Positions 1 to 64,000 of a stretch of DNA of 64,000 bases are shown here, in pieces. This DNA comes from Zobellia nedashkovskayae. Lineage in GTDB: Bacteria > Bacteroidota > Bacteroidia > Flavobacteriales > Flavobacteriaceae. The stretch spans positions 868,001-932,000 of the forward strand of contig NZ_JADDXR010000002.1 of NCBI RefSeq assembly GCF_015330125.1. The letters run 5' to 3'. Numbering within the stretch: the stretch's first letter is position 1; the number at the start of each line of letters is the position of its first letter. The notes beneath the pieces are model-generated. The model was not told the origin of the DNA and did not search any database. It was given only the letters and a program-made list of their open reading frames with translations. A program made the translations under genes and the position numbers.

Positions 1-2
1 TT

Positions 3-2543
3 TACATCGGGAATGATTTCTATGAAGATGACTATCTATACGTCAACAATGGAGATGGCACCTTCACCGAAGACCTCGCATCTTACATAAAACATACCAG
101 TCGGTTTTCTATGGGCAATGATATTGCCGACATGAACAATGATGCCCTGCCAGATATTTTGTCTTTGGATATGCAGGCCTATGAACCTGAAATTTTAAAA
201 GCCTCTCATGGTGAAGACTCGTATGCTATTTTTAACTATAAACTGTCTTTTGGGTACCAACACCAATACGCCCATAATACCTTTCAACTGAATAGGGACG
301 GAAAGCACTTTAGTGAAATAGCAAGGTTAGCTGGTATTGAAGCTACCGATTGGAGCTGGTCCGTTTTGGCTAATGATTATGATTTAGATGGCAATAAAGA
401 CTTATTCATTTCCAACGGCATTTTCAGAAGGAGCAATGATATGGACTATATGCAGTTCCTTTCGGGTGATGAAGTTCAAAATCAACTGCGCTCTGGCAAT
501 TACGACTTCAGCGCAGCTTTAACGGATAAAATGCCGAGCTATCCGTTGCAGAATTTTTTCTTTAAGAATAATAATGGCCTCAGCTTTAAGAACACATCTA
601 CGGAATGGGGCGGCACAAAAAAAGGGTTTTCCAATGGAGCCACATATACAGATTTAGATAACGATGGTGATTTAGACTTGGTCGTCAATAACTTGAACGC
701 CAAAGCATCCATCTTAAAAAACACCACCGTAGAGAACGATAGTCTAAACAAAGGCTACCTAAGAATAAAATTAAAAGGCAAATCCGGTAACAGCTTCGGT
801 ATTGGGGGCAAAGTCACTATAAAAAATAAAGGCAAACAGCAGTACCAAGAGCTATTGAATGTTAGGGGTTACCTATCCTCTCCTCCTCCATATCTAAATT
901 TTGCCGTTACCAAGAATACCACTATTGATACCCTTTTGGTGCAGTGGCCCAATAAAGAAGAAACGGTTTTAACGGATGTCAACTCAAATCAAGAATTAGT
1001 TATAATACAAGAGAATTCGCCAGACTTTGAACTTCAAACCAAAGAAGCTCCTAAATCACTTTTCACCTCAATACAAAGCAGCGCACTGGGTGTTAATTAC
1101 AAACATCAGGAAAATCGATTTTATGAGTTCAACAGAGAACATTTAATTCCACATATGAATTCTACTTGGGGGCCACCAATTTCGGTAGGAGACCTCAACA
1201 ATGATGGTTTAGACGATTTTTTTGTTGGCGGAGCCCTAAACCAAGCATCTGAAATTTATCTACAGCGATCCAATGGTAAATTCACCAAATCAACCGCACT
1301 TCAAACCGATGCGCCTTCAGAAGATACCGCTTCAGAACTAGTGGACTTTAACGGTGATGGATATTTGGACCTTCTTGTTGGTAGCGGCAGTAACCAAGAA
1401 ATTAAGCCAGACCCTAAAAGCCTAACTCGCCTTTACATAAACAACGGAAAAGGCAACTTTACAAAACAAGGTAATTTCCCAAAAATCTATACCACCGTTT
1501 CTGATTTAGCCATTGCTGATTTTGATAAAGATGGAGATAGTGATATTTTTATATCCTCACGCTCCGTTCCCGGAAAATATGGCTCATCACCTGACTCTTA
1601 TTTACTTAAAAATGATGGGAAAGGAAATTTTTCGGTAGATGTTGAGTCGAAAAAGTATTTTGATAAATGCGGAATGGTCACTTCTGCCAAATGGGTAGAT
1701 TTAGATGGTAATGGTTGGGAAGACCTCGTTCTAGTAGGAGAATGGATACCCATTAAAATATATTATAACTCAAACGGAAGTCTCAGCCAAGCTGACCCAG
1801 AGGCGAATTCCTTACAGCTTTCAAATGGTTGGTGGAATACAGTAGAATACGGAGATTTTGATAATGATGGTGATATTGATTTGGTAGCCGGCAACCTTGG
1901 ACTAAACTCAAAATTAAGGGCAACCGAAAATCAACCCGTGCAGATGTACTATGCCGATTTTGATAAAAACGGTTGGCCAGAAGGGGTGACGACTCACTTT
2001 ATCAATGGAAAAGAACATGTATTTTCCTCCAAGAGCCTTCTAGAAAAACAGATGGTATACCTGCGTAAAAAGTTTACTACCTACAGTGCCTTTGCTCAAG
2101 CAGACTTTAAAGAAATTTTTACACCAAAAGAATTACAAAGCGCCAAGACTTTAAGAGCGTATGAATTCAGAACATGTTTTATTGAAAATCTTGGGGACAA
2201 GAAATTTAAACTTACGCCCCTCCCAACGGCGGCGCAATTCTCTACAGTAAATGCCATTCATAAACTAGATTATGACCAAGACGGAAAGTTAGACCTATTA
2301 CTTGGAGAAAATTTCTATGATGCCAATACAGAATTAGGAAGATATGATGCTGGCTATGGCACACTTTTGAAAAATAATGGGAATGGTACGTTTAAAGAAA
2401 AATCTATCTCCCAATCAGGATTACTCCTAAACAGACAGACAAGGCATATAAAAACCCTTACCAATAAAAAATACGGAAAGTTACTGGTTATCAGCAACAA
2501 TAATGATAGCCTTCAGTTTTATAGGCAACCTACTTTTAAGTAG
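3..2543 (+). CDS. FG-GAP/VCBS repeat protein with ASPIC/UnbV domain, 5' truncated by window edge
   Basis: The reading frame is open from base 3, so the gene enters from outside the window; the first internal ATG at 111 is not its start. At least eight Ca-binding-type repeats of the form DxDxDGxxD are visible (for example DYDLDGNKDLF, DLDNDGDLDL, DFNGDGYLDL, DFDNDGDIDL, DYDQDGKLDL), as in beta-propeller FG-GAP/VCBS proteins. An ASPIC/UnbV-like segment (GIGGKVTI, RGYLSSPPPYLNF, VQWPN) lies near residues 260-320. The family (CRTAC1-like) is secreted or surface-exposed and often sits beside SusCD genes in marine Bacteroidota; a glycan-binding role is inference. The sulfatase follows 97 bases downstream. 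Confidence 0.85.
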   Translation, partial: YIGNDFYEDDYLYVNNGDGTFTEDLASYIKHTSRFSMGNDIADMNNDALPDILSLDMQAYEPEILKASHGEDSYAIFNYKLSFGYQHQYAHNTFQLNRDGKHFSEIARLAGIEATDWSWSVLANDYDLDGNKDLFISNGIFRRSNDMDYMQFLSGDEVQNQLRSGNYDFSAALTDKMPSYPLQNFFFKNNNGLSFKNTSTEWGGTKKGFSNGATYTDLDNDGDLDLVVNNLNAKASILKNTTVENDSLNKGYLRIKLKGKSGNSFGIGGKVTIKNKGKQQYQELLNVRGYLSSPPPYLNFAVTKNTTIDTLLVQWPNKEETVLTDVNSNQELVIIQENSPDFELQTKEAPKSLFTSIQSSALGVNYKHQENRFYEFNREHLIPHMNSTWGPPISVGDLNNDGLDDFFVGGALNQASEIYLQRSNGKFTKSTALQTDAPSEDTASELVDFNGDGYLDLLVGSGSNQEIKPDPKSLTRLYINNGKGNFTKQGNFPKIYTTVSDLAIADFDKDGDSDIFISSRSVPGKYGSSPDSYLLKNDGKGNFSVDVESKKYFDKCGMVTSAKWVDLDGNGWEDLVLVGEWIPIKIYYNSNGSLSQADPEANSLQLSNGWWNTVEYGDFDNDGDIDLVAGNLGLNSKLRATENQPVQMYYADFDKNGWPEGVTTHFINGKEHVFSSKSLLEKQMVYLRKKFTTYSAFAQADFKEIFTPKELQSAKTLRAYEFRTCFIENLGDKKFKLTPLPTAAQFSTVNAIHKLDYDQDGKLDLLLGENFYDANTELGRYDAGYGTLLKNNGNGTFKEKSISQSGLLLNRQTRHIKTLTNKKYGKLLVISNNNDSLQFYRQPTFK

Positions 2544-2640
2544 TATGTATCTGCGGAGACATTTCTTGTACTGACAGAAACAAAAGTTTAGTCTCCAATA
2601 GCTTTCTTTGAATGATTGAAACCTATATCATTTTAAATAA

Positions 2641-4122
2641 ATGAAAAAACAACTTTTTAATTCGCCCGTAATTATATTGGTTTTATCTGTACTCCTATTT
2701 TCTAATTGTGGTACAAAAGAAAAACCAACCCAGGTGGAAGAGCAGTCCAACAACTCGCCCAACATCATTCTCTTTGTTTCAGATGACCATGGAACCGATG
2801 CAATTGGTGCCTACGGGAATAAAGTCATTAAAACACCAAACCTAGACCAACTTGCTGCCGAAGGCGTTCGTTTTAATAATGCCTATTGTACCAGCGCCAG
2901 TTGTGCTGCAAGTAGGTCTGTTATACTCACTGGACTTTATGGTCATGCTACGGGTTCTTATGGACATGTTCACGACTACCATCATTTTAGCAGTTACGAC
3001 AATATAAAATCTTTACCCGTCCTTCTTGAAAATTCAGGTTACGAAACGGCCAGAATTGGCAAATACCACGTTGCGCCAGAATCAGTTTATCATTTTCAAA
3101 AAGTTTTGGAGGCAGACCCACGAAATACCGTAGAAATGGCGGAGCAGTGTAAAGAAGTTCTCAATTCCGATAAACCATTCTTTCTCTATTTCTGTACGGA
3201 TGATCCGCACCGTGGCGCTCCTTTTGAATCAGACCCATGGAATCTACCGAACAGCTTTGGTAATAAAAAAGAAGGATACGAAGGGGTTGAAACCATTACA
3301 TATGACCCAAAAGATGTGGTTGTTCCTAGCTTCCTCCCAGATAGTCAAGAAAGCCGTGAAGAAATTGCTCAATACTATCAAAGTGTTTCTAGAATAGACC
3401 AAGGTTTTGGCAAGCTCATGAAAATGCTCAAAGAAACGGGCAAAGACAAAAACACCATCGTTATTTATATTTCGGACAACGGTATGGCTTTCCCAGGTGC
3501 TAAAACTACCGTTTACGAACCAGGCATTAAATTACCCTGTATTATAAAAGACCCCTTGGCCAACCTCAAAGTTGGCTCGGTAAACAATGCCCTTGTTTCA
3601 TGGACGGACCTTACGCCTACTATTCTGGATATGGCAGATGTTACCTACGATTCCAACGAATTTCATGGCAAATCTTTCAAAAAAATAATGGGAGAGGAAA
3701 ATCCTAAAGGGTGGAATGAAGTTTATGCTTCTCATACCTTTCATGAAATTACCATGTACTACCCTATGCGGGTTGTAAGGAATAAAAATTATAAACTTAT
3801 TAGAAACATTGCATGGCGTCAAGAATACCCATTTGCATCAGACCTTTGGGCTGCATCTACATGGCAAGAGGTATACCGAAGCGATAAGGAATTCTTTGGC
3901 AAACGAAAGGTTAAAGACTATCTCTTTAGACCTGAATTTGAATTATTTGACCTATCTAATGACCCAGACGAGAGTAAAAATTTAGCGAATGATAAAAACT
4001 ATGCAGAGGTTTTAGAAGCTCTAAAAAACAAAATGAAAGCTTTTCAATTAAAAACCAAAGATCCTTGGCTCATTACTTGGGACCATGACAATTCTTTACA
4101 AGGCACCGGTGTGAACCTCTAA
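2641..4122 (+). CDS. S1-type sulfatase, predicted lipoprotein, with C-x-A-x-R maturation motif
   Basis: This 493-aa protein belongs to the formylglycine-dependent sulfatase family (S1, heparan-N-sulfatase-like architecture). A signal sequence ends in a lipobox-like LFSNC with Cys23. Metal ligands appear in FVSDDHG, and the nucleophile motif is CAASRSVILTG with Cys88 as the expected formylglycine. The position normally held by Pro is Ala, which differs from the C-x-P-x-R motif of the other five sulfatases here. YISDNG near residue 280 is the second metal-binding region. IGKYHV replaces the more usual GKWHLG. It hydrolyses a sulfate ester on a glycan, exact position unknown. The GH110 gene follows after 9 bases, so the two are probably co-transcribed. 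Confidence 0.9.
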   Translation: MKKQLFNSPVIILVLSVLLFSNCGTKEKPTQVEEQSNNSPNIILFVSDDHGTDAIGAYGNKVIKTPNLDQLAAEGVRFNNAYCTSASCAASRSVILTGLYGHATGSYGHVHDYHHFSSYDNIKSLPVLLENSGYETARIGKYHVAPESVYHFQKVLEADPRNTVEMAEQCKEVLNSDKPFFLYFCTDDPHRGAPFESDPWNLPNSFGNKKEGYEGVETITYDPKDVVVPSFLPDSQESREEIAQYYQSVSRIDQGFGKLMKMLKETGKDKNTIVIYISDNGMAFPGAKTTVYEPGIKLPCIIKDPLANLKVGSVNNALVSWTDLTPTILDMADVTYDSNEFHGKSFKKIMGEENPKGWNEVYASHTFHEITMYYPMRVVRNKNYKLIRNIAWRQEYPFASDLWAASTWQEVYRSDKEFFGKRKVKDYLFRPEFELFDLSNDPDESKNLANDKNYAEVLEALKNKMKAFQLKTKDPWLITWDHDNSLQGTGVNL

Positions 4123-4131
4123 AAATATAAG

Positions 4132-5958
4132 ATGAAAAATTTCAAATTTACACAGACAGTTTACTTGTTTGCTATCCTAATTTTCGGAGTATTTAATCTT
4201 ACGGCACAGCAGACTATTCACATAAAACCCGAAGCCGAGGACATGACACCTATAGTCCGCAAAGCTTTGGAAAATACTACTGATAAGAATCTAACCTTAG
4301 TTTTTGAAAAAGCCACTTATAATTTTTTACCTGATTACGCTACTCAGCAATACTCTTATATCACCAACCATGGAAATGGGCTAAAGAACATCATTTTTTT
4401 ATTGGAAGATTTTGATTCGGTAACGATAGAAGGCAATGGTGCTGAATTCATGTTTCACGGTCAAGTAGCTCCTTTTCAGATTCGGAACTGCAATCAACTT
4501 ACAGTCAAAAATCTAAAAATGGACTGGGACATTCCTTTTCTTTTTCAAGGGGAAGTGCTAGCCGTAGACAAAATAGAGGGGTGGCGAGACATCAAACCCT
4601 TTACTAATGGATTTTCTTGGGAGCTTAAAAAAGACCGTATTTTCTTCCCTAATGTAGATGGATTTTCATTTCCAGAATTGGGAAGCACATTAGCATTTAA
4701 TGCTGAACACAAAAGGGTTGCCCATGGTGCTTGGGATATGAGCAGCCGCCCGCGTTGGGTGGAAGAGCGCCCTAATGGTGTACTTCGTTTTTATGAACAT
4801 TTAAAACAATATCCGCCAATTGGTTCTATTTTAAACTCCAAAGGAGACCATGACCACAACCGTTATGCTCCGGCTTTTCAAATTACTACTTCAAAAGATA
4901 TTTACTTAGAGGATATAACTATTCATCACGCCTTGGGAATGGGTTTTCTATTCGAACGAACCGAAAATATAACCATCAACAATTGTGGTATTTATGTCCG
5001 TGAGGGTTCTGACCGTGTAGTTTCTACGATTGCCGATGCTACTCATTTTGCGAATTGCAAGGGTGATATTCTAATAGAGAATTCGACTTTTAAACATATG
5101 TTGGATGATGGCACCAATGTACACGGAACCTATGTGGTTGTAAATAAAATTTTGGATAAACACACCCTACGAGTTTCCCTTCAACATTTTGAACAAATGG
5201 GATTTGAGTTTGCTGCTTCCGATGATCAAGTCTGGTTCATTCAACAACCAAGCCCCAAAAGAGCTTCGGAAAATGTGGTTGCCAGTGTTTCCGTTGTTAA
5301 CGACAAATACTCGGACATCGTTTTTAAAAATGAACTTCCTGCTGATTTAGTCGTGGGAGATATTTTGGAAAACAAAACGTGGAACCCCACTTTCACCATG
5401 CGTGGCTGTACCATAAAAGACCACAGGGCACGGAATATTGTTTTAAAAACACCTTTAAAAACCGTTATAGAGAACAACAATTTTTCATCTATGATGTCAT
5501 CCATTTTCTTTAGGGGAGAAACCTATTTTTGGTATGAATCTGGCGCCGTTGAAGATGTATTGATACAGAATAATAATTTTGAATATTGCGCTTACAGCGG
5601 AATGGAGCATGTTATTTTAAATATCACTCCACGCCTTGGAAAGACTTTTAACCAGACGGAAATATACGACCGAAACATCAGGTTCATCAATAACAACATT
5701 AAAACTTTTGATAATAGGATTGTATGGGCGGACCGCGTAGACGGACTCACCATAGCGGGTAATGTAATTGAACAGACGAACATGGCACCTTCATTACACC
5801 CTGATGGATATCAATTCGATTTTAAAAATTGTATAAACTTAGAGATTTCAAACAATAGCTATAAAGGTAATACAGATAAGGTTCTTAAATCAGAAGGAAT
5901 ATCCGCTGAAAAAGTAAAATACAAACATAATAAAGGGTTTGCTAAAATTAAAAAATAG
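4132..5958 (+). CDS. GH110-like alpha-1,3-galactosidase, first paralogue
   Basis: A 608-aa secreted right-handed parallel beta-helix protein; the signal peptide ends around FNLTAQQ. It matches GH110 by the pair of motifs IADATHF and MLDDGTNVHGTY. The three carboxylates that I recall as catalytic in characterised GH110 enzymes (one Asp followed 23 and 24 residues later by an Asp pair) are present as D302, D325 and D326 with exactly that spacing. GH110 enzymes are inverting exo-enzymes releasing terminal alpha-1,3-linked galactose. Repeated helix-turn patterns (TIEGNGA, TINNCGI, ILIENSTF, VIENNNF, VLIQNNNF) support the fold. It lies 9 bases after a sulfatase and 163 bases before its paralogue, which points to sulfated galactans. 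Substrate is inference. Confidence 0.86.
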   Translation: MKNFKFTQTVYLFAILIFGVFNLTAQQTIHIKPEAEDMTPIVRKALENTTDKNLTLVFEKATYNFLPDYATQQYSYITNHGNGLKNIIFLLEDFDSVTIEGNGAEFMFHGQVAPFQIRNCNQLTVKNLKMDWDIPFLFQGEVLAVDKIEGWRDIKPFTNGFSWELKKDRIFFPNVDGFSFPELGSTLAFNAEHKRVAHGAWDMSSRPRWVEERPNGVLRFYEHLKQYPPIGSILNSKGDHDHNRYAPAFQITTSKDIYLEDITIHHALGMGFLFERTENITINNCGIYVREGSDRVVSTIADATHFANCKGDILIENSTFKHMLDDGTNVHGTYVVVNKILDKHTLRVSLQHFEQMGFEFAASDDQVWFIQQPSPKRASENVVASVSVVNDKYSDIVFKNELPADLVVGDILENKTWNPTFTMRGCTIKDHRARNIVLKTPLKTVIENNNFSSMMSSIFFRGETYFWYESGAVEDVLIQNNNFEYCAYSGMEHVILNITPRLGKTFNQTEIYDRNIRFINNNIKTFDNRIVWADRVDGLTIAGNVIEQTNMAPSLHPDGYQFDFKNCINLEISNNSYKGNTDKVLKSEGISAEKVKYKHNKGFAKIKK

Positions 5959-6121
5959 CAAACTTTCATTCACTATTAGACAACTATATTGGGTTTTAAG
6001 CCCCGTAAAATCAGTGGTTTGAATAGCCGCAGACATCATATTTACCCCTGACGACAAATAAACTTCAATGAACCTATAATTTGCCGTGTATTAAATGACC
6101 TCGTCAAACTATTAGAAAATT

Positions 6122-8005
6122 ATGCGAATAACTATAGCCTTCTGGTCCGTTCTTATACTGGCTTTAATATCTTTAAATAGTAACGCCCAACAGAATAGTG
6201 GCGAGCAAGTGCTTTTTACTACTTCTATTTCAGATGATGCTACTCCCGCAGTTTTAGCACGCATAATGATTGCCGATAAAGAACCTATTTCCGAAATAAA
6301 ATTCGAAAAAGGCACCTATCACTTTTATCCGGATAAGGCTTACGAACGTTTTACCCGTATTTCTAACCATGATGATGTTATGGCCAAAACGGCCATGCCT
6401 CTTTTAGGTTTTGATAATCTTACTATTGATGGCCAAGGCTCTACGTTTATTTATCACGGCAGAATGATTCCTTTTCTCATTGAGAGCTCCAAAAATATTA
6501 CCGTACAAAATGTTACCATAGATTGGGCCATGCCTTTTCATAGTGAAGGAACCATTGTAGCCAATGACGAGAAGAACAACTCATTCGATATTCAATTTTC
6601 CGATGAATATCCGTACGAAATTAGGAATGAACAGTTAATTTTTATCAAAGAATTTTATGAGCATGATTTAGGGCAATCTATTCTTTACGACCCTGAACGA
6701 AAAGCAATTGCTTTTAATACGGAAGCTTATACATCCATAACAACTATTAGAAACTCAAAAGTACAGCATAACGTAGACAAAATAAATTACAAGTATAAAA
6801 CTGACCCACGCTCTAAAGTAGAAAAAGTTCGTGGGAAAGAAGATAATTTACGGGTAGAAGAATTAAAGCCTGGCACGGTCCGCATTTTCAATCACAGGAA
6901 AAAATTACCACCTGTAGGCATGATTTTAGTTTGTAAAGGAGACCAAAGTTTAAATCGGTTGGCTCCAGCATTTCGTGTTACAGGAACGGATGGTTTTAAC
7001 GCCAACAATATAACGGTACACCATGCTGGTGGCATGGGCTTGATAGCCGAAAATTCTTCCGACCTTATTTTGGATGGTTTTCATGTAAAACCTTCTCATG
7101 GAAGAATGGTTTCGACCTCTGCAGATGCAACACATTTTGTAGGCTGTCGTGGCAAAGTAGTACTAAAAAACTGTACGTTCAACAATCAATTGGATGATGC
7201 CACCAACGTTCATGGCACATACCAAGAGGTAATCGATATTTTAGGCGATAATAGCATTGGTGTGCGTATGGGTCATGCACAGCAACAAGGTTTTGCCATA
7301 GGAAAGGTGAACGACACTATTGGGTTGGTAGACCTTCAGAAATCATTTTTTGGTTACAATCATCTTACTTTAAAAAGTATTACCCCTATCAATGGGAGGT
7401 ATCAGATTATTACGTTCAATGAAAACCTACCTTCAACTTTAAAAGTTGGTGACCTTATTGAAAACTTAGAAGGCTATCCTGATCTATTGGTTCAAAACTG
7501 TACTATAAGTCGGAATAGGGCTCGTGGTTTATTGATATCCAATCCTAAAAAAACCTTGATTGAAAATAATTTCTTCAGTACAGAAATGGAAGCTATCTTA
7601 GTACCTGTAGAGAGTAGCCATTGGTTTGAATCAGGCAATGCTGCCAATCTTACTATTAGAAACAACACGTTTCAGGACAGTCAACACAGCGGATTTAATA
7701 GAGGTGTAATTCGTTTTGTTACCGATGATGACAACAACAACATCGCCTTTAAAAACATTCAGATAACTGATAACAAATTCAATCAATTTGACAACATGAT
7801 ATTGGAAATCTCAAATGTTGATGGATTGTTATTTGAAGGGAACAAAATTACCAATTCCGGTACCTTCCCAATGTTACATCCCACTAATCCTGCTATTCGT
7901 GTAAAGGCCTCAAAAAATATAGTTTTCAAGAAAAATGAATACAAGGGAAAGGCAAAGAACATACTAGAGACTGATGATTCTATGCCCAAACTAAAATTTC
8001 GATAA
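6122..8005 (+). CDS. GH110-like alpha-1,3-galactosidase, second paralogue
   Basis: A 627-aa secreted beta-helix protein with a signal peptide ending near LNSNAQQ. It carries the same GH110 core as its neighbour: SADATHF and QLDDATNVHGTYQEV, giving D335, D358 and D359 with the conserved 23/24-residue spacing. The two proteins are clearly homologous but strongly diverged; this one has about 20 more residues, including a basic, charged stretch near residues 215-245 (KYKTDPRSKVEKVRGK) that the first lacks. This suggests different substrates or sulfation tolerance rather than simple dosage. It starts a probable operon with the three sulfatase genes that follow at gaps of 31, 15 and 43 bases. The upstream 163 bases hold no convincing promoter. 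Confidence 0.86.
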   Translation: MRITIAFWSVLILALISLNSNAQQNSGEQVLFTTSISDDATPAVLARIMIADKEPISEIKFEKGTYHFYPDKAYERFTRISNHDDVMAKTAMPLLGFDNLTIDGQGSTFIYHGRMIPFLIESSKNITVQNVTIDWAMPFHSEGTIVANDEKNNSFDIQFSDEYPYEIRNEQLIFIKEFYEHDLGQSILYDPERKAIAFNTEAYTSITTIRNSKVQHNVDKINYKYKTDPRSKVEKVRGKEDNLRVEELKPGTVRIFNHRKKLPPVGMILVCKGDQSLNRLAPAFRVTGTDGFNANNITVHHAGGMGLIAENSSDLILDGFHVKPSHGRMVSTSADATHFVGCRGKVVLKNCTFNNQLDDATNVHGTYQEVIDILGDNSIGVRMGHAQQQGFAIGKVNDTIGLVDLQKSFFGYNHLTLKSITPINGRYQIITFNENLPSTLKVGDLIENLEGYPDLLVQNCTISRNRARGLLISNPKKTLIENNFFSTEMEAILVPVESSHWFESGNAANLTIRNNTFQDSQHSGFNRGVIRFVTDDDNNNIAFKNIQITDNKFNQFDNMILEISNVDGLLFEGNKITNSGTFPMLHPTNPAIRVKASKNIVFKKNEYKGKAKNILETDDSMPKLKFR

Positions 8006-8036
8006 CACAATGTTTCAGTAAACAGAAATAAATACT

Positions 8037-10154
8037 ATGTCGCATTTAAAAACTTCATTACATTTTTTAACCATCATCTTATTTAGCACCGTGTTTTGTT
8101 CCTTCGCTCAACAAGAACCAAAACCAACTAAAACTGAAGAGGCCACAAAGAAACCTAACATCATCTATATTCTTACAGATGATTTGGGGTATGGAGACAT
8201 TGGTGCATTTTTTCAAAACCAAAGAAAAGAAACAGATGACCGTAGCGAGCCTTATGCATTAACCCCACATTTGGACAAAATGGCTTCGGAAGGTGCTATG
8301 CTTACCAATCATTATACGGCGGCGCCTGTATGTGCACCATCACGCTCATCGGTACTATTAGGTGTTAGCCAAGGGCATGCTAATGTTCGCGATGGTCAGT
8401 TTGACAAAGCTTTAGCAGATAATAATACGCTTGGTAACATAATGCAACGCGCAGGTTATACAACGGCCGCAATCGGAAAATGGGGTCTTCAAGGCTCTAG
8501 TAAATGGTCAGAAAACGGCGATTCATGGCCGGCACACCCCAACAATAGAGGTTTTGATTACTACTATGGCTATATGCGTCATAGGGATGGTCATGAACAT
8601 TATCCCGTTGAAGGTGTGTACCGCGGTAAAAAAGAAGTTTACGAGAATAAAAATGAAGTAAGTAAAGGGCTGGACAAATGCTATACAGGCGATTTATGGA
8701 CAGCCGTTGCTAAAAAATGGATTGTAGAACAGGTGCAGAAAAAAGAAAAGCAAGAACCTTTCTTTATGTACTTAGCTTTTGATACTCCCCATGCTGTTCT
8801 AGAACTCGCAACGCAAGCCTACCCCGAAGGAGGAGGTTTAAATGGCGGATTGCAATGGGTTGGAAAACCAGGAAATATGATTAATACAGCTTCAGGTGAA
8901 GTGGATTCATACATTCACCCTGATTACGCTAATGTTACTTATGACCATGATAAAGACCCAAGTACTCCAGAGGAGGCATGGCCAGATGTATACCAACGTT
9001 ATGCAAGTAGCACAAGACGAATTGACAATGAAGTGGGCGATTTACTTCAATTACTGAAAGACCTTAATATAGACGAAAATACATTGGTTATTTTTAATTC
9101 GGACAACGGCCCTTCTATGGAGTCTTATCTGGAGGAAGAATATGCAGCCGACTTTTTTAATAGTTTCGGACCTTTTGACGGCATCAAAAGAGATGTTCTT
9201 GAAGGTGGTGAACGCACCCCTTTAATTGCGCGCTGGCCTAACAATATCCCAGCTAACCTAGTTATAGAATCACCAAGTATTTCTTACGACTGGCTTCCCA
9301 CTTTTACTGAAGCTGCAGGTTATCCGGCTCCAGCAAATAGCGATGGGGTTTCTCTTCTACCAAGCCTAACCGGCAAAGGTAAACAACAGGAAAGCCTTAT
9401 TTACGTAGAGTACAACCAAGGTGGAAAAACTCCTAAATACGAAGAATTTTCACCAAACAACCGTGGTAGACTACGCAAGCAGATGCAAATGATGCGCGAA
9501 GGTGATATTGTTGGGTTGCGTTACAATATTCAAGGAGCAGATGACGACTTTGAATTCTACAATGTTGTGGAAGACACACACCAAACCTTAAACTTGGCAA
9601 CCTTAACAAATATGGAAGCCCTTCAACTACAAATGAAGGAACGTGTTCTTCAAGTACGCATGCCAGATACGAACGCTGCCAGACCATATGACAATGCCGC
9701 AGTTTCGGCAGTTTCAGTACATAATCTAAATAGTGGCTTGAAATGGAGCGCCTTTAAAAACACTGCGCCTTGGTTGCCGAAAGTTGATGATTTAGCTCCT
9801 ATAGAAAGTGGTAAATCCGGAACAGCAACATTGAAAGAAATTGAAAATAAAGGAGATATTTTTCTATTTGAAGGCTTTATTAAAGTCCCTACAGCAGGTA
9901 GTTACACCTTTTCCTTAAGCGCTTCTAGCAATACCTTTGTCCGCATTCATGAAGCAAGTGTTATTGATGCTGATTATGGTTATGAAGCTGGCTCTGTAAG
10001 AGAAGGCACCATGAAGCTAAAAGCAGGTTATCATCCTATTCGGATTTATTCTAAAAAGAAAACAGGAGTACAAAACACTCTAGATTTAAAGTGGAGCGGC
10101 CCATCCATTAAGAAAGGCAACATTCCTGAATCTGTATTTTACTCTAAAAATTAA
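8037..10154 (+). CDS. S1 sulfatase with C-terminal PA14-like domain
   Basis: A 705-aa secreted protein whose signal peptide ends near FCSFAQQ. The sulfatase domain spans about residues 40-530: metal-binding YILTDDLGYGD, nucleophile motif VCAPSRSSVLLG with Cys99 as formylglycine, and FNSDNGP near residue 355. The usual active-site GKWHLG appears as GKWGLQG, a variant I associate with some S1 subfamilies. From about residue 562 there is an extra domain (FEGFIKVPTAGSYTF, LKAGYHPIRIYS, LDLKWSGPS) that reads as PA14/GLEYA-type beta-sandwich, probably carbohydrate-binding. The protein is therefore longer than the 450-550 residues of ordinary S1 enzymes. The next sulfatase follows after 15 bases. 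Confidence 0.9.
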   Translation: MSHLKTSLHFLTIILFSTVFCSFAQQEPKPTKTEEATKKPNIIYILTDDLGYGDIGAFFQNQRKETDDRSEPYALTPHLDKMASEGAMLTNHYTAAPVCAPSRSSVLLGVSQGHANVRDGQFDKALADNNTLGNIMQRAGYTTAAIGKWGLQGSSKWSENGDSWPAHPNNRGFDYYYGYMRHRDGHEHYPVEGVYRGKKEVYENKNEVSKGLDKCYTGDLWTAVAKKWIVEQVQKKEKQEPFFMYLAFDTPHAVLELATQAYPEGGGLNGGLQWVGKPGNMINTASGEVDSYIHPDYANVTYDHDKDPSTPEEAWPDVYQRYASSTRRIDNEVGDLLQLLKDLNIDENTLVIFNSDNGPSMESYLEEEYAADFFNSFGPFDGIKRDVLEGGERTPLIARWPNNIPANLVIESPSISYDWLPTFTEAAGYPAPANSDGVSLLPSLTGKGKQQESLIYVEYNQGGKTPKYEEFSPNNRGRLRKQMQMMREGDIVGLRYNIQGADDDFEFYNVVEDTHQTLNLATLTNMEALQLQMKERVLQVRMPDTNAARPYDNAAVSAVSVHNLNSGLKWSAFKNTAPWLPKVDDLAPIESGKSGTATLKEIENKGDIFLFEGFIKVPTAGSYTFSLSASSNTFVRIHEASVIDADYGYEAGSVREGTMKLKAGYHPIRIYSKKKTGVQNTLDLKWSGPSIKKGNIPESVFYSKN

Positions 10155-10169
10155 AAGGACCATAGCAAC

Positions 10170-11510
10170 ATGAAAAATATCTTTCTTTTAGCAGCCCTAT
10201 TTATCGGTATATTTAAAGGCATAGCTCAAGAACAACCTAACATTGTACTGCTATTTGTAGATGATTATGGCTGGGCCGATGTTGGCTTTAGAAATTCTAA
10301 ATTCCACACACCCAATATTGACCAACTTAAAAAAGACGGCTTCAATTTCAACCGTGCCTATATTGCTACCCCTACTTGCAGTCCAAGTAGAGCATCGCTT
10401 TTAACAGGCAAAGAACCGGTACGTTTTCAAATGCCTCGTCATATTATCGATAATAAAGAGAAAGCAGCTAAAAATAATGTAGCCGGAGGAGAATTCAATT
10501 TATGGCCTATGGATCCCGTTCAGATGCCATCTAGAAATTGGTTGCCTCTAGGAGAGGTTACCTATGCCGAGCGACTCAAAGAATTTGGCTATTACAATAT
10601 GTTCATTGGTAAATGGCACTTAGGCAGCGAAAAATACCATCCGGTACATCAAGGTTTTGATGCCCAATACGGCACAGGAGACCATGGCCACCCCGGAAAC
10701 TACTATGCGCCGTTCTTTAAAACAGGTAATCCGTTACCGGATTCACCAGAAGGCACCTATTTAACCGATGTTTTAACCGATGGAGCTGAGAAGTTCATTG
10801 GCGATTATGACAAAGAACAGCCCTTTATGTTATCGCTTTGGTACTATAACGTACACGGGCCACATATTGGTCGAAACGATTGGGTAGAGCGTTATAAAAA
10901 GGAAGGTTTATCTGGTAAAGATGCGGAATACGCAGCTATGGTCAGCGCTATGGATGAATCCGTAGGGAAGGTTAGAAAGGCACTAGATGAAAAAGGCATA
11001 GCGGAGAACACGGTAGTTATTCTTCTGTCCGACCAAGGAGGTTATTTTAGCAACGCTCCTCTATCCGGAGGAAAAACAGGCGGTAACACTTTAGGTGAAG
11101 GTGGAGCTAGAGTTCCGTTTATCATTAGTTATCCTGGGGTTACTATGCCTGGGATTTCATGTGATGTTCCTGTGCAATCTATAGATGTTTTTCCAACTTT
11201 GGTTGAGATAGCTTCAGGTAAAAAACCAAAGATAAAAGATATTCAAGGCAAGAGTTTGATGCATCTCCTACAAGGCAAGAAATTAAAAGAACGTAATCTA
11301 TTTTTCTTCCGCAGTTATGAAGACCAATATACCGCCATTATGAACGGTGATTGGAAGATGGTTAAATACCACAGCGGCAGACATGACCTATTTAATATAA
11401 AAAACGATAAGAGCGAATCTAAAAACCTCATCGATATAGAAGTTGACCAAGCAAAGAAAATGAAGAAACAGCTTGTGAAATGGGAAAAAGAAGCTGTTCC
11501 TGAGTTTTAG
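10170..11510 (+). CDS. S1 sulfatase, secreted
   Basis: A compact 446-aa sulfatase with signal peptide ending near FKGIAQEQ. Canonical features are all present: LLFVDDYGWADVG (metal ligands), TCSPSRASLLTG with Cys70 as formylglycine, IGKWHLG near residue 150, and LLSDQGGY near residue 290, where the usual DN pair is DQ. DQ is also found in other S1 members (family knowledge), so activity is still expected. It contains only the catalytic domain, with no added binding module. It lies 15 bases after the PA14-sulfatase and 43 bases before the next one, so it belongs to the same transcription unit. Which sulfate of the glycan it removes cannot be read from sequence. Confidence 0.92.
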   Translation: MKNIFLLAALFIGIFKGIAQEQPNIVLLFVDDYGWADVGFRNSKFHTPNIDQLKKDGFNFNRAYIATPTCSPSRASLLTGKEPVRFQMPRHIIDNKEKAAKNNVAGGEFNLWPMDPVQMPSRNWLPLGEVTYAERLKEFGYYNMFIGKWHLGSEKYHPVHQGFDAQYGTGDHGHPGNYYAPFFKTGNPLPDSPEGTYLTDVLTDGAEKFIGDYDKEQPFMLSLWYYNVHGPHIGRNDWVERYKKEGLSGKDAEYAAMVSAMDESVGKVRKALDEKGIAENTVVILLSDQGGYFSNAPLSGGKTGGNTLGEGGARVPFIISYPGVTMPGISCDVPVQSIDVFPTLVEIASGKKPKIKDIQGKSLMHLLQGKKLKERNLFFFRSYEDQYTAIMNGDWKMVKYHSGRHDLFNIKNDKSESKNLIDIEVDQAKKMKKQLVKWEKEAVPEF

Positions 11511-11553
11511 ATAAGCTATAAAACGAGACACGTAGAAAATTAAAAACAAACGA

Positions 11554-13026
11554 ATGAAACAAATAATAACGACTGGTCTTTATTTATTATTTACCTGTTT
11601 GACTTTTGCCCAAGAACAACCAAATATTATCTGGCTCATGGCCGAAGATATGAGTGTTGACCTTGAGTGCTACGGCATGAAGGGTGTCAAAACTCCCAAC
11701 CTGAACAAGATGGCAGAAGAAGGCGTTAAATTCGAAAACTGCTTTGTAACCAACCCTATTTGCTCACCTAGCCGTTCTGCTATGTTAACAGGAACACATC
11801 AGGTTAAAATAAACGCACATCATCATCGTAGCAATAGAGATGTGCCGTTGGACGAACAATTCAAACCATTTACTTATTGGTTAAGAGAAGCTGGTTACAC
11901 TACTATTTTAGGCCATCACGGTGTTATGGGACAAGGTCGGAAAATAGATGCCAACTTTAAACACGAACCTATAGGTCCTTGGGATGGAAAGACCCAATTT
12001 GGAATTTTTGACAAGTACGATACGTTTGAGAAAGAAGACCAACCATTCTTTGCGCAGATTCAATTAGTAGCTAGTCACAGAGGTGATTGGTGGGACGAGG
12101 TTCGCGAAAACTCAAAACACCCTGTAGACCCTGCAGATGTGGAATTGCCTGAATTTATGGCTGATGACCCAGTAATTCGTTTGGATTGGGCTAAATATCT
12201 AGACCAGATAGAGTTTTTAGACAATGAAGTAGGTATGATTTTTCAAGAATTGGAAGACAAGGGAATGGCCGATAATACCGTTGTTATTTTCATTGGTGAC
12301 AATGGCCGTTGCAATATTCGCGGAAAAGGATATTTACAAGATCCGGGATTGCACATTCCGCTACTTGTGTATTATCCTAAAGATTTAAAAGCAGGTCAAG
12401 TTAGAAAAGATGTGGTTTCCGCAACGGATATTACGGCAACCGTATTGGATTTTGCCCAAGTAGACGTTCCTGAATACATGACCGGAAAACCTATATTCGA
12501 TTCTAATTTTAAACGTGAGTTTGTCTACGGAGCACGTGACCTTTGGGACGAGATAGAAGAAAAATCCCGTGCCATTACCTCGGGAGAATGGAAATATATT
12601 AGAAATGACAAACCCGAAGTTCCTTTTGACGCAGGACAAGCGTATTTGGAATTTTATCGTCCTGCAGTGCACAGAATGCGCGCCCTAAAGGCCGAAGGCA
12701 AACTTAACGAAAGTCAGAAACTGTTCTTCGCACCCAATAAAGACAAAGAAGAATTATATAATCTTAAAAATGACCCACAAGAACTGCACAATTTAGCAGA
12801 AAATCCAAAGTACATAGATGTACTTGAGAAGATGCGAGCTACGACCTTAGTCTATGATAAAGAAATGAAACCCGTAAACACCATATACCATCCTGAGCAT
12901 GCTATTTCTGTAGATGCCCTAAAATGGGTAAAAGAAGAAAGACCAGAAGAATACCGGAGGATGGTAGACGGTGAAGAAATAGGCTTTAAAAAGGCCGTTC
13001 AAGGGTATAAGGAAAGCCTTAAATAA
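11554..13026 (+). CDS. S1 sulfatase, secreted (heparan N-sulfatase-like architecture)
   Basis: A 490-aa sulfatase with signal peptide ending near LTFAQEQ. Motifs: WLMAEDMSVDLECYG (metal ligands; ED replaces the usual DD), PICSPSRSAMLTG with Cys70 as formylglycine, and FIGDNGR near residue 250. The segment aligned with GKWHLG reads LGHHGVMG, so the usual Lys is not evident at this site. The C-terminal part (ELYNLKNDPQELHNLAENP) is typical of S1 enzymes resembling SGSH. It is the last gene before a rho-independent terminator at about 13059-13095 and so probably closes the operon started by the second GH110 gene. Substrate position is unknown. Confidence 0.9.
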   Translation: MKQIITTGLYLLFTCLTFAQEQPNIIWLMAEDMSVDLECYGMKGVKTPNLNKMAEEGVKFENCFVTNPICSPSRSAMLTGTHQVKINAHHHRSNRDVPLDEQFKPFTYWLREAGYTTILGHHGVMGQGRKIDANFKHEPIGPWDGKTQFGIFDKYDTFEKEDQPFFAQIQLVASHRGDWWDEVRENSKHPVDPADVELPEFMADDPVIRLDWAKYLDQIEFLDNEVGMIFQELEDKGMADNTVVIFIGDNGRCNIRGKGYLQDPGLHIPLLVYYPKDLKAGQVRKDVVSATDITATVLDFAQVDVPEYMTGKPIFDSNFKREFVYGARDLWDEIEEKSRAITSGEWKYIRNDKPEVPFDAGQAYLEFYRPAVHRMRALKAEGKLNESQKLFFAPNKDKEELYNLKNDPQELHNLAENPKYIDVLEKMRATTLVYDKEMKPVNTIYHPEHAISVDALKWVKEERPEEYRRMVDGEEIGFKKAVQGYKESLK

Positions 13027-13058
13027 GGATTTAAACGTTGTTTGTTAGTTAGTGTAGT

Positions 13059-13095
13059 AAAAGTCCCCATTGCATATGCTTTTGGGGATTTTTTT
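13059..13095 (+). terminator. Rho-independent terminator after the GH110-sulfatase operon
   Basis: The arms AAGTCCCCA and TGGGGATTT form a stem with an approximately 12-base loop, followed by a run of T. It lies 33 bases after the stop of the sulfatase ending at 13026, so it marks the end of that transcription unit and implies a separate promoter for the sulfatase-SMP30 gene. Confidence 0.75.
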
Positions 13096-13154
13096 AGGCC
13101 CAAATATTCGCTACCTCTTTCTAGGTTTACTTTAAAGCAATTAGGTATTGAAAG

Positions 13155-13370
13155 CTATGATATTTCAGTTAAGGTAACTCTCTCCGTAACCCCTGTTATA
13201 TTAAAATCACCCTTTACCGCCGTAATCGTATAATCGACACAACTAGAATTGTTTATACTCTATAAGACTACCGAAATGACTCCCAGAGACTCCTTACCCT
13301 CAGAAAACACCTTACCAGTAATAGCCTCCGAAGATTGTGCTTGTATGGATGCAAAAGAACAGATGTACAT
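13155..13370 (-). pseudogene. Possible decayed reading frame of a secreted protein
   Basis: On the minus strand a frame opens with ATG at 13370 and reads CSFASIQAQSSEAITGKVFS and onward, then hits an in-frame TAG at 13260-13262. The same frame continues without further stops to 13155, reading CVDYTITAVKGDFNITGV and beyond. The beginning resembles the end of a signal peptide followed by the first strand of a carboxypeptidase-regulatory-like domain. A neighbouring frame just upstream encodes a hydrophobic stretch (ILVLLCTSVLL), as if a frameshift split the signal peptide. This is a weak, by-eye reading; it could be chance. Confidence 0.25.
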
Positions 13371-13596
13371 AAGAGTACAAGAATTGTATTGTGGAATACA
13401 TAATCTACAAATGATATGATCAATTTGCTATAAGTATGCAACAGATGATCAAAGGCCTAAACTATAAAAGGTAAAATTATTACATTGCCTAGTGCCTAAC
13501 TCTGTAAAGTAATAAACCTGCAACACCGATTATTTTAACACCCGTAAGTTCTCAGAATTAATCATATCGATTTTAAAAAACACAACCGCCCACCTT

Positions 13597-15870
13597 ATGA
13601 AACCAATCCACTTTTTATTTTTCTTTTTAGTCTCATTTTATAGTCATTCGCAACAAACCAAAGAAGTTTTGGACGAAAAACGCCCCAACATCATTCTTAT
13701 TATGGTTGATGACCTGGGATATGAAGGAATTGGTAGTTACGGCGGAACCTCATACAACACACCAAATATTGATAAACTTGCGGCCACGGGCATGCAATTC
13801 AACCAAGCATACGCCCAACCCCTCTGTACGCCTACTCGAGTAAAACTTATGACTGGGCAGTACAATTTTAGGAATTGGGAAGCCTTTGGAATTTTGAATC
13901 CAAAACAAAAAACTTTTGGCCACATCATGCAAGATGCCGGTTATGCCACGTGCATGGTGGGTAAATGGCAATTGCAAAGTTATGACCCGCCTGGTTATCC
14001 TGGAGGTGAGCACAGAAGGGGAATTGGCATGAAAGTAGAAGATGCTGGTTTTGATGAATACAGTATGTTTCACGCCTTCCACACAGAAGATAAAGGCTCC
14101 CGTTTCGCCAATCCAACCATTTATCAAAATGGAGAATTCCTAAAGGAAACAGATGGTAAATATGGCCCGGACATTTTCTCTCGATACTTAAACGATTTTG
14201 TTGACCGTCAAGCGGGTAAACCGTTTTTCGTGTATTACCCAATGGCATTGACCCATGGTCCTTTCAATCCAACACCGAACAGCGGCGATTGGAAATATGC
14301 TATAAAAAGATTGAATGACGAAACTATATACTTCAAGGATATGGTGGAGTATCTAGATAAAATTATTGGAGATATTGTAGATAATCTTGAAAAGAAAGGA
14401 CTTCGAGAAGACACCCTTTTAATGTTGTATTCCGATAATGGAACACACCAAACCATTTTTTCCAAGATGGGAAATCGAACGGTTCAAGGTGGTAAAGGCC
14501 TAACAACCGAAGCTGGTATTAAAGTCCCTTTTATTGCCAACTGGCCAGGTCATATTAAAGAAGGTACTGCATCAAACGAATTCATTGATGCTATAGATTT
14601 TATGCCCACTATTCTTGAAGCTACAAATACCCCTACTCCTTCCGGTTTTAAACCAGATGGAGAAAGTTTTCTACCTGTTTTAAAAGAAGAACCTGTACAA
14701 CGTAGAGACTGGGTATTTATGAGTTACGACCCTAAACCGGGTTGGGACAAAAAACAATTCGCACCGGCAGAATTTGTATTAAACGAAAACTATAAACTTT
14801 ACGGAGACGGTAGATTCTATAACATCAAAAAAGATGTTCTGGAAAACGATTCGTTGCCATCTAACAAACTATCTTCTAAAGAAAAACAGCTAAAAAAAAA
14901 ATTTAAAACGGTTTTAGATTCGTTAAGAAAATATCCAACGTATGGCTGGATTGAACGTCTAGCGTCTGAGTTTGATTCGTTGGTATCAAAACATGCCCGT
15001 ATAGAATTAGTTGCAGAAGGCTTCAATTGGTCAGAAGGTCCGGTATGGCTTCCTAAAGAGCAAAAACTTATTTTCTCCGATGTTCCCGAGAACAAAATTT
15101 ACCAGTGGCACAATTTAGATGGACTAAGTTTATACATGGCTCCTTCCGGTGATACAGGTATTGAAAAAGTAAGTAACGGCAAAGGTTCCAACGGACTTAT
15201 TCTTAACCCAGAAGGGGAATTAGTACTGTGCCAAGTAGGCGACCGTAGAATTAGTAAACTCACAAGCTTGACGGATTCTCTTCACCCTAAATTTGAACCG
15301 GTAATTACCAATTTTAAGGGTAAAAAATTCAACTCGCCTAACGATATGGATTATGACCAAGATGGAAATCTATATTTTACCGACCCTTCTTTTGGTTTAG
15401 GTGATGGCAAAAGTGACATTGGTTTCAACGGAGTCTATTTTTGTGGAAAAAACAAAGAATTAGTTCTTTTGGATGACGCTATAAAAGCTCCTAACGGTAT
15501 TGCCGTATCCAACGACAATAAGACTTTATATGTTGCTGATTCTTTTAAGGAACAACCTAAAATCTTAGCATACGACATTGTTGGGAATGGAAAGGTATCC
15601 AACAAAAGAATATTTTTTGATGCTACTAAATTACGTGAAGCAAGTATTAGCAAACAATCTCCGGACGGAATGAAGATTGATGACAAGGGTAATATTTTCT
15701 TAGCGGGGCCTGATGGTGTTTTGGTTATTTCTCCCAAAGGCAAGCATTTAGGAACTATCAGAACCGATAAAAACACGGGCAATTGCGAATTTAGCGATGA
15801 TGGAAGATATTTATTTATAACCGCAGATGATTACCTTCTAAGAGTAAACCTAAGACCCTATTCTAAATAA
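13597..15870 (+). CDS. Bifunctional-looking fusion: S1 sulfatase plus SMP-30/gluconolactonase-like beta-propeller
   Basis: A 757-aa secreted protein (signal peptide ends near FYSHSQQ) with two domains. Residues about 27-440 are an S1 sulfatase: IMVDDLGYEGIG, LCTPTRVKLMTG with Cys77 as formylglycine, VGKWQLQ in place of GKWHLG, and YSDNGTH near residue 287. Residues about 468-755 are SMP-30/gluconolactonase/LRE-like, with the metal-ligand regions in order: FNWSEGPVW, FNSPNDMDYDQDGNLYFTDP, APNGIAVSNDNKTLYVADS and SPDGMKIDDKGNIFLAGPDG. SMP-30 enzymes hydrolyse sugar lactones in a divalent-metal-dependent way. One continuous frame joins the two domains, with no stop. The next sulfatase gene follows after 7 bases. 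A role in handling a lactone or oxidised sugar end is inference. Confidence 0.9.
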   Translation: MKPIHFLFFFLVSFYSHSQQTKEVLDEKRPNIILIMVDDLGYEGIGSYGGTSYNTPNIDKLAATGMQFNQAYAQPLCTPTRVKLMTGQYNFRNWEAFGILNPKQKTFGHIMQDAGYATCMVGKWQLQSYDPPGYPGGEHRRGIGMKVEDAGFDEYSMFHAFHTEDKGSRFANPTIYQNGEFLKETDGKYGPDIFSRYLNDFVDRQAGKPFFVYYPMALTHGPFNPTPNSGDWKYAIKRLNDETIYFKDMVEYLDKIIGDIVDNLEKKGLREDTLLMLYSDNGTHQTIFSKMGNRTVQGGKGLTTEAGIKVPFIANWPGHIKEGTASNEFIDAIDFMPTILEATNTPTPSGFKPDGESFLPVLKEEPVQRRDWVFMSYDPKPGWDKKQFAPAEFVLNENYKLYGDGRFYNIKKDVLENDSLPSNKLSSKEKQLKKKFKTVLDSLRKYPTYGWIERLASEFDSLVSKHARIELVAEGFNWSEGPVWLPKEQKLIFSDVPENKIYQWHNLDGLSLYMAPSGDTGIEKVSNGKGSNGLILNPEGELVLCQVGDRRISKLTSLTDSLHPKFEPVITNFKGKKFNSPNDMDYDQDGNLYFTDPSFGLGDGKSDIGFNGVYFCGKNKELVLLDDAIKAPNGIAVSNDNKTLYVADSFKEQPKILAYDIVGNGKVSNKRIFFDATKLREASISKQSPDGMKIDDKGNIFLAGPDGVLVISPKGKHLGTIRTDKNTGNCEFSDDGRYLFITADDYLLRVNLRPYSK

Positions 15871-15877
15871 GACCACC

Positions 15878-17383
15878 ATGTACAAAAACTACACTTTATC
15901 TATTCTTTCACTAGGTCTTTTACTTATCTCATCTTGTGCAGAGAAGAAAAAAGAGGAAGCCAAAGTCACAGAAGAACGCCCCAATATAGTTCTCATAATT
16001 GCCGATGATATGGCCTGGGACGATAGCGGTGCTTATGGGCACCCAAACATAAAAACTCCCAATATAGACCAACTGGCCCAGGACGGTATGCGTTTTGACA
16101 ATGCTTTCTTGACCGCCAGTTCGTGTAGCCCGAGCAGAACCAGTATTATAACTGGCCTTTACCCACACAATACAGATGCGGAGCAACTACACTGGCCTTT
16201 ACCCGCAAGCAAGGTTACTTTTGTTGAGGAATTAAAAAAGTCTGGATACTGGACGGCTCAGGCAGGAAAATGGCACTTAGGAGACTCCATAAAAACACGT
16301 TTTGATTTGGTAAAAGATGTGGGTACACACGGTTTTCAGTTATCGCCAACCGGAGAAAAAACCAAACAAATGGGCGATGGTAGTGGTTGCGAAGAATGGA
16401 TACCCGTTCTTAAACAAAGACCAAAAAATCAACCTTTCTTCTTATGGTTAGCTGCCGTAGACCCTCACAGACCCTATACCGAAGATACTATAGAGAATCC
16501 CCATGCTTTGGAAGATGTAGTACTGCCCCCCTATTTTCCTGATACCAAAGAGGTACGTGAAGATTTTACGCATTATTATAATGAGATTACCCGTCTTGAT
16601 AATTATGTTGGCGAAGTAGTTGCGGAGTTGGACAGACAAGGAATTTCAGATAATACAATGATTCTATTCATAAGTGATAATGGCAGACCTTTTCCTCGCG
16701 ACAAGACTACACTTTACGACGGTGGCATAAAAACCCCATGGATTGTGAAATGGCCAAATGAAGTAGAATCTAATTCGGTTAATACCAACTTGGTAAGCTC
16801 AATAGACATAGCTCCAACATTCCTAAAACTTGCGAATTTAGAAACATTACCAAGTTTTGAAGGCGAAGATTTCTCTCCATTACTAGAAGACACAAAAGCA
16901 AAAACCAGAGATATCATTTATGCGGAAGACCACTGGCATGATTACGAAGACTACACGCGAGCTGTACGTTCCGAAGAATTTAAATACATACGAAACTTTT
17001 ACACAGATTTACCGAATACGCCTTCTGCAGATGCGTTTATTGGCGGCACCTTTAAATCTATGCAGGCACTAAAAAAGAAAGGTGAACTAAACGAAGCGCA
17101 ATTGGCTTGCTTTATTACACCAAGACAAGAAGAGGAATTATATGATGTGGTTAACGACCCCTACGAGCTTAAAAACCTTGCACGAGACCCAGCGCATCAA
17201 ATTACATTAAAGACCTTACGTACTGAAATGAATAGTATTCGTAAAGCCTCTAAGGATAGCTTACCGGATTTTAGAACGCCAGATGAGTTTGATCGTGATA
17301 CGGGCAAATCTAATTCGTTCAGAAAAAGACCTCGCCCTTCAAAAGTTGAGATGGAGAAGATTATAAGAGCTATGAGTAAATAA
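15878..17383 (+). CDS. S1 sulfatase, predicted lipoprotein
   Basis: A 501-aa sulfatase with a lipoprotein signal (LLISSCAEKKK, Cys20), so probably lipid-anchored. Motifs: IIADDMAWDDSGAYG (metal ligands), SCSPSRTSIITG with Cys83 as formylglycine, AGKWHLG near residue 130, and FISDNGRPFPRDKTT near residue 265. The C-terminus (EELYDVVNDPYELKNLARDP) is typical of SGSH-like S1 enzymes. It lies 7 bases behind the sulfatase-SMP30 gene, so the two are likely one operon. The stop is only 15 bases from the end of the convergent regulator gene. A highly charged tail (FRKRPRPSKVEMEK) follows the catalytic domain. Confidence 0.92.
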   Translation: MYKNYTLSILSLGLLLISSCAEKKKEEAKVTEERPNIVLIIADDMAWDDSGAYGHPNIKTPNIDQLAQDGMRFDNAFLTASSCSPSRTSIITGLYPHNTDAEQLHWPLPASKVTFVEELKKSGYWTAQAGKWHLGDSIKTRFDLVKDVGTHGFQLSPTGEKTKQMGDGSGCEEWIPVLKQRPKNQPFFLWLAAVDPHRPYTEDTIENPHALEDVVLPPYFPDTKEVREDFTHYYNEITRLDNYVGEVVAELDRQGISDNTMILFISDNGRPFPRDKTTLYDGGIKTPWIVKWPNEVESNSVNTNLVSSIDIAPTFLKLANLETLPSFEGEDFSPLLEDTKAKTRDIIYAEDHWHDYEDYTRAVRSEEFKYIRNFYTDLPNTPSADAFIGGTFKSMQALKKKGELNEAQLACFITPRQEEELYDVVNDPYELKNLARDPAHQITLKTLRTEMNSIRKASKDSLPDFRTPDEFDRDTGKSNSFRKRPRPSKVEMEKIIRAMSK

Positions 17384-17398
17384 AAACCAGTTAACTCG

Positions 17399-18550
17399 TT
17401 AAAAACCGACCACCATTTCAAGTTTTAAATCGGTGTCAACCCTATTCCGACCTTTAACTTTGAATAGTGCCGTAAAGTACTTTTTACCTTTTAGATGTTC
17501 CTTTTGAAACTTTTGAAGGCTGTCATTGTTCGTGAAGTATTCAACCGTTGCGCTTACGCCTATATCGTGTTGCGAAAAGAATACAAAATGTTCTGAATTA
17601 CCAATACTAGGATACTTTGCTACAATAGCATATTCTTGGTCCACCAAAGAAGTACCAAAGGTAAATAGGCTATCCTTCATTGTTGGATGCCCAGATAGTT
17701 TTAAGGTTTTTCCCGATAGATTGAAGTATGGGTTAGCGTCATTAAAAAAGCCGATAAATTGATTTTCATTTTTTATCGGCCCAGCGTAAATGGCATTACC
17801 TTCCTTAATTTCAGGTAGCGTAGTTTGCGTAGAAAAACGAATTGAAATCGGTTTATCATTTGCTTGAAAAAACTGTTGAAACTGCTGGGTTGCCATTGCC
17901 GCCATCCGAGTGGTATAGCTATAATTTGCGGGGTGAAGCACACCTTGCAATTCGGGTTTTACCTCGAGTAAATCATAAAATTCATCAACGTTATTTATCT
18001 CAAAATCTCTAGTCCACCCCCTACCTCCGGTCATTGTTTCTCCCATGGTGCCAAAATGGTCTCCTAGAATAAGGTTGGTAGATTTTTCGGAATCCAAAAA
18101 CGACTCCCATAACAATGGTGTTTTTGATGGTATGTTGCTTACCACAAGCATTATTAGGGCAACCAGGAATAAACAATACGGAAGAATTTGTGACCAAGTT
18201 ACCTTTCGCATCCAACCTGCTGGAGCTTGTCTTTTTATAAATCGAACTTTATACTGCCCCTTATCTATTTTTAATTGCCAGCTATCTGTACTACCCTCCG
18301 TTTCGTAATATGCCGTCAGCTTTTTTCTAAGGTTGTAAACATTAACCCTTACCCTAGGATTGTTCTTCTCTTGGTTCTCATCATTTCTAAAAAATTCTAA
18401 TTCTATTACAGCCTCCTTTAAATGTTCTCCCCTCTTTGTGGCTTCATAGAGATATTGCAACAATCCTCTGCTTGTTGGCGCATTTTTAAAGGTCTCGCTA
18501 TCCTTTATCTTATAAACTACATGTTGTTCTATCTTTTCCGTCAGCTGCAT
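17399..18550 (-). CDS. Membrane-anchored winged-helix regulator with extracytoplasmic domain (poorly described family)
   Basis: A 383-aa protein in three parts. Residues about 1-105 look like a winged-helix DNA-binding domain (SRGLLQYLYEA, PRVRVNVYNLRKKLTAYYE, LKIDKGQYKVRF), a pattern I recall from the N-termini of uncharacterised acidobacterial and planctomycete regulators. One transmembrane segment follows at about 121-140 (LPYCLFLVALIMLVVSNI). Residues about 145-383 would be outside the membrane; they include TRMAAMATQQFQQFF, YAGPIKNENQFIGFF and EYAIVAKYP, again like the C-terminal part of that family. The topology resembles ToxR/CadC one-component sensors, though the sequence does not look like them. 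It lies convergent with the sulfatases and divergent from the GH2 gene, so control of this locus is likely but unproven. Confidence 0.7.
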   Translation of the reverse strand: MQLTEKIEQHVVYKIKDSETFKNAPTSRGLLQYLYEATKRGEHLKEAVIELEFFRNDENQEKNNPRVRVNVYNLRKKLTAYYETEGSTDSWQLKIDKGQYKVRFIKRQAPAGWMRKVTWSQILPYCLFLVALIMLVVSNIPSKTPLLWESFLDSEKSTNLILGDHFGTMGETMTGGRGWTRDFEINNVDEFYDLLEVKPELQGVLHPANYSYTTRMAAMATQQFQQFFQANDKPISIRFSTQTTLPEIKEGNAIYAGPIKNENQFIGFFNDANPYFNLSGKTLKLSGHPTMKDSLFTFGTSLVDQEYAIVAKYPSIGNSEHFVFFSQHDIGVSATVEYFTNNDSLQKFQKEHLKGKKYFTALFKVKGRNRVDTDLKLEMVVGF

Positions 18551-18585
18551 GGGGAATACCGTAAAATAGGCAGCTACAAGACAAG

Positions 18586-18727
18586 TTTAACCGTTATAGC
18601 TACCGTTAAAGAGAGGTTAAAGTACAAATAATAAAGTGTGAAACATACATTTGTTACAATCATTTTAATTCGCTTTTTAGAAAGGCAACACTATTACAAA
18701 AGTTTCTTTTAAGTATATAAGAAAGGC
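18586..18727. promoter_or_regulatory. Candidate operator elements between the regulator and GH2 genes
   Basis: The 205-base divergent intergenic region contains TTTAAC (18586-18591) and GTTAAA (18605-18610) as a short inverted repeat near the regulator start, then another GGTTAAAG just after it. Nearer GH2 there is a direct repeat AGAAAGGC at 18679-18686 and 18720-18727, 41 bases apart. Such short matches can arise by chance; no clear -7/-33 pair was found for either gene. Confidence 0.25.
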
Positions 18728-18755
18728 CAGACAGATTAAATTAAAAATTAAACTC

Positions 18756-21593
18756 ATGAAAACCACCACCATTTTTATACTACTATGGCTATCTTTTATT
18801 GGAGTAAATGCCATGCAGTCCAAAACAGAACCAGCGGATATTGAAACGCAAGAATTTTATCTATCAGGTACGGGCAAAGATGATATGGTAGACTGGGATT
18901 TCTTTTGTTCCGATGGAATGAACAGTGGCAAATGGACTACCATAGGTGTTCCTTCTTGTTGGGAATTGCAGGGATTTGGAAACTACAACTATGGCAAAGA
19001 TAATTTTAAGGTGCGTAAGAATGAATACGGGCTTTACAAGCATCAATTTAATGTTCCAGAAAATTGGGATGAAAAGGAAGTGAAAATTGTTTTTGAAGGC
19101 GTCATGACCGATGCCGAGGTAAAAATTAACGGCCAACTTGCTGGAGAAATACATCAGGGAGCTTTCTATGAATTCAAGTATGAAATTTCTAAACTCCTGA
19201 AATACGGCGAAAAAAACTTGCTAGAAGTCAAAGTGAACAAAGCCTCTTCCAATACCTCTATCAATCATGCTGAACGAGAAGCGGATTTTTGGATTTTCGG
19301 CGGAATTTTTAGACCCGTTTATTTACAGGCCTTCCCTAAAGAAAATATTGAGCGAGTTGCCATCAATGCCAAAGCAGATGGAAGCATAGAAGCCAATATT
19401 TACACTGCATCTACCAAAGCTAAATCTCTTCGCCTTTCGTTATCTGATATCCATAATAAAAAGATAGAAGATTTAGCCGCTATTGACATCAGTAAAGAAA
19501 ATGGCAAATGGCATGTTACCTCAAAAGCAAACGACATAAAATCATGGAATCCGGAATCACCTCAACTATACTTCTTAAACATAGAACTTCTGGGCAAAAA
19601 AGATGAAGTGCTTCATACAACTTCGCAACGTCTTGGTTTTAGGACGGTTGAAGTTCGTGAGGGAGACGGAATCTACGTAAACGGGCAACGAATAAAATTC
19701 AAAGGCGTAAATCGGCATTCCTTCTATCCATCCTCAGGCAGAACTACATCAAAAGAACTAAGCATTGAGCATGTAAAAATGATGAAAGACATGAACATGA
19801 ATGCCGTGCGTATGTCTCATTACCCACCTGACAAGCATTTTTTAAATGTTGCCGATTCACTAGGGCTTTTTGTTATAGACGAAGTCTGTACCTGGCACTC
19901 ACCGTATTTAGACACAAAAGTAGGTCGAAAAATAGTTGAAGAAACCGTGGTTCGTGACGTAAACCACCCCTCTATTCTCCTTTGGGCCAATGGAAACGAA
20001 ACAGGTTGGAATACGGAGTTAGATGGTGATTATGCCAAATGGGACATTCAACAAAGAGAAGTTATTCACCCTTGGAATATTTTTAATAAAACAAATACCA
20101 TGCACTATCCTAGCTATCATGTCTTTGCGTATGATACTTATGCCAAGGATAAAATATATTTCCCAACCGAGTTTTTACATGGTCTGTACGATGGTGGGCA
20201 TGGTGCCGGACTAGATGATTATTGGAAACAGATGTGGAATATGCCATTAGCTGCCGGAGGTTTTTTATGGGATTTTGCAGATGAAGCCGTGGTTAGAACA
20301 GATAAAAAAGGAATACTAGATACAGACGGCAATCATGCAGCCGATGGAATTGTGGGACCTTATGGAGAAAAAGAGGCTAGTTATTTTAGTATTAAGGAAA
20401 TTTGGTCTCCGGTTTACATAGAAGACCGCTATATAAAATCAGATTTTAATGGTGTTTTTAGAGTTGAAAACAGATATCATTTTACCAATTTAAATGATAT
20501 TAAAATGGCTGCCAAATGGGTACAATTTGATGGTCCAAAAGGAACAGATAAAGTTAAATTAGTCTCTGAAAGTACTGTTACATTACCAGACTTAAAACCC
20601 GAAACCAGAGGAGCGTTCAAAGTAGATTTACCTGAAAACTGGCAAACTGCAGATGCTTTATTTTTAACGGCAACAGACCACAATGGCTTAGAAATATTTA
20701 CATGGAGCTACCCTATCAAAGTGCCAAAGGACATAAATAAAAGCAATAGTATTAATACAGAACAAGGAGCGGTTACGACCCAAGTTGATGGGGGACTTAT
20801 TAAAGTTGCAGCAAACGGAATTGAGTACACCTTTTCAGAAGAAACCAGCTTGTTACAGGGGGTTAAAAAAGAAAATAACAGTGTCCCCTTTACTAATGGA
20901 CCTATGATTTTTGACCATAAAGACAAAATAGAATCTATACATGTAAACAAGCTTAAAGACAAAGTAGAGATTATTACCGTTTTTGAAAAGACGGATAAAT
21001 CCCCCGGATGGGCAAGTCATAAAGAGTACAGCTCCGATGTTATAAAATGGACCATAAACTCTAACGGCTTGTTAGACCTACACGTTGAAATTAAAGGTAA
21101 AAAGATAGTAACAGGATTAAAAGGTATTACGTTCTCGTTTCCAGAATCTGAAGTTAGTGGTATGAAGTGGTTAGGAGACGGACCTTACCGTGTATGGCGA
21201 AATAGAATGAAAGGTACCAAATTTCAAGTTTGGAAAAATGATTATAACAATACCGTTACTGGAGAATCAGGTTTCGTATACCCAGAATTTAAGGGGTATT
21301 TCTCTAATCTGTACTGGGTAAAGATTAAAGGTAAAAACAACAACGGTTTTACGGTGTATTGTAGTTCCGAAAATACCTTTTTACGGATGCTTACCCCTCA
21401 GCAACCAAAAGAAGACCCAAACCATAGGGTTTCTGTAGACTTCCCTGAAGGTGATATTTCCTTTGTTAAAAATATACCTGCAATAGGAACTAAGTTTCAA
21501 ACGGGAGATAAAATGGGGCCTCAGGGTAATTCAGAAAACTACTTTGGTAACGATGATGAACCTATAAGTATAGATTTAACTTTTGAATTTTAA
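18756..21593 (+). CDS. GH2 beta-galactosidase-like glycoside hydrolase
   Basis: A 945-aa secreted GH2 enzyme; a signal peptide covers about residues 1-20. Order of domains: N-terminal sugar-binding jelly roll (IGVPSCWELQGFGNYNYG), Ig-like domains, TIM barrel from about residue 310 (GVNRHSFYPSSGRT, NMNAVRMSHYPPD), then C-terminal beta-sandwich regions. The acid/base is E415 in WANGNETGW and the likely nucleophile is E472 in FPTEFLHG, diverged from the classical ESHG of LacZ. GH2 members release non-reducing beta-linked sugars such as galactose. It is single in its transcription unit and is followed by a strong terminator. Next to GH110 and sulfatases, a beta-galactosidase alternating with the alpha-galactosidases is the simplest reading, but other GH2 specificities cannot be excluded. 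Confidence 0.88.
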   Translation: MKTTTIFILLWLSFIGVNAMQSKTEPADIETQEFYLSGTGKDDMVDWDFFCSDGMNSGKWTTIGVPSCWELQGFGNYNYGKDNFKVRKNEYGLYKHQFNVPENWDEKEVKIVFEGVMTDAEVKINGQLAGEIHQGAFYEFKYEISKLLKYGEKNLLEVKVNKASSNTSINHAEREADFWIFGGIFRPVYLQAFPKENIERVAINAKADGSIEANIYTASTKAKSLRLSLSDIHNKKIEDLAAIDISKENGKWHVTSKANDIKSWNPESPQLYFLNIELLGKKDEVLHTTSQRLGFRTVEVREGDGIYVNGQRIKFKGVNRHSFYPSSGRTTSKELSIEHVKMMKDMNMNAVRMSHYPPDKHFLNVADSLGLFVIDEVCTWHSPYLDTKVGRKIVEETVVRDVNHPSILLWANGNETGWNTELDGDYAKWDIQQREVIHPWNIFNKTNTMHYPSYHVFAYDTYAKDKIYFPTEFLHGLYDGGHGAGLDDYWKQMWNMPLAAGGFLWDFADEAVVRTDKKGILDTDGNHAADGIVGPYGEKEASYFSIKEIWSPVYIEDRYIKSDFNGVFRVENRYHFTNLNDIKMAAKWVQFDGPKGTDKVKLVSESTVTLPDLKPETRGAFKVDLPENWQTADALFLTATDHNGLEIFTWSYPIKVPKDINKSNSINTEQGAVTTQVDGGLIKVAANGIEYTFSEETSLLQGVKKENNSVPFTNGPMIFDHKDKIESIHVNKLKDKVEIITVFEKTDKSPGWASHKEYSSDVIKWTINSNGLLDLHVEIKGKKIVTGLKGITFSFPESEVSGMKWLGDGPYRVWRNRMKGTKFQVWKNDYNNTVTGESGFVYPEFKGYFSNLYWVKIKGKNNNGFTVYCSSENTFLRMLTPQQPKEDPNHRVSVDFPEGDISFVKNIPAIGTKFQTGDKMGPQGNSENYFGNDDEPISIDLTFEF

Positions 21594-21937
21594 AATATAG
21601 ATAATTAGAAACGAAATACTGTAAACTAAAAAGAGTCTCGCCGGTTTCGACAAGACTCTTTTACGAGAACACTATATGAAAATGAAAAATTTTATTTCTG
21701 TTTGATTAACACTGTAAACTTACGGCGGCAGTGTTCATTTTGAAAAAAAATGATGTGAACTAGCCGATTTCTGTTGTGAAAACGCATTTAATTGATTTTT
21801 AAGCTCAGAAATTGAAGTGTAACACTTAAGGAAAGGTGGTTGGCCGTTATGAAGGAAGTGGTACTTTTATATATTAAAAGCAATAATAATTTACGCTTAT
21901 TCAGCAAATAAGCATGAAAAGTAAGTATCTATATTAT
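21594..21937. other. 344-base convergent gap between GH2 and trehalase genes
   Basis: It holds the GH2 terminator and a second imperfect hairpin around 21723-21765 (CGGC/GCCG outer pairing and CATTTT/AAAATG inner pairing). Nothing else is recognisable; no coding potential beyond short frames. Confidence 0.5.
21628..21662 (+). terminator. Rho-independent terminator after the GH2 gene
   Basis: The arms AAAGAGTCT and AGACTCTTT enclose a loop of about 14 bases, with A-rich and T-rich flanks. It lies 35 bases after the GH2 stop and could work in both directions against the convergent trehalase gene. Confidence 0.8.
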
Positions 21938-23536
21938 TTATTTCTTGCCGGTTTTCGCTTTTAATGCCAGATACACTCCGTTACTCCATCCAAAACCATC
22001 TTGCACCGGATATTCTCCTCCACCAGCATCTAAGCTCATATCCTCCACATTATACTTTTCAACGAATTTTCCTGTATTGGCATATACTTTTTCATTGAGT
22101 TTCACCCAACGTTGAGCAATGGTATTTGCGAGTTTGTCATGACCATAATTTTCCAAGCCAACAATGGTCATCCATTGCAATGGCGCCCAACCGTTAGGCG
22201 CATCCCATTGCTCACCTGTATTTTTTAAAGTAGTAACTACACCACCTGGTTTCAGAAAATTATTTTTTATGTATTCTGCAATGCTATCTGCCTGCTCCTG
22301 AGATGCCATATTGAAAAACAAGGGAAAGGTCATGGCCAATGAAGGCTCGCCAGTTTGTTTTTCCTTGACCCAATTAAAATCTTCATAAATACCTTCGGAT
22401 GCATTCCAACAAAAATCATTTAGAAATTTCTTTCTGTTCGCCATACTTTCCTCAAGTGTCTTTTTAAATTCTTCATCTTCGGGATAGCACTTTAACAATA
22501 CGGATTCTAAGCCGTAAAGAAGTGCATTAAGATCAACAGGGATGATATCTGTAGTAATAATGGTTTCAATTGATTTACCATCAGCAAACCACCTTGAAGA
22601 ATAGTCCCAACCGGATTCCGCTCCAGAACGCAGGTCACTATACATTTTTTCGCCTCCATTTACTTTTTGAACCTGATTATAATCTTCGCGATAGGATTCT
22701 TGACGCGGTAAAGTACCACGGTCAAAATAGCGATTCATTATACCTGAAGTTGTATTCACGCAATGATAAATAGGAGTATCGGTGGCATCCTTACCGTCCA
22801 TCCAAAAATCATACTCCTTTCTTAAAGCACTTTTATATTTGGTATAGACAGAATCACCCTTACTCGTGGCTAACAAAGCAACCATCTGCGCAAAGAAAGG
22901 AGGTTGTGACCTTGTGATATAATAGGTTCTATTACCGTTGGGGATATGACCTACAGTTTCTATTAAATGCGCAAAATTTTCAAGCATGTCATCAATAAGG
23001 TCGAATTCTCCACTTTCGGCTAAGCCTAACATCGTAAAATAACTGTCCCAATAATAAACTTCTCGGAAACGACCACCTGGAACTATATATGGATCAGGCA
23101 AGGGAATAAGTGTACTACCCTCATTTTTGGCATCTGAGACTCTCGTTAGAACCGGCCATAACGAGACAACATGTTCCGCTGCAGATTTGCTCTTGTCCGT
23201 CTTAAAGTCTGAACTTATAGTCTCCGGTAATTCAAAATTCTTGAGTACGAATGCCTTCAAATCAAAATTTGCAGAATCGCTTTCCTGCTCATATGCTATT
23301 TTAATTTCGGAGTAAGGTCTTTTGGCAATGCAATCAACGAATGTCTTGCTGTCCGGAAAAACCTGTTCTAATTGTACGTCTACGAATAGCTGACCAAGTA
23401 AAACATCAAGAGTTTGAAGTGTTTCCCCTTTTTCTAAGGTCTTGTGGGTTGTGTTTGTTATCTCAACGGCCTTTTTATCCGGTTCGGTCTTACAGGAAAT
23501 AAAGGTGAATAAGAAAAATAACAAATAGTATCGCAT
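21938..23536 (-). CDS. treA: GH37 alpha,alpha-trehalase, predicted lipoprotein
   Basis: A 532-aa GH37 protein. Both family signatures are clear: PGGRFREVYYWDSYFTMLGL and QWDAPNGWAPLQWM. The E. coli enzyme's catalytic pair corresponds to the Asp in SGAESGWDYSSRW and a Glu in the C-terminal region (DAGGGEYPVQDGFGWSNG). The N-terminus carries a lipobox (FISCKTE, Cys15), so the enzyme is probably periplasmic or at the outer membrane and splits trehalose into two glucoses. Length matches periplasmic TreA (about 560). It is a single gene, 21 bases before the end of the glutaryl-CoA dehydrogenase gene on the same strand; functional linkage of those two is unlikely. The symbol is by family similarity. 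Confidence 0.9.
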   Translation of the reverse strand: MRYYLLFFLFTFISCKTEPDKKAVEITNTTHKTLEKGETLQTLDVLLGQLFVDVQLEQVFPDSKTFVDCIAKRPYSEIKIAYEQESDSANFDLKAFVLKNFELPETISSDFKTDKSKSAAEHVVSLWPVLTRVSDAKNEGSTLIPLPDPYIVPGGRFREVYYWDSYFTMLGLAESGEFDLIDDMLENFAHLIETVGHIPNGNRTYYITRSQPPFFAQMVALLATSKGDSVYTKYKSALRKEYDFWMDGKDATDTPIYHCVNTTSGIMNRYFDRGTLPRQESYREDYNQVQKVNGGEKMYSDLRSGAESGWDYSSRWFADGKSIETIITTDIIPVDLNALLYGLESVLLKCYPEDEEFKKTLEESMANRKKFLNDFCWNASEGIYEDFNWVKEKQTGEPSLAMTFPLFFNMASQEQADSIAEYIKNNFLKPGGVVTTLKNTGEQWDAPNGWAPLQWMTIVGLENYGHDKLANTIAQRWVKLNEKVYANTGKFVEKYNVEDMSLDAGGGEYPVQDGFGWSNGVYLALKAKTGKK

Positions 23537-23578
23537 AGCAATTTGGAATTTTGGTTACGATTTAAAAGTAAGCTTTTA

Positions 23579-24757
23579 CTATTTAAACGCAGAATGTCCC
23601 GTGATATCCATTCCAGTAATTAACAAGTGAATATCGTGCGTACCTTCATAGGTAATTACACTCTCTAAGTTCATCATGTGCCGCATGATGCTATACTCCC
23701 CTGTTATTCCCATTCCACCTAAAACTTGTCTTGCTTCCCTTGCTATATTAATAGCCATATCCACATTATTACGCTTGGCCATAGAAATCTGAGCGGTTGT
23801 AGCTCTGCCCTCATTCTTTAATTGACCCAAACGAAAAGCTAATAGCTGTGCCTTTGTAATTTCAGTAATCATCTCGGCCAATTTTTTCTGCTGAAGTTGG
23901 GTGGCGGCAATAGGTTTGCCAAATTGTATACGTTCTTTAGCATATTTAAGAGCCGTATCATAACAATCCATAGCTGCGCCAATGGCTCCCCATGCTATAC
24001 CATAACGAGCAGAATCCAAACAGCCTAATGGTGCTCCTAATCCAGATTTATTGGGTAATATATTTTCTTTGGGGACTTTTACGTTATCAAATATCAATTC
24101 TCCGGTAGCCGATGCTCGCAAAGACCATTTATTATGGGTCTCGGGAGTAGTAAAACCTTCCATACCACGTTCTACAATAAGCCCATGAATACGGCCTTCT
24201 TCGTTTTTAGCCCATACCACGGCAATGTCCGCAAAGGGTGAGTTAGATATCCATAGCTTGGCACCATTTAAAAGATAATGGTCTCCCATATCCTTGAATT
24301 TAGTTTCCATTCCACTAGGGTTTGAACCATGGTTGGGTTCCGTAAGTCCAAAACAGCCCATCATTTCACCCGAAGCCAATTTTGGTAAATATTTTTTTCG
24401 TTGTTCTTCGGACCCGTAAGTATAGATAGGGTACATTACCAATGATGACTGTACCGAAGCTGTAGAACGCACACCACTATCACCACGCTCTATTTCTTGC
24501 ATGATAAGTCCGTAGCTTATTTGATCTAATCCGGCACCGCCATACTCCTCGGGAATATAGGGTCCAAATGCCCCTATTGCGGCCAATCCACCTAGAATTT
24601 GCTTCGGAAATTCTGCTTTTTGGGCATATTCTTCAATTATGGGTGAGACATCTCTTTTTACCCACTGGCGTGCCGCATCGCGTACTAATTTATGCTCTTC
24701 AGAAAGAAGGTCATCAAGATTGTAATAGTCTGGCGCTTCGAACAAATCAGGTCTCAT
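23579..24757 (-). CDS. gcdH: Glutaryl-CoA dehydrogenase-like acyl-CoA dehydrogenase
   Basis: A 392-aa FAD enzyme oxidising and decarboxylating glutaryl-CoA to crotonyl-CoA in lysine and tryptophan breakdown. Evidence: the acyl-CoA dehydrogenase blocks CFGLTEPNHGSNPSGMET and WISNSPFADIAVVWAK, the substrate-binding Arg within GVRSTASVQSSLVM (as in human GCDH), and catalytic Glu371 in TYEGTHDIHLL. These residues separate it from straight-chain acyl-CoA dehydrogenases. The longest frame begins at a TTG at 24775, but that codon lies inside a TATATTTG -7 box, so the ATG at 24757 is the better start. Saccharopine dehydrogenase elsewhere in the window could feed the same pathway. Confidence 0.88.
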   Translation of the reverse strand: MRPDLFEAPDYYNLDDLLSEEHKLVRDAARQWVKRDVSPIIEEYAQKAEFPKQILGGLAAIGAFGPYIPEEYGGAGLDQISYGLIMQEIERGDSGVRSTASVQSSLVMYPIYTYGSEEQRKKYLPKLASGEMMGCFGLTEPNHGSNPSGMETKFKDMGDHYLLNGAKLWISNSPFADIAVVWAKNEEGRIHGLIVERGMEGFTTPETHNKWSLRASATGELIFDNVKVPKENILPNKSGLGAPLGCLDSARYGIAWGAIGAAMDCYDTALKYAKERIQFGKPIAATQLQQKKLAEMITEITKAQLLAFRLGQLKNEGRATTAQISMAKRNNVDMAINIAREARQVLGGMGITGEYSIMRHMMNLESVITYEGTHDIHLLITGMDITGHSAFK

Positions 24758-24772
24758 AGGGTGAATTTTAAT

Positions 24773-24780
24773 CAAATATA
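24773..24780 (-). promoter_or_regulatory. Bacteroidota -7 box of the glutaryl-CoA dehydrogenase gene
   Basis: On the minus strand the sequence is TATATTTG, a perfect TAnnTTTG. It lies 15 bases upstream of the chosen ATG and would give a very short leader. No TTTG -33 element was found at the usual spacing. Confidence 0.5.
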
Positions 24781-24812
24781 ATGATGAAACGTAACATTAT
24801 GCATACTAATTG

Positions 24813-25526
24813 TTACATTTTTAAATAAAAATCTTTAGTCAATGAAATATAGTCTTCGGTGTACTCGTGCCTGATTATTTCAATAATTAGCTCATTGATT
24901 TCAAGCTCCAGTTTTTCAAAACCAAACTGAATCAAACTACGTTTAATTTCAGAAGTGGCATTCCCTTTAACCCTAGTAATGCGTCTTGGATATAATTTGA
25001 AAGTTTTGGCTAATTGCAAAAACCCTATTTCTTCTTTAAAAGGAATTATCGTTGCAAACGAACCTTTTGGAGCCATTAGTTTTGATACACCTTCTAACAA
25101 TTCATCAAACGGTAAGGATTGATTTTGTCTCGCTTTATCTCGCGAAGCATCTCCACTGGAAACTTCTTCGGAATAGAAAGGCGGATTAGACACTATTAAA
25201 TCATAAGGCTCTTCCCACTCATCAACAAACTCATCCAGGCCTGCATGATAGCAAAAAAGCCTATCGGCCCAATCAGAACTATCAAAATTGGAAACACATT
25301 GCTCATAAGCATCTTCATCTATTTCCAACGCATCTATAGTTTCGGCGGTACTACGTTGGGCCATCATTAACGCTATCAGCCCTGTACCTGCACCAATATC
25401 TAATATGGTCTCCAGGTTATTATCTATAGATGCCCAAGACCCCAATAAGACGCCATCTGTACCTACTTTCATGGCACAACGGTCTTGTTCTATCTCGAAT
25501 TGTTTGAATTTAAAAGAGTTTACCAA
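24813..25526 (-). CDS. trmN6: tRNA1(Val) (adenine(37)-N6)-methyltransferase
   Basis: A 237-aa SAM-dependent methyltransferase that modifies A37 of tRNA-Val. The N-terminus FKFKQFEIEQDRCAMKVGTD is the conserved family opening, followed by the SAM-binding ILDIGAGTGLIALMMAQ and the catalytic NPPFYSEE typical of N6-adenine methylases. There is no ATG ahead of the conserved N-terminus: the frame begins with TTG at 25524-25526 and an in-frame stop lies 3 bases further out (25530-25532), so TTG is the likely start, preceded by AAAGTGAG. Starting at the internal Met (residue 19) would remove conserved residues. It precedes gcdH on the same strand with a 55-base gap. Confidence 0.87.
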   Translation of the reverse strand: MVNSFKFKQFEIEQDRCAMKVGTDGVLLGSWASIDNNLETILDIGAGTGLIALMMAQRSTAETIDALEIDEDAYEQCVSNFDSSDWADRLFCYHAGLDEFVDEWEEPYDLIVSNPPFYSEEVSSGDASRDKARQNQSLPFDELLEGVSKLMAPKGSFATIIPFKEEIGFLQLAKTFKLYPRRITRVKGNATSEIKRSLIQFGFEKLELEINELIIEIIRHEYTEDYISLTKDFYLKM

Positions 25527-26071
25527 ATCTCACTTTATTAAATTATTTAAAATTTACTTTTTCATATTAAAACTAAAAAAAGAGCTTGGCAGTGCTACCT
25601 AGACCAATTCAATTTCTCCATCGTCCGCTTTAAAGTAAAATAGAATTGATAAAGTTAAGGTATGGAAAACATTTAATGAGATATGCTGGTTTGATAATAG
25701 TACTCATCTGTGAAATTTTCAATTAACAATATACTTCCTCATCCCACTACATTATTCATCGTACAAAAACCATTTTGGAATTATTTTCATACTGTAACGA
25801 CTGAAAAATCTCATTATACAACCCACTTTCATTGTTTATATGGGTATTGATTTTCATTAAATAAAAAAAATTTTTAGTGCTTTTTTTCTATCTCTAAAAT
25901 GATAAAAATCATCACTGAATATTCTCTTATAAAAAAATTAAATATCGGCTATTTACGCATTTGACAAATACGTTGATGTTGATGAGATTTTTTCAGCGAA
26001 TTCTTTAATAACGTAAATTTTTGTTAAACATTTAACATAGTAACAAAGATTACCAATCTAACTATCTTAAA
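25527..26071. other. 545-base divergent gap between trmN6 and susC
   Basis: AT-rich region. It contains the shared 19-base element at 25882-25900 about 170 bases before susC. No perfect TAnnTTTG with a -33 TTTG was found; TAAATTTTTG at 26014-26023 is the nearest. No coding frame or RNA gene was recognised. Confidence 0.5.
25872..25900 (+). promoter_or_regulatory. Candidate operator upstream of susC (shared with the isomerase gene)
   Basis: TTTTTTCTATCTCTAAAAT at 25882-25900 matches 18 of 19 bases of the element at 30871-30889. The upstream half TTTTAGTGC makes an imperfect inverted repeat with TCTCTAAAA. Confidence 0.45.
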
Positions 26072-29000
26072 ATGATGAAAAAACAAAAATTATTGTTTGC
26101 ATTGTTCTCATTACTTGTAATGTACAATGCCACAGCCCAAACAAACACGATTACCGGAACCGTGTCCGACCACAATTCTCTTCCACTCCCAGGTGTTAAT
26201 ATTCTTGTACAAGGTACCACAACGGGAACACAAACAGATTTTGACGGAAACTACACCATTGAAGCAAGCGAAGGCCAAAGCCTGTTATTTACCTATATGG
26301 GTCAACGAGACAAAGTAATTACCGTAGAATCTGGCCAGATCATTAATGTTATGATGGAAGAAGATGCTCAGGCCTTGGACGAAGTAGTTGTTACGGCGCT
26401 TGGAATAAAAAGAGAAAAAAAGAGCCTAGGATTTTCCCAACAAAGTATTGCCGGTGAAGATATTGTAATGGGTAAAGAAACCGATATCAGTCAAGGTCTT
26501 GCTGGAAAGATCGCCGGTGTACAGCTGGTAGGCTCTCCCAGTTCTACTTATGAAGCATCTAATATAAGGTTAAGGGGAGAAGTAGGAGCGCTATATGTAG
26601 TTGATGGTATAAAAGTTAACTCCTCTAGTGACATTAACATGGAGGACGTTGCAAATATATCAGTGCTAAAAGGTATTGCAGGTACCGCTTTATATGGTCC
26701 CGAAGCCCGAAACGGAGCAGTAATAATAACCACCAAAACAGCAAAGAGTGGAGAAACCAAAGTTACCCTAGACGTTGCAACCTCTGTATCCAACCTTTAC
26801 TTATTACCTGAATATCAAAATGAATACGGCGGAGGTTACACACAGTCATTTTCAGAATTAAATGGACAAAATATACCCAACTATTCTGCTGATGAATCAT
26901 GGGGTCCTAAGCTTGATGGTACTTTAGTAAGACATTGGGACAGTTGGGTACCCGGAACTTCTGAATTTGGAAAACTAAGAGCTTGGTCTCCAACAACAAG
27001 TGATGTTCGCGATTTTTACAAAACGGGTGTCACTAAAAATATTACAATTGGCTTTTTAAAAGGTGGTGAAAATTATGATATTAAGACTACTATAAACAAT
27101 CTCAACACCACGCTCATCAACCCTAATAACGATAGAAAGCAAACAACAATTTCCATGAAAGGGAATTACAACGTTACTGACAAACTTAAATTCAAGGGTG
27201 TTTTTAACTATCAATATAGATCTACTTTCAACAATCCTGAAACACGAGGATATGCCGGGAATTTTAATGAATGGTGGCAAAGACAATTAAATATTGACCG
27301 ACTGAGAGACTATGAACAGAATGGTCAAATTGTTTCATGGAACATGAGATCATATGACAATCCAACACCTTTATATTGGGATTCACCCTATTTTGAAGTA
27401 TATGAAAACATAAATAACGAAACTAAAAATGCAATTTATGGTAGTATAGGATTGGAATATGACATAAATGACAATTTGAAAGCACTAGTTGATCTAAGAA
27501 GAACTTTTGACTTAACCAACTTTGATGATAAACGCGCATGGGGAGGTTTATCTGTGCCATGGTTTCAAGAGCTCACTGAACAAAATAGCTTCACGGAAGC
27601 GTATGCCCAATTAAGTTATAACAAAAATTTTGGAGATATAGATGTCGTTTCTAGCGTAGGGGGACAAACAAACCAAAGAAAATATAAATGGTTAAGGGCA
27701 GAAACCGTAGGAGGATTACAAATACCGGGCTACTACAGCATTAATACTTCTGTAGACACTCCTGACTATGACAGAGACACGGAAGAGCAAAAATTAAATT
27801 CGCTCTTTGCATCTGCTTCAGTCGGATACAAAAGCATGCTTTATTTAGACGGTTCTTTTAGAAGGGATTGGGGATCAACAGCAACAGCAGATGACAATAA
27901 ATTGAACACTTATGGGTTAACCGGTAGTTTTATTTTCTCCCAACTACTTAATCCTGGAGGTTTTGTCAGCTTTGGTAAATTACGTGCCGGTATTGGCCAA
28001 GCGCCTAGTTTCCCAGATGTTTATCAACTTCAAAGCTCCTACTCTATTTCTAATCCTTATGGCTCAAGCGTTGCATTAAGTGTTCCTGAAACATTGGCCA
28101 ATCCATTATTAACCGGTGGTGTAAGGGAAGAAAAAGAAATTGGTATGGAATTAAAATTCCTTCAAAATAGATTTGGAATTGACTTTACCTATTTCACAAG
28201 GAATGACGAAAATCTTCCAACAGATCTCACCTTAACCGGAGCTACCGGCTATGCGGAAACGGTAGGTAACGGATCTATAATAGAGACCAAGGGCTGGGAA
28301 TTAGCTTTAAATCTAGCTCCAATTAGAACGGATAATTTTAACTGGGACATAAATTTTAATATTTCCAATTTTGATAAAAAAGTAATAAAGATTAATGACA
28401 TCGTATCATCCGTACAAGTTGCAGAAGGTAGAACTGCATATCTAGTACATGATGCAAATGACGATTGGGGAAATATTTATGGTTATAATGTAGTGACCAA
28501 TGATGCCGGAGTACCCCTAATTAATAGCAATGGCCTTCGAGTGTATTCGGACAATTTTGAAAAAGTTGGTAATGTACAGGCAGATTTTAACGGGGGACTT
28601 ATCAATTATTTTCGTTACAAGAACTTTAACCTAGGTATATCTATAGATTTTCAAGGTGGTGGCGAATACTATTCCGTCACTAGACAACTATTGGCCTATT
28701 CAGGTCTGGGAGACTTTACAGTTGGTGACAATAGCCTGGGCAACCCTCTAAGAGACCCTGTATTAGATGTTAGCGGCAATGAAGTTAACCAAGTACTAGC
28801 CTCAAATGTAGGAACTGGCTCTGGAGGTGTCCTTGTAGAAGGTGTAGATGAAGCTACAGGAAACCCTGTTTCTTATTATACAAGCTCATATTCCTATTTC
28901 AAGAGCATGAACAGAAAAGCGGGCGAGTGGATTTATGACGCCAGCTATGTTAAGCTTAGGCAATTGTCTCTGGGGTACAGTATTCCAAAAAAGACAATTG

Positions 29001-29194
29001 AAAAATTGCCTTTAGATGCAATCACGATTAACCTATATGCTAACAACTTATGGTTAATCTATTCAGAAATAGATGGTATTGACCCTTCTGAAATTGAGGC
29101 TTACAATAGTACTGATGACGATATTCGTTGGACAGAAAATGCACAAGACCCCAACCAAAGAACATTTGGCCTAGGTGTTAAACTCTCTTTCTAA
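26072..29194 (+). CDS. SusC/RagA-type TonB-dependent outer-membrane transporter
   Basis: A 1040-aa outer-membrane protein. A signal peptide ends near YNATAQT, followed by the carboxypeptidase-regulatory-like domain (NTITGTVSDHNSLPLPGVNI), a TonB-box-like segment (ALDEVVVTALGIKREKK), a plug domain (GALYVVDGIKVN, LKGIAGTALYGPEARNGAVI) and a beta-barrel ending in aromatic GLGVKLSF. It imports an oligosaccharide or other large nutrient, powered by TonB. Susd follows 28 bases downstream. The substrate cannot be assigned: the nearby trehalase is on the other strand, and the galactan genes end 4.5 kb upstream with core genes between. The length is normal for the family. Confidence 0.95.
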   Translation: MMKKQKLLFALFSLLVMYNATAQTNTITGTVSDHNSLPLPGVNILVQGTTTGTQTDFDGNYTIEASEGQSLLFTYMGQRDKVITVESGQIINVMMEEDAQALDEVVVTALGIKREKKSLGFSQQSIAGEDIVMGKETDISQGLAGKIAGVQLVGSPSSTYEASNIRLRGEVGALYVVDGIKVNSSSDINMEDVANISVLKGIAGTALYGPEARNGAVIITTKTAKSGETKVTLDVATSVSNLYLLPEYQNEYGGGYTQSFSELNGQNIPNYSADESWGPKLDGTLVRHWDSWVPGTSEFGKLRAWSPTTSDVRDFYKTGVTKNITIGFLKGGENYDIKTTINNLNTTLINPNNDRKQTTISMKGNYNVTDKLKFKGVFNYQYRSTFNNPETRGYAGNFNEWWQRQLNIDRLRDYEQNGQIVSWNMRSYDNPTPLYWDSPYFEVYENINNETKNAIYGSIGLEYDINDNLKALVDLRRTFDLTNFDDKRAWGGLSVPWFQELTEQNSFTEAYAQLSYNKNFGDIDVVSSVGGQTNQRKYKWLRAETVGGLQIPGYYSINTSVDTPDYDRDTEEQKLNSLFASASVGYKSMLYLDGSFRRDWGSTATADDNKLNTYGLTGSFIFSQLLNPGGFVSFGKLRAGIGQAPSFPDVYQLQSSYSISNPYGSSVALSVPETLANPLLTGGVREEKEIGMELKFLQNRFGIDFTYFTRNDENLPTDLTLTGATGYAETVGNGSIIETKGWELALNLAPIRTDNFNWDINFNISNFDKKVIKINDIVSSVQVAEGRTAYLVHDANDDWGNIYGYNVVTNDAGVPLINSNGLRVYSDNFEKVGNVQADFNGGLINYFRYKNFNLGISIDFQGGGEYYSVTRQLLAYSGLGDFTVGDNSLGNPLRDPVLDVSGNEVNQVLASNVGTGSGGVLVEGVDEATGNPVSYYTSSYSYFKSMNRKAGEWIYDASYVKLRQLSLGYSIPKKTIEKLPLDAITINLYANNLWLIYSEIDGIDPSEIEAYNSTDDDIRWTENAQDPNQRTFGLGVKLSF

Positions 29195-29222
29195 CTTCTC
29201 GTGAAACAAAACAACAAATATT

Positions 29223-30680
29223 ATGAAAACATATTCTAAAATTATTCAACCTATCCTTTTATCCCTAGTATTTCTAGGGTGTGAAAATGTGGATTTTGGA
29301 GACACCAATTCAGACCCAGACGTTACCACAACGGTAGTCAGCAGCGGCTTACTAACTTTTGCAGAGCGCTACATAGGCGATGTTGTAACAGACGAAATGG
29401 GAGACCTATATACCCAACATATATCACAGATCACCTATACAGATGGCTCCAGATATACAGATTTAAGTGCAGACTCCGATTACTTATATCAAAACCCATT
29501 AATCAATTTAAAAACGATAATTGATTTTAACTCAGATGAGCAATATTCGCTTGAACAATCTGCTTACGGGTCCAACGCCAACCAAATTGCGGTAGCTAAA
29601 ATTCTCATGGCCTACTATTACCAATTCATGACCGATCGGTGGGGAATGATGCCTTATACCGAAGCGCTTCAGGGAACTGAAAACACCTATCCTGTTTTTG
29701 ATACTCAAGAAGCAATCTACGATGGGCTTTTTACCGATATTGATGATGCATTGGCTCTTATAGATGATGGAGCAGGACCAACTGGAGATATTCTTTTTGG
29801 AGGAGATATGGAGCGTTGGAAAAAATTTGCCAATACACTTAAATTGGTCATGGCCTTAAGACTATCTAACATCTATCCAGACCCTTCTGGTTATGCGGCC
29901 ACAAAATTCAATGAGGCCGTCTCAGGTGCTATAAGCTCGCATGATGAAACTATTTATTATCCCTTCCTTTCGGACGACAATAATGACAACCCTTGGCAAG
30001 ATAATTTTCAAACTCGTGAAGATTACGCTGTAAGCGATGTATTGATTGATAGATTAATTGATGACAACGACTCTAGAATTGCAGTTTATGCGGAGTTCAC
30101 GAGAACATCCGTCTCTTTAGGGTCCCCTGAATATTTGGGTATGCCCTACGGTATTCCTAATTCTGAATGGTTGGCTGCAGACGTTTCTTTTATCTCTAGC
30201 GACGTTATTTATGAAAGTACTGCCCCAGGAATAATTTACAGCTATTCTCAAATTGCTTTTTCTTTGGCAGAAGCGGTACAACTTGGCTGGACAGGTGGTG
30301 ACTCAAGTACTTATTTCGAAGAAGGAATAGAAGCTTCATTTGATTTATGGGACGCAGAAGATGCCGATACATATATTGCAGCAAATCCTTTGAGTACCGA
30401 CCCTGAAACCGCAATGCAACAAATAGCTGAAGAAAAATGGAAAGCTCTTTACCTTCAAGGTTGGGAATCCTGGAGTGAGTGGAGAAGACTTGGCTATCCA
30501 GAACTTGAACCTGCAACGCTTCCCTTAAATGGAGATGACATTCCGGTTAGACAAGGCTACGACGTTGACTACCCAACAAATAATGCTGAAAATTACAAAG
30601 CGGCAGTAAGTGCTCAAGGGCCAGACAATCTAAATACAAATCTATGGTGGGACGTACCGCACCCTATAACTAAAAAATGA
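29223..30680 (+). CDS. SusD/RagB-like outer-membrane lipoprotein (SusD_2 type)
   Basis: A 485-aa lipoprotein with lipobox LVFLGCEN (Cys20). The body has SusD-like tetratricopeptide-type helices and family blocks such as MAYYYQFMTDRWGMMPYTEA, RWKKFANTLKLVMALRLS, ASFDLWDAEDA and EEKWKALYLQGWESWSEWRR, close to the end as usual. It is the surface lid that binds the ligand and hands it to the SusC barrel encoded 28 bases upstream. A strong terminator follows 29 bases after the stop, so susC and susD form a two-gene unit and the downstream isomerase has its own control. Confidence 0.94.
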   Translation: MKTYSKIIQPILLSLVFLGCENVDFGDTNSDPDVTTTVVSSGLLTFAERYIGDVVTDEMGDLYTQHISQITYTDGSRYTDLSADSDYLYQNPLINLKTIIDFNSDEQYSLEQSAYGSNANQIAVAKILMAYYYQFMTDRWGMMPYTEALQGTENTYPVFDTQEAIYDGLFTDIDDALALIDDGAGPTGDILFGGDMERWKKFANTLKLVMALRLSNIYPDPSGYAATKFNEAVSGAISSHDETIYYPFLSDDNNDNPWQDNFQTREDYAVSDVLIDRLIDDNDSRIAVYAEFTRTSVSLGSPEYLGMPYGIPNSEWLAADVSFISSDVIYESTAPGIIYSYSQIAFSLAEAVQLGWTGGDSSTYFEEGIEASFDLWDAEDADTYIAANPLSTDPETAMQQIAEEKWKALYLQGWESWSEWRRLGYPELEPATLPLNGDDIPVRQGYDVDYPTNNAENYKAAVSAQGPDNLNTNLWWDVPHPITKK

Positions 30681-30708
30681 TACTTTAGATTTCGATAATA
30701 ATATCAAG

Positions 30709-30739
30709 GCCATGTTCTTTTTAGGACATGGCTTTTTTT
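30709..30739 (+). terminator. Rho-independent terminator after susD
   Basis: GCCATGT at 30709-30715 pairs with ACATGGC at 30726-30732, followed by seven T residues. Confidence 0.85.
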
Positions 30740-30861
30740 CATTGAACATACCAAGGGTAATTCAGCAACCTTCATGTATCAAAAGACTAACAATATTTCG
30801 CAATGCAATATTTTGTAATTATATGCACAAAACTTGTCTTAAGAGTTGAAAATAGTTAATT

Positions 30862-30889
30862 TTCTAGAGATTTTTTCTATCTCTAGAAT
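30862..30889 (+). promoter_or_regulatory. Perfect 9-bp inverted repeat upstream of the isomerase gene
   Basis: TTCTAGAGA (30862-30870) and TCTCTAGAA (30880-30888) are perfect inverted copies with a 9-base spacer. The right part, TTTTTTCTATCTCTAGAAT at 30871-30889, is nearly identical to the element upstream of susC. It ends 32 bases before the start codon, where an operator would be expected. A DNA-binding dimer site is the inference; the sequence alone does not identify the protein. Confidence 0.5.
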
Positions 30890-30921
30890 ACAATTACAAC
30901 TTAAACTAAAGACCTATTTAA

Positions 30922-31965
30922 ATGCAGAACGATTCAAAGGCCGGAAGGCGTAAATTTTTGAAAAACACCCTAACGGTAGCAGCAGGCTCAACTCTGATTA
31001 CCCCGTCTCTTTTTGGAGCTCCATCCATCTTAAAACATTATAACAAACCGAACTCTAAATTTAATGGAGTACAAATAGGCGTTATCACCTATTCCTTTAG
31101 AAGCATGGAGGACCAAAGTGCAGAAGCTACATTACAATATATTTTAGATTGCGGTATAAATGCCATTGAACTAATAGGTGACCCAGCAGAGACTTTTGCA
31201 GGAAGACCGGAAAACAAGTTGAATAGAACTGTGTTTTCTGGATTGATGAAGAAGAAACGAAGTGGAAGCATTACAAATGACGAAGCTAAAGAACTTGCAG
31301 AAATACAAGCGGAACAAGCCGCATATAACGCACAAGTTACCGAGTGGCGAAAAACTGCGGACATGAAAAGGTTTGAGAAATTCCGTAAAATGTATAATGA
31401 TGCAGGTGTAGAAATATATGCCTTTAAGCCTAGAAATACATTTGGCAAGGATAATTCTGATGCAGATATTGATTGGGGAATGAAAACGGCAAAAGTTTTA
31501 GGAGCTAGTCACGTTACCGTAGAACATCCAAGCGATGATGCTACAACACTTAGGCTAGGAAATTTTGCCAAAAAACACGGTATCTATGTTGGCTATCATG
31601 GTCATGAACAACAAACTCCTACCTTATGGGATACCGCCTTAGAGCAATCAAAATACAATGCCTTAAATTTAGATTTAGGTCATTTTGTAGCTGCAGGAAA
31701 CGCAGCTCCTTTAGATATTATAAAAAGTAAGCATGAGCACATTAAAAGTATGCATCTTAAAGACAGACAAACTCCTGAACATGGTAAGGGCAATTTAGTT
31801 TGGGGAAGTGGAGATACTCCGTTGCCAGCTGCTTTGCAATTAATACGTGATAACAAATATAATTTTCCGGGTACAGTAGAACTTGAGTACGATATACCAG
31901 AAGGTTCAAATGCCGTAGCAGAAGTTCAAAAGTGCTTGGCTTTCTGCGAGAATGCACTAAAATAA
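30922..31965 (+). CDS. Sugar phosphate isomerase/epimerase-like TIM-barrel protein with Tat-type signal
   Basis: A 347-aa protein of the AP_endonuc_2/xylose isomerase-like TIM-barrel family. A twin-arginine-type leader is present (GRRKFLKNTLTVAAGS), so export is likely. Barrel motifs: IGVITYSFRSM, CGINAIELIGDPAETF, VTVEHPSDD, GYHGHEQQ (metal-binding region), LNLDLGHFVAAG, IKSMHLKDR and FPGTVELEYDIPEGS, with the expected Glu/His/Asp metal ligands. Exported members of this family in Bacteroidota are usually annotated only as isomerase/epimerase; substrate unknown. It has its own inverted-repeat element shared with susC, so it may act on the sugar imported by the adjacent SusCD pair (inference). 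Confidence 0.85.
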   Translation: MQNDSKAGRRKFLKNTLTVAAGSTLITPSLFGAPSILKHYNKPNSKFNGVQIGVITYSFRSMEDQSAEATLQYILDCGINAIELIGDPAETFAGRPENKLNRTVFSGLMKKKRSGSITNDEAKELAEIQAEQAAYNAQVTEWRKTADMKRFEKFRKMYNDAGVEIYAFKPRNTFGKDNSDADIDWGMKTAKVLGASHVTVEHPSDDATTLRLGNFAKKHGIYVGYHGHEQQTPTLWDTALEQSKYNALNLDLGHFVAAGNAAPLDIIKSKHEHIKSMHLKDRQTPEHGKGNLVWGSGDTPLPAALQLIRDNKYNFPGTVELEYDIPEGSNAVAEVQKCLAFCENALK

Positions 31966-32009
31966 ATTGGAATAAAATTAGGGGTAAGCCAGACTAAACC
32001 AAGTTTGGT

Positions 32010-32540
32010 TTATCCTAAATATAAGTCTACAAGACCCTCTGGAGTACTAACGTGAACTACCATATTATCGCGGTCAACTTTCTTCACGATTTCATCTATA
32101 ATTGGTACCAAGATTTCTTTCCCGTCTTTTTCTATTTCAAAAATAGCTTGAGAGGTTGTATCGTTTACTCCGGTTACTTTGCCAATATTGCCATGAGTAT
32201 CATCTATCACATCAAACCCAATAACCTCGTGAAAGTAAAACTTATCACCTTCTAATTTAGGCAAAGCTGTCAAGGGCAAATAAAGTAAGTGACCCATAAT
32301 ACGGTCAGCAGCTGCTTCATCTTTCACCTCTTCGAAATCTATTCTTAAAAGTGCTGATTTATGCAGGCGACATCTATCAATAAAAAATGGAACCAGTACA
32401 TTGCCTTTCATCAAGACAAATACTGATTCCATATTTTCATAGATTTCAGGTTCATCGGCATCTAGTTTAACTAGTACCTCACCCTTAAAACTATATTTAG
32501 AAACGATCTTACCGAGGTAGAAACAATCTTCCTTACGCAT
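32010..32540 (-). CDS. rimM: 16S rRNA processing protein RimM
   Basis: A 176-aa RimM homologue with the N-terminal beta-barrel (CFYLGKIVSKYSFKGEVLVK) and C-terminal PRC-barrel (FYFHEVIGFDVIDDTHGNIG, EILVPIIDEIV). RimM binds ribosomal protein uS19 and helps mature the 30S head. It lies 16 bases downstream of rpsP on the same strand, the usual pairing in bacteria. Start ATG at 32540. Confidence 0.95.
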   Translation of the reverse strand: MRKEDCFYLGKIVSKYSFKGEVLVKLDADEPEIYENMESVFVLMKGNVLVPFFIDRCRLHKSALLRIDFEEVKDEAAADRIMGHLLYLPLTALPKLEGDKFYFHEVIGFDVIDDTHGNIGKVTGVNDTTSQAIFEIEKDGKEILVPIIDEIVKKVDRDNMVVHVSTPEGLVDLYLG

Positions 32541-32556
32541 TCGCTTCTAAATTTAT

Positions 32557-33108
32557 TTATTCTTCTTCTTTAGAAGCTTCTGCCTCTACAGATGGAGCCT
32601 CTTCAGTTGCTGCAACTTCTGCCTCTGCTTCTTCACCTTCCGGTGCTTCTGGCAATGCGGCTTCAGCAGCTGCTTGTGCTCTCTTTTCGTTTACTTCTTT
32701 TTCAGCTTTCAAAGCTTCTGCTTTAGCATCAGCTTTCGCTTGGTCTAAACCACCAACTTTAGAAGCAATCTTACCTTCTTTTTCTTCTAACCAAGCAGTG
32801 AATTTTTCTTCAGCTTGCTCTTCGGTTAATGCACCTTTACGAACACCACCTAGTAAGTGATGCTTTAAAAGCACACCTCTATAAGAAAGAATTGCCTTAG
32901 CTGTATCAGTTGGTTGTGCACCGTTTTGTAACCACTTTACTGCGTCATCTATTTTTAATTCAATAGTAGCAGGGTTAGTGTTTGGGTTATAAATACCCAA
33001 TTTTTCTAAGAATTTACCATCTCTTTTAGCTCTTGCATCTGCAGCAACTATCCAATAAAATGGTTTTCCTTTTTTACCGTGTCTTTGTAATCTAATTTTA
33101 ACTGGCAT
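32557..33108 (-). CDS. rpsP: 30S ribosomal protein bS16 with long acidic C-terminal tail
   Basis: The first about 80 residues are standard bS16 ([39 protein letters not shown]). The remaining roughly 100 residues are an Ala/Glu/Lys-rich, low-complexity extension ending in acidic repeats ([20 protein letters not shown]), giving 183 aa against about 82 in E. coli. Extended S16 is common in Bacteroidota (family knowledge). rimM follows after 16 bases. A TATATTTG -7 box lies about 70 bases upstream. Confidence 0.97.
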
Positions 33109-33414
33109 ATCACATTAATTTGTAGGGTGCCCGACCCTTGTTATTAATTCTTTTTAAAATCTTCCCTTTAAAAGGGGTGCAAATATAGAATTTCTTTTTG
33201 AGGTAATCCTACTTGTTTTAAATAAAATATGACCCGCTTCCATTTTTTTTCAAAGATAAGCGCAATTGAACATAACCTACACGCAATGAACTGTTTGTTC
33301 ACAAATAATCTACCTCTATATCATTCGTTAATAACTCTTAACAACTCATTGACTTTATAAGTGTTCTTTTTGTTTAATTTTATAGTCTCTTTTCGAGCTC
33401 AAACACAAACCTCT
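33109..33414. other. Divergent gap between rpsP and dnaE
   Basis: Apart from the rpsP -7 box there is a GC-rich patch just upstream of rpsP (CACCCCTTTTAAAGGG on the minus strand) that could form a leader hairpin. No clear dnaE promoter was recognised. Confidence 0.4.
33180..33187 (-). promoter_or_regulatory. -7 box for rpsP-rimM
   Basis: The minus strand reads TATATTTG, a perfect TAnnTTTG, about 70 bases before the rpsP start. No -33 TTTG at the usual spacing. Confidence 0.45.
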
Positions 33415-36400
33415 ATGTACCTTATTTTTGATACGGAAACCACCGGTCTTCCAAAAAACTGGAACGCCCCTTATACCGACACTGATAACTGGCCACGCTG
33501 TATACAGATAGCTTGGCAGTTGCATGACGATATGGGCCGATGTATTGAACATGAAGATTACCTAGTGCGTCCGGACGGCTTTAACATCCCTTATGATGCC
33601 GAGCAAATTCATGGCATTTCTACGGAATTAGCTGAACAGAAAGGCATTTCACTATCTGAGGTTTTAGAGAAATTTAACATAGCCATGTCAAAAACAAAAT
33701 TTGTCGTTGGGCAAAATGTTGGTTTTGACTTAAACATTATGGGTGCGGAATTTCACCGTATGGGTGTAGAGAATCCGTTGCAAGAACTTCCTGTTTTAGA
33801 TACTTGTACTGAGCAAACGGCAAAATTATGTCAAATACCTGGCGGACGTGGTGGCAAATTCAAGCTTCCTACACTAACGGAATTGCATCAATTTTTATTT
33901 GGCAAGCCTTTTGGCGAAGCTCACAATGCCACTGCCGATGTTGAAGCAACTACACGTTGCTTTCTAGAGCTCATCCGCAAGCAGCAATATACCGCTGAGC
34001 AATTAGATGTTAAACCCGATTATTTCAAGAATTTCTCGGAAGCTAATCCGCAAGAGATTCAGCTCATCGGTCTTAAACATATCAACCTAAAAAAAGCATC
34101 GAAAAAAATAGCCGATGCGCTTTGGGATAAAGATACGGGTGGAATTTCCCAAGAAGAAATTAAAGAAAACTTAGCTACACTAGAGTCCGCTAGTTTTTCT
34201 CATTTACACAATCATACTCAGTTTTCTATACTTCAGTCCACGATAAGCGTACCTAATTTAGTAGCTGCTGCCGCTAAGGCAAAAATGCCTGCCGTGGCCA
34301 TGACAGATCACGCGAATATGATGGGAGCCTTCCATTTTGTAAATGGTGTTCTTAATCATAACAAAGGCGTGGTTTCTCGTAACAAAGAAAACTTAAAGCG
34401 TTATGAGGCTACCCAAAACGGAACTCTTGAAGAAGGGCAAGAGCCTTTAGATGTATTACCGGAACCGGAATTGGAAATTACCCCTATTATTGGTTGCGAG
34501 TTTCAAGTTTGTGAAGACCACACCAATAAATCGCAAAAAGATAACGGGTATCAAATTGTTATGCTTGCAAAAAGCAAAAAAGGATACCTGAATCTGGCGA
34601 AAATGTCTTCTATTGCCTTCGTAAGTGGAAAATACTACGTACCGCGGATTGATAAAAAAGTCATAGAGCAGTACAAAGAGGATGTCATGGTCCTTACTGG
34701 AAACCTATATGGTGAGGTACCAAGCAAAGTATTAAATATTGGTGAGCATCAAGCAGAAGAGGCTTTAATCTGGTGGAAAGAAACCTTTGGTGACGATTTA
34801 TACATAGAAATCATGCGCCACGGTCAAGAAGATGAAGACCGGGTAAACCAAGTATTGATTCAATTTGCCAAAAAACATAATGTAAAACTAGTAGCCACCA
34901 ACAACAATTACTACGCAGAAAAAGAAAATGCACATGCGCATGATATTCTTTTGTGTGTTAAAGATGGTGAAAAACAAGCTACACCAATTGGTCGTGGTCG
35001 CGGGTATAGATACGGATTGCCTAACCAAGAATACTACTTCAAGTCTTCGGACCAGATGAAGGAGCTATTCAAGGACATTCCAGAAGCAATCATCAATATT
35101 CAAGAAATTGTAGACAAAGTTGAAACGTTTACACTAGCCCGAGATGTATTATTACCTGCTTTTGATATTCCAGAGGAATTTCAATTTGAAGAAGATAAAC
35201 TAGACAATGGCAAGCGTGGTGAAAACAAATTTTTACGCCACATTACCTACGAAGGTGCCAAAAAAAGATATGGTGAAATAACACCCGAAATTGATGAGCG
35301 ATTAGACTTTGAGCTTAAAGTAATTGAAAAAACCGGTTACCCTGGTTATTTCTTGATTGTGGAAGATTTCATTAGGGCCGCAAGAGCAATGGATGTTTCC
35401 GTAGGTCCTGGGCGTGGATCTGCAGCAGGTTCTGCTGTTGCTTACTGTTTATGGATTACCAATTTAGACCCAATTAAGTACGATCTGCTTTTTGAGCGTT
35501 TCTTGAATCCGGATCGTGTGTCTATGCCCGATATTGATATTGACTTTGATGACGAAGGGCGTGGTCGTGTTATGGACTATGTAATCGACAAATATGGTTC
35601 AAATCAAGTAGCACAGATTATCACTTATGGTACCATGGCTGCTAAATCTGCCATTAGAGATACGGCTCGTGCGTTAGATTTGCCTTTGCAAGATTCAGAT
35701 CGCATGGCGAAGCTAATACCCGATATGTCTAAGCTGAAAAAGATAATTGGGGTCGATGAAAAAATCTTAAGAGCGAAATTTAGGGCAGAAGATTTAGTGA
35801 AGATTAATGAACTTTTGGCAATTTCTGAGGGCGATGGTCCTGAAGCAGAAACATTGAATCAAGCTTATATTCTTGAAGGGTCTGTTCGTAATACAGGAAT
35901 ACACGCTTGTGGAGTTATTATTACACCTGATGATATTACGAAGTTCGTTCCGGTAGCTTTGGCCAAAGATTCTGAAATGTATTGTACCCAATTTGATAAC
36001 TCGGTCGTAGAAGATGCCGGTTTATTAAAAATGGATTTCTTGGGATTAAAGACGCTAACCTTAATTAAGGATACCGTTAAAATCGTAAAAGCCAAACACG
36101 GAGTTGAGTTAGACCCAGAGAATTTTCCGTTAGATGATATAAAAACATACGAGCTCTTTCAAAGAGGAGAAACTGTTGGCGTGTTCCAATATGAATCTCC
36201 TGGAATGCAGAAACACATGAGGGCGTTAAAACCTACCGTTTTTGCAGATTTAATCGCCATGAACGCCTTGTATCGTCCTGGTCCGATGGAATACATACCA
36301 AGTTTCATTGCTCGTAAACATGGTACTGAAGAAATTGTTTATGACCTTGAAGCCTGTGAAGAATATTTAGCAGAAACCTATGGTATTACCGTATACCAAG

Positions 36401-37854
36401 AGCAAGTGATGCTACTATCGCAAAAATTGGCCGACTTTACAAAAGGTGAAGCCGATGTCTTGCGTAAGGCGATGGGTAAAAAACAAAAGCACGTACTAGA
36501 TAAAATGAAGCCAAAGTTCATTGAACAAGCTTCTGCCAAAGGACATGCCGTTGATAAATTAGAGAAAATTTGGAAGGATTGGGAAGCATTTGCGGCCTAT
36601 GCCTTTAACAAATCCCACTCCACCTGCTACGCTTGGATCGCATACCAAACCGCATATTGCAAGGCCCACTACCCTGCCGAATATATGGCTGCGGTATTGA
36701 GCAATAATATGAACGACATTAAGCAGGTAACATTCTTCATGGAGGAATGCAAACGTATGGGGCTTGATGTTCTAGGACCAGATGTAAATGAATCCTACTA
36801 CAAATTTGCGGTAAACGATGCCGGTGCTGTTCGTTTTGGAATGGGTGCCGTTAAAGGAGTTGGTCGTGGCGCAGTAGAAACCATAGTTGAACGTAGAAAA
36901 GATGAAGACGGTCCGTTTAAGTCTGTTTTTGATTTCGCAAAGCGAATAGATTTACGTGCCGCCAATAAAAAAGCATTCGAAAGTTTAGCTGTTGCCGGCG
37001 GGTTCGATTCTTTTGGAGATACCCATAGAGCCCAATATTTTCATGATGAGGGCGATGGAGTCACATTTTTAGAAAAAACAATAAAGTATGGCGCCAAATT
37101 TCAAGAAAGCGAAAACTCTAGTCAAGTGAGCCTTTTTGGCGAGGCTAGTGATGTACAAATACCAGAACCCGTTGTGCCACCTTGCGAGGAATGGGGTACT
37201 ATGGAAAAACTACGTCGTGAAAAAGAAGTGGTAGGTATTTATATTTCTGGCCATCCTTTGGACGATTTTAAAACAGAAGTAAATGCCTTCTGTAATGCTT
37301 CACTTTCCGATTTAAACAATCTTGAAACCGTTGTTAATCGTGAATTAGCCTTTGCCGGAGTTATTACGGATGTACAGCATCGTGTGTCCAAAAACGGAAA
37401 GGGCTGGGCACTTTTCACTGTAGAAGATTATACAGAATCATTTGAATTCAGGATTTTTGGTGAAGAATACCTAAGGTTCCGCCACTTCCTTATGATTAAT
37501 TCATTTGCCTACATTAAAGTTTTTGTCAAAGATGGATGGACGAACAGGGATACCGGCAAAAAAGGAGACCCTCGTATTCAGTTTAATAGTTTTATGTTAC
37601 TTCAAGAGGTAATGGAAACCTATGCCAAAAAACTTACAATCAAACTAAATATTGATGATTTAAAGGAAGAAAATATTCACCAATTAAAAGAAACCATTGT
37701 TTCTCACCAAGGCAACCACCCTCTTAACTTCATAGTATATGAAATGGAAGAAGAGATAAAAGTAAGCCTAACGAGTAGAAAACAAAAGGTTCAGATAAGC
37801 AGCGAGCTATTAGCAACCCTAAAAGAAAACGAGGTACACTATAAACTGAACTAG
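33415..37854 (+). CDS. dnaE: DNA polymerase III alpha subunit with fused N-terminal DEDDh exonuclease
   Basis: A 1479-aa replicative polymerase. The ATG at 33415 is preferred because the protein then begins MYLIFDTETTGLP, the first motif of a DnaQ-like proofreading exonuclease (others: GQNVGFDLNIMGAEF and HNATADVEATT, about residues 1-190). The longer GTG start at 33361 adds only an unconserved tail. The PHP domain follows (HLHNHTQFSI, AMTDHANMM, from about 262), then the polymerase core (GPGRGSAAGSAVAYC; catalytic aspartates in PDIDIDFDDEGRG near 705), and a C-terminal OB fold. QVSLF at about residue 1237 fits the beta-clamp-binding consensus. The proofreading-polymerase fusion is known from Bacteroidota. 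Confidence 0.96.
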   Translation: MYLIFDTETTGLPKNWNAPYTDTDNWPRCIQIAWQLHDDMGRCIEHEDYLVRPDGFNIPYDAEQIHGISTELAEQKGISLSEVLEKFNIAMSKTKFVVGQNVGFDLNIMGAEFHRMGVENPLQELPVLDTCTEQTAKLCQIPGGRGGKFKLPTLTELHQFLFGKPFGEAHNATADVEATTRCFLELIRKQQYTAEQLDVKPDYFKNFSEANPQEIQLIGLKHINLKKASKKIADALWDKDTGGISQEEIKENLATLESASFSHLHNHTQFSILQSTISVPNLVAAAAKAKMPAVAMTDHANMMGAFHFVNGVLNHNKGVVSRNKENLKRYEATQNGTLEEGQEPLDVLPEPELEITPIIGCEFQVCEDHTNKSQKDNGYQIVMLAKSKKGYLNLAKMSSIAFVSGKYYVPRIDKKVIEQYKEDVMVLTGNLYGEVPSKVLNIGEHQAEEALIWWKETFGDDLYIEIMRHGQEDEDRVNQVLIQFAKKHNVKLVATNNNYYAEKENAHAHDILLCVKDGEKQATPIGRGRGYRYGLPNQEYYFKSSDQMKELFKDIPEAIINIQEIVDKVETFTLARDVLLPAFDIPEEFQFEEDKLDNGKRGENKFLRHITYEGAKKRYGEITPEIDERLDFELKVIEKTGYPGYFLIVEDFIRAARAMDVSVGPGRGSAAGSAVAYCLWITNLDPIKYDLLFERFLNPDRVSMPDIDIDFDDEGRGRVMDYVIDKYGSNQVAQIITYGTMAAKSAIRDTARALDLPLQDSDRMAKLIPDMSKLKKIIGVDEKILRAKFRAEDLVKINELLAISEGDGPEAETLNQAYILEGSVRNTGIHACGVIITPDDITKFVPVALAKDSEMYCTQFDNSVVEDAGLLKMDFLGLKTLTLIKDTVKIVKAKHGVELDPENFPLDDIKTYELFQRGETVGVFQYESPGMQKHMRALKPTVFADLIAMNALYRPGPMEYIPSFIARKHGTEEIVYDLEACEEYLAETYGITVYQEQVMLLSQKLADFTKGEADVLRKAMGKKQKHVLDKMKPKFIEQASAKGHAVDKLEKIWKDWEAFAAYAFNKSHSTCYAWIAYQTAYCKAHYPAEYMAAVLSNNMNDIKQVTFFMEECKRMGLDVLGPDVNESYYKFAVNDAGAVRFGMGAVKGVGRGAVETIVERRKDEDGPFKSVFDFAKRIDLRAANKKAFESLAVAGGFDSFGDTHRAQYFHDEGDGVTFLEKTIKYGAKFQESENSSQVSLFGEASDVQIPEPVVPPCEEWGTMEKLRREKEVVGIYISGHPLDDFKTEVNAFCNASLSDLNNLETVVNRELAFAGVITDVQHRVSKNGKGWALFTVEDYTESFEFRIFGEEYLRFRHFLMINSFAYIKVFVKDGWTNRDTGKKGDPRIQFNSFMLLQEVMETYAKKLTIKLNIDDLKEENIHQLKETIVSHQGNHPLNFIVYEMEEEIKVSLTSRKQKVQISSELLATLKENEVHYKLN

Positions 37855-37961
37855 GCTAACCTCTTATATGTCCAATACCAATTTTAACCCTATAAATTAC
37901 ATTGATAGCACAATAGCTAAAAGCAATGTATCGTTAGTAAGGAAACAGGCATATATTTGAC

Positions 37962-37969
37962 TAACTTTG
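37962..37969 (+). promoter_or_regulatory. -7 box upstream of trxA
   Basis: TAACTTTG is a perfect TAnnTTTG, 24 bases before the trxA ATG. A matching -33 TTTG at 19-21 bases is not present. Confidence 0.45.
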
Positions 37970-37993
37970 TACAATATTTAAAAACAGAAAATC

Positions 37994-38311
37994 ATGGCAT
38001 TAGAAATAACAGACGCTACTTTTGACGAAGTAGTATTAAAAAGTGACAAACCAGTAGTAGTTGATTTTTGGGCAGCATGGTGTGGACCATGTAGAATGGT
38101 AGGCCCTATCATTGAAGAGGTTAGTTCAGAATACGAAGGCAAAGCCGTTGTAGGTAAAGTAGATGTTGATGCAAATCAAGAATTTGCTGCCAAGTACGGT
38201 GTGCGTAACATTCCAACTGTATTGGTATTTAAAAATGGTGAGATTATTAACCGTCAGGTTGGAGTTTCTCCTAAGAAAGTATACACAGACGCGATTGACG
38301 CAGCTTTATAA
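37994..38311 (+). CDS. trxA: Thioredoxin
   Basis: A 105-aa cytoplasmic disulfide reductase of normal length. The active site WCGPC has its cysteines at residues 30 and 33; the cis-Pro region is NIPTVLVFKNGE. It reduces protein disulfides, including ribonucleotide reductase, with electrons from thioredoxin reductase. It is a single gene flanked by its own -7 box and a rho-independent terminator. Confidence 0.97.
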   Translation: MALEITDATFDEVVLKSDKPVVVDFWAAWCGPCRMVGPIIEEVSSEYEGKAVVGKVDVDANQEFAAKYGVRNIPTVLVFKNGEIINRQVGVSPKKVYTDAIDAAL

Positions 38312-38341
38312 TATTGTTTTCCCTTAAAAAGGGAGCTATAG

Positions 38342-38372
38342 AAAAAAATCCCGCTTTTAGTGGGATTTTTTT
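38342..38372 (+). terminator. Rho-independent terminator after trxA
   Basis: AAATCCCGC pairs with GTGGGATTT (one G-T pair) around a TTTTA loop, with A and T runs on both sides. Confidence 0.85.
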
Positions 38373-38432
38373 GTGCCCAAAACTGACGCTTCCCTCAATT
38401 TTAGTTTTAGCTTTAATGCCTATCTTAGTAAT

Positions 38433-39362
38433 ATGAACCTGCAATCCGAATTAAATAAAACTTCACTTTTCTCAAATTTAGAGCTTTTAGCCAACCAGGT
38501 AGTGGAAGGTTTTATTAGTGGTATACACAAGAGTCCGTTTCATGGATTTTCAGCGGAATTTGCAGAGCATAAGATTTATAACGATGGCGAAAGCACAAAG
38601 CATATAGACTGGAAGCTTTTTGCGAAGACAGATAAATTGTACACCAAAAGGTATGAAGAAGAGACCAACTTAAGGTGTCATATGATACTGGACAGTTCAG
38701 CCTCTATGTATTACCCGGAAGTAAAGGATTTATCGGCCACCAATTTGAATAAAATCGGTTTTGGGGTGTTAGCCATTGCCGCCTTGATGAACATTCTTAA
38801 AAAACAGCGAGACGCCGTTGGACTAAGTGTGTATTCGGACAGCTACAACTTTTACTCTCCTGAAAAGGGAAGTGAAAGGCACCATCAAATGCTATTAGCA
38901 AAATTGAGTGAAATTAGCTTGGATACCAAACCGGCCAAACAAACGGAAACTTATACCTATTTACACCAAATAGCGGAAAATATAAAAAGAAGAAGCCTAA
39001 TTTTTCTTTTTACGGATATGTTTCAAAATTCCGAAAATGATGAAAAAATATTTGATGCCCTCAGACATTTAAAATACAACAAGCACGAAGTAGTATTGTT
39101 TCACCTTTTAGATAAATCTACAGAGTACCATTTTGATTTTGACAATGCACCCAAACGTTTTTTAGACGTAGAGACTGGAGAGCATATAGATTTGTACTCC
39201 AGCAATATAAAAGAAGCTTACGAACGCAGTGTCACTTCCTATTTTGAAGATTTGAAACTAAAATGCGCCCAGTACAAGATTAAATATGTAGAGGTTGATG
39301 TAAAGGGAGATTTCTCCAAAATACTCAACACCTATTTAGTAGAGCGAAAGAAATTTGTATAA
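38433..39362 (+). CDS. DUF58 (vWA-like) domain protein
   Basis: A 309-aa protein of the DUF58 family, which resembles von Willebrand A domains and usually occurs with MoxR ATPases. Family block: GFSAEFAEHKIYNDGESTKH followed by IDWKLFAKTDKLYTKRYEEE; the vWA-type metal site is LDSSASM. No MoxR gene adjoins it here. The longest frame starts with GTG at 38373 directly on the trxA terminator, so the ATG at 38433 (MNLQSELNK) is the better start. No signal peptide or transmembrane segment was seen. Confidence 0.85.
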   Translation: MNLQSELNKTSLFSNLELLANQVVEGFISGIHKSPFHGFSAEFAEHKIYNDGESTKHIDWKLFAKTDKLYTKRYEEETNLRCHMILDSSASMYYPEVKDLSATNLNKIGFGVLAIAALMNILKKQRDAVGLSVYSDSYNFYSPEKGSERHHQMLLAKLSEISLDTKPAKQTETYTYLHQIAENIKRRSLIFLFTDMFQNSENDEKIFDALRHLKYNKHEVVLFHLLDKSTEYHFDFDNAPKRFLDVETGEHIDLYSSNIKEAYERSVTSYFEDLKLKCAQYKIKYVEVDVKGDFSKILNTYLVERKKFV

Positions 39363-39386
39363 TGATGAAATTTTTATTGAAAATTG

Positions 39387-39417
39387 TTTGTGCAATTGAA
39401 AATGCGGTGTATATTTG
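39387..39417 (+). promoter_or_regulatory. Bacteroidota-type promoter of tRNA-Asp
   Basis: TTTG at 39387-39390, a 19-base spacer, then TATATTTG at 39410-39417: both elements of the TTTG/TAnnTTTG consensus with the ideal spacing. The tRNA begins 18 bases after the -7 box. Confidence 0.85.
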
Positions 39418-39434
39418 CACTCGCTAAACGCCAC

Positions 39435-39508
39435 GGTCTGGTAGTTCAGTTGGTTAGAATACCTGCCTGTCACGCAGGGGGTCGCGGGTTCGAGTCCCGT
39501 CCAGACCG
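39435..39508 (+). tRNA. tRNA-Asp (anticodon GTC)
   Basis: A 74-base cloverleaf: acceptor arms GGTCTGG/CCAGACC, D-loop AGTTGGTTA, anticodon stem CCTGC/GCAGG with loop CTGTCAC (anticodon GTC), T-arm GCGGG/CCCGT with loop TTCGAGT, and discriminator G. CCA is not encoded (CGC... follows the discriminator as GCG). Confidence 0.97.
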
Positions 39509-39510
39509 CG

Positions 39511-39542
39511 AAAAGCCTTCAACGCAAGTTGGAGGCTTTTTT
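39511..39542 (+). terminator. Rho-independent terminator after tRNA-Asp
   Basis: GCCTTCAAC pairs with GTTGGAGGC (one G-T pair) around a GCAA loop, followed by a T run. Confidence 0.85.
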
Positions 39543-39988
39543 AGTTTTAAAATATAATGATTAGTTGATTATATTTTATTCTGGTCCAGAATCTTTATAA
39601 AGACCAAACCTGCAAAATTCAATGTTCCCCCAAACATCTCTTAAACAGGCCGGTCTATATCTTAATTAAATTTTATATTGAGTAGATCACTTTTTAAAAC
39701 ACCGCATACAGATATTAGATTGGGCATGATTTTTTAACTTCAAGAATTGCAAAACCACGTAGTAGGATATCTTAAATCGGTCGTATTTATCATAAATGCT
39801 AGCAAATTGCAGTCTTGCTTATGTACATCATTACCTTCATTGGATTGCGCTGTATCGTTAACATAGTATTTAGCTATTTATCTGTTTGGCTAGACCAAAA
39901 CTACCACCATAAAAAGATAACCCCTTACAGATATCCGTAAGGGGAGTGAATTTTTAAATAAATAGCGGAGAAACAATAAGACAAAACC
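39543..39988. other. 446-base gap between tRNA-Asp and the response regulator
   Basis: AT-rich, with no coding frame recognised. At 39921-39944 an 8-bp inverted repeat (CCCCTTAC/GTAAGGGG, 8-base loop) followed by T-rich sequence on the minus strand is likely the terminator of the two-component operon that ends at 39989. The rest looks empty. Confidence 0.5.
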
Positions 39989-40654
39989 TTAGATCCTACC
40001 CTGCTTAATAAGTTTTGCAATAAGATGGTGGGTGTTTTTTGCCCCAAAGGCATCAAACAAACGGCTTACTTTTTTATCAATAGTACTCTCACTATTAGGA
40101 GAAATATTTTGGTTCTTAAGTTTTTCTGAAATCTCCTTTTTGGTAAAGCCTTCAGCTAAATCCTGTAAAATCAGAAGGTCATATTTATCCAATTCAAAAA
40201 GAGCATTGGTACTGTTCAGGTTAATTTGAGGTGAGACATAGGTTCTGTTTTGATGCACTTCTTGAATTGCTATAACAAGTTCGTTGAGCCCGTTACGTCC
40301 TTTACAGACATAACCGTTTATTTTTTGATCTTTAAAAAGAGGATTAATCTCTGCCGGGTTATCTATCATTGAATTCACAATGATTTTTACATTGGGGTCT
40401 ACTCTCCTAATGGCCTTAATAAGGGATTGTCCAGAAGTTAATCTACGAGCCACAGGGCCTTCTTTAAAAGACAGGTCTGTTACTAACAATTCATACGGCT
40501 CGTTTTGATCAAAAGCTAGCTTAAACCTATTGTAAGCTTTATCACAATACAGCTCCTCTTGTATCTCTTCTATCTGAAGTCTATCTTCAAGAGTATTTAC
40601 AATGCCTTTGTTGGTGTCTTGAAAGTCTTCTGCAATCAGTATTTTTTTGAACAT
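39989..40654 (-). CDS. Two-component response regulator, receiver plus HTH output
   Basis: A 221-aa response regulator. The receiver has acidic residues in ILIAEDFQD, the phosphorylation site Asp60 in LLVTDLSF and the conserved Lys region NGYVCKGRNG. The C-terminal part (DLAEGFTKKEISEKL, STIDKKVSRLFDAFGAKNTH) looks like a LuxR/NarL-type helix-turn-helix. The longest frame begins with GTG at 40663; the ATG at 40654 (MFKKILIAED) fits the receiver start better. It lies 12 bases after the stop of its histidine kinase gene, so the two are a pair. Target genes are unknown. Confidence 0.88.
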   Translation of the reverse strand: MFKKILIAEDFQDTNKGIVNTLEDRLQIEEIQEELYCDKAYNRFKLAFDQNEPYELLVTDLSFKEGPVARRLTSGQSLIKAIRRVDPNVKIIVNSMIDNPAEINPLFKDQKINGYVCKGRNGLNELVIAIQEVHQNRTYVSPQINLNSTNALFELDKYDLLILQDLAEGFTKKEISEKLKNQNISPNSESTIDKKVSRLFDAFGAKNTHHLIAKLIKQGRI

Positions 40655-40666
40655 AGTCTGCACTAT

Positions 40667-42598
40667 TTAATTCGGTATTTCAACTTGGGCTTTAAAACCT
40701 TCACCCTTCTCTGAATCAAAAGTAAGACTTCCATTAATGGCTAGAATACGCTTTTCTGTATTCCATAGACCATTTTTATTATTCAAGCTGTTTTTTGCAG
40801 CACCTTTACCATTATCATTATAACTGATTTTCAACTTAGCCTTAGTTTGTTCAAAATGTATTGAAACAATAGAAGCTCCGCTATGTTTTTGCATATTTAT
40901 CATAAACTCCTGAAGCACCTTATAAAGCGTTTTCTTTGTTAGAGCAGTAAGTTTGACCCAATCTACTTCTGAGCTACCAGTAACTATTAGTTGCGTATCT
41001 CTACAATAATTACCTAACATACCAAAAAGAACTTCTTTGAATTTAGGCCCAGTGTCTACATCGTTTATTTTCCTAGAAAAATCCCTACTTTGACTATAAA
41101 GACTATCTACTACATTAAGCACCTTGGAATTATCGGACCCGGTTTGAAGCAAAACCATCGCATGATTTAGTTTGCCTGCAAAATCATCATGCAGCTTTCT
41201 TGAAAGTTCTGCCTCGGTTTCATAAATAGCTTCCATTTTTGAAGTCCTATTCTCCTGCTTTAAACGCTTGGTTCTCTGAATTGAAAAGAATATTGCAAAT
41301 ACTGAAATGAGTAGAAGTAAAGCCAAACTAGAAAAAGAAATGATTTTTTGGTTGCGCTCTTTCTCTACTTCTAATTGGCGTTCTGCATTTTCCTTCTCTA
41401 AATTAAGAATAGACTCTTGCTTAAGCTTATCATCATATCTGTATTTGGCAAATTGAGTCTTTACTTTCAGCTCTTGGTTATATAGACTATCCTGTAAAAA
41501 CGCATAACGATTCCTTACATGAATGTTAGCAGGTTCCAGTTCCATTAACAGCTTTAAAACATCCTTTTCTGCACGAGGTATGTTTAAAGGCTTTGCTATT
41601 TGTAGTACTGAATCAAAATAAGTGCTTGCTTTTCTAGGGTTATCATTACTATAAAATTCACCCAAGTGTGTATAACTAGCGATTTGCCCTCTTCTATCCT
41701 TTTTTTCAACTCTTAATTTTAACGGTTCTTCAAACTCATAGCTCTCAATAGACAAACCTGACAACCATTTTGCATAAGCCAGGTTATCTTGAATACGCGC
41801 ATATTCTATTTGATTTGCAGTGGCCGTAGAATCCCGCTCTATTTTCTGAAGTAATATAATAGCCTTTTGAAACTCCTTATTATCAATATAACTGGCCGCC
41901 AAATTATTTTCGTAAATGATTCTGTCCTTTATGGATTCTGTTATCTTAATTGCTTTTTGATAATAACCCACAGCATCGGAATAGTTCAATAATTTCCTGT
42001 GGTTTGTTGCCAAGGTATTGTAACAATTGGCTATTTTACCCGGTGCTTTCAAGAACCTTAAAGCATCTGTTAGCGTTTCTTTGCTACCAAAAAAGTCATT
42101 ATTATTCTTTTGGATGATACCTATATTCATGAGATTTTCACCAATCTGCGCACTATCATTTACCCTTGTATAATATTCCTTAGAATCCGAATAATTTTCA
42201 ACAGCCTTAAAGTAATCATGCTTTACTTCCGCAAAATAATAACCTCTTAAATAATAGTGCTCCGCTAAAAGGGATGTTTTATCAATTTCAGATCTATTAC
42301 GTAAAAGTAGATTACTATAGAATAGAAGACTATCATATTGGCCAGAGGTAAAATGAAGCAGGCTTTTTTGATCAAGCACATACCCATAAAGAGAATCTGA
42401 AACCAACCCTTTTAATATCTGATACGATTTATCTATAGCTTTTTGCCTTTCCTGAATTGAGAGTGATTTATTTTTTGAGCTATTGTAATACACAAGTGTA
42501 CTATCCAGAGTAGTTCCAACCTTTTTAGCTCCACTTTCATTTTTAGAAGTACAGGATACTAGTAAACAACAAAAAACTAAATACAAAAACTTATTCAA
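40667..42598 (-). CDS. Sensor histidine kinase with periplasmic TPR domain and lipoprotein-type signal
   Basis: A 643-aa sensor kinase. Residues 1-16 form a lipoprotein-like signal (FCCLLVSCTSKNES, Cys16). Residues about 50-400 are tetratricopeptide-like helices (for example IGENLMNIGIIQKNNNDFFG, AVGYYQKAIKI). A transmembrane segment (IISFSSLALLLLISVFAIFF) lies near 410-430. The kinase follows: phospho-acceptor His470 in LSRKLHDDF, an N-box in QEFMINMQKHS and a G-box in YNDNGKGAA. The shape is that of Bacteroidota TPR-kinases of the HisKA_3-related type. The signal it senses is unknown. The response regulator gene follows 12 bases after its stop. Confidence 0.88.
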   Translation of the reverse strand: MNKFLYLVFCCLLVSCTSKNESGAKKVGTTLDSTLVYYNSSKNKSLSIQERQKAIDKSYQILKGLVSDSLYGYVLDQKSLLHFTSGQYDSLLFYSNLLLRNRSEIDKTSLLAEHYYLRGYYFAEVKHDYFKAVENYSDSKEYYTRVNDSAQIGENLMNIGIIQKNNNDFFGSKETLTDALRFLKAPGKIANCYNTLATNHRKLLNYSDAVGYYQKAIKITESIKDRIIYENNLAASYIDNKEFQKAIILLQKIERDSTATANQIEYARIQDNLAYAKWLSGLSIESYEFEEPLKLRVEKKDRRGQIASYTHLGEFYSNDNPRKASTYFDSVLQIAKPLNIPRAEKDVLKLLMELEPANIHVRNRYAFLQDSLYNQELKVKTQFAKYRYDDKLKQESILNLEKENAERQLEVEKERNQKIISFSSLALLLLISVFAIFFSIQRTKRLKQENRTSKMEAIYETEAELSRKLHDDFAGKLNHAMVLLQTGSDNSKVLNVVDSLYSQSRDFSRKINDVDTGPKFKEVLFGMLGNYCRDTQLIVTGSSEVDWVKLTALTKKTLYKVLQEFMINMQKHSGASIVSIHFEQTKAKLKISYNDNGKGAAKNSLNNKNGLWNTEKRILAINGSLTFDSEKGEGFKAQVEIPN

Positions 42599-42956
42599 AA
42601 GCAGAGGTAATTGTGAGGTCTAACTAAAAAAGCTAAACTCTAAAGTAGGGCTCAAATTAGTGAAATTAATCGTCTTTTATTTAAAGTACATAGATATGAT
42701 TTTAACAATAAATTGTTTTGATGGTTAATTTTGAATCTAACTTACACTTTAATAGTGGGATATATTGAGTAACCAAAAGCCACGCTTCTAAAATAGCAAG
42801 AACACCTCTAATCCAAAACGATAGTTACTTGAATTAGAACCATTTATCGCTTTAAAATAACCTAACATACATGTTTTCCTGCTTTTTAAAATTTGCACAA
42901 ACGATCAAAATAAAGATTTCGTATATTTGTGGTATATTATTTGCTCACATAACCAT
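42599..42956. other. 358-base gap upstream of the first T9SS mini-protein
   Basis: Divergent region between the kinase gene and the small T9SS protein. TATATTTG at 42922-42929 is a perfect -7 box 27 bases before the ATG at 42957; a TTTG lies at 42892-42895 but the 26-base spacing is too long. No other feature was recognised. Confidence 0.5.
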
Positions 42957-43265
42957 ATGAAGCACTTTTACTTACTAATTACTTTCTTATGTATTTCCTT
43001 TTCCTATGGGCAAGAATCCCAGAGCAATGGCGATATTAAAGATTTTAAACTTTACCCAAATCCCGTAACTAACGGAAAGGTATATGTTAGCACCTCTGAT
43101 TCCTCACCAAAACAAATTTTAATTTATGATGTTTTGGGCATGCAGGTTTTAGAAACCAAAATAATTGGTGATGAATTAAATCTTTATGATTTAGATACCG
43201 GTGTATACGTTCTACGTGTTTACCAAAACAATAAAGTGGCTACGAGAAAACTAATTGTTAAGTAG
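42957..43265 (+). CDS. Small secreted protein consisting of a signal peptide and T9SS sorting domain
   Basis: A 102-aa protein. A signal peptide ends near FSYGQES; almost the whole mature part is a type A T9SS C-terminal sorting domain (FKLYPNPVTNGKVYV, ILIYDVLGMQVLETK, LDTGVYVLRVYQNNK, RKLIVK). There is no cargo domain in front. The longest frame begins 30 bases earlier, but the signal peptide starts at the ATG at 42957, next to the -7 box at 42922-42929. A paralogue of 107 aa follows 222 bases downstream. It would be exported by the Por secretion machinery; why a sorting domain lacks cargo is unclear. Confidence 0.85.
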   Translation: MKHFYLLITFLCISFSYGQESQSNGDIKDFKLYPNPVTNGKVYVSTSDSSPKQILIYDVLGMQVLETKIIGDELNLYDLDTGVYVLRVYQNNKVATRKLIVK

Positions 43266-43274
43266 TTCAACACT

Positions 43275-43299
43275 TTCTCTCTCTCTCTCTCTCTCTCTC
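43275..43299. repeat. TC dinucleotide microsatellite, about 12 units
   Basis: An uninterrupted TCTCTC run of 25 bases, 9 bases after the stop of the first mini-protein and about 190 bases before the second one. Such tracts change length by slipped-strand mispairing. Confidence 0.95.
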
Positions 43300-43487
43300 C
43301 AAAGCACCACCTTCAGGCTATAATATTCATTCATTTAGGACAAATACCTGTCGATGAATGGTAACAAAAAAGCGATGAATGAAACCTAACATGCCATTCA
43401 CCAACAACTAGACCACTTTCACAACATTTTATAACACCTACAGCACCCTTTAGTTACCTTTAAACTGTTGACCCCAAATCAATAGTT

Positions 43488-43811
43488 ATGCGCGCTACCT
43501 ACTTTTTGCTTTTAATGGTATTTACCATTAATATGTCTGCCCAGGATTCATATGATTTTCAAAATCAAAAAAAAGAAGAAATTCCGGGTTTTAAGCTTTA
43601 CCCCAACCCTGCTTTTAACGACATGGTGAATGTCATTACAAGAGACAATCAACTTAAACAGATTAAAGTTTACGATGTATTCGGTAAAATTGTACTTACC
43701 CAACAAATTTCCAAAAGCAATCTAAATATCTCTAGACTCATACCCGGGGTTTATGTAATGCAGGTAACTGAAAACAAAAAGACAAGTAACCGAAAGCTCG
43801 TCGTAAAATAA
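43488..43811 (+). CDS. Second small T9SS sorting-domain protein
   Basis: A 107-aa paralogue of the preceding gene. Signal peptide up to about INMSAQDS, a short Lys/Glu-rich linker, then the type A sorting domain (FKLYPNPAFNDMVNV, IKVYDVFGKIVLTQQ, LIPGVYVMQVTENKK, RKLVVK). Again no cargo domain is present. The TC microsatellite lies in its upstream region, so its expression could vary with tract length (inference). A likely terminator follows. Confidence 0.85.
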   Translation: MRATYFLLLMVFTINMSAQDSYDFQNQKKEEIPGFKLYPNPAFNDMVNVITRDNQLKQIKVYDVFGKIVLTQQISKSNLNISRLIPGVYVMQVTENKKTSNRKLVVK

Positions 43812-43820
43812 TAGCAAATA

Positions 43821-43848
43821 AAAAAGGCCCCCTCTCGGGAGCCATTTT
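43821..43848 (+). terminator. Probable terminator after the second T9SS mini-protein
   Basis: GGCCCCC and GGGAGCC form a stem with one mismatch around TCTC, followed by ATTTT and preceded by an A run. Confidence 0.6.
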
Positions 43849-43940
43849 AATTCAATCAAAAAATAAATATTCTTAATTCCTCTCAATAAATCTCTTTGCA
43901 GCATATTGCTCAAAAAAATTATCAATGAGAAGATTTATTT

Positions 43941-44372
43941 CTATAATATCTCAACTACTTCTAAGTCAAAGATAAGATCTTTACCGGCTAAAGGGTGATT
44001 ACCATCAACCACAACACTTTCTTCTTTTACATCAGTTACAAGTAGGTTAATCTCTTGTCCGCTTTGAGTTTGAGTAACAAGACCCATACCAACTTTTGGC
44101 TCAACGTCCTGTGGCAATTGACTTTTAGGAACTTCTTGGATCAACTCTGCCTTAGGCTCTCCGTAAGCTTCCTCTTTAGGAATATTCACGGTTTTTTTCT
44201 CGTTGACCTTCATATCAATAAGACCTTTTTCAAAACCTGGTATTAACTGACCTTGACCCATTGTAAATTCAATAGGCTCTCCTCTTTCTACAGAACTATC
44301 AAAAACTTCTCCTGTAGCCAGTTTACCTGTGTAATGTACTTTTACTTTATCGTTCTCTTTAACTTGACTCAT
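43941..44372 (-). CDS. FKBP-type peptidyl-prolyl cis-trans isomerase, SlyD-like
   Basis: A 143-aa protein of the short FKBP/SlyD class: VHYTGKLATGEVFDSSVERG, MGQGQLIPGFEKGLIDMKV, then an inserted flap (AYGEPKAELIQEVPKSQLPQ) and the closing NHPLAGKDLIFDLEVVEI. The metal-binding His-rich tail of E. coli SlyD is missing. It speeds proline isomerisation and acts as a folding helper in the cytoplasm (no signal peptide). A good promoter lies upstream, and it is a single gene. Confidence 0.92.
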   Translation of the reverse strand: MSQVKENDKVKVHYTGKLATGEVFDSSVERGEPIEFTMGQGQLIPGFEKGLIDMKVNEKKTVNIPKEEAYGEPKAELIQEVPKSQLPQDVEPKVGMGLVTQTQSGQEINLLVTDVKEESVVVDGNHPLAGKDLIFDLEVVEIL

Positions 44373-44420
44373 AATATCATTTTAAAAAAACAGCAAAATG
44401 CTATTTTATAGCTATTACCA

Positions 44421-44450
44421 CAAAGGTACAGGTATATAACCGGTTACAAA
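44421..44450 (-). promoter_or_regulatory. Promoter of the FKBP gene
   Basis: On the minus strand: TTTG (44450-44447), an 18-base spacer, then TACCTTTG (44428-44421). Both elements fit the Bacteroidota consensus. Confidence 0.75.
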
Positions 44451-44633
44451 ATCTTTAACCCCAGCCTCACTGGTATTAAGAAAAAATTAACATATTCTAA
44501 TGTGTTGTATATAGAAATTAACATCTATTGATGCATCACGGAAGTACTTCTTGAACTTAATCAAAATTAACCACTTTTACCCATGTTCTTTATTTTCTAC
44601 GGAAAAGGTTATTACTATTTTTGCAAAAGCAAT

Positions 44634-45617
44634 ATGATTATGAACGGTAGCGAAATTTTTAAAATTAATTCAACGAGTGAATTTGATGTACAGGCTCTTA
44701 AAGTTTATAGACATCAATATCTCCATAATGCCGTGTACCAGGAATTTTGCTCGTACTTCAGAAAAACAGAAGAGAATGTGACTCAAGTTTCCGAGATACC
44801 CTTTTTGCCTATTTCCTTTTTTAAATCGAAAGAAATTATTTCTGGAGAGAAGAATCCCGTAGCTATTTTTACAAGTAGTGGAACCACCGGAAGCGAAACC
44901 AGCAAACATTTTGTAAACCGAATTGCGCTCTACGAACAGAGTTTCCGAGAGGCATTTGAACATTTCTACGGAAAAATTGAAGACTATTGCGTTCTGGCCT
45001 TGCTACCTTCCTATCTTGAAAGAGAAGGGTCATCACTCATCTACATGGTAGATGATATGATTAAACAAAGCAAACACGTTGATAGTGGGTTTTACCTTAA
45101 TGACCTTGATAGTTTACGAAAGAAATTGACCCAACTGGATGCAAGAGGTCAAAAAATACTGCTTATAGGGGTTTCTTTTGCCCTTTTGGATATGGTTGAA
45201 ACACACCCGCTACAACTAAAGAATACTATTATTATGGAAACTGGGGGTATGAAAGGCCGTAGAAAAGAACTAATTCGAGAAGAGCTTCATGACATTCTTA
45301 AAGCAGGCTTTGGCGTACCGGTTATACATTCAGAATATGGTATGACAGAACTATTATCTCAAGGCTACTCAAAAGGAAACGGTATTTTTAAAACTCCCCC
45401 TTGGATGAAAATCCTCATACGCGATACCGAGGATCCACTAGCCTTTCAAGACCACAAAAAAACGGGAGGTATAAACGTCATAGACTTGGCTAATATTGAT
45501 TCTTGTGCATTTATTGCCACACAAGACTTAGGTAAAACCTATGCCAACAATACTTTTGAGGTACTGGGGCGTTTTGATCATTCCGATGTTAGAGGATGTA
45601 ATTTAATGGTACTCTAA
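44634..45617 (+). CDS. LuxE-like acyl-protein synthetase/acyl transferase
   Basis: A 327-aa member of the LuxE/acyl-adenylate family (acyl-protein synthetase). Family blocks: PFLPISFFKSKEI, the phosphate-loop-like AIFTSSGTTGSETSKHF, LLIGVSFALLDMV, METGGMKGRRKELIREE, HSEYGMTELLSQGYSKG and IIDLANIDSCAF-type endings (INVIDLANIDSCAFIATQDL). Such enzymes activate fatty acids and transfer the acyl group. Start: the longest frame begins at 44583, but TATTTTTG at 44616-44623 fits a -7 box just before the ATG at 44634, which would give a nearly leaderless mRNA. Its physiological substrate is unknown; no lux genes are nearby. Confidence 0.8.
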   Translation: MIMNGSEIFKINSTSEFDVQALKVYRHQYLHNAVYQEFCSYFRKTEENVTQVSEIPFLPISFFKSKEIISGEKNPVAIFTSSGTTGSETSKHFVNRIALYEQSFREAFEHFYGKIEDYCVLALLPSYLEREGSSLIYMVDDMIKQSKHVDSGFYLNDLDSLRKKLTQLDARGQKILLIGVSFALLDMVETHPLQLKNTIIMETGGMKGRRKELIREELHDILKAGFGVPVIHSEYGMTELLSQGYSKGNGIFKTPPWMKILIRDTEDPLAFQDHKKTGGINVIDLANIDSCAFIATQDLGKTYANNTFEVLGRFDHSDVRGCNLMVL

Positions 45618-46144
45618 AGGCCCAATATTTTAGCATCTACAAAGAACGTTGTGTTCACATCAATCTCATGATCTGTAGCAATCAACTCATCCGTAACGGT
45701 GTTCATTCTAAGATTAAAATTGTCTTTTTTGATGTATTCTTTTAAATCAACATCCAAGACATCTACATCCAATACATCACCTACATTTTCATCTACTACT
45801 TCTTTTGAAGCTATCATGATTTCATCAAGACCATCTGCAGAAATATAGACTTCTAAAGACTCAAGAAAACTAAAATCGCTATCATCTGGCGACGTAATCT
45901 CCAGCTGAAGCTTTGTTAACTTAATCTCTTCTATAAGGTCTTTACGTGTGTCGTTTACTTCAAACTGAGAATCTGAGTTGGTTTCCATGTCCGGAGTGAA
46001 CATATCAAACGGAAGATCTATAACAGCAGAAGCGGGAATAGTAACCTGACTCTTATAATCAAGATTAAATTTGGTAAGCTCATCTAACTTATCGCAAGAA
46101 ACAAGTGCAGAAAAAACGGTAAGAATCAGTAAAAATTTGCGCAT
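45614..46144 (-). CDS. Lipoprotein of unknown function
   Basis: A 176-aa predicted lipoprotein (VFSALVSCDKL, Cys17). The mature part is acidic and contains a repeat-like run VLDVDVLDVDLKEYI; beta-strand-rich predictions by eye. I do not recognise a named family. It is convergent with the LuxE-like gene, and the two coding regions overlap by 4 bases at their ends. A perfect 12-bp inverted repeat lies directly before its start, between it and tyrS upstream. Confidence 0.7.
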   Translation of the reverse strand: MRKFLLILTVFSALVSCDKLDELTKFNLDYKSQVTIPASAVIDLPFDMFTPDMETNSDSQFEVNDTRKDLIEEIKLTKLQLEITSPDDSDFSFLESLEVYISADGLDEIMIASKEVVDENVGDVLDVDVLDVDLKEYIKKDNFNLRMNTVTDELIATDHEIDVNTTFFVDAKILGL

Positions 46145-46148
46145 CTAT

Positions 46149-46195
46149 TTGGGTTTGAAAAATGTTACTCCTTAGATAACGTCTTTCAAACCCAA
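46149..46195. repeat. Perfect 12-bp inverted repeat between tyrS and the lipoprotein gene
   Basis: TTGGGTTTGAAA (46149-46160) and TTTCAAACCCAA (46184-46195), separated by 23 bases. It lies just downstream of tyrS and 4 bases upstream of the lipoprotein start on the minus strand. It lacks the T run expected of a terminator, so it could be a terminator variant, an operator or a translational hairpin. Confidence 0.7.
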
Positions 46196-46230
46196 CTTAG
46201 TCTACTTATGTAGTTAATAATCTAAACGGG

Positions 46231-47526
46231 CTATTTAACAACTAAAACAAAATAGTTCTTCTTACCACGTTGCAACAACACAAACTTGCCGTTGATCAAA
46301 TCATCTTCGGTAATCAGGTAGTCGTTCTTTACTTTTTCTTTATTTACTGAAATAGAATTTTGCTTTAACTCTCTTCTTGCCTCACTATTTGAAGCCAAAA
46401 ATCCTGTTTTATCAGCCAATGCACCAATCATATCTAATCCTGATGTAAGTTCTGACTTAGAAATTTCCGCCTGAGGAACACCATCAAAAACATCTAAAAA
46501 TGTCTTTTCATTTAAGCCTTTAAGGTCTTTAGATGTTGACTTCCCAAAGAGAATATTACTGGCCTTTTGGGCATTTTCCAAATCTTCTTGAGAATGTACC
46601 ATCACAGTAATTTCCTCAGCAAGACGTTTCTGTAAAACGCGCATGTGAGGCGCTTCTTGATGCTCCTTTATCAACTCATCAATTTCCTCTTTTGAAAGAA
46701 ATGTAAATATTTTAATATACTTTTCAGCATCTACATCTGACGTATTCAACCAATATTGATAAAACTTATATGGTGATGTTCTTTCGGAATCTAACCAAAT
46801 ATTACCGCCTTCTGTCTTCCCAAACTTGGTGCCATCTGCCTTTGTAATTAACGGGCAGGTTAAAGCATAGCCTTTTCCGCCACCTATTCTCCGGATTAAT
46901 TCAGTACCAGTAGTAATATTCCCCCACTGATCACTACCACCCATTTGTAACGTACAATTATGGTTTTGGTACAAGTATAAGAAATCATAACCTTGTACCA
47001 TTTGGTAGGTAAACTCGGTAAAAGACATCCCCTCTTTAGATTCTGATGAAAGTCTCTTTTTGACCGAATCTTTGGCCATCATATAATTAACGGTAATATG
47101 TTTACCCACGTCCCTAATGAAATCCAAAAACGAGAAATCTTTCATCCAATCGTAATTATTGACCAAGATGGCAGCATTATCTGCTTCACCATCAAAATCT
47201 AAAAATCGCGATAATTGTCCTTTTAAGGCTTCTTGATTATGTCTAAGAGTAGGCTCATCTAATAGGTTACGCTCTGCAGATTTCCCAGAAGGGTCTCCGA
47301 TCATACCTGTAGCACCACCAATAAGCGCATATGGCTTATGGCCTGCCAACTGAAAATGACGTAACATCATCACCCCCACCAAGTGGCCTATATGTAATGA
47401 ATCTGCAGTTGGATCAATACCAACATAAGCAGATTGCATTTCATTCATTAGGTGTTCTTCGGTTCCCGGCATTGCGTCATGCAACATGCCTCTCCATTTT
47501 AATTCTTCTACAAAGTTTGAAGTCAT
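46231..47526 (-). CDS. tyrS: Tyrosyl-tRNA synthetase
   Basis: A 431-aa class I synthetase charging tRNA-Tyr. HIGH motif at residues 45-48 (SLHIGHLVG); tRNA/Tyr-binding region [22 protein letters not shown] equivalent KFGKTEGG near 230. The C-terminal S4-like RNA-binding domain ([20 protein letters not shown]) ends the protein. Length is normal. A TATATTTG -7 box (minus strand, 47552-47559) lies about 25 bases upstream of the ATG. Confidence 0.97.
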
Positions 47527-47628
47527 GTCCGTTTAATCTGAAATTTGACTACAAATATAAAAGTAAATCATTGCCTGACCCTTGATTAATACAGGAAATT
47601 ATTCCCCGCTATTCGCTAACTTTGGCAC

Positions 47629-48636
47629 ATGGTATTGGTTACAGGGGGAACGGGCTTAGTAGGCTCACATCTTTTATTGAAATTGGTACAAAACGGTATT
47701 TCCGTTAGGGCCATACACAGAAAGGGCAGTGATCTTAAGCGCGTAGTTAAGATTTTTGGTTATTATACAGACGATGCCAAAATTCTCTTTAATAAAATTG
47801 AATGGGTAGAAGCTGATATTATTGACGTTCCTGCCCTAGAAATTGCTTTTGACCAGATTACCCAAGTCTACCATACTGCCGCACTAATTTCTTTTGATCC
47901 ACAAAAATTTGATATCCTCGAAAAAATAAACACGGAAGGAACTGCGAACATCGTAAACCTCTGTATTGAGAATGGGGTAAGAAAACTATGCTATACTAGT
48001 ACTATAGGTGCCATAGGCAAAAGCTTAGGTGATGCTATGGCAGACGAAGAAAACGCCTGGACACCTAGAGAAGCAAATGTATACGGACTCACAAAACAGG
48101 CTGCAGAAATGGAAGTTTGGCGAGGCTCACAAGAAGGACTTCCTGTAGTTATGGTTAACCCTGGTGTAATTGTAGGCCCGGGATTCTGGAATAGCGGTAG
48201 CGGCGATTTGTTTACTGTTGCTAAAAAAGGATATCGGTTTTACCCTCCTGGTGGAACAGGCTTCGTAACCGTTCATGATGTGATTAAGATGATGGTTTCT
48301 ATAATGGATTCCGAGATTATAAACGAGCGCTATATTGCCGTAGCAGAGAATTTAACATTCAAGGAAATCCTTACGAAAATCACTACAGAGTTTGGCATTA
48401 AACCTCCATCGGTTCAATTGAAATTTTGGCAACTTGAAATAGGCAGATGGTTAGATTGGCTTAAAAACTTGTTTCTAAAAAATGGAAGGAGAATCACTAA
48501 AAATTCCATTCACTCTTTAAAGCATCGCGAAGTTTACGACAATACAAAAATTAAAAAGGATATCAATTTTGAGTTCGAAACGCTAGACGAGACCATTTCG
48601 TTTTGCTGTGAACGGTTTAAGGAAGAGTATCAATAG
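47629..48636 (+). CDS. NAD-dependent epimerase/dehydratase family protein (extended SDR)
   Basis: A 335-aa extended short-chain dehydrogenase. The Rossmann signature VTGGTGLVGSHLL has glycines 6, 9 and 12; other motifs are VYHTAALISF, CYTSTIGAIG and the catalytic YGLTKQAAE. It resembles dihydroflavonol reductase/ cholesterol dehydrogenase-like SDRs more than sugar epimerases, but the substrate is not evident. A TAACTTTG -7 box (47617-47624) lies only 4 bases before the ATG, so the mRNA may be leaderless. It is convergent with the DUF4296 gene; coding ends overlap by 20 bases. Confidence 0.85.
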   Translation: MVLVTGGTGLVGSHLLLKLVQNGISVRAIHRKGSDLKRVVKIFGYYTDDAKILFNKIEWVEADIIDVPALEIAFDQITQVYHTAALISFDPQKFDILEKINTEGTANIVNLCIENGVRKLCYTSTIGAIGKSLGDAMADEENAWTPREANVYGLTKQAAEMEVWRGSQEGLPVVMVNPGVIVGPGFWNSGSGDLFTVAKKGYRFYPPGGTGFVTVHDVIKMMVSIMDSEIINERYIAVAENLTFKEILTKITTEFGIKPPSVQLKFWQLEIGRWLDWLKNLFLKNGRRITKNSIHSLKHREVYDNTKIKKDINFEFETLDETISFCCERFKEEYQ

Positions 48637-49039
48637 CTTTTTCAGCCTTTTCTTTTTCTCGCTTAATTTTTTCTTTCGCTACTCTAAGACTGTCATTTAT
48701 CTTTTTCTGATCTTCTAACGCTTTCGCATCACGCTCAAGATTGGCTTCAACTTCTTTATAGATTTTTTCGTACTCTACCGGGAGCGAAGCATAGTAACGA
48801 TCACTTTCTACCAATTGCAGACTGTCTATACTATACTTATTAAAAATATAGTCCATAGGTTCTACACCATTATCCCTAAGCACCTGCAAATTGGTTGTTT
48901 TAGCTGCATTTACAATGGCTAGATCTTGGAGTATCTCAACCATTTTTTCTTTTGGAATAATATTTTTAGGCTTCTCCAAAAGGGTTTCATTACAAGAAGT
49001 AAATGAAAAAAATATCAAAACTATTACTAAAACCCTCAT
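48617..49039 (-). CDS. DUF4296 lipoprotein
   Basis: A 140-aa lipoprotein (FFSFTSCNETL, Cys16) of a Bacteroidota-specific family. The N-terminal half has the family pattern PKNIIPKEKMVEILQDLAIV and YIFNKYSIDSLQLVESDRYY; the C-terminal half is a charged helix (DQKKINDSLRVAKEKIKREK) that may be coiled coil. Function unknown. It directly follows the dihydroorotase gene (1 base gap) and is probably in one operon with it and the mannosyltransferase gene, an arrangement I recall as common in Flavobacteria. Confidence 0.8.
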   Translation of the reverse strand: MRVLVIVLIFFSFTSCNETLLEKPKNIIPKEKMVEILQDLAIVNAAKTTNLQVLRDNGVEPMDYIFNKYSIDSLQLVESDRYYASLPVEYEKIYKEVEANLERDAKALEDQKKINDSLRVAKEKIKREKEKAEKAIDTLP

Positions 49040-49040
49040 G

Positions 49041-50375
49041 TTATCTATTGAATGTTAATCGCTTGGCATTTTTTTCTGTAGAGAAATTTCCGTTTTCATA
49101 CGCCAAATGACCGTTTACAAAAGTATGTGTAACAGAGGACTTAAACGTAGTACCCTCAAAAGGAGACCATTTACATTTATATGCAATATTTGCTTTGGTT
49201 ACCTCATAAGGAGCGTTCATATCTACAACTACCAAATCTGCATAATACCCTTCTCTAATGTAGCCGCGTTTCTCAATCTGAAAAAGTATAGCCGGATTGT
49301 GACACATTTTCTGTACCACTTTTTCTAAAGAAATTACATTTTCATGAACCTTATCTAATAGTGCTGTAAGCGCATGTTGTACCAACGGACCGCCAGAAGG
49401 AGCTTTCGTATAAACATTCTCTTTTTCGCTAAACAAGTGAGGTGCGTGATCTGTAGCAATTACATCCAAACGGTCGTCCAATAATGCTTTCCATAACTGA
49501 TCTCTGTCTGCTGCCGTTTTCACTGCCGGGTTCCATTTGATCAAAGTGCCCTTGGTGTCATAATCTGCTTCAGAGAACCACAAGTGATGTACACAGACCT
49601 CAGCGGTAATTTTTTTCTGTTCAAGCGGAATATCATTTCTGAACAATTCCGTTTCTTTTCCTGTGGATAAATGAAAAACGTGAAGACGAGCTCCCGTTTT
49701 CTTCGCTAACTCTATGGCTTTTGATGAGGAAAGATAACAGGCCTTTTCACTACGAATTTTAGGATGATATTTTATAGGAATGTCATCTCCGTACTTTTCT
49801 TTATACTCCGCAAGGTTTCTTTTTATTGTTCCTTCATCTTCACAGTGGGTAGAAATTACCATTTCGGTATTTCTGAAAATTTCTTCTATTACCACCTCAT
49901 CATCAACCAACATATTCCCCGTAGAAGAACCTAAGAATAGTTTAACACCAGAGCAGCCATTTCTATCCAATCGTTTTAATTCTTCTAAATTATCGTTGGT
50001 ACCTCCAAAAAGGAAAGAGTAGTTAGCGAAACTAGACTTAGCTCCCATCTCAAACTTTTCTTCTAATTTCTCTATGGTGGTTGTTTGCGGAATAGTGTTG
50101 GGCTGTTCCATAAAAGTTGTTATACCGCCAGCTACAGCAGCTCTACTTTCTGAGGCTATATCACCTTTATGAGTAAGACCCGGCTCTCTAAAATGAACCT
50201 GATCGTCTATAACTCCCGGCAAAAGATACTTGCCTTTAATATCGATAACTTTTGCGGTATCATCGGAAATATTGACCGCAATTTTCACGATTAGATCATC
50301 TTGAAGCAATACATCGCTTTCAAAAGTTGAATTTTCGTTTACGATTTTGGCATTTTTAATCAATACTTTCCCCAT
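49041..50375 (-). CDS. pyrC: Dihydroorotase
   Basis: A 444-aa amidohydrolase of pyrimidine synthesis, closing N-carbamoyl-aspartate to dihydroorotate. Motifs: metal-site GVIDDQVHFREPGLTHKGD, carboxylated Lys region GVKLFLGSSTGNM, HCEDEGTIKRN, LHVFHLSTGKE and the catalytic ATDHAPH. The first metal-site His of the usual D-x-H-x-H is Gln here; this variant is familiar from Bacteroidota homologues. It lies between the mannosyltransferase (1 base gap) and DUF4296 genes. The gene name follows family use; pyrC rather than a pseudo-DHOase is supported by retention of the other ligands. Confidence 0.9.
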   Translation of the reverse strand: MGKVLIKNAKIVNENSTFESDVLLQDDLIVKIAVNISDDTAKVIDIKGKYLLPGVIDDQVHFREPGLTHKGDIASESRAAVAGGITTFMEQPNTIPQTTTIEKLEEKFEMGAKSSFANYSFLFGGTNDNLEELKRLDRNGCSGVKLFLGSSTGNMLVDDEVVIEEIFRNTEMVISTHCEDEGTIKRNLAEYKEKYGDDIPIKYHPKIRSEKACYLSSSKAIELAKKTGARLHVFHLSTGKETELFRNDIPLEQKKITAEVCVHHLWFSEADYDTKGTLIKWNPAVKTAADRDQLWKALLDDRLDVIATDHAPHLFSEKENVYTKAPSGGPLVQHALTALLDKVHENVISLEKVVQKMCHNPAILFQIEKRGYIREGYYADLVVVDMNAPYEVTKANIAYKCKWSPFEGTTFKSSVTHTFVNGHLAYENGNFSTEKNAKRLTFNR

Positions 50376-50376
50376 A

Positions 50377-51105
50377 CTAAAATCTAGATTTTTGGAACAT
50401 ACTTCGTATTTTCATCATGAAAACACCAAAGATGGCCTCTTTTATAATAGATGATGTCATTTTTGATTGCCCTCTTACTCTATCCCTGAATATAATGGAC
50501 ACTTCTTCAATTTTATAATTCTTAAGATAGGCCCTAAATTTCATTTCAATTTGGAAGGCATACCCTATAAAACGAACGGAATCTAAATTGATATTTTCTA
50601 AAACCTGGCGTTTATAAACTACAAAACCAGCCGTAGGGTCGTGTACGCGCATCCCGGTTATTATCTTAACGTAAAAAGACGCCCCGTAAGATAACAATAC
50701 GCGATACAATGGCCAGTCTACTACGTTTACCCCTTTTTTATAACGGGAGCCAACTACAACATCTGCACCATTGGCACACGCTCTGTACAACCTTAATAAA
50801 TCTTGCGGGTTATGAGAGAAGTCGGCATCCATCTCAAAGATATAGTCATACTTTTTTGCGATAGCCCATTTAAAACCATGTATGTATGCTGTACCTAAGC
50901 CCGCCTTTTCTTTTCTAACTTCTAAAAAGAGTCTTCCTACATATTCCTCCTGCAACTCCGTTACTTTTTTAGAGGTACCATCAGGTGAATTGTCATCAAC
51001 TATTAAAACATGAAAATCTTTACTAAGACCAAAGACAGCTCTTATAATAGCTTCAATGTTCTCTATCTCATTGTAAGTGGGGATAATAACTATACTGTCT
51101 GACAC
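50377..51105 (-). CDS. Polyprenol monophosphomannose synthase (GT2 family)
   Basis: A 242-aa GT-A glycosyltransferase of dolichol-phosphate mannosyltransferase type. Motifs: IVIIPTYNEIENIEAII, LIVDDNSPDGTS, the metal-binding EMDADFSHNP and DPTAGFVVYKR. It moves a sugar from a nucleotide donor to a polyprenyl phosphate, a donor for GT39/GT83-type transferases such as the gene divergent from it. Start is GTG at 51105 as no in-frame ATG is upstream; a TATTTTTG -7 box (minus strand, 51125-51132) lies just ahead. The dihydroorotase gene follows with a 1-base gap. Confidence 0.9.
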   Translation of the reverse strand: MSDSIVIIPTYNEIENIEAIIRAVFGLSKDFHVLIVDDNSPDGTSKKVTELQEEYVGRLFLEVRKEKAGLGTAYIHGFKWAIAKKYDYIFEMDADFSHNPQDLLRLYRACANGADVVVGSRYKKGVNVVDWPLYRVLLSYGASFYVKIITGMRVHDPTAGFVVYKRQVLENINLDSVRFIGYAFQIEMKFRAYLKNYKIEEVSIIFRDRVRGQSKMTSSIIKEAIFGVFMMKIRSMFQKSRF

Positions 51106-51267
51106 GTATTCGCTTGAGTTTAGACAAAAATAGCATTTTAAAAGTCACCGAAAAATGCCAACTATCAAATTGTGATATTTTTAAAGGTTCGCTATCTATC
51201 AGAATTTGTAATTTTGAGCGTTGTTAATATGATAGGCTATGCCTAAATTTGAGATACCGATTAAACA

Positions 51268-52935
51268 ATGAAGTATAAACTGCCCCGAATTTTTATTATT
51301 CTGTTAGGAATTGGTTTTTTAATCAACCTACTTCAGTCTTATTTCACCCCGCTTATTTTTGACGAGGCTTACTATTGGCATTATGCTCAAAAACTGTCTT
51401 GGGGGTATTTTGATCACCCTCCTTTAGTGGCCTTACTTATTAAAATTAGTGGTTTCTTTTTTGACGGGGAGCTTGGAGTCCGCTTTATGAGTTGTGTACT
51501 CTCTACCGCCACACTGTTTATTCTTTGGAGTACCATAGACAATCCAAAAAAGAAAGATTACGTAGTACACTTTTTTGTACTCGCCTACTCTATGACACTT
51601 TTGAACGCTTATGGATTTTTTACCCTACCAGATACACCACTACTATTTTTTACAGCCCTTTTGCTATATGTCTACAAACGATTCCTAGAGAAACCTAGCT
51701 TATTATGGGGGGTACTAATGGGCATTACCATGGCGGGCCTTATGTACAGTAAATACCATGCGGCTCTTGTTATCATATTTATTCTACTATCTAACATAAA
51801 ATTAGTCTTTAACAAATATGCGTGGCTTTCTGTTTTTGTTGCACTACTTTGCTATGTACCACATTTTTTATGGCTGTCCCAAAATGACTACGTTACTATA
51901 AACTATCATCTTTTTGACCGTCCTAATGACCCTTACAATTTCAAAAAATACACCCTTGGTTACTTTGTAAACCTAGTAGCATTGTTTGGTTTAACATTCC
52001 CATGGGTTTACTGGGGTCTTTTTAAAGCCAAGGCAAATGACAAATTCACTAGAGCTCTACTATTCTTAGTTTATGGTGTACTTATCTTTTTCTTTATATC
52101 AAGCTTTAACCGGAGAATACAAACACAGTGGATTATTGTTATTTCCATTCCATTAATTATAATCGTTTTCCGATTTATGATGGAAAACGAAATTGCTAAA
52201 AAATGGATTTATAGAATGGGATTGGTAAATATTGCCATTATCCTTTATTTAAGAATTGGACTCGTTTACGAACCTATGTCTCCTATTTACTATGAAACTC
52301 ACGGTAATATAGGTCTTGTTGAAGATGTAGCAGAAAAAATTGGCAATATGCCTTTGGTTTTTGAAAATTCATACAGAAATGCTCCAATTTTTGAATTCTA
52401 TTCAGGAAACAACACCTATTCTTTGAATAATGAAAGCTACCGACTTAATCAATATTCAATTGATGATTCTGAATCCAAAGTACAGCATCAAAAGATTTTG
52501 TATTTATCGGGTCGCGCCACAGATGCAGATGAAATATTCACCAAGGATAATGGTAGTAAAATGTACGGTAAATACATAGATAATTTTGAGTCTTTTAGAA
52601 AACTTAAGACCCTCATAGAGGAACCTGTAGATTTTAAAGCGGGCCAAGAACAGGTTTTTCAATTGTACAATCCATATGATTTTGACATAGACTTAAACAA
52701 GTTACAGTTTAATGTGGCCTACATGACCGATTTTAAAATCGTAAAGGACAGGCTGCCTATTAAACCTAAATTAAACAACCCCAATATTACCAGTATCGGA
52801 GCCAAAGACACCCTTACCTATACCTTTAATTTTCCGCAACCCAGAGAATTAAAAGACCCGACCTACGTTAGAATAGGTGTTATGGAGAATAAGCTTATTT
52901 ATGGGATTAACGGAAAAAACACAAAAGTAAAATGA
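51268..52935 (+). CDS. GT39/ArnT-like membrane glycosyltransferase
   Basis: A 555-aa integral membrane protein with about ten hydrophobic segments and a soluble C-terminal part from about residue 370. The first extracytoplasmic loop has the GT-C motif FDEAYYWHYAQ, with the catalytic Asp/Glu, followed by WGYFDHPPL. Family members transfer sugars or aminosugars from polyprenyl-phosphate to lipid A, protein or other acceptors. The divergent polyprenol-phosphate sugar synthase probably provides the donor. It overlaps the next gene by 4 bases (ATGATG/TGA), which suggests translational coupling. Confidence 0.87.
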   Translation: MKYKLPRIFIILLGIGFLINLLQSYFTPLIFDEAYYWHYAQKLSWGYFDHPPLVALLIKISGFFFDGELGVRFMSCVLSTATLFILWSTIDNPKKKDYVVHFFVLAYSMTLLNAYGFFTLPDTPLLFFTALLLYVYKRFLEKPSLLWGVLMGITMAGLMYSKYHAALVIIFILLSNIKLVFNKYAWLSVFVALLCYVPHFLWLSQNDYVTINYHLFDRPNDPYNFKKYTLGYFVNLVALFGLTFPWVYWGLFKAKANDKFTRALLFLVYGVLIFFFISSFNRRIQTQWIIVISIPLIIIVFRFMMENEIAKKWIYRMGLVNIAIILYLRIGLVYEPMSPIYYETHGNIGLVEDVAEKIGNMPLVFENSYRNAPIFEFYSGNNTYSLNNESYRLNQYSIDDSESKVQHQKILYLSGRATDADEIFTKDNGSKMYGKYIDNFESFRKLKTLIEEPVDFKAGQEQVFQLYNPYDFDIDLNKLQFNVAYMTDFKIVKDRLPIKPKLNNPNITSIGAKDTLTYTFNFPQPRELKDPTYVRIGVMENKLIYGINGKNTKVK

Positions 52936-53591
52936 TGGATCCCATACTACGAACTGCAGGCACTGCCGATTGGATTACAATTATACTTCTAAGCAGCATA
53001 GTGTTCTTAGTACTTGCCAAGAGTTTATTCTATAGCCGTTTTTTGAATTTCATTATACTCCCGTTTAACAACAAGTACATATTTATGTACAACAAAAAAG
53101 AAAAGTTGATAAACTGGTTCCATATATTTTTCACAATTTTCCAAGTGATTAATTTTTCATTGTTCGTTTTCTTAGCTAGACAAATTTTAAGGGGAGACAC
53201 TACTGATGCCTACCCGTTTATGTATCCTATTATTTTAGCGTGCATATTAGGGTTTATCGTCGTAAAAATAATCTTACAGATGAGCAACGGCTTCATTTTT
53301 GGATCGGGAAAGACCATAAGCGAGCTAATTTTCAAGAAATTATCCTACCTAAACTATAGTGGAATCATCATGTTCTTAGCCAACGTTATGTTAGCCTATG
53401 TGACGCAGGGCTCGGAGGTTGTAGTGTATGTTGCGATATTATTAATCCTCTTAATTAATGTAATTGGGTGGGTAACAGTGTTAAGGAATCACCAAAAATT
53501 TATCACCTCCTACTTTTTCTATTTTATTTTGTACCTTTGCGCTCTCGAAATTTCCCCGTTTGTAATCATTGGTAGTTATCTTAAACAATAG
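52932..53591 (+). CDS. DUF4271 membrane protein
   Basis: A 219-aa membrane protein of a Bacteroidota-specific family with about six hydrophobic segments (ADWITIILLSSIVFLVLAK, VINFSLFVFLARQIL, FMYPIILACILGFIVVKII). Function unknown. It overlaps the glycosyltransferase gene and precedes hemD by 6 bases, an arrangement often seen in Flavobacteria. Its 3' end also carries a hemD promoter box. Confidence 0.85.
   Translation: MMDPILRTAGTADWITIILLSSIVFLVLAKSLFYSRFLNFIILPFNNKYIFMYNKKEKLINWFHIFFTIFQVINFSLFVFLARQILRGDTTDAYPFMYPIILACILGFIVVKIILQMSNGFIFGSGKTISELIFKKLSYLNYSGIIMFLANVMLAYVTQGSEVVVYVAILLILLINVIGWVTVLRNHQKFITSYFFYFILYLCALEISPFVIIGSYLKQ
53532..53539 (+). promoter_or_regulatory. -7 box inside the DUF4271 gene, likely for hemD
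   Basis: TACCTTTG within the 3' end of the upstream gene, 59 bases before the hemD ATG. A perfect TAnnTTTG; no TTTG -33 at the expected spacing. Confidence 0.4.
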
Positions 53592-53597
53592 GTTTAT

Positions 53598-54344
53598 ATG
53601 AAAGTAAAGACAATTTTGGTCTCTCAGCCAGAACCGAAGATGGAGAACTCACCGTATTCGAAACTGATAGATAAAGAAAAAGTTAAGGTTGACTTCAGAC
53701 CGTTTATTCATGTTGAAAGTGTTGACGCTAAAGATGTACGCCAACAAAAAATAGATTTAAACAACTATACGGCAATTATTTTAACCAGCCGAAACGCTGT
53801 TGATCATTTTTTTAGGATTGCTGAAGAAATGCGCTTTAAGGTTCCTGATTCTATGAAATATTTTTGTCAGTCGGAAGCCGTAGCGTACTACTTACAGAAA
53901 TACGTAGTTTACCGTAAGCGTAAAATTTATGTAGGTAAGCGTAATTTTATAGAAATGGTTCCTTTGTTCAAAAAGTACAAAGGCGAGAAGTTTTTATTAC
54001 CTTCTTCTGATGCTTTGAAACCAATTGTACCTGAAATATTGGACGGAATTGACATTGAGTGGAAAAGAGCTGTTTTTTACAAAACAGTAATCAGTGATTT
54101 ATCTGATTTAAGAGATGTGTATTATGATATCTTAGTATTCTTTAGCCCTTCAGGCATTGAATCGTTATTACAGAACTTCCCTGATTTTGAACAGAAAGAA
54201 ACTAGAATTGCTGTATTTGGCAACTCAACTGTTGATGCTGCTACAACTGCCGGTCTTCGTATAGATATTAAGGCTCCAACGCCAGAAACACCATCTATGA
54301 CCATGGCACTCCAAAAGTACATTCACTCAGCAAATAAGAAGTAA
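53598..54344 (+). CDS. hemD: Uroporphyrinogen-III synthase family protein
   Basis: A 248-aa HemD-type protein, cyclising hydroxymethylbilane in haem synthesis. The family has little sequence conservation; recognised here by the pattern of two alternating alpha/beta domains and the segments YTAIILTSRNAVDHFF, FFSPSGIESLLQ, IAVFGNSTVDAATTAGLRI and PTPETPSMTMALQKYI, the last typical of HemD C-termini. It follows the DUF4271 gene by 6 bases and ends at a bidirectional terminator. Confidence 0.85.
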   Translation: MKVKTILVSQPEPKMENSPYSKLIDKEKVKVDFRPFIHVESVDAKDVRQQKIDLNNYTAIILTSRNAVDHFFRIAEEMRFKVPDSMKYFCQSEAVAYYLQKYVVYRKRKIYVGKRNFIEMVPLFKKYKGEKFLLPSSDALKPIVPEILDGIDIEWKRAVFYKTVISDLSDLRDVYYDILVFFSPSGIESLLQNFPDFEQKETRIAVFGNSTVDAATTAGLRIDIKAPTPETPSMTMALQKYIHSANKK

Positions 54345-54367
54345 GAACTCTTATTTAGTAAAATATG

Positions 54368-54405
54368 AAAACCCTTTGTTCAAATTCATGAATAAAGGGT
54401 TTTTT
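54368..54405. terminator. Bidirectional terminator between hemD and pckA
   Basis: AACCCTTTGTTC pairs with GAATAAAGGGTT (one G-T pair) around an 8-base loop, with A and T runs on both sides; the flanking genes converge. Confidence 0.8.
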
Positions 54406-54429
54406 AATGGAATTATACTTTTTGAAAAT

Positions 54430-56028
54430 CTAAAAAGCGTAACGTTGCGGGCCTCCGCGACGGATTTCCTCACTAGCAAAATCTTCAAATTGTTTGAAGT
54501 TTTCCCTAAAGGCATTCGTTAACTTAAAAGCCGTGGTGTAATATGCCTTATCATCGTTCCAAGTAGTCCGCGGACTAAGCACACTTGAAGGTACTCCTGG
54601 ACATTCCCTTGGTTGCGCTACTCCAAATACAGAGTGAATATGATAATCATCGTAATTATAAAGTCCTAAATCACCGTTTAGAACAGCGTTAATCATAGCA
54701 CGGGTATACTTTAGCTTCATTCGAGTTCCAACACCGTAAGGACCACCTGTCCAACCGGTATTGACCAACCATACATTAACACCAGCATCTTTCATTTTCT
54801 TACTTAGCATTTCCGCATACTTAGCGGGATGCAATGGCATAAACGGGGCACCAAAACAAGCCGAGAAAGAAGGTATAGGCTCTACAACCCCTGCTTCCGT
54901 ACCTGCAACTTTGGCCGTGTAACCAGAAATGAAGTGATATGCTGCTTGACTAGGTGTTAACTTAGAAATTGGAGGAAGTACTCCAAAAGCATCTGCAGTT
55001 AGAAAGAAAATATTCTTAGGATTCTTCCCTATAGACGGTCTTTGCACGTTGTCTATATGATAAATAGGATAACTAACCCTAGTGTTCTGAGTAATTGAAG
55101 TATCGGCAAAATCAACATTACCGGCCTCATCCATAACAACATTCTCTAAGATTGCTCCTTTCTTAATGGCACCAAAGATTTCAGGTTCATTTTCTTGAGA
55201 TAGGTTTATAACCTTTGCATAACAACCACCTTCAAAATTAAAGACCGCATTTTCATTGTTCCAACCATGCTCATCGTCTCCAATAAGTTTTCGGGAAGCA
55301 TCTGTAGACAAGGTTGTTTTCCCTGTTCCTGAAAGACCAAAGAATATAGCTGTATCACCATCTTTACCAACATTTGCAGAACAATGCATTGGCATGGTAT
55401 TTTTCTCTACTGGAAGTATAAAGTTCAGAGCTGAGAAAATCCCCTTTTTGATTTCCCCAGTATAACCGGTTCCTCCTATCAAGGCAATTTTTCGTGTAAA
55501 GTTCAAAATGGCAAAATTATGCTGTCTTGTTCCGTCTACTTTAGCATCGGCCATGAAACCAGGTGCGTTAATAACAGTCCACTCAGCATCAAAATTCTTA
55601 AGTTCTTCCTCCGTAGGACGGATGAACATGTTGTATGCAAATTGATTGGACCAAGGATATTCGTTAATTACCCTGATATCCATCCGGTAATTATGGTCTG
55701 CACATGCATAACAGTCACGAACAAACAATTCCTTTTCGTTTAGATAGGCAATAACCTTATCATAAAGTGCATCAAATTTAGCTGGCTCAAATGGAATATT
55801 GATGTCACCCCACCATATCTTTTCTTCGGTAATGGCATCTTTTACAATAAACCGATCCTTGGGCGACCTTCCCGTAAATTCACCTGTGTTTACGGCCAAA
55901 GCACCAGACGATGCTTTTTTGCCCATTTTCTTTTCTAGCGTGATGGCTTCTAATTCAGAAGGCGATAACTGATAATGCAGATTCTCGTGCGTAATACCGT
56001 ACGATTTTAAAGAAATAGATTTTTCCAT
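54430..56028 (-). CDS. pckA: ATP-dependent phosphoenolpyruvate carboxykinase
   Basis: A 532-aa ATP-type PEPCK converting oxaloacetate to PEP in gluconeogenesis. The P-loop GLSGTGKTTLS lies near residues 231-241; other blocks are NTGEFTGRSPKDRFIV, LIGDDEHGWNN, FNFEGGCYAKVI and the C-terminal NTGWTGGPYGVG with MKLKYTRAMI. Length is typical. This matters for a bacterium that feeds on sugars and amino acids but must also make hexoses. It is a single gene; the ~70 bases upstream are AT-rich with no clean box. Confidence 0.97.
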   Translation of the reverse strand: MEKSISLKSYGITHENLHYQLSPSELEAITLEKKMGKKASSGALAVNTGEFTGRSPKDRFIVKDAITEEKIWWGDINIPFEPAKFDALYDKVIAYLNEKELFVRDCYACADHNYRMDIRVINEYPWSNQFAYNMFIRPTEEELKNFDAEWTVINAPGFMADAKVDGTRQHNFAILNFTRKIALIGGTGYTGEIKKGIFSALNFILPVEKNTMPMHCSANVGKDGDTAIFFGLSGTGKTTLSTDASRKLIGDDEHGWNNENAVFNFEGGCYAKVINLSQENEPEIFGAIKKGAILENVVMDEAGNVDFADTSITQNTRVSYPIYHIDNVQRPSIGKNPKNIFFLTADAFGVLPPISKLTPSQAAYHFISGYTAKVAGTEAGVVEPIPSFSACFGAPFMPLHPAKYAEMLSKKMKDAGVNVWLVNTGWTGGPYGVGTRMKLKYTRAMINAVLNGDLGLYNYDDYHIHSVFGVAQPRECPGVPSSVLSPRTTWNDDKAYYTTAFKLTNAFRENFKQFEDFASEEIRRGGPQRYAF

Positions 56029-56114
56029 TTTTTAAATAATTGTTAGTTGAGAGTTTATTTTAGACGCTAAAATTATCAAAATAATAACTTTATATACTTA
56101 TAAATGAGAATTTA

Positions 56115-56501
56115 TTAGTCAAAATGTTTATAAACTCGATGCCCGAATATACTCCACCCAATAATGAGCAGCGTACCTCCAAGTGGCGTTACCAAGCCTA
56201 TGGCTTTAAAGTCAAAAGCGGTCAGACTATTTGTTGCCAACAAATAAATGGAAAAAGAAAAACAACAAATGCCCACTAAGACAAAATAGAAAATCAACTT
56301 TTTACTAGCTTTGGGCAATTGGTTCATACTGCCCAAAACCAATAAAAGCAAGGCATGGTACATTTGGTATTTTACCCCCGTTTCAAAAGTTTGGATAGCA
56401 TTGCTATCTACTAACTTTTCCAAGCCATGGGCACCAAAAGCACCTAAAATGACCGCAGTACCACCCAATACAATTCCAGTGAAACAAATTGTTTTGTTCA
56501 T
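56115..56501 (-). CDS. DUF423 membrane protein
   Basis: A 128-aa protein with four hydrophobic segments and the DUF423 pattern VILGAFGAHGLEKLVD, FETGVKYQMYHALLLLVLG and LVTPLGGTLLIIGW. The family (YgdD-like) is widespread and uncharacterised; inner-membrane location is expected. It lies between pckA and the divergent saccharopine dehydrogenase gene. Confidence 0.88.
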   Translation of the reverse strand: MNKTICFTGIVLGGTAVILGAFGAHGLEKLVDSNAIQTFETGVKYQMYHALLLLVLGSMNQLPKASKKLIFYFVLVGICCFSFSIYLLATNSLTAFDFKAIGLVTPLGGTLLIIGWSIFGHRVYKHFD

Positions 56502-56582
56502 AACTTTTATACTCTATTTTTTTATAAATATAACAATCACTACCTTAGTCAACCGTTACACATACTAAAAGTACAAAACTAA

Positions 56583-57962
56583 ATGTCGCGAAATATACTT
56601 GTTATCGGTGCAGGAAAATCTACTTCCTACCTTCTAGACTATTTCCTTGAAAAATCGGAAGAAGAAAAACTTCACCTAACCATTGGTGATTTAAAACCTG
56701 ATTCTATTTCGGAGGTCATTAGAAATCATAAGAACTGTACCGTAATTCAATTAGACATACAAAATGAATCTGCCAGACAGAAAACTATAAAAAAAAGTGA
56801 TATAGTGGTTTCTATGCTCCCGGCATTTTTACACAGCAAAATTACCGTGGACTGCCTTGCTTTAGGCAAACATCTTGTAACCGCTTCCTATGTTAGTGAT
56901 ACCTTAAGAGGTTTAGATGAAGCCGTAAAAGAAAAAGGACTTGTCTTTATGAATGAAGTTGGTTTAGACCCGGGCATAGACCATATGAGTGCCATGCAAA
57001 TCATTGATCGGATTAGAGATCAAGGCGGAAAAATAGTATTATTCGAATCCTTCTGTGGCGGATTGGTAGCTCCTGAGAGTGATAATAACCTTTGGAACTA
57101 TAAATTCACCTGGAATCCAAGAAACGTAGTGTTAGCAGGACAAGGTGGTGCTGCTAAATTTATCCAAGAGGGTACTTATAAATACGTACCCTATCACAAA
57201 CTATTTCGTCGTACGGAGTTTTTTAATGTAAAGGGTTATGGCCGTTTTGAAGGTTATGCCAACAGAAACTCGCTAGATTACAGAGAGGCATACGGTCTTG
57301 AAGATGTGCTTACTTTATATAGAGGTACTATGCGCAGAACAGGTTTCTCTAAAGCATGGAACATGTTCGTGCAATTAGGCATGACCGATGACAGTTACTC
57401 TGTTGAGAATTCCGAAAACATGTCCTATCGTGAATTCACAAACCTATTCCTGCCCTATTCACCCACAGATTCTGTTGAGCTAAAACTACGCCACTATCTT
57501 AAAATTGATCAGGATGATAGAATGTGGGAAAAGGTACTGGAGCTAAACCTCTTTGACGACCAAAAAATTATCCCATTAAAAAATGCTACACCGGCACAAA
57601 TATTACAACATATTCTTGAAGATAGCTGGACGTTAGCCGATTCCGATAAGGACATGATTGTTATGTATCACAAGTTTGGTTATGAGCTAAATGGTAAAAA
57701 ACATCAAATTGATGCTAATATGGTGGTAATAGGAGAAAACAGAACGTATACTGCCATGGCCAAAACCGTTGGTCTTCCCGTTGCTATTGCGACCTTGGCC
57801 ATTCTGAATAAAAAAATAACCACTCCAGGCGTTCAAATTCCTATCAAAAAAGAGGTATACGAACCTATTTTGAAAGAATTAAAGTCTTACGGTATCGATT
57901 TTAAAGAATTGGAAGTTCCTTATTTAGGTTATAATCCTGACTCTGTTTCCAATGGAGATTAG
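56583..57962 (+). CDS. Saccharopine dehydrogenase family protein
   Basis: A 459-aa NAD(P)-dependent enzyme. Rossmann motif ILVIGAGKSTSYLLDYF at the N-terminus, SDIVVSMLPAFLHSKI, NEVGLDPGIDHMSAMQIID and the C-terminal catalytic block GGLVAPESDNNLWNYKFTW with PRNVVLAGQGGAAKF. The same fold catalyses the splitting of saccharopine to glutamate and aminoadipate semialdehyde, so it may act in lysine breakdown together with the glutaryl-CoA dehydrogenase at 23.6-24.8 kb. An Lrp-type regulator follows 87 bases downstream, which fits amino-acid control. Confidence 0.85.
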   Translation: MSRNILVIGAGKSTSYLLDYFLEKSEEEKLHLTIGDLKPDSISEVIRNHKNCTVIQLDIQNESARQKTIKKSDIVVSMLPAFLHSKITVDCLALGKHLVTASYVSDTLRGLDEAVKEKGLVFMNEVGLDPGIDHMSAMQIIDRIRDQGGKIVLFESFCGGLVAPESDNNLWNYKFTWNPRNVVLAGQGGAAKFIQEGTYKYVPYHKLFRRTEFFNVKGYGRFEGYANRNSLDYREAYGLEDVLTLYRGTMRRTGFSKAWNMFVQLGMTDDSYSVENSENMSYREFTNLFLPYSPTDSVELKLRHYLKIDQDDRMWEKVLELNLFDDQKIIPLKNATPAQILQHILEDSWTLADSDKDMIVMYHKFGYELNGKKHQIDANMVVIGENRTYTAMAKTVGLPVAIATLAILNKKITTPGVQIPIKKEVYEPILKELKSYGIDFKELEVPYLGYNPDSVSNGD

Positions 57963-58049
57963 TCATTACAAACGATTACACCCACCTTTTCCATACTTTA
58001 AAATTCAAACAATAATAGCTACTTTTACCATCAATTTGAAACTCAGCTT

Positions 58050-58520
58050 ATGAAACTAGGTAACGATAAAGTTAAAATTGACGGAATTGACAAAAAGATT
58101 CTAAGGTATCTTATGGAAGATGCCCGAAAGCCTATTCTTGAAATTGCTCGAAATATTGGTATATCTGGCGCTGCTATTCATCAACGTCTTAGGAAACTAG
58201 AATCTTCCGGATTGCTTGCCGGTTCAAAATTTATTATCAACCCAAAAGTAATGGGTTATCATACCATGGCTTACATTGGTATTTACTTAGATAAAGCAAT
58301 GAGTAACCCTGTTGCTGTAAAACAACTAGAGAAAATTCCTGAAGTCCTTGAATGTCATTACACCACGGGCAACTGGTCTATTCTCATAAAAGTGCTTTGT
58401 AGAGACAATGAACACCTAATGCATGTTCTAAACAAAGAAATTCAACAAATAGAAGGTGTTTCGCGTACGGAAACCTTTATTTCTTTGGCGCAACAAATTG
58501 ATCGACAAATTCAGATCTAA
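58050..58520 (+). CDS. Lrp/AsnC-family transcriptional regulator
   Basis: A 156-aa regulator with the AsnC-type helix-turn-helix (ILRYLMEDARKPILEIARNI, GAAIHQRLRKLESSGLLAG) and the RAM ligand-binding domain (VPEVLECHYTTGNWSILIKV, IEGVSRTETFISLAQQ). Lrp proteins sense amino acids and assemble into octamers. Placed just after the saccharopine dehydrogenase gene, it probably controls lysine or branched amino-acid metabolism; this is inference. Confidence 0.93.
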   Translation: MKLGNDKVKIDGIDKKILRYLMEDARKPILEIARNIGISGAAIHQRLRKLESSGLLAGSKFIINPKVMGYHTMAYIGIYLDKAMSNPVAVKQLEKIPEVLECHYTTGNWSILIKVLCRDNEHLMHVLNKEIQQIEGVSRTETFISLAQQIDRQIQI

Positions 58521-58560
58521 TATTTGTATTAAATCTAAATAAGGATTATTTTTGTTCTCA

Positions 58561-58887
58561 ATGGAACGCATTCATTCATCACATTACTATACATTTTTTC
58601 AATCCGATAAGGAGAGATGCTTTTATATAGACCTTGGTCAGAAGCTGGTGCGTTTATCATTTTGCCAACTACTTGCCCTTAGGCAAAAGGTTTGGAGCAT
58701 TAACATTGAAGACCATTTTGACGAGGATGCTAATCCGCATGGGTTCGAAATAGTATCACTTTGCAATAGAGAACACCTTTTTATCTTAAATACACTTGAA
58801 ATTCTAGACCTTAAAGAGTTGCTTACAGGTGCCTTTTTCTTGCTTGATATTGCTGCCCAGACTCCTTCACTTACCCCTAGAGCGTAG
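58561..58887 (+). CDS. Small conserved-looking protein of unknown function
   Basis: A 108-aa cytoplasmic protein that I do not recognise. The longest frame begins with TTG at 58552, but the ATG at 58561 (MERIHSSHYYTFFQSDK) is more plausible. It has no signal peptide or membrane segment. Residues such as LSFCQLLALRQKVWSI and ILDLKELLTGAFFLLDIA suggest an alpha/beta fold. It sits between the Lrp regulator and ferritin, 100 bases before the latter; a link with iron or amino-acid control is possible but unsupported. Confidence 0.55.
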   Translation: MERIHSSHYYTFFQSDKERCFYIDLGQKLVRLSFCQLLALRQKVWSINIEDHFDEDANPHGFEIVSLCNREHLFILNTLEILDLKELLTGAFFLLDIAAQTPSLTPRA

Positions 58888-58990
58888 ATTTCTTTATTTT
58901 TAATCAGTCTAAAATCAGTTATAAATAGGTTAATGCCTTAGTTATACGCACTCTTTTGTGATAACTTTACGTTAAGTAAAGAAAAAGACA

Positions 58991-59503
58991 ATGAAAGATA
59001 TAGCTAGACAACAAATGAGTATTAAGGTAGAAAGCATGGACATGCTCAATGCCCAAATACAGATGGAAGGTAAAGCATCTGCCTCATATTTAGCCATGGC
59101 CTCGTGGTGCGATCAACGTGGTTACAACCAAAGTGCAGACTTTATGTATAAGCAAGCTGCCGAGGAAAGAGAGCACATGATGAAAATTTTTAAATTTGTT
59201 AATGATTGTGGTGGTAACGCCATATCTCCTGCCATAGAAAGCACGAATCATGATTTCTCATCTTTAGAGGAGGTTTTTGAAACTGCTTTGAGCCAAGAAA
59301 TAGATGTAACTAAATCAATTAATAGAATAGTTGCAGCTGCTAAAAAGAACAGCGATTTTGGTGTTGAGAATTTCCTGCAGTGGTTTATTACCGAACAATT
59401 AGAAGAAGAAAAAACAATGCGTGATATCCTTGACCTATTTGAAATTATGGGAAGAGATGGTATTGCATTGAAACTTATAGACGAACGCATATCTGCTGAA
59501 TAA
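58991..59503 (+). CDS. ftnA: Ferritin (bacterial FtnA type)
   Basis: A 170-aa four-helix iron-storage protein. Ferroxidase-site ligands are visible in IQMEGKASASYLAMASWCDQ, AAEEREHMMKIFKFVNDCGG and WFITEQLEEEKTMRDILD. One N-terminal Glu position that is often Glu in FtnA is not identified with certainty, since the first helix reads DMLNAQIQMEGKAS. It oxidises Fe(II) and stores it in the cytosol. A strong terminator follows it. Confidence 0.93.
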   Translation: MKDIARQQMSIKVESMDMLNAQIQMEGKASASYLAMASWCDQRGYNQSADFMYKQAAEEREHMMKIFKFVNDCGGNAISPAIESTNHDFSSLEEVFETALSQEIDVTKSINRIVAAAKKNSDFGVENFLQWFITEQLEEEKTMRDILDLFEIMGRDGIALKLIDERISAE

Positions 59504-59526
59504 ACAATTTTCATGCTAACTCAAGC

Positions 59527-59564
59527 AAAAAAAGGCTGTCTAAAAATTTCTAGACAGCCTTTTT
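59527..59564. terminator. Bidirectional terminator between ferritin and zinc peptidase genes
   Basis: AAAAGGCTGTCTA and TAGACAGCCTTTT form a perfect 13-bp stem with a 9-base loop, with A and T runs on both sides. Confidence 0.9.
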
Positions 59565-59586
59565 GTATATTAATAGATTTCGAAAA

Positions 59587-60282
59587 TCAATCCCTACCAC
59601 CAAGCACTTGCATGCCCCAATAGACCAAAGTGGCCAATGAACCAATTGCTGCAACCAAATAGGTACGTGCAGCCCATTTTAAAGCATCTTCTGAACCTTT
59701 ATATTCTTCTGGCGTTACCACATTTTTAGCTTTCAACCAAGCTAAGGCACGATTACTGGCATCATATTCTACGGGTAAGGTTATAAAACTGAACAAAGTT
59801 GCCATACCCATCATAACAAGACCAGCTACTGCCACCCAGTATCCAAAACCTACACCTGCTGCCGCACCTAACATAAGGCCACCAAAAACAACCCACATAG
59901 ACATGCCGGAAGTAACACTAACAACTGGTACTAATTTTGAACGCATGGTTAACCATCGGTAAGCTTGCGCATGCTGCACAGCATGACCACATTCATGAGC
60001 CGCTACTGCGGCGGCGGCGGCATTTCTTTGGTTATAAACACCTTCACTTAGATTTACTGTTTTATTCTTTGGGTTATAGTGATCCGTTAGCATACCTGCA
60101 GTAGAAACTACCTTTACATCACGAATACCATTATCTGCCAACATTTTTTCGGCAATCTCGGCACCACTCATGCCATTGCTTAAATGTACATTGGAGTAAA
60201 ATTTAAACTTGCTCTTGAGCTTCCTGCTCACCAGCCAGCTTACCAAAGCTATTGCTCCGATTAATATATAATATCCCATCAT
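59587..60282 (-). CDS. Membrane zinc metallopeptidase (YugP type)
   Basis: A 231-aa membrane protein of the Zn_peptidase_2 family. The zinc site HECGH is at residues 96-100 (VAAHECGHAVQHAQAYRWL); upstream are the signature GMSGAEIAEKMLADNGI and DHYNPKNKTVNLSEGVY. Hydrophobic segments flank the site, with the catalytic domain near the membrane. Function is not well established; protein quality control at the inner membrane is a reasonable guess. Two ATGs are possible (60282 and 60279). Confidence 0.9.
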   Translation of the reverse strand: MMGYYILIGAIALVSWLVSRKLKSKFKFYSNVHLSNGMSGAEIAEKMLADNGIRDVKVVSTAGMLTDHYNPKNKTVNLSEGVYNQRNAAAAAVAAHECGHAVQHAQAYRWLTMRSKLVPVVSVTSGMSMWVVFGGLMLGAAAGVGFGYWVAVAGLVMMGMATLFSFITLPVEYDASNRALAWLKAKNVVTPEEYKGSEDALKWAARTYLVAAIGSLATLVYWGMQVLGGRD

Positions 60283-60333
60283 AATTTTATTCTTTTTAAA
60301 GTTTGAATTTAAAGATAATCAAAAACTCTCACC

Positions 60334-60363
60334 TCGACTGCGCTCATTTCGACTACGCTCAAT
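60334..60363. repeat. Tandem 15-base repeat TCGACTNCGCTCANT
   Basis: TCGACTGCGCTCATT (60334-60348) is followed at once by TCGACTACGCTCAAT (60349-60363), with 13 of 15 bases identical. It resembles a short intergenic repeat I recall from many Flavobacteria genomes, here between the zinc peptidase and SemiSWEET genes. Confidence 0.75.
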
Positions 60364-60475
60364 GAGGCAGCTTTGATTAACAAACGTTTAATTATCTGTT
60401 ATATTGGAAAGCAAAAACCCCGCCAATTTCTTTTGGCGTGATTTCAGGTAATCATTCTGCCAAAATGTCTATGGG

Positions 60476-60730
60476 TTATTTGTACTTGAATTTCAATACT
60501 AACATGAAGAAAAGAAGACAACCTGTTATAGCATTTGCCAAAGTAACTGGTAGGCTGTTAATCATAAGTCCGTATGTAAACCACAAGACGACTCCTAAAA
60601 AAAGAATGAGGTATGTACTACGTGAAATGTCCTTAGTGGACTTATCACGCCACGTTTTGTAGACCTGCGGCACATAACCGGCCGTTGTTAAAACAGCGGC
60701 CACCATTCCAAGAATTTCAATCTTATCCAT
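60476..60730 (-). CDS. SemiSWEET sugar transporter
   Basis: An 84-aa protein with three transmembrane segments, the half-transporter form of SWEET. The PQ-loop motif GYVPQVYKTW has Pro21 and Gln22; the third helix is ITGCLLFFMLVLKF. It dimerises to carry sugars by facilitated diffusion. It lies 35 bases downstream of leuS on the same strand; the pairing appears to be incidental. Confidence 0.93.
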   Translation of the reverse strand: MDKIEILGMVAAVLTTAGYVPQVYKTWRDKSTKDISRSTYLILFLGVVLWFTYGLMINSLPVTLANAITGCLLFFMLVLKFKYK

Positions 60731-60765
60731 TTGCTATGCTTAGTTGGTGGCCGTATGCCTGATAC

Positions 60766-63700
60766 TTACCCTACGATATTTATAATTTTACCTGGTACTA
60801 CAATTACTTTCTTAGGCGTACGCCCTTGTAACTGCTGCGCTGTTTTTTTATGGGCCATAACCGCTGCTTCAATTTCATCTTTGCTTAAATCTAAAGGAAG
60901 CTCTAGTTTAAAACGCATTTTTCCATTAAAAGAAACCGGATATTCTTTACTACTTTCCACCAAGTACTTCTCCTCAAATTTTGGAAAGTCTACCGTAGAA
61001 ATTGAACCTTCATGACCTAATTGCTTCCAAAGTTCTTCTGCAATATGAGGTGCATAAGGCGATACTAAAATAGCCAACGGCTCTAACACCTTTCTACTAT
61101 TACATTTCTGAGCACCCAATTCGTTCACCGCAATCATAAAAGTAGATACCGATGTATTAAAACTAAAGTTCTCTATATCTTCTTCTACCTTTTTAATGGT
61201 TTTATGTAAGGTCTTGTAGCTGTCTTTTGATGGCTCATCTTCTGAAACTGCAAAAGCACCTTCTGCACCTGAATGATACAAACGCCAAAGTTTTTTCAAG
61301 AAACCATGCGCTCCTGTAATACCTGCCGTGTTCCAAGGTTTGGATTGCTCCAAAGGCCCCAAGAACATTTCATACAAACGCAATGAATCTGCCCCGTATT
61401 CCTCACAAATGGCATCTGGATTTACAACATTGTATTTGGACTTGGACATTTTTTCTACCTCGCGAGATACTTTAAACGTTCCATCTTCTTCAGTGATGAA
61501 TTCTGCATCAGCGTATTCTAATCTCCATTTTTTAAATCCTTCAATATCTAACTCATCCGAAGAATTGACGAAAGATACATCTGCATGTAAAGGCATATCA
61601 AAACTCTGCCCTGTCCACAAACGAATTTCGATTTGTGATTCAGGAAACCTCTCAGCCAACTTTTCTCCAACCTTATTTGTCATCTGTTTTACGGACTCAG
61701 TTAAGTTTTTGAACTCAGCCTTATCACAACTTACAATTTTGTCTCTAACATTTTTAGAAATAAATACTGGGTTATCGCTTATAACTTTTGATTGAAAATC
61801 ACTTATCTCCTTTTCATCATAATAACCATCAACAATTATACTCACCTCATATGCAACCTTATAAACAAAAGCACTAGTCCCAGTAATCATCCCCTGATTG
61901 ATAAGCTTTTTAGCAAACTCATCTTTGGGCACCAAACCTTTATCGAACATAAACTTCTGCCAGAAACGGCTATACAACAAGTGGCCTGTAGCATGCTCAC
62001 TACCGCCAATGTATAAATCTACATCTTGCCAGTAGTCAATTGCTTCCTTAGAGAAAATTTCATTCTCATTATGCGGATCCATGTACCTATTGAAATACTG
62101 CGAGCTACCAGCCCAACCCGGCATGGTATTTAATTCCAACGGAAACACAGTGGAATTATTTATTTCACTGTTGTTTACAACGGTATTGGTTACCGTATCC
62201 CAAGCCCAAACCTCAGCATTACCTAATGGCGGTTCTCCTGTCTCGGTGGGTAAATATTTTTCAACTTCTGGCAACGCAATAGGCAGAAATTCTTTTGCAA
62301 TCATTTGCGGCATACCATCTACATAATACACCGGGAAAGGTTCTCCCCAATAGCGTTGACGACTGAATACGGCATCACGTAATCGGTAATTAATTTTTCC
62401 CTCTCCTTGTCCTAATTTTTCCAATTCATAGATTGCTAATTTCATAGCTTTCTTATACGGCAATCCGTTTAGGAAATCAGAATTAGCAATGACCGTTTTA
62501 TCCTTATCTGCATATGCCTCCTCCGAAATGTCTACGCCTTCAAAAATATTCGGAATAGGAATATTAAAATGCTTCGCGAAGTCATAATCTCGTTGATCAC
62601 CACATGGAACGGACATTACCGCTCCAGTTCCATAACCCGCCAATACATAGTCCCCAATCCAGATTGGAATAGGTTCTTTTGTAAATGGATGTTCTGCATA
62701 GGCACCGGTAAAAGCACCTGAAATAGTTTTCACATCTGCCATACGGTCGCGTTCCGAACGTTTTGCAGTTGCTTCTATATACGCTTGTACCTCAGCTTTT
62801 TGGGCTGCAGTCGTTATTTTGGAAACCAATTCATGCTCTGGAGCCAAAGTCATAAAACTTACCCCAAAAATAGTATCGGGTCTGGTTGTAAAAACATCTA
62901 TTTTTTCATCGTGGTCCTTTACGTTGAAAACTGCTGAAGCTCCTTGAGAACGACCAATCCAATTCGTTTGCGAATCTTTTAATGGTTGTGGCCAATCTAC
63001 CGTATTCAATCCGTCTAACAAACGCTGAGCATATGCAGAAATACGCATACTCCATTGGGTCATCTTTTTACGGATAACCGGATGACCACCACGTTCTGAC
63101 ACACCGTTTACAATTTCATCATTTGCCAATACCGTACCTAGTGCCGGACACCAGTTTACTTCAGTATCTGCCAAATACGTTAATCTATATTGTAATAATA
63201 TTTCTTGTTTTTTAACAATAGAGAAAGCTTTCCAATCATCCGCAGAAAAAAATTCTATATCATCGTCACAAACAGCGTTTACATTGGCATTACCATCCGC
63301 AGAAAATTTAGAAATCAACGTTTCTATATCTTCCGCCTTATCCGTATCCTTGTTATACCAAGAATTGAATATTTGAATGAATATCCACTGCGTCCATTTG
63401 TAATACTCCGGACTAGAAGTACGCACCTCTCTGCTCCAATCAAAAGAAAAGCCTAATTGATCTAACTGCCTTCTATATGTTTTAATATTAGCAGCGGTAG
63501 TTACTGCAGGATGCTGCCCTGTTTGAATTGCATATTGCTCTGCAGGCAAACCAAAAGAATCATACCCTTGCGGATGTAAAACATTAAAACCTTTATGCCT
63601 TTTGTAGCGTGCATAAATATCACTTGCAATATAACCAAGCGGATGCCCTACGTGCAAACCGGCACCCGAGGGGTAAGGAAACATATCCAAAACATAGTAT

Positions 63701-63795
63701 TTTGGCTTATCGGAATTATTTTCGGCTTTAAACGTCTGGTTTTTGGCCCAAAAGTCTTGCCAATTTTTCTCTATTTCCTTGAAATCGTAGTGCAT
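60766..63795 (-). CDS. leuS: Leucyl-tRNA synthetase with an extra insertion near the KMSKS motif
   Basis: A 1009-aa class I synthetase (about 860 in E. coli). HIGH motif at residues 48-51 (LHVGH), leucyl editing domain in the middle (TTRPDTIFGVSF-type segment FTTRPDTIFGVSFM), and EKMSKSKYNVV near 782. The N-terminus is taken at the ATG at 63795: the longest frame begins with TTG at 63825, which overlaps a TATTTTTG -7 box (63823-63830). Between FVYKV and MPLHADV there are about 84 residues (nt about 61605-61858, IIVDGYYDEKEISDFQ and onward) that I do not recall from Bacteroides LeuS. Confidence 0.96.
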   Translation of the reverse strand: MHYDFKEIEKNWQDFWAKNQTFKAENNSDKPKYYVLDMFPYPSGAGLHVGHPLGYIASDIYARYKRHKGFNVLHPQGYDSFGLPAEQYAIQTGQHPAVTTAANIKTYRRQLDQLGFSFDWSREVRTSSPEYYKWTQWIFIQIFNSWYNKDTDKAEDIETLISKFSADGNANVNAVCDDDIEFFSADDWKAFSIVKKQEILLQYRLTYLADTEVNWCPALGTVLANDEIVNGVSERGGHPVIRKKMTQWSMRISAYAQRLLDGLNTVDWPQPLKDSQTNWIGRSQGASAVFNVKDHDEKIDVFTTRPDTIFGVSFMTLAPEHELVSKITTAAQKAEVQAYIEATAKRSERDRMADVKTISGAFTGAYAEHPFTKEPIPIWIGDYVLAGYGTGAVMSVPCGDQRDYDFAKHFNIPIPNIFEGVDISEEAYADKDKTVIANSDFLNGLPYKKAMKLAIYELEKLGQGEGKINYRLRDAVFSRQRYWGEPFPVYYVDGMPQMIAKEFLPIALPEVEKYLPTETGEPPLGNAEVWAWDTVTNTVVNNSEINNSTVFPLELNTMPGWAGSSQYFNRYMDPHNENEIFSKEAIDYWQDVDLYIGGSEHATGHLLYSRFWQKFMFDKGLVPKDEFAKKLINQGMITGTSAFVYKVAYEVSIIVDGYYDEKEISDFQSKVISDNPVFISKNVRDKIVSCDKAEFKNLTESVKQMTNKVGEKLAERFPESQIEIRLWTGQSFDMPLHADVSFVNSSDELDIEGFKKWRLEYADAEFITEEDGTFKVSREVEKMSKSKYNVVNPDAICEEYGADSLRLYEMFLGPLEQSKPWNTAGITGAHGFLKKLWRLYHSGAEGAFAVSEDEPSKDSYKTLHKTIKKVEEDIENFSFNTSVSTFMIAVNELGAQKCNSRKVLEPLAILVSPYAPHIAEELWKQLGHEGSISTVDFPKFEEKYLVESSKEYPVSFNGKMRFKLELPLDLSKDEIEAAVMAHKKTAQQLQGRTPKKVIVVPGKIINIVG

Positions 63796-63822
63796 GCTGA
63801 TATCTTTCTTTTCAATGTTCGC

Positions 63823-63830
63823 CAAAAATA
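63823..63830 (-). promoter_or_regulatory. -7 box of leuS
   Basis: TATTTTTG on the minus strand, 27 bases before the ATG at 63795. It explains why the longer TTG-initiated frame is not used. No -33 TTTG at the usual spacing. Confidence 0.45.
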
Positions 63831-63876
63831 AGTTTATTCAATTTACTTTCCTAAATTTACGCCTGTATACGCGATT

Positions 63877-64000
63877 ATGGGCAAGTCTTTTGAACAGTAC
63901 CAGAAACAAAAATTAATATCATCGTATTTTTCGGTGGTACTGAGTATTGCTTTGGTATTATTTTTACTGGGTATTTTGGGGCTTTTGGTTATCAATACCA
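63877..64000 (+). CDS. ftsX: FtsX-like cell-division protein, N-terminal part only
   Basis: The first 41 codons of a gene that runs off the window. The sequence FEQYQKQKLISSYFSVVLSI is followed by a hydrophobic stretch (ALVLFLLGILGLLVINT), the N-terminal cytosolic segment and first membrane span typical of Bacteroidota FtsX. It is divergent from leuS with 81 bases between. FtsX with FtsE controls cell-wall hydrolases at the septum. Confidence 0.75.
   Translation, partial: MGKSFEQYQKQKLISSYFSVVLSIALVLFLLGILGLLVINT

Follow-up and report, generated by a model that had tools for sequence, protein, structure and literature searches.

Introduction

Glycan-responsive control of nearby catabolic genes is exerted by SusR, by hybrid two-component systems and by ECF sigma/anti-sigma systems. 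SusR carries its sensor and DNA-binding parts in the opposite order to the regulator described here, and the domain make-up of ChiS and TfoS differs from it as well. The CadC/ToxR layout comprises a cytoplasmic winged-helix N-terminal domain, one transmembrane helix and a periplasmic C-terminal domain, and the OmpR-type winged helix has four N-terminal strands.

CadC activates its target promoter and has a DNA-binding domain that resembles that of PhoB, with a topology beginning β1-β2-β3 (PMC5430869). ChiS and TfoS of Vibrio cholerae are described as membrane-anchored, with direct promoter binding and a response to a polysaccharide, chitin (PMC11856585). Hybrid two-component systems provide glycan-responsive control in Bacteroidota glycan loci (PMC3404733). 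The regulators named for Zobellia galactanivorans belong to the AraC and other families, and CgrA (ZGAL_3159; AraC family by annotation) is described as a positive regulator of its carrageenan locus (PMC5698469).

The window analysed here, a stretch of 64,000 nucleotides from Zobellia nedashkovskayae, a seaweed-degrading marine bacterium, encodes a regulator with the same predicted layout as CadC and ToxR, but with a helical N-terminal domain, a BcsB/GH67N-like ectodomain, a place in Bacteroidota glycan loci and an operator of its own. With ChiS and TfoS it would share a membrane anchor and action on a polysaccharide signal (PMC11856585), in another phylum; with CgrA it shares the genus and a setting of red-algal galactan catabolism (PMC5698469), but CgrA is of the AraC family, whereas the regulator combines a predicted winged helix with a transmembrane helix. 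Unlike hybrid two-component systems, it has no kinase, receiver or AraC-type domain: a Pfam scan gives no match to any of these, nor to sigma or anti-sigma domains. In the literature searched (titles and abstract openings, with few subscription papers), no regulator of this kind appears for glycan loci of Bacteroidota or Zobellia. The layout, that of transmembrane one-component activators, is known; the operator is the family's own, and the sensor fold is not known to have been described for such activators.

Results

The regulator belongs to a coherent family

17399..18550, (-) strand: regulator gene, 383 aa (ORF with ATG start, homologues, alignment, genome copy count)

The 4.94-Mb source genome contains one copy of this gene. 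Searches find 169 homologues at E ≤ 1e-3, many of them in Bacteroidota; among the 120 listed, identity to the regulator is 42–98%, at least 95% of the query is covered in 119, and the closest named relatives are Zobellia. An alignment of 97 rows, in which 96 of the listed homologues were picked by hand, has 26 invariant columns. The number of homologues, their near-full-length coverage and these invariant columns mark the ORF as a real gene. The only Pfam match is to PF00486 (Trans_reg_C), at E 0.2 and 12.2 bits against a cut-off of 26.2, and across the 97 family members PF00486 is found at E ≤ 1 in 23 (best 0.0011). Neither the protein nor its profile matches a PDB sequence at E ≤ 10. Since the homologues are full-length, the Pfam match is sub-threshold and solved structures give no sequence match, the regulator represents, on sequence grounds, a coherent family that is nameless in the libraries searched (Pfam and PDB).

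A protein profile search adds few further relatives among the best 120 of 240. Scanning 84,980 species genomes yields 69 regulator loci spanning several families, and the family (E ≤ 1e-20) is present in 21 of 299 Flavobacteriaceae genomes. On plasmids, the ectodomain alone matches only Persicobacter, in 2 of 72,556 records. N-domain relatives occur in 128 plasmid records, mostly from rhizobia, some annotated as adenylate cyclase and two from Granulicella; the relatives in Acidobacteria named by the sequence-only reading are thus found for the N-domain. A Persicobacter plasmid (L073, 3274–9131) carries the regulator, an operator (44.8 bits) and a divergent GH2-like gene followed by a UxaC-like gene, both named from their sequence starts only.

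A helical winged-helix variant and a BcsB-like ectodomain are predicted on either side of the membrane

18233..18550, (-) strand: winged-helix DNA-binding domain (predicted), residues 1–106, helical variant (structure model)
18131..18187, (-) strand: transmembrane helix, residues 122–140, N terminus predicted inside (hydrophobicity; model helix 119–138)
17402..18118, (-) strand: extracytoplasmic domain (predicted), residues 145–383, about 240 residues (fold like the BcsB C-terminal domain and the GH67 N-terminal domain)

Fold predictions were made for the full protein and for the N-domain. The sequence-only reading had proposed a winged-helix N terminus, and the predicted structure is of that type: fold matches have moderate scores, the putative recognition helix spans residues ∼66–83 and wing strands occupy 91–95 and 102–106. 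Foldseek with the N-domain alone gives no match at E ≤ 0.001. The model of residues 1–113 places helices at 5–16, 19–22 and 25–39, with the first strand only from residue 91, so the domain departs from the OmpR-type winged helix with an N-terminal sheet, in topology as in its PF00486 score. Because helices replace the N-terminal strands of OmpR/ToxR-type domains, the earlier label of a ToxR-like sensor is kept for layout and dropped for family. One N-domain helix, RVRVNVYNLRKKL, is nearly invariant, like the operator core described below.

Residues 122–140 are strongly hydrophobic (KD19 2.47; next-best segment 0.62), and of 69 aligned members, 54 have a higher net charge before this segment than after it, 8 an equal and 7 a lower one. 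The regulator is accordingly predicted to span the membrane once, with its DNA-binding N terminus inside and its C-terminal domain outside. The peptides quoted in the sequence-only reading are present in the 383-aa ORF, and its single helix at about 121–140 and extracytoplasmic domain of about 240 residues agree, respectively, with the hydrophobicity and positive-inside charge and with residues 145–383 of the model, beyond the predicted membrane helix.

By fold, the ectodomain model comes closest to the C-terminal, last domain of BcsB and to the GH67 N-terminal domain, and the ectodomain is modelled as sharing a fold with BcsB and with the N-terminal domain of GH67, GH84 and GH115. At the sequence level neither the protein nor its profile has a PDB match at E ≤ 10, and the 25 of 41 Pfam families listed include none of this kind. 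Residues W148, D164, R181, D182, K249, N252, N270, H328, D329 and R370 of the ectodomain are conserved.

The regulator lies between a sulfatase cluster and a divergent GH2 gene

2641..17383, (+) strand: six sulfatase genes and two GLAA-B (GH110-type) genes, transcribed towards the regulator
18756..21593, (+) strand: GH2 gene (beta-galactosidase type), predicted activation target; same arrangement in L002–L006 and L064

The coordinates bear out an earlier description of the gene as convergent with two sulfatase genes and divergent from GH2: the nearest sulfatase ends at 17383 and GH2 starts at 18756. Both genes on the regulator's 3′ side (13597–15870 and 15878–17383) encode sulfatases, with four more further off. 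Among the window sulfatases lie two genes for proteins with GLAA-B domains, which we take to be of GH110 type. The 757-aa product of 13597–15870 fuses its sulfatase domain to an SMP-30/gluconolactonase-type domain, a fusion kept in L076 at 89.6% identity. A gene for a trehalase-family protein (21938–23536) is convergent with GH2, outside the predicted target unit. GH110-type enzymes, GH2 and sulfatases make up the exo-acting set described for lambda-carrageenan in Pseudoalteromonas, which the gene set at 2641–21593 (six sulfatases, two GH110-type, one GH2) resembles (PMC12549532).

A single conserved operator occupies the intergenic region

18585-18622, (-) strand: operator CTTTAACCTCTCTTTAACGGTAGCTATAACGGTTAAAC, 38 bp, three head-to-tail repeats (intergenic alignment, PWM, pattern search)

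In an alignment of Zobellia and Pseudozobellia over the region between the divergent genes, one block is nearly unchanged. This is the operator, whose repeats have TAAC cores 11 and 12 bp apart. The block also precedes regulators of other genera and families (consensus CTTTAACnnnnCTTTAACGGTAnCTATAACGGTTAAAn). A PWM trained on the sites that it scores reaches at least 12 bits, a line of our choosing, at 69 of 70 regulators (the 69 loci and the window), counting sites that begin no more than 700 bp before the called ORF and no more than 200 bp inside it, since the start of some ORFs is called too far out; the weakest scores are 19 bits (L046) and 16 bits (L063). At the 70th regulator, L039, the operator lies beyond a gene for a PD-(D/E)XK transposase (3543–5875), which sits between the two in a natural separation; this site is the sole other PWM match on either strand of these loci, 1,463,277 bases in all. 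Beyond the transposase gene is a divergent SDR-like gene, followed by UxuA-like and MFS-like genes, all three named by inspection of their sequences.

The operator pattern occurs once in the window (none in 100 shuffles) and once in the whole genome at up to 3 mismatches. The sequence-only reading had the inner domain bind 18551–18755; that region does contain the conserved operator, to which the domain may bind. A looser 28-bp repeat pattern was rejected, its 2 matches in the window against 1.0 expected being at chance level. Mutual information between operator and protein, computed with 67 of 69 aligned regulators, was also rejected as a specificity signal: the DNA-binding domain holds fewer of the top 25 pairs than do the ectodomain and linker, a sign of shared ancestry rather than of specificity residues. 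Alignment set A3 leaves out L017, L054 and L057 (N terminus not aligned) and L010 and L028 (dropped by hand).

Across the 299 Flavobacteriaceae genomes there are 13 operator sites in 12 genomes, and none in a reversed control. Ten stand upstream of a close family member, no more than 100 bp away, and one, in G002 (L091), heads a gene run with a more distant member. In G236 the site fronts a GH2 pair, either the relocated gene or a paralogue, 66 and 65% identical to the window GH2 and about 278 kb from a regulator that itself adjoins neither GH2 nor operator (best score 0.8 bits); here the operator goes with the target, and control would be in trans. The last site, in G059, is taken as chance: it falls within a coding sequence, and the genome has no family member at E ≤ 1e-20. 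Conversely, 3 of 13 close members (in G236, G072 and G002) have no site at up to 3 mismatches beside them.

Operator and promoter box have the geometry of an activator

18646..18653, (+) strand: -7 promoter box TACATTTG (TAnnTTTG) of GH2, 23 bp beyond the operator

PhoB and other OmpR-type activators occupy tandem repeats in the region of the -33 element. We scored 59 of the 70 sites for a -7 box, excluding L046 and L063 (below 25 bits) and nine near-copies more than 80% alike. On the target side, a TAnnTTTG box with at least 5 of 6 bases lies 21–25 nt beyond the operator in 42 of these 59 non-redundant loci, at an offset of 23 in 30 loci, 24 in 9 and 22 in 3 (shuffles: mean 4.3, maximum 10), and an exact box in 17 (shuffles: mean 0.29, maximum 3). 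A clear box is missing in 17 of 59. The regulator side has a box in one locus (at least 5 of 6 bases) and an exact box in none. In the flavobacterium F. psychrophilum the -7 box spans -12 to -5 (PMC9723704); by that measure the operator would fall at about -36 to -73. The arrangement agrees, at the level of sequence, with activator geometry.

We read the regulator as a probable transmembrane one-component activator that acts on the GH2 promoter, with its periplasmic domain as input. In this mechanism, the cytoplasmic winged-helix domain would bind the three head-to-tail TAAC half-sites at 18585–18622, in the place of the GH2 promoter's -33 element, and recruit RNA polymerase to the divergent GH2, whose start is expected near 18658, about 5 bp after TACATTTG. 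We infer that GH2 is activated while the regulator remains tethered and that the ectodomain receives the signal. What this BcsB/GH67N-like domain detects is probably a product of glycan degradation in the periplasm, and the signal would be passed on by altered association of the tethered DNA-binding domains.

The same operator could instead serve a repressor that keeps the divergent promoter shut until it senses an inducer, or a protein that chiefly controls its own gene, and its place between both genes in nearly all loci, mostly ending about 10–130 bp short of the regulator start, would suit this. Such a role sits badly with a site that mostly ends 23–24 bp before the target -7 box and covers neither box nor expected start, with a regulator side bearing a fixed promoter element in just 1 of 59 loci, and with G236, where the operator is beside GH2, away from the regulator. 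We consider this reading unlikely.

Partner genes vary while the glycan setting persists

The regulator is divergent from its upstream neighbour, mostly a glycan-catabolism gene, in 68 of 69 loci, compared with 22 of 169 adjacent pairs in control stretches hand-placed at arbitrary positions in 20 genomes of related Flavobacteriaceae (the 69 loci span several families). For the 69 loci and the window, and with the partners of L039 and L017 picked by hand, the partner genes cluster as GH2 (29), BNR_4 (14), UxaC (8), GH43-like (7), SusC (4), DUF1080/3-keto-disaccharide hydrolase (3) and five singles. PF04616 is matched by 4 of 69 partner genes; within the GH43-like group L033 matches it and L041 has no match at 1e-5. 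Partner type tracks regulator clade with swaps, changing 19 times on a tree built without L017, against a shuffled mean of 53; the labels lump distant members as one group, which adds to this clustering.

Homologues of the window's sulfatase, GH110-type, GH2, SusC or SusD proteins lie within 6 kb of the regulator in 57 of 69 loci, compared with 4 of 20 equal-length controls, so the association with glycan loci predicted earlier holds in this survey. Pfam matches in 78 control ORFs include sulfatase (2), polysaccharide lyase (2), GH3 (1) and TonB plug (3), with 25 of 139 families listed.

The sequence-only reading had the ectodomain sense sulfate or sulfated oligosaccharide, with the regulator running the whole sulfatase/galactosidase locus. 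Six sulfatases next door speak for it, as do the two GH110-type genes, GH2 and sulfatases that recall the lambda-carrageenan pathway (PMC12549532) and sulfatase homologues commoner near the regulator than in controls (19 of 69 versus 2 of 20 at 12 kb). However, of the 69 loci, 8 of which end early on one side, 28 have a sulfatase homologue within 10 kb of the regulator, and none of the 7 GH43-like, 4 SusC and 5 other loci has one. Sulfate as the family signal is therefore not supported and was rejected; partners also include glucuronate isomerase and 3-keto-disaccharide hydrolase. Nor does the window or the genome hold a second operator besides that at GH2, and control of the whole window locus was rejected on this count. 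We regard the combined proposal as highly improbable. With one operator in the genome at up to 3 mismatches, the best reading is that the direct target is the GH2 promoter, and the sulfatase and GH110-type genes would need another controller. For the ligand of the proposed activator we would sooner guess at a galactoside or uronide product than at sulfate, because a GH2 homologue occurs in 53 of 69 loci.

Distant clades retain a repeat at 12-bp spacing

A profile search finds more distant regulators, 16 of which, 24–30% identical to the window protein, we treat as clades 2 and 3. Clade 2 regulators are divergent from genes that are GH3-like by their start or belong to a family beginning QSLGYNNNRIAISADGNNQ, a representative of which has no Pfam match. 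Clade 3 regulators are divergent from genes like that of L085, whose product combines PSCyt1, PSCyt2 and PSD1 domains and behind which DUF1501 is encoded; within this clade Pfam was run on L085 only, and the other partners were assigned by inspection. This pairing of PSCyt1/PSCyt2/PSD1 with DUF1501 is familiar from Planctomycetes. L085–L090, L092 and L094 form this planctomycete-type clade, with the AACNGT repeat at 12 bp.

Neither clade was used to derive the operator motif, and the half-site was loosened to AACNGT after viewing their sequences. AACNGT pairs at exactly 12-bp spacing with at least 9 of 10 bases occur in 8 of 8 intergenic regions of each clade, and perfect pairs in 3 regions of clade 2 and all 8 of clade 3, compared with dinucleotide-shuffle means of 0.13 and 0.04. 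At spacings of 8–11 and 13–16 perfect pairs are absent, and 9 or more bases are matched in no more than 3 of 8 regions. Repeat orientation is less sure in these clades, because the half-site with its next T is nearly self-complementary and so gains a score on the opposite strand as well. In the gammaproteobacterium Catenovulum adriaticum, the divergent neighbour of a relative of 22% identity is a c-type cytochrome gene, part of a run with DUF1080 and adjoining a beta-galactosidase.

That the conserved sequence is an RNA element or the site of a different DNA-binding protein, with the regulator merely lying beside it, is barely credible: the 278-kb separation in G236 and the site in G059 would fit, but 10 of 13 sites adjoin a family member and 1 heads a run containing one, the remaining two being 1 in a genome with three members and 1 inside a coding sequence, the operator is retained while the partner gene changes, and relatives at 24–30% identity keep the 12-bp repeat.

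Discussion

These regulators seem to form a family, not described before, that switches sugar genes directly. Beyond the GH2 activator proposed for the window, an undescribed superfamily of membrane-tethered activators may provide a further general way to run Bacteroidota glycan genes, in which the ectodomain reads periplasmic oligosaccharides directly and the tethered winged helix stands in for the -33 element at one reused AACNGT-repeat promoter, conserved across a wide range. We offer this tentatively, as a finely balanced possibility. If true, the same promoter type would be reused for GH2, BNR_4, UxaC, SusC, DUF1080 and planctomycete-type cytochrome operons. With operator, target and predicted start site defined, the family is directly testable. 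The rarity of the operator also helps in finding targets among unknown enzymes, the gene after a repeat and -7 box being a predicted target. Control of glycan genes in marine Bacteroidota otherwise rests on few known regulator types, and to these the family would add a one-protein link from periplasm to promoter.
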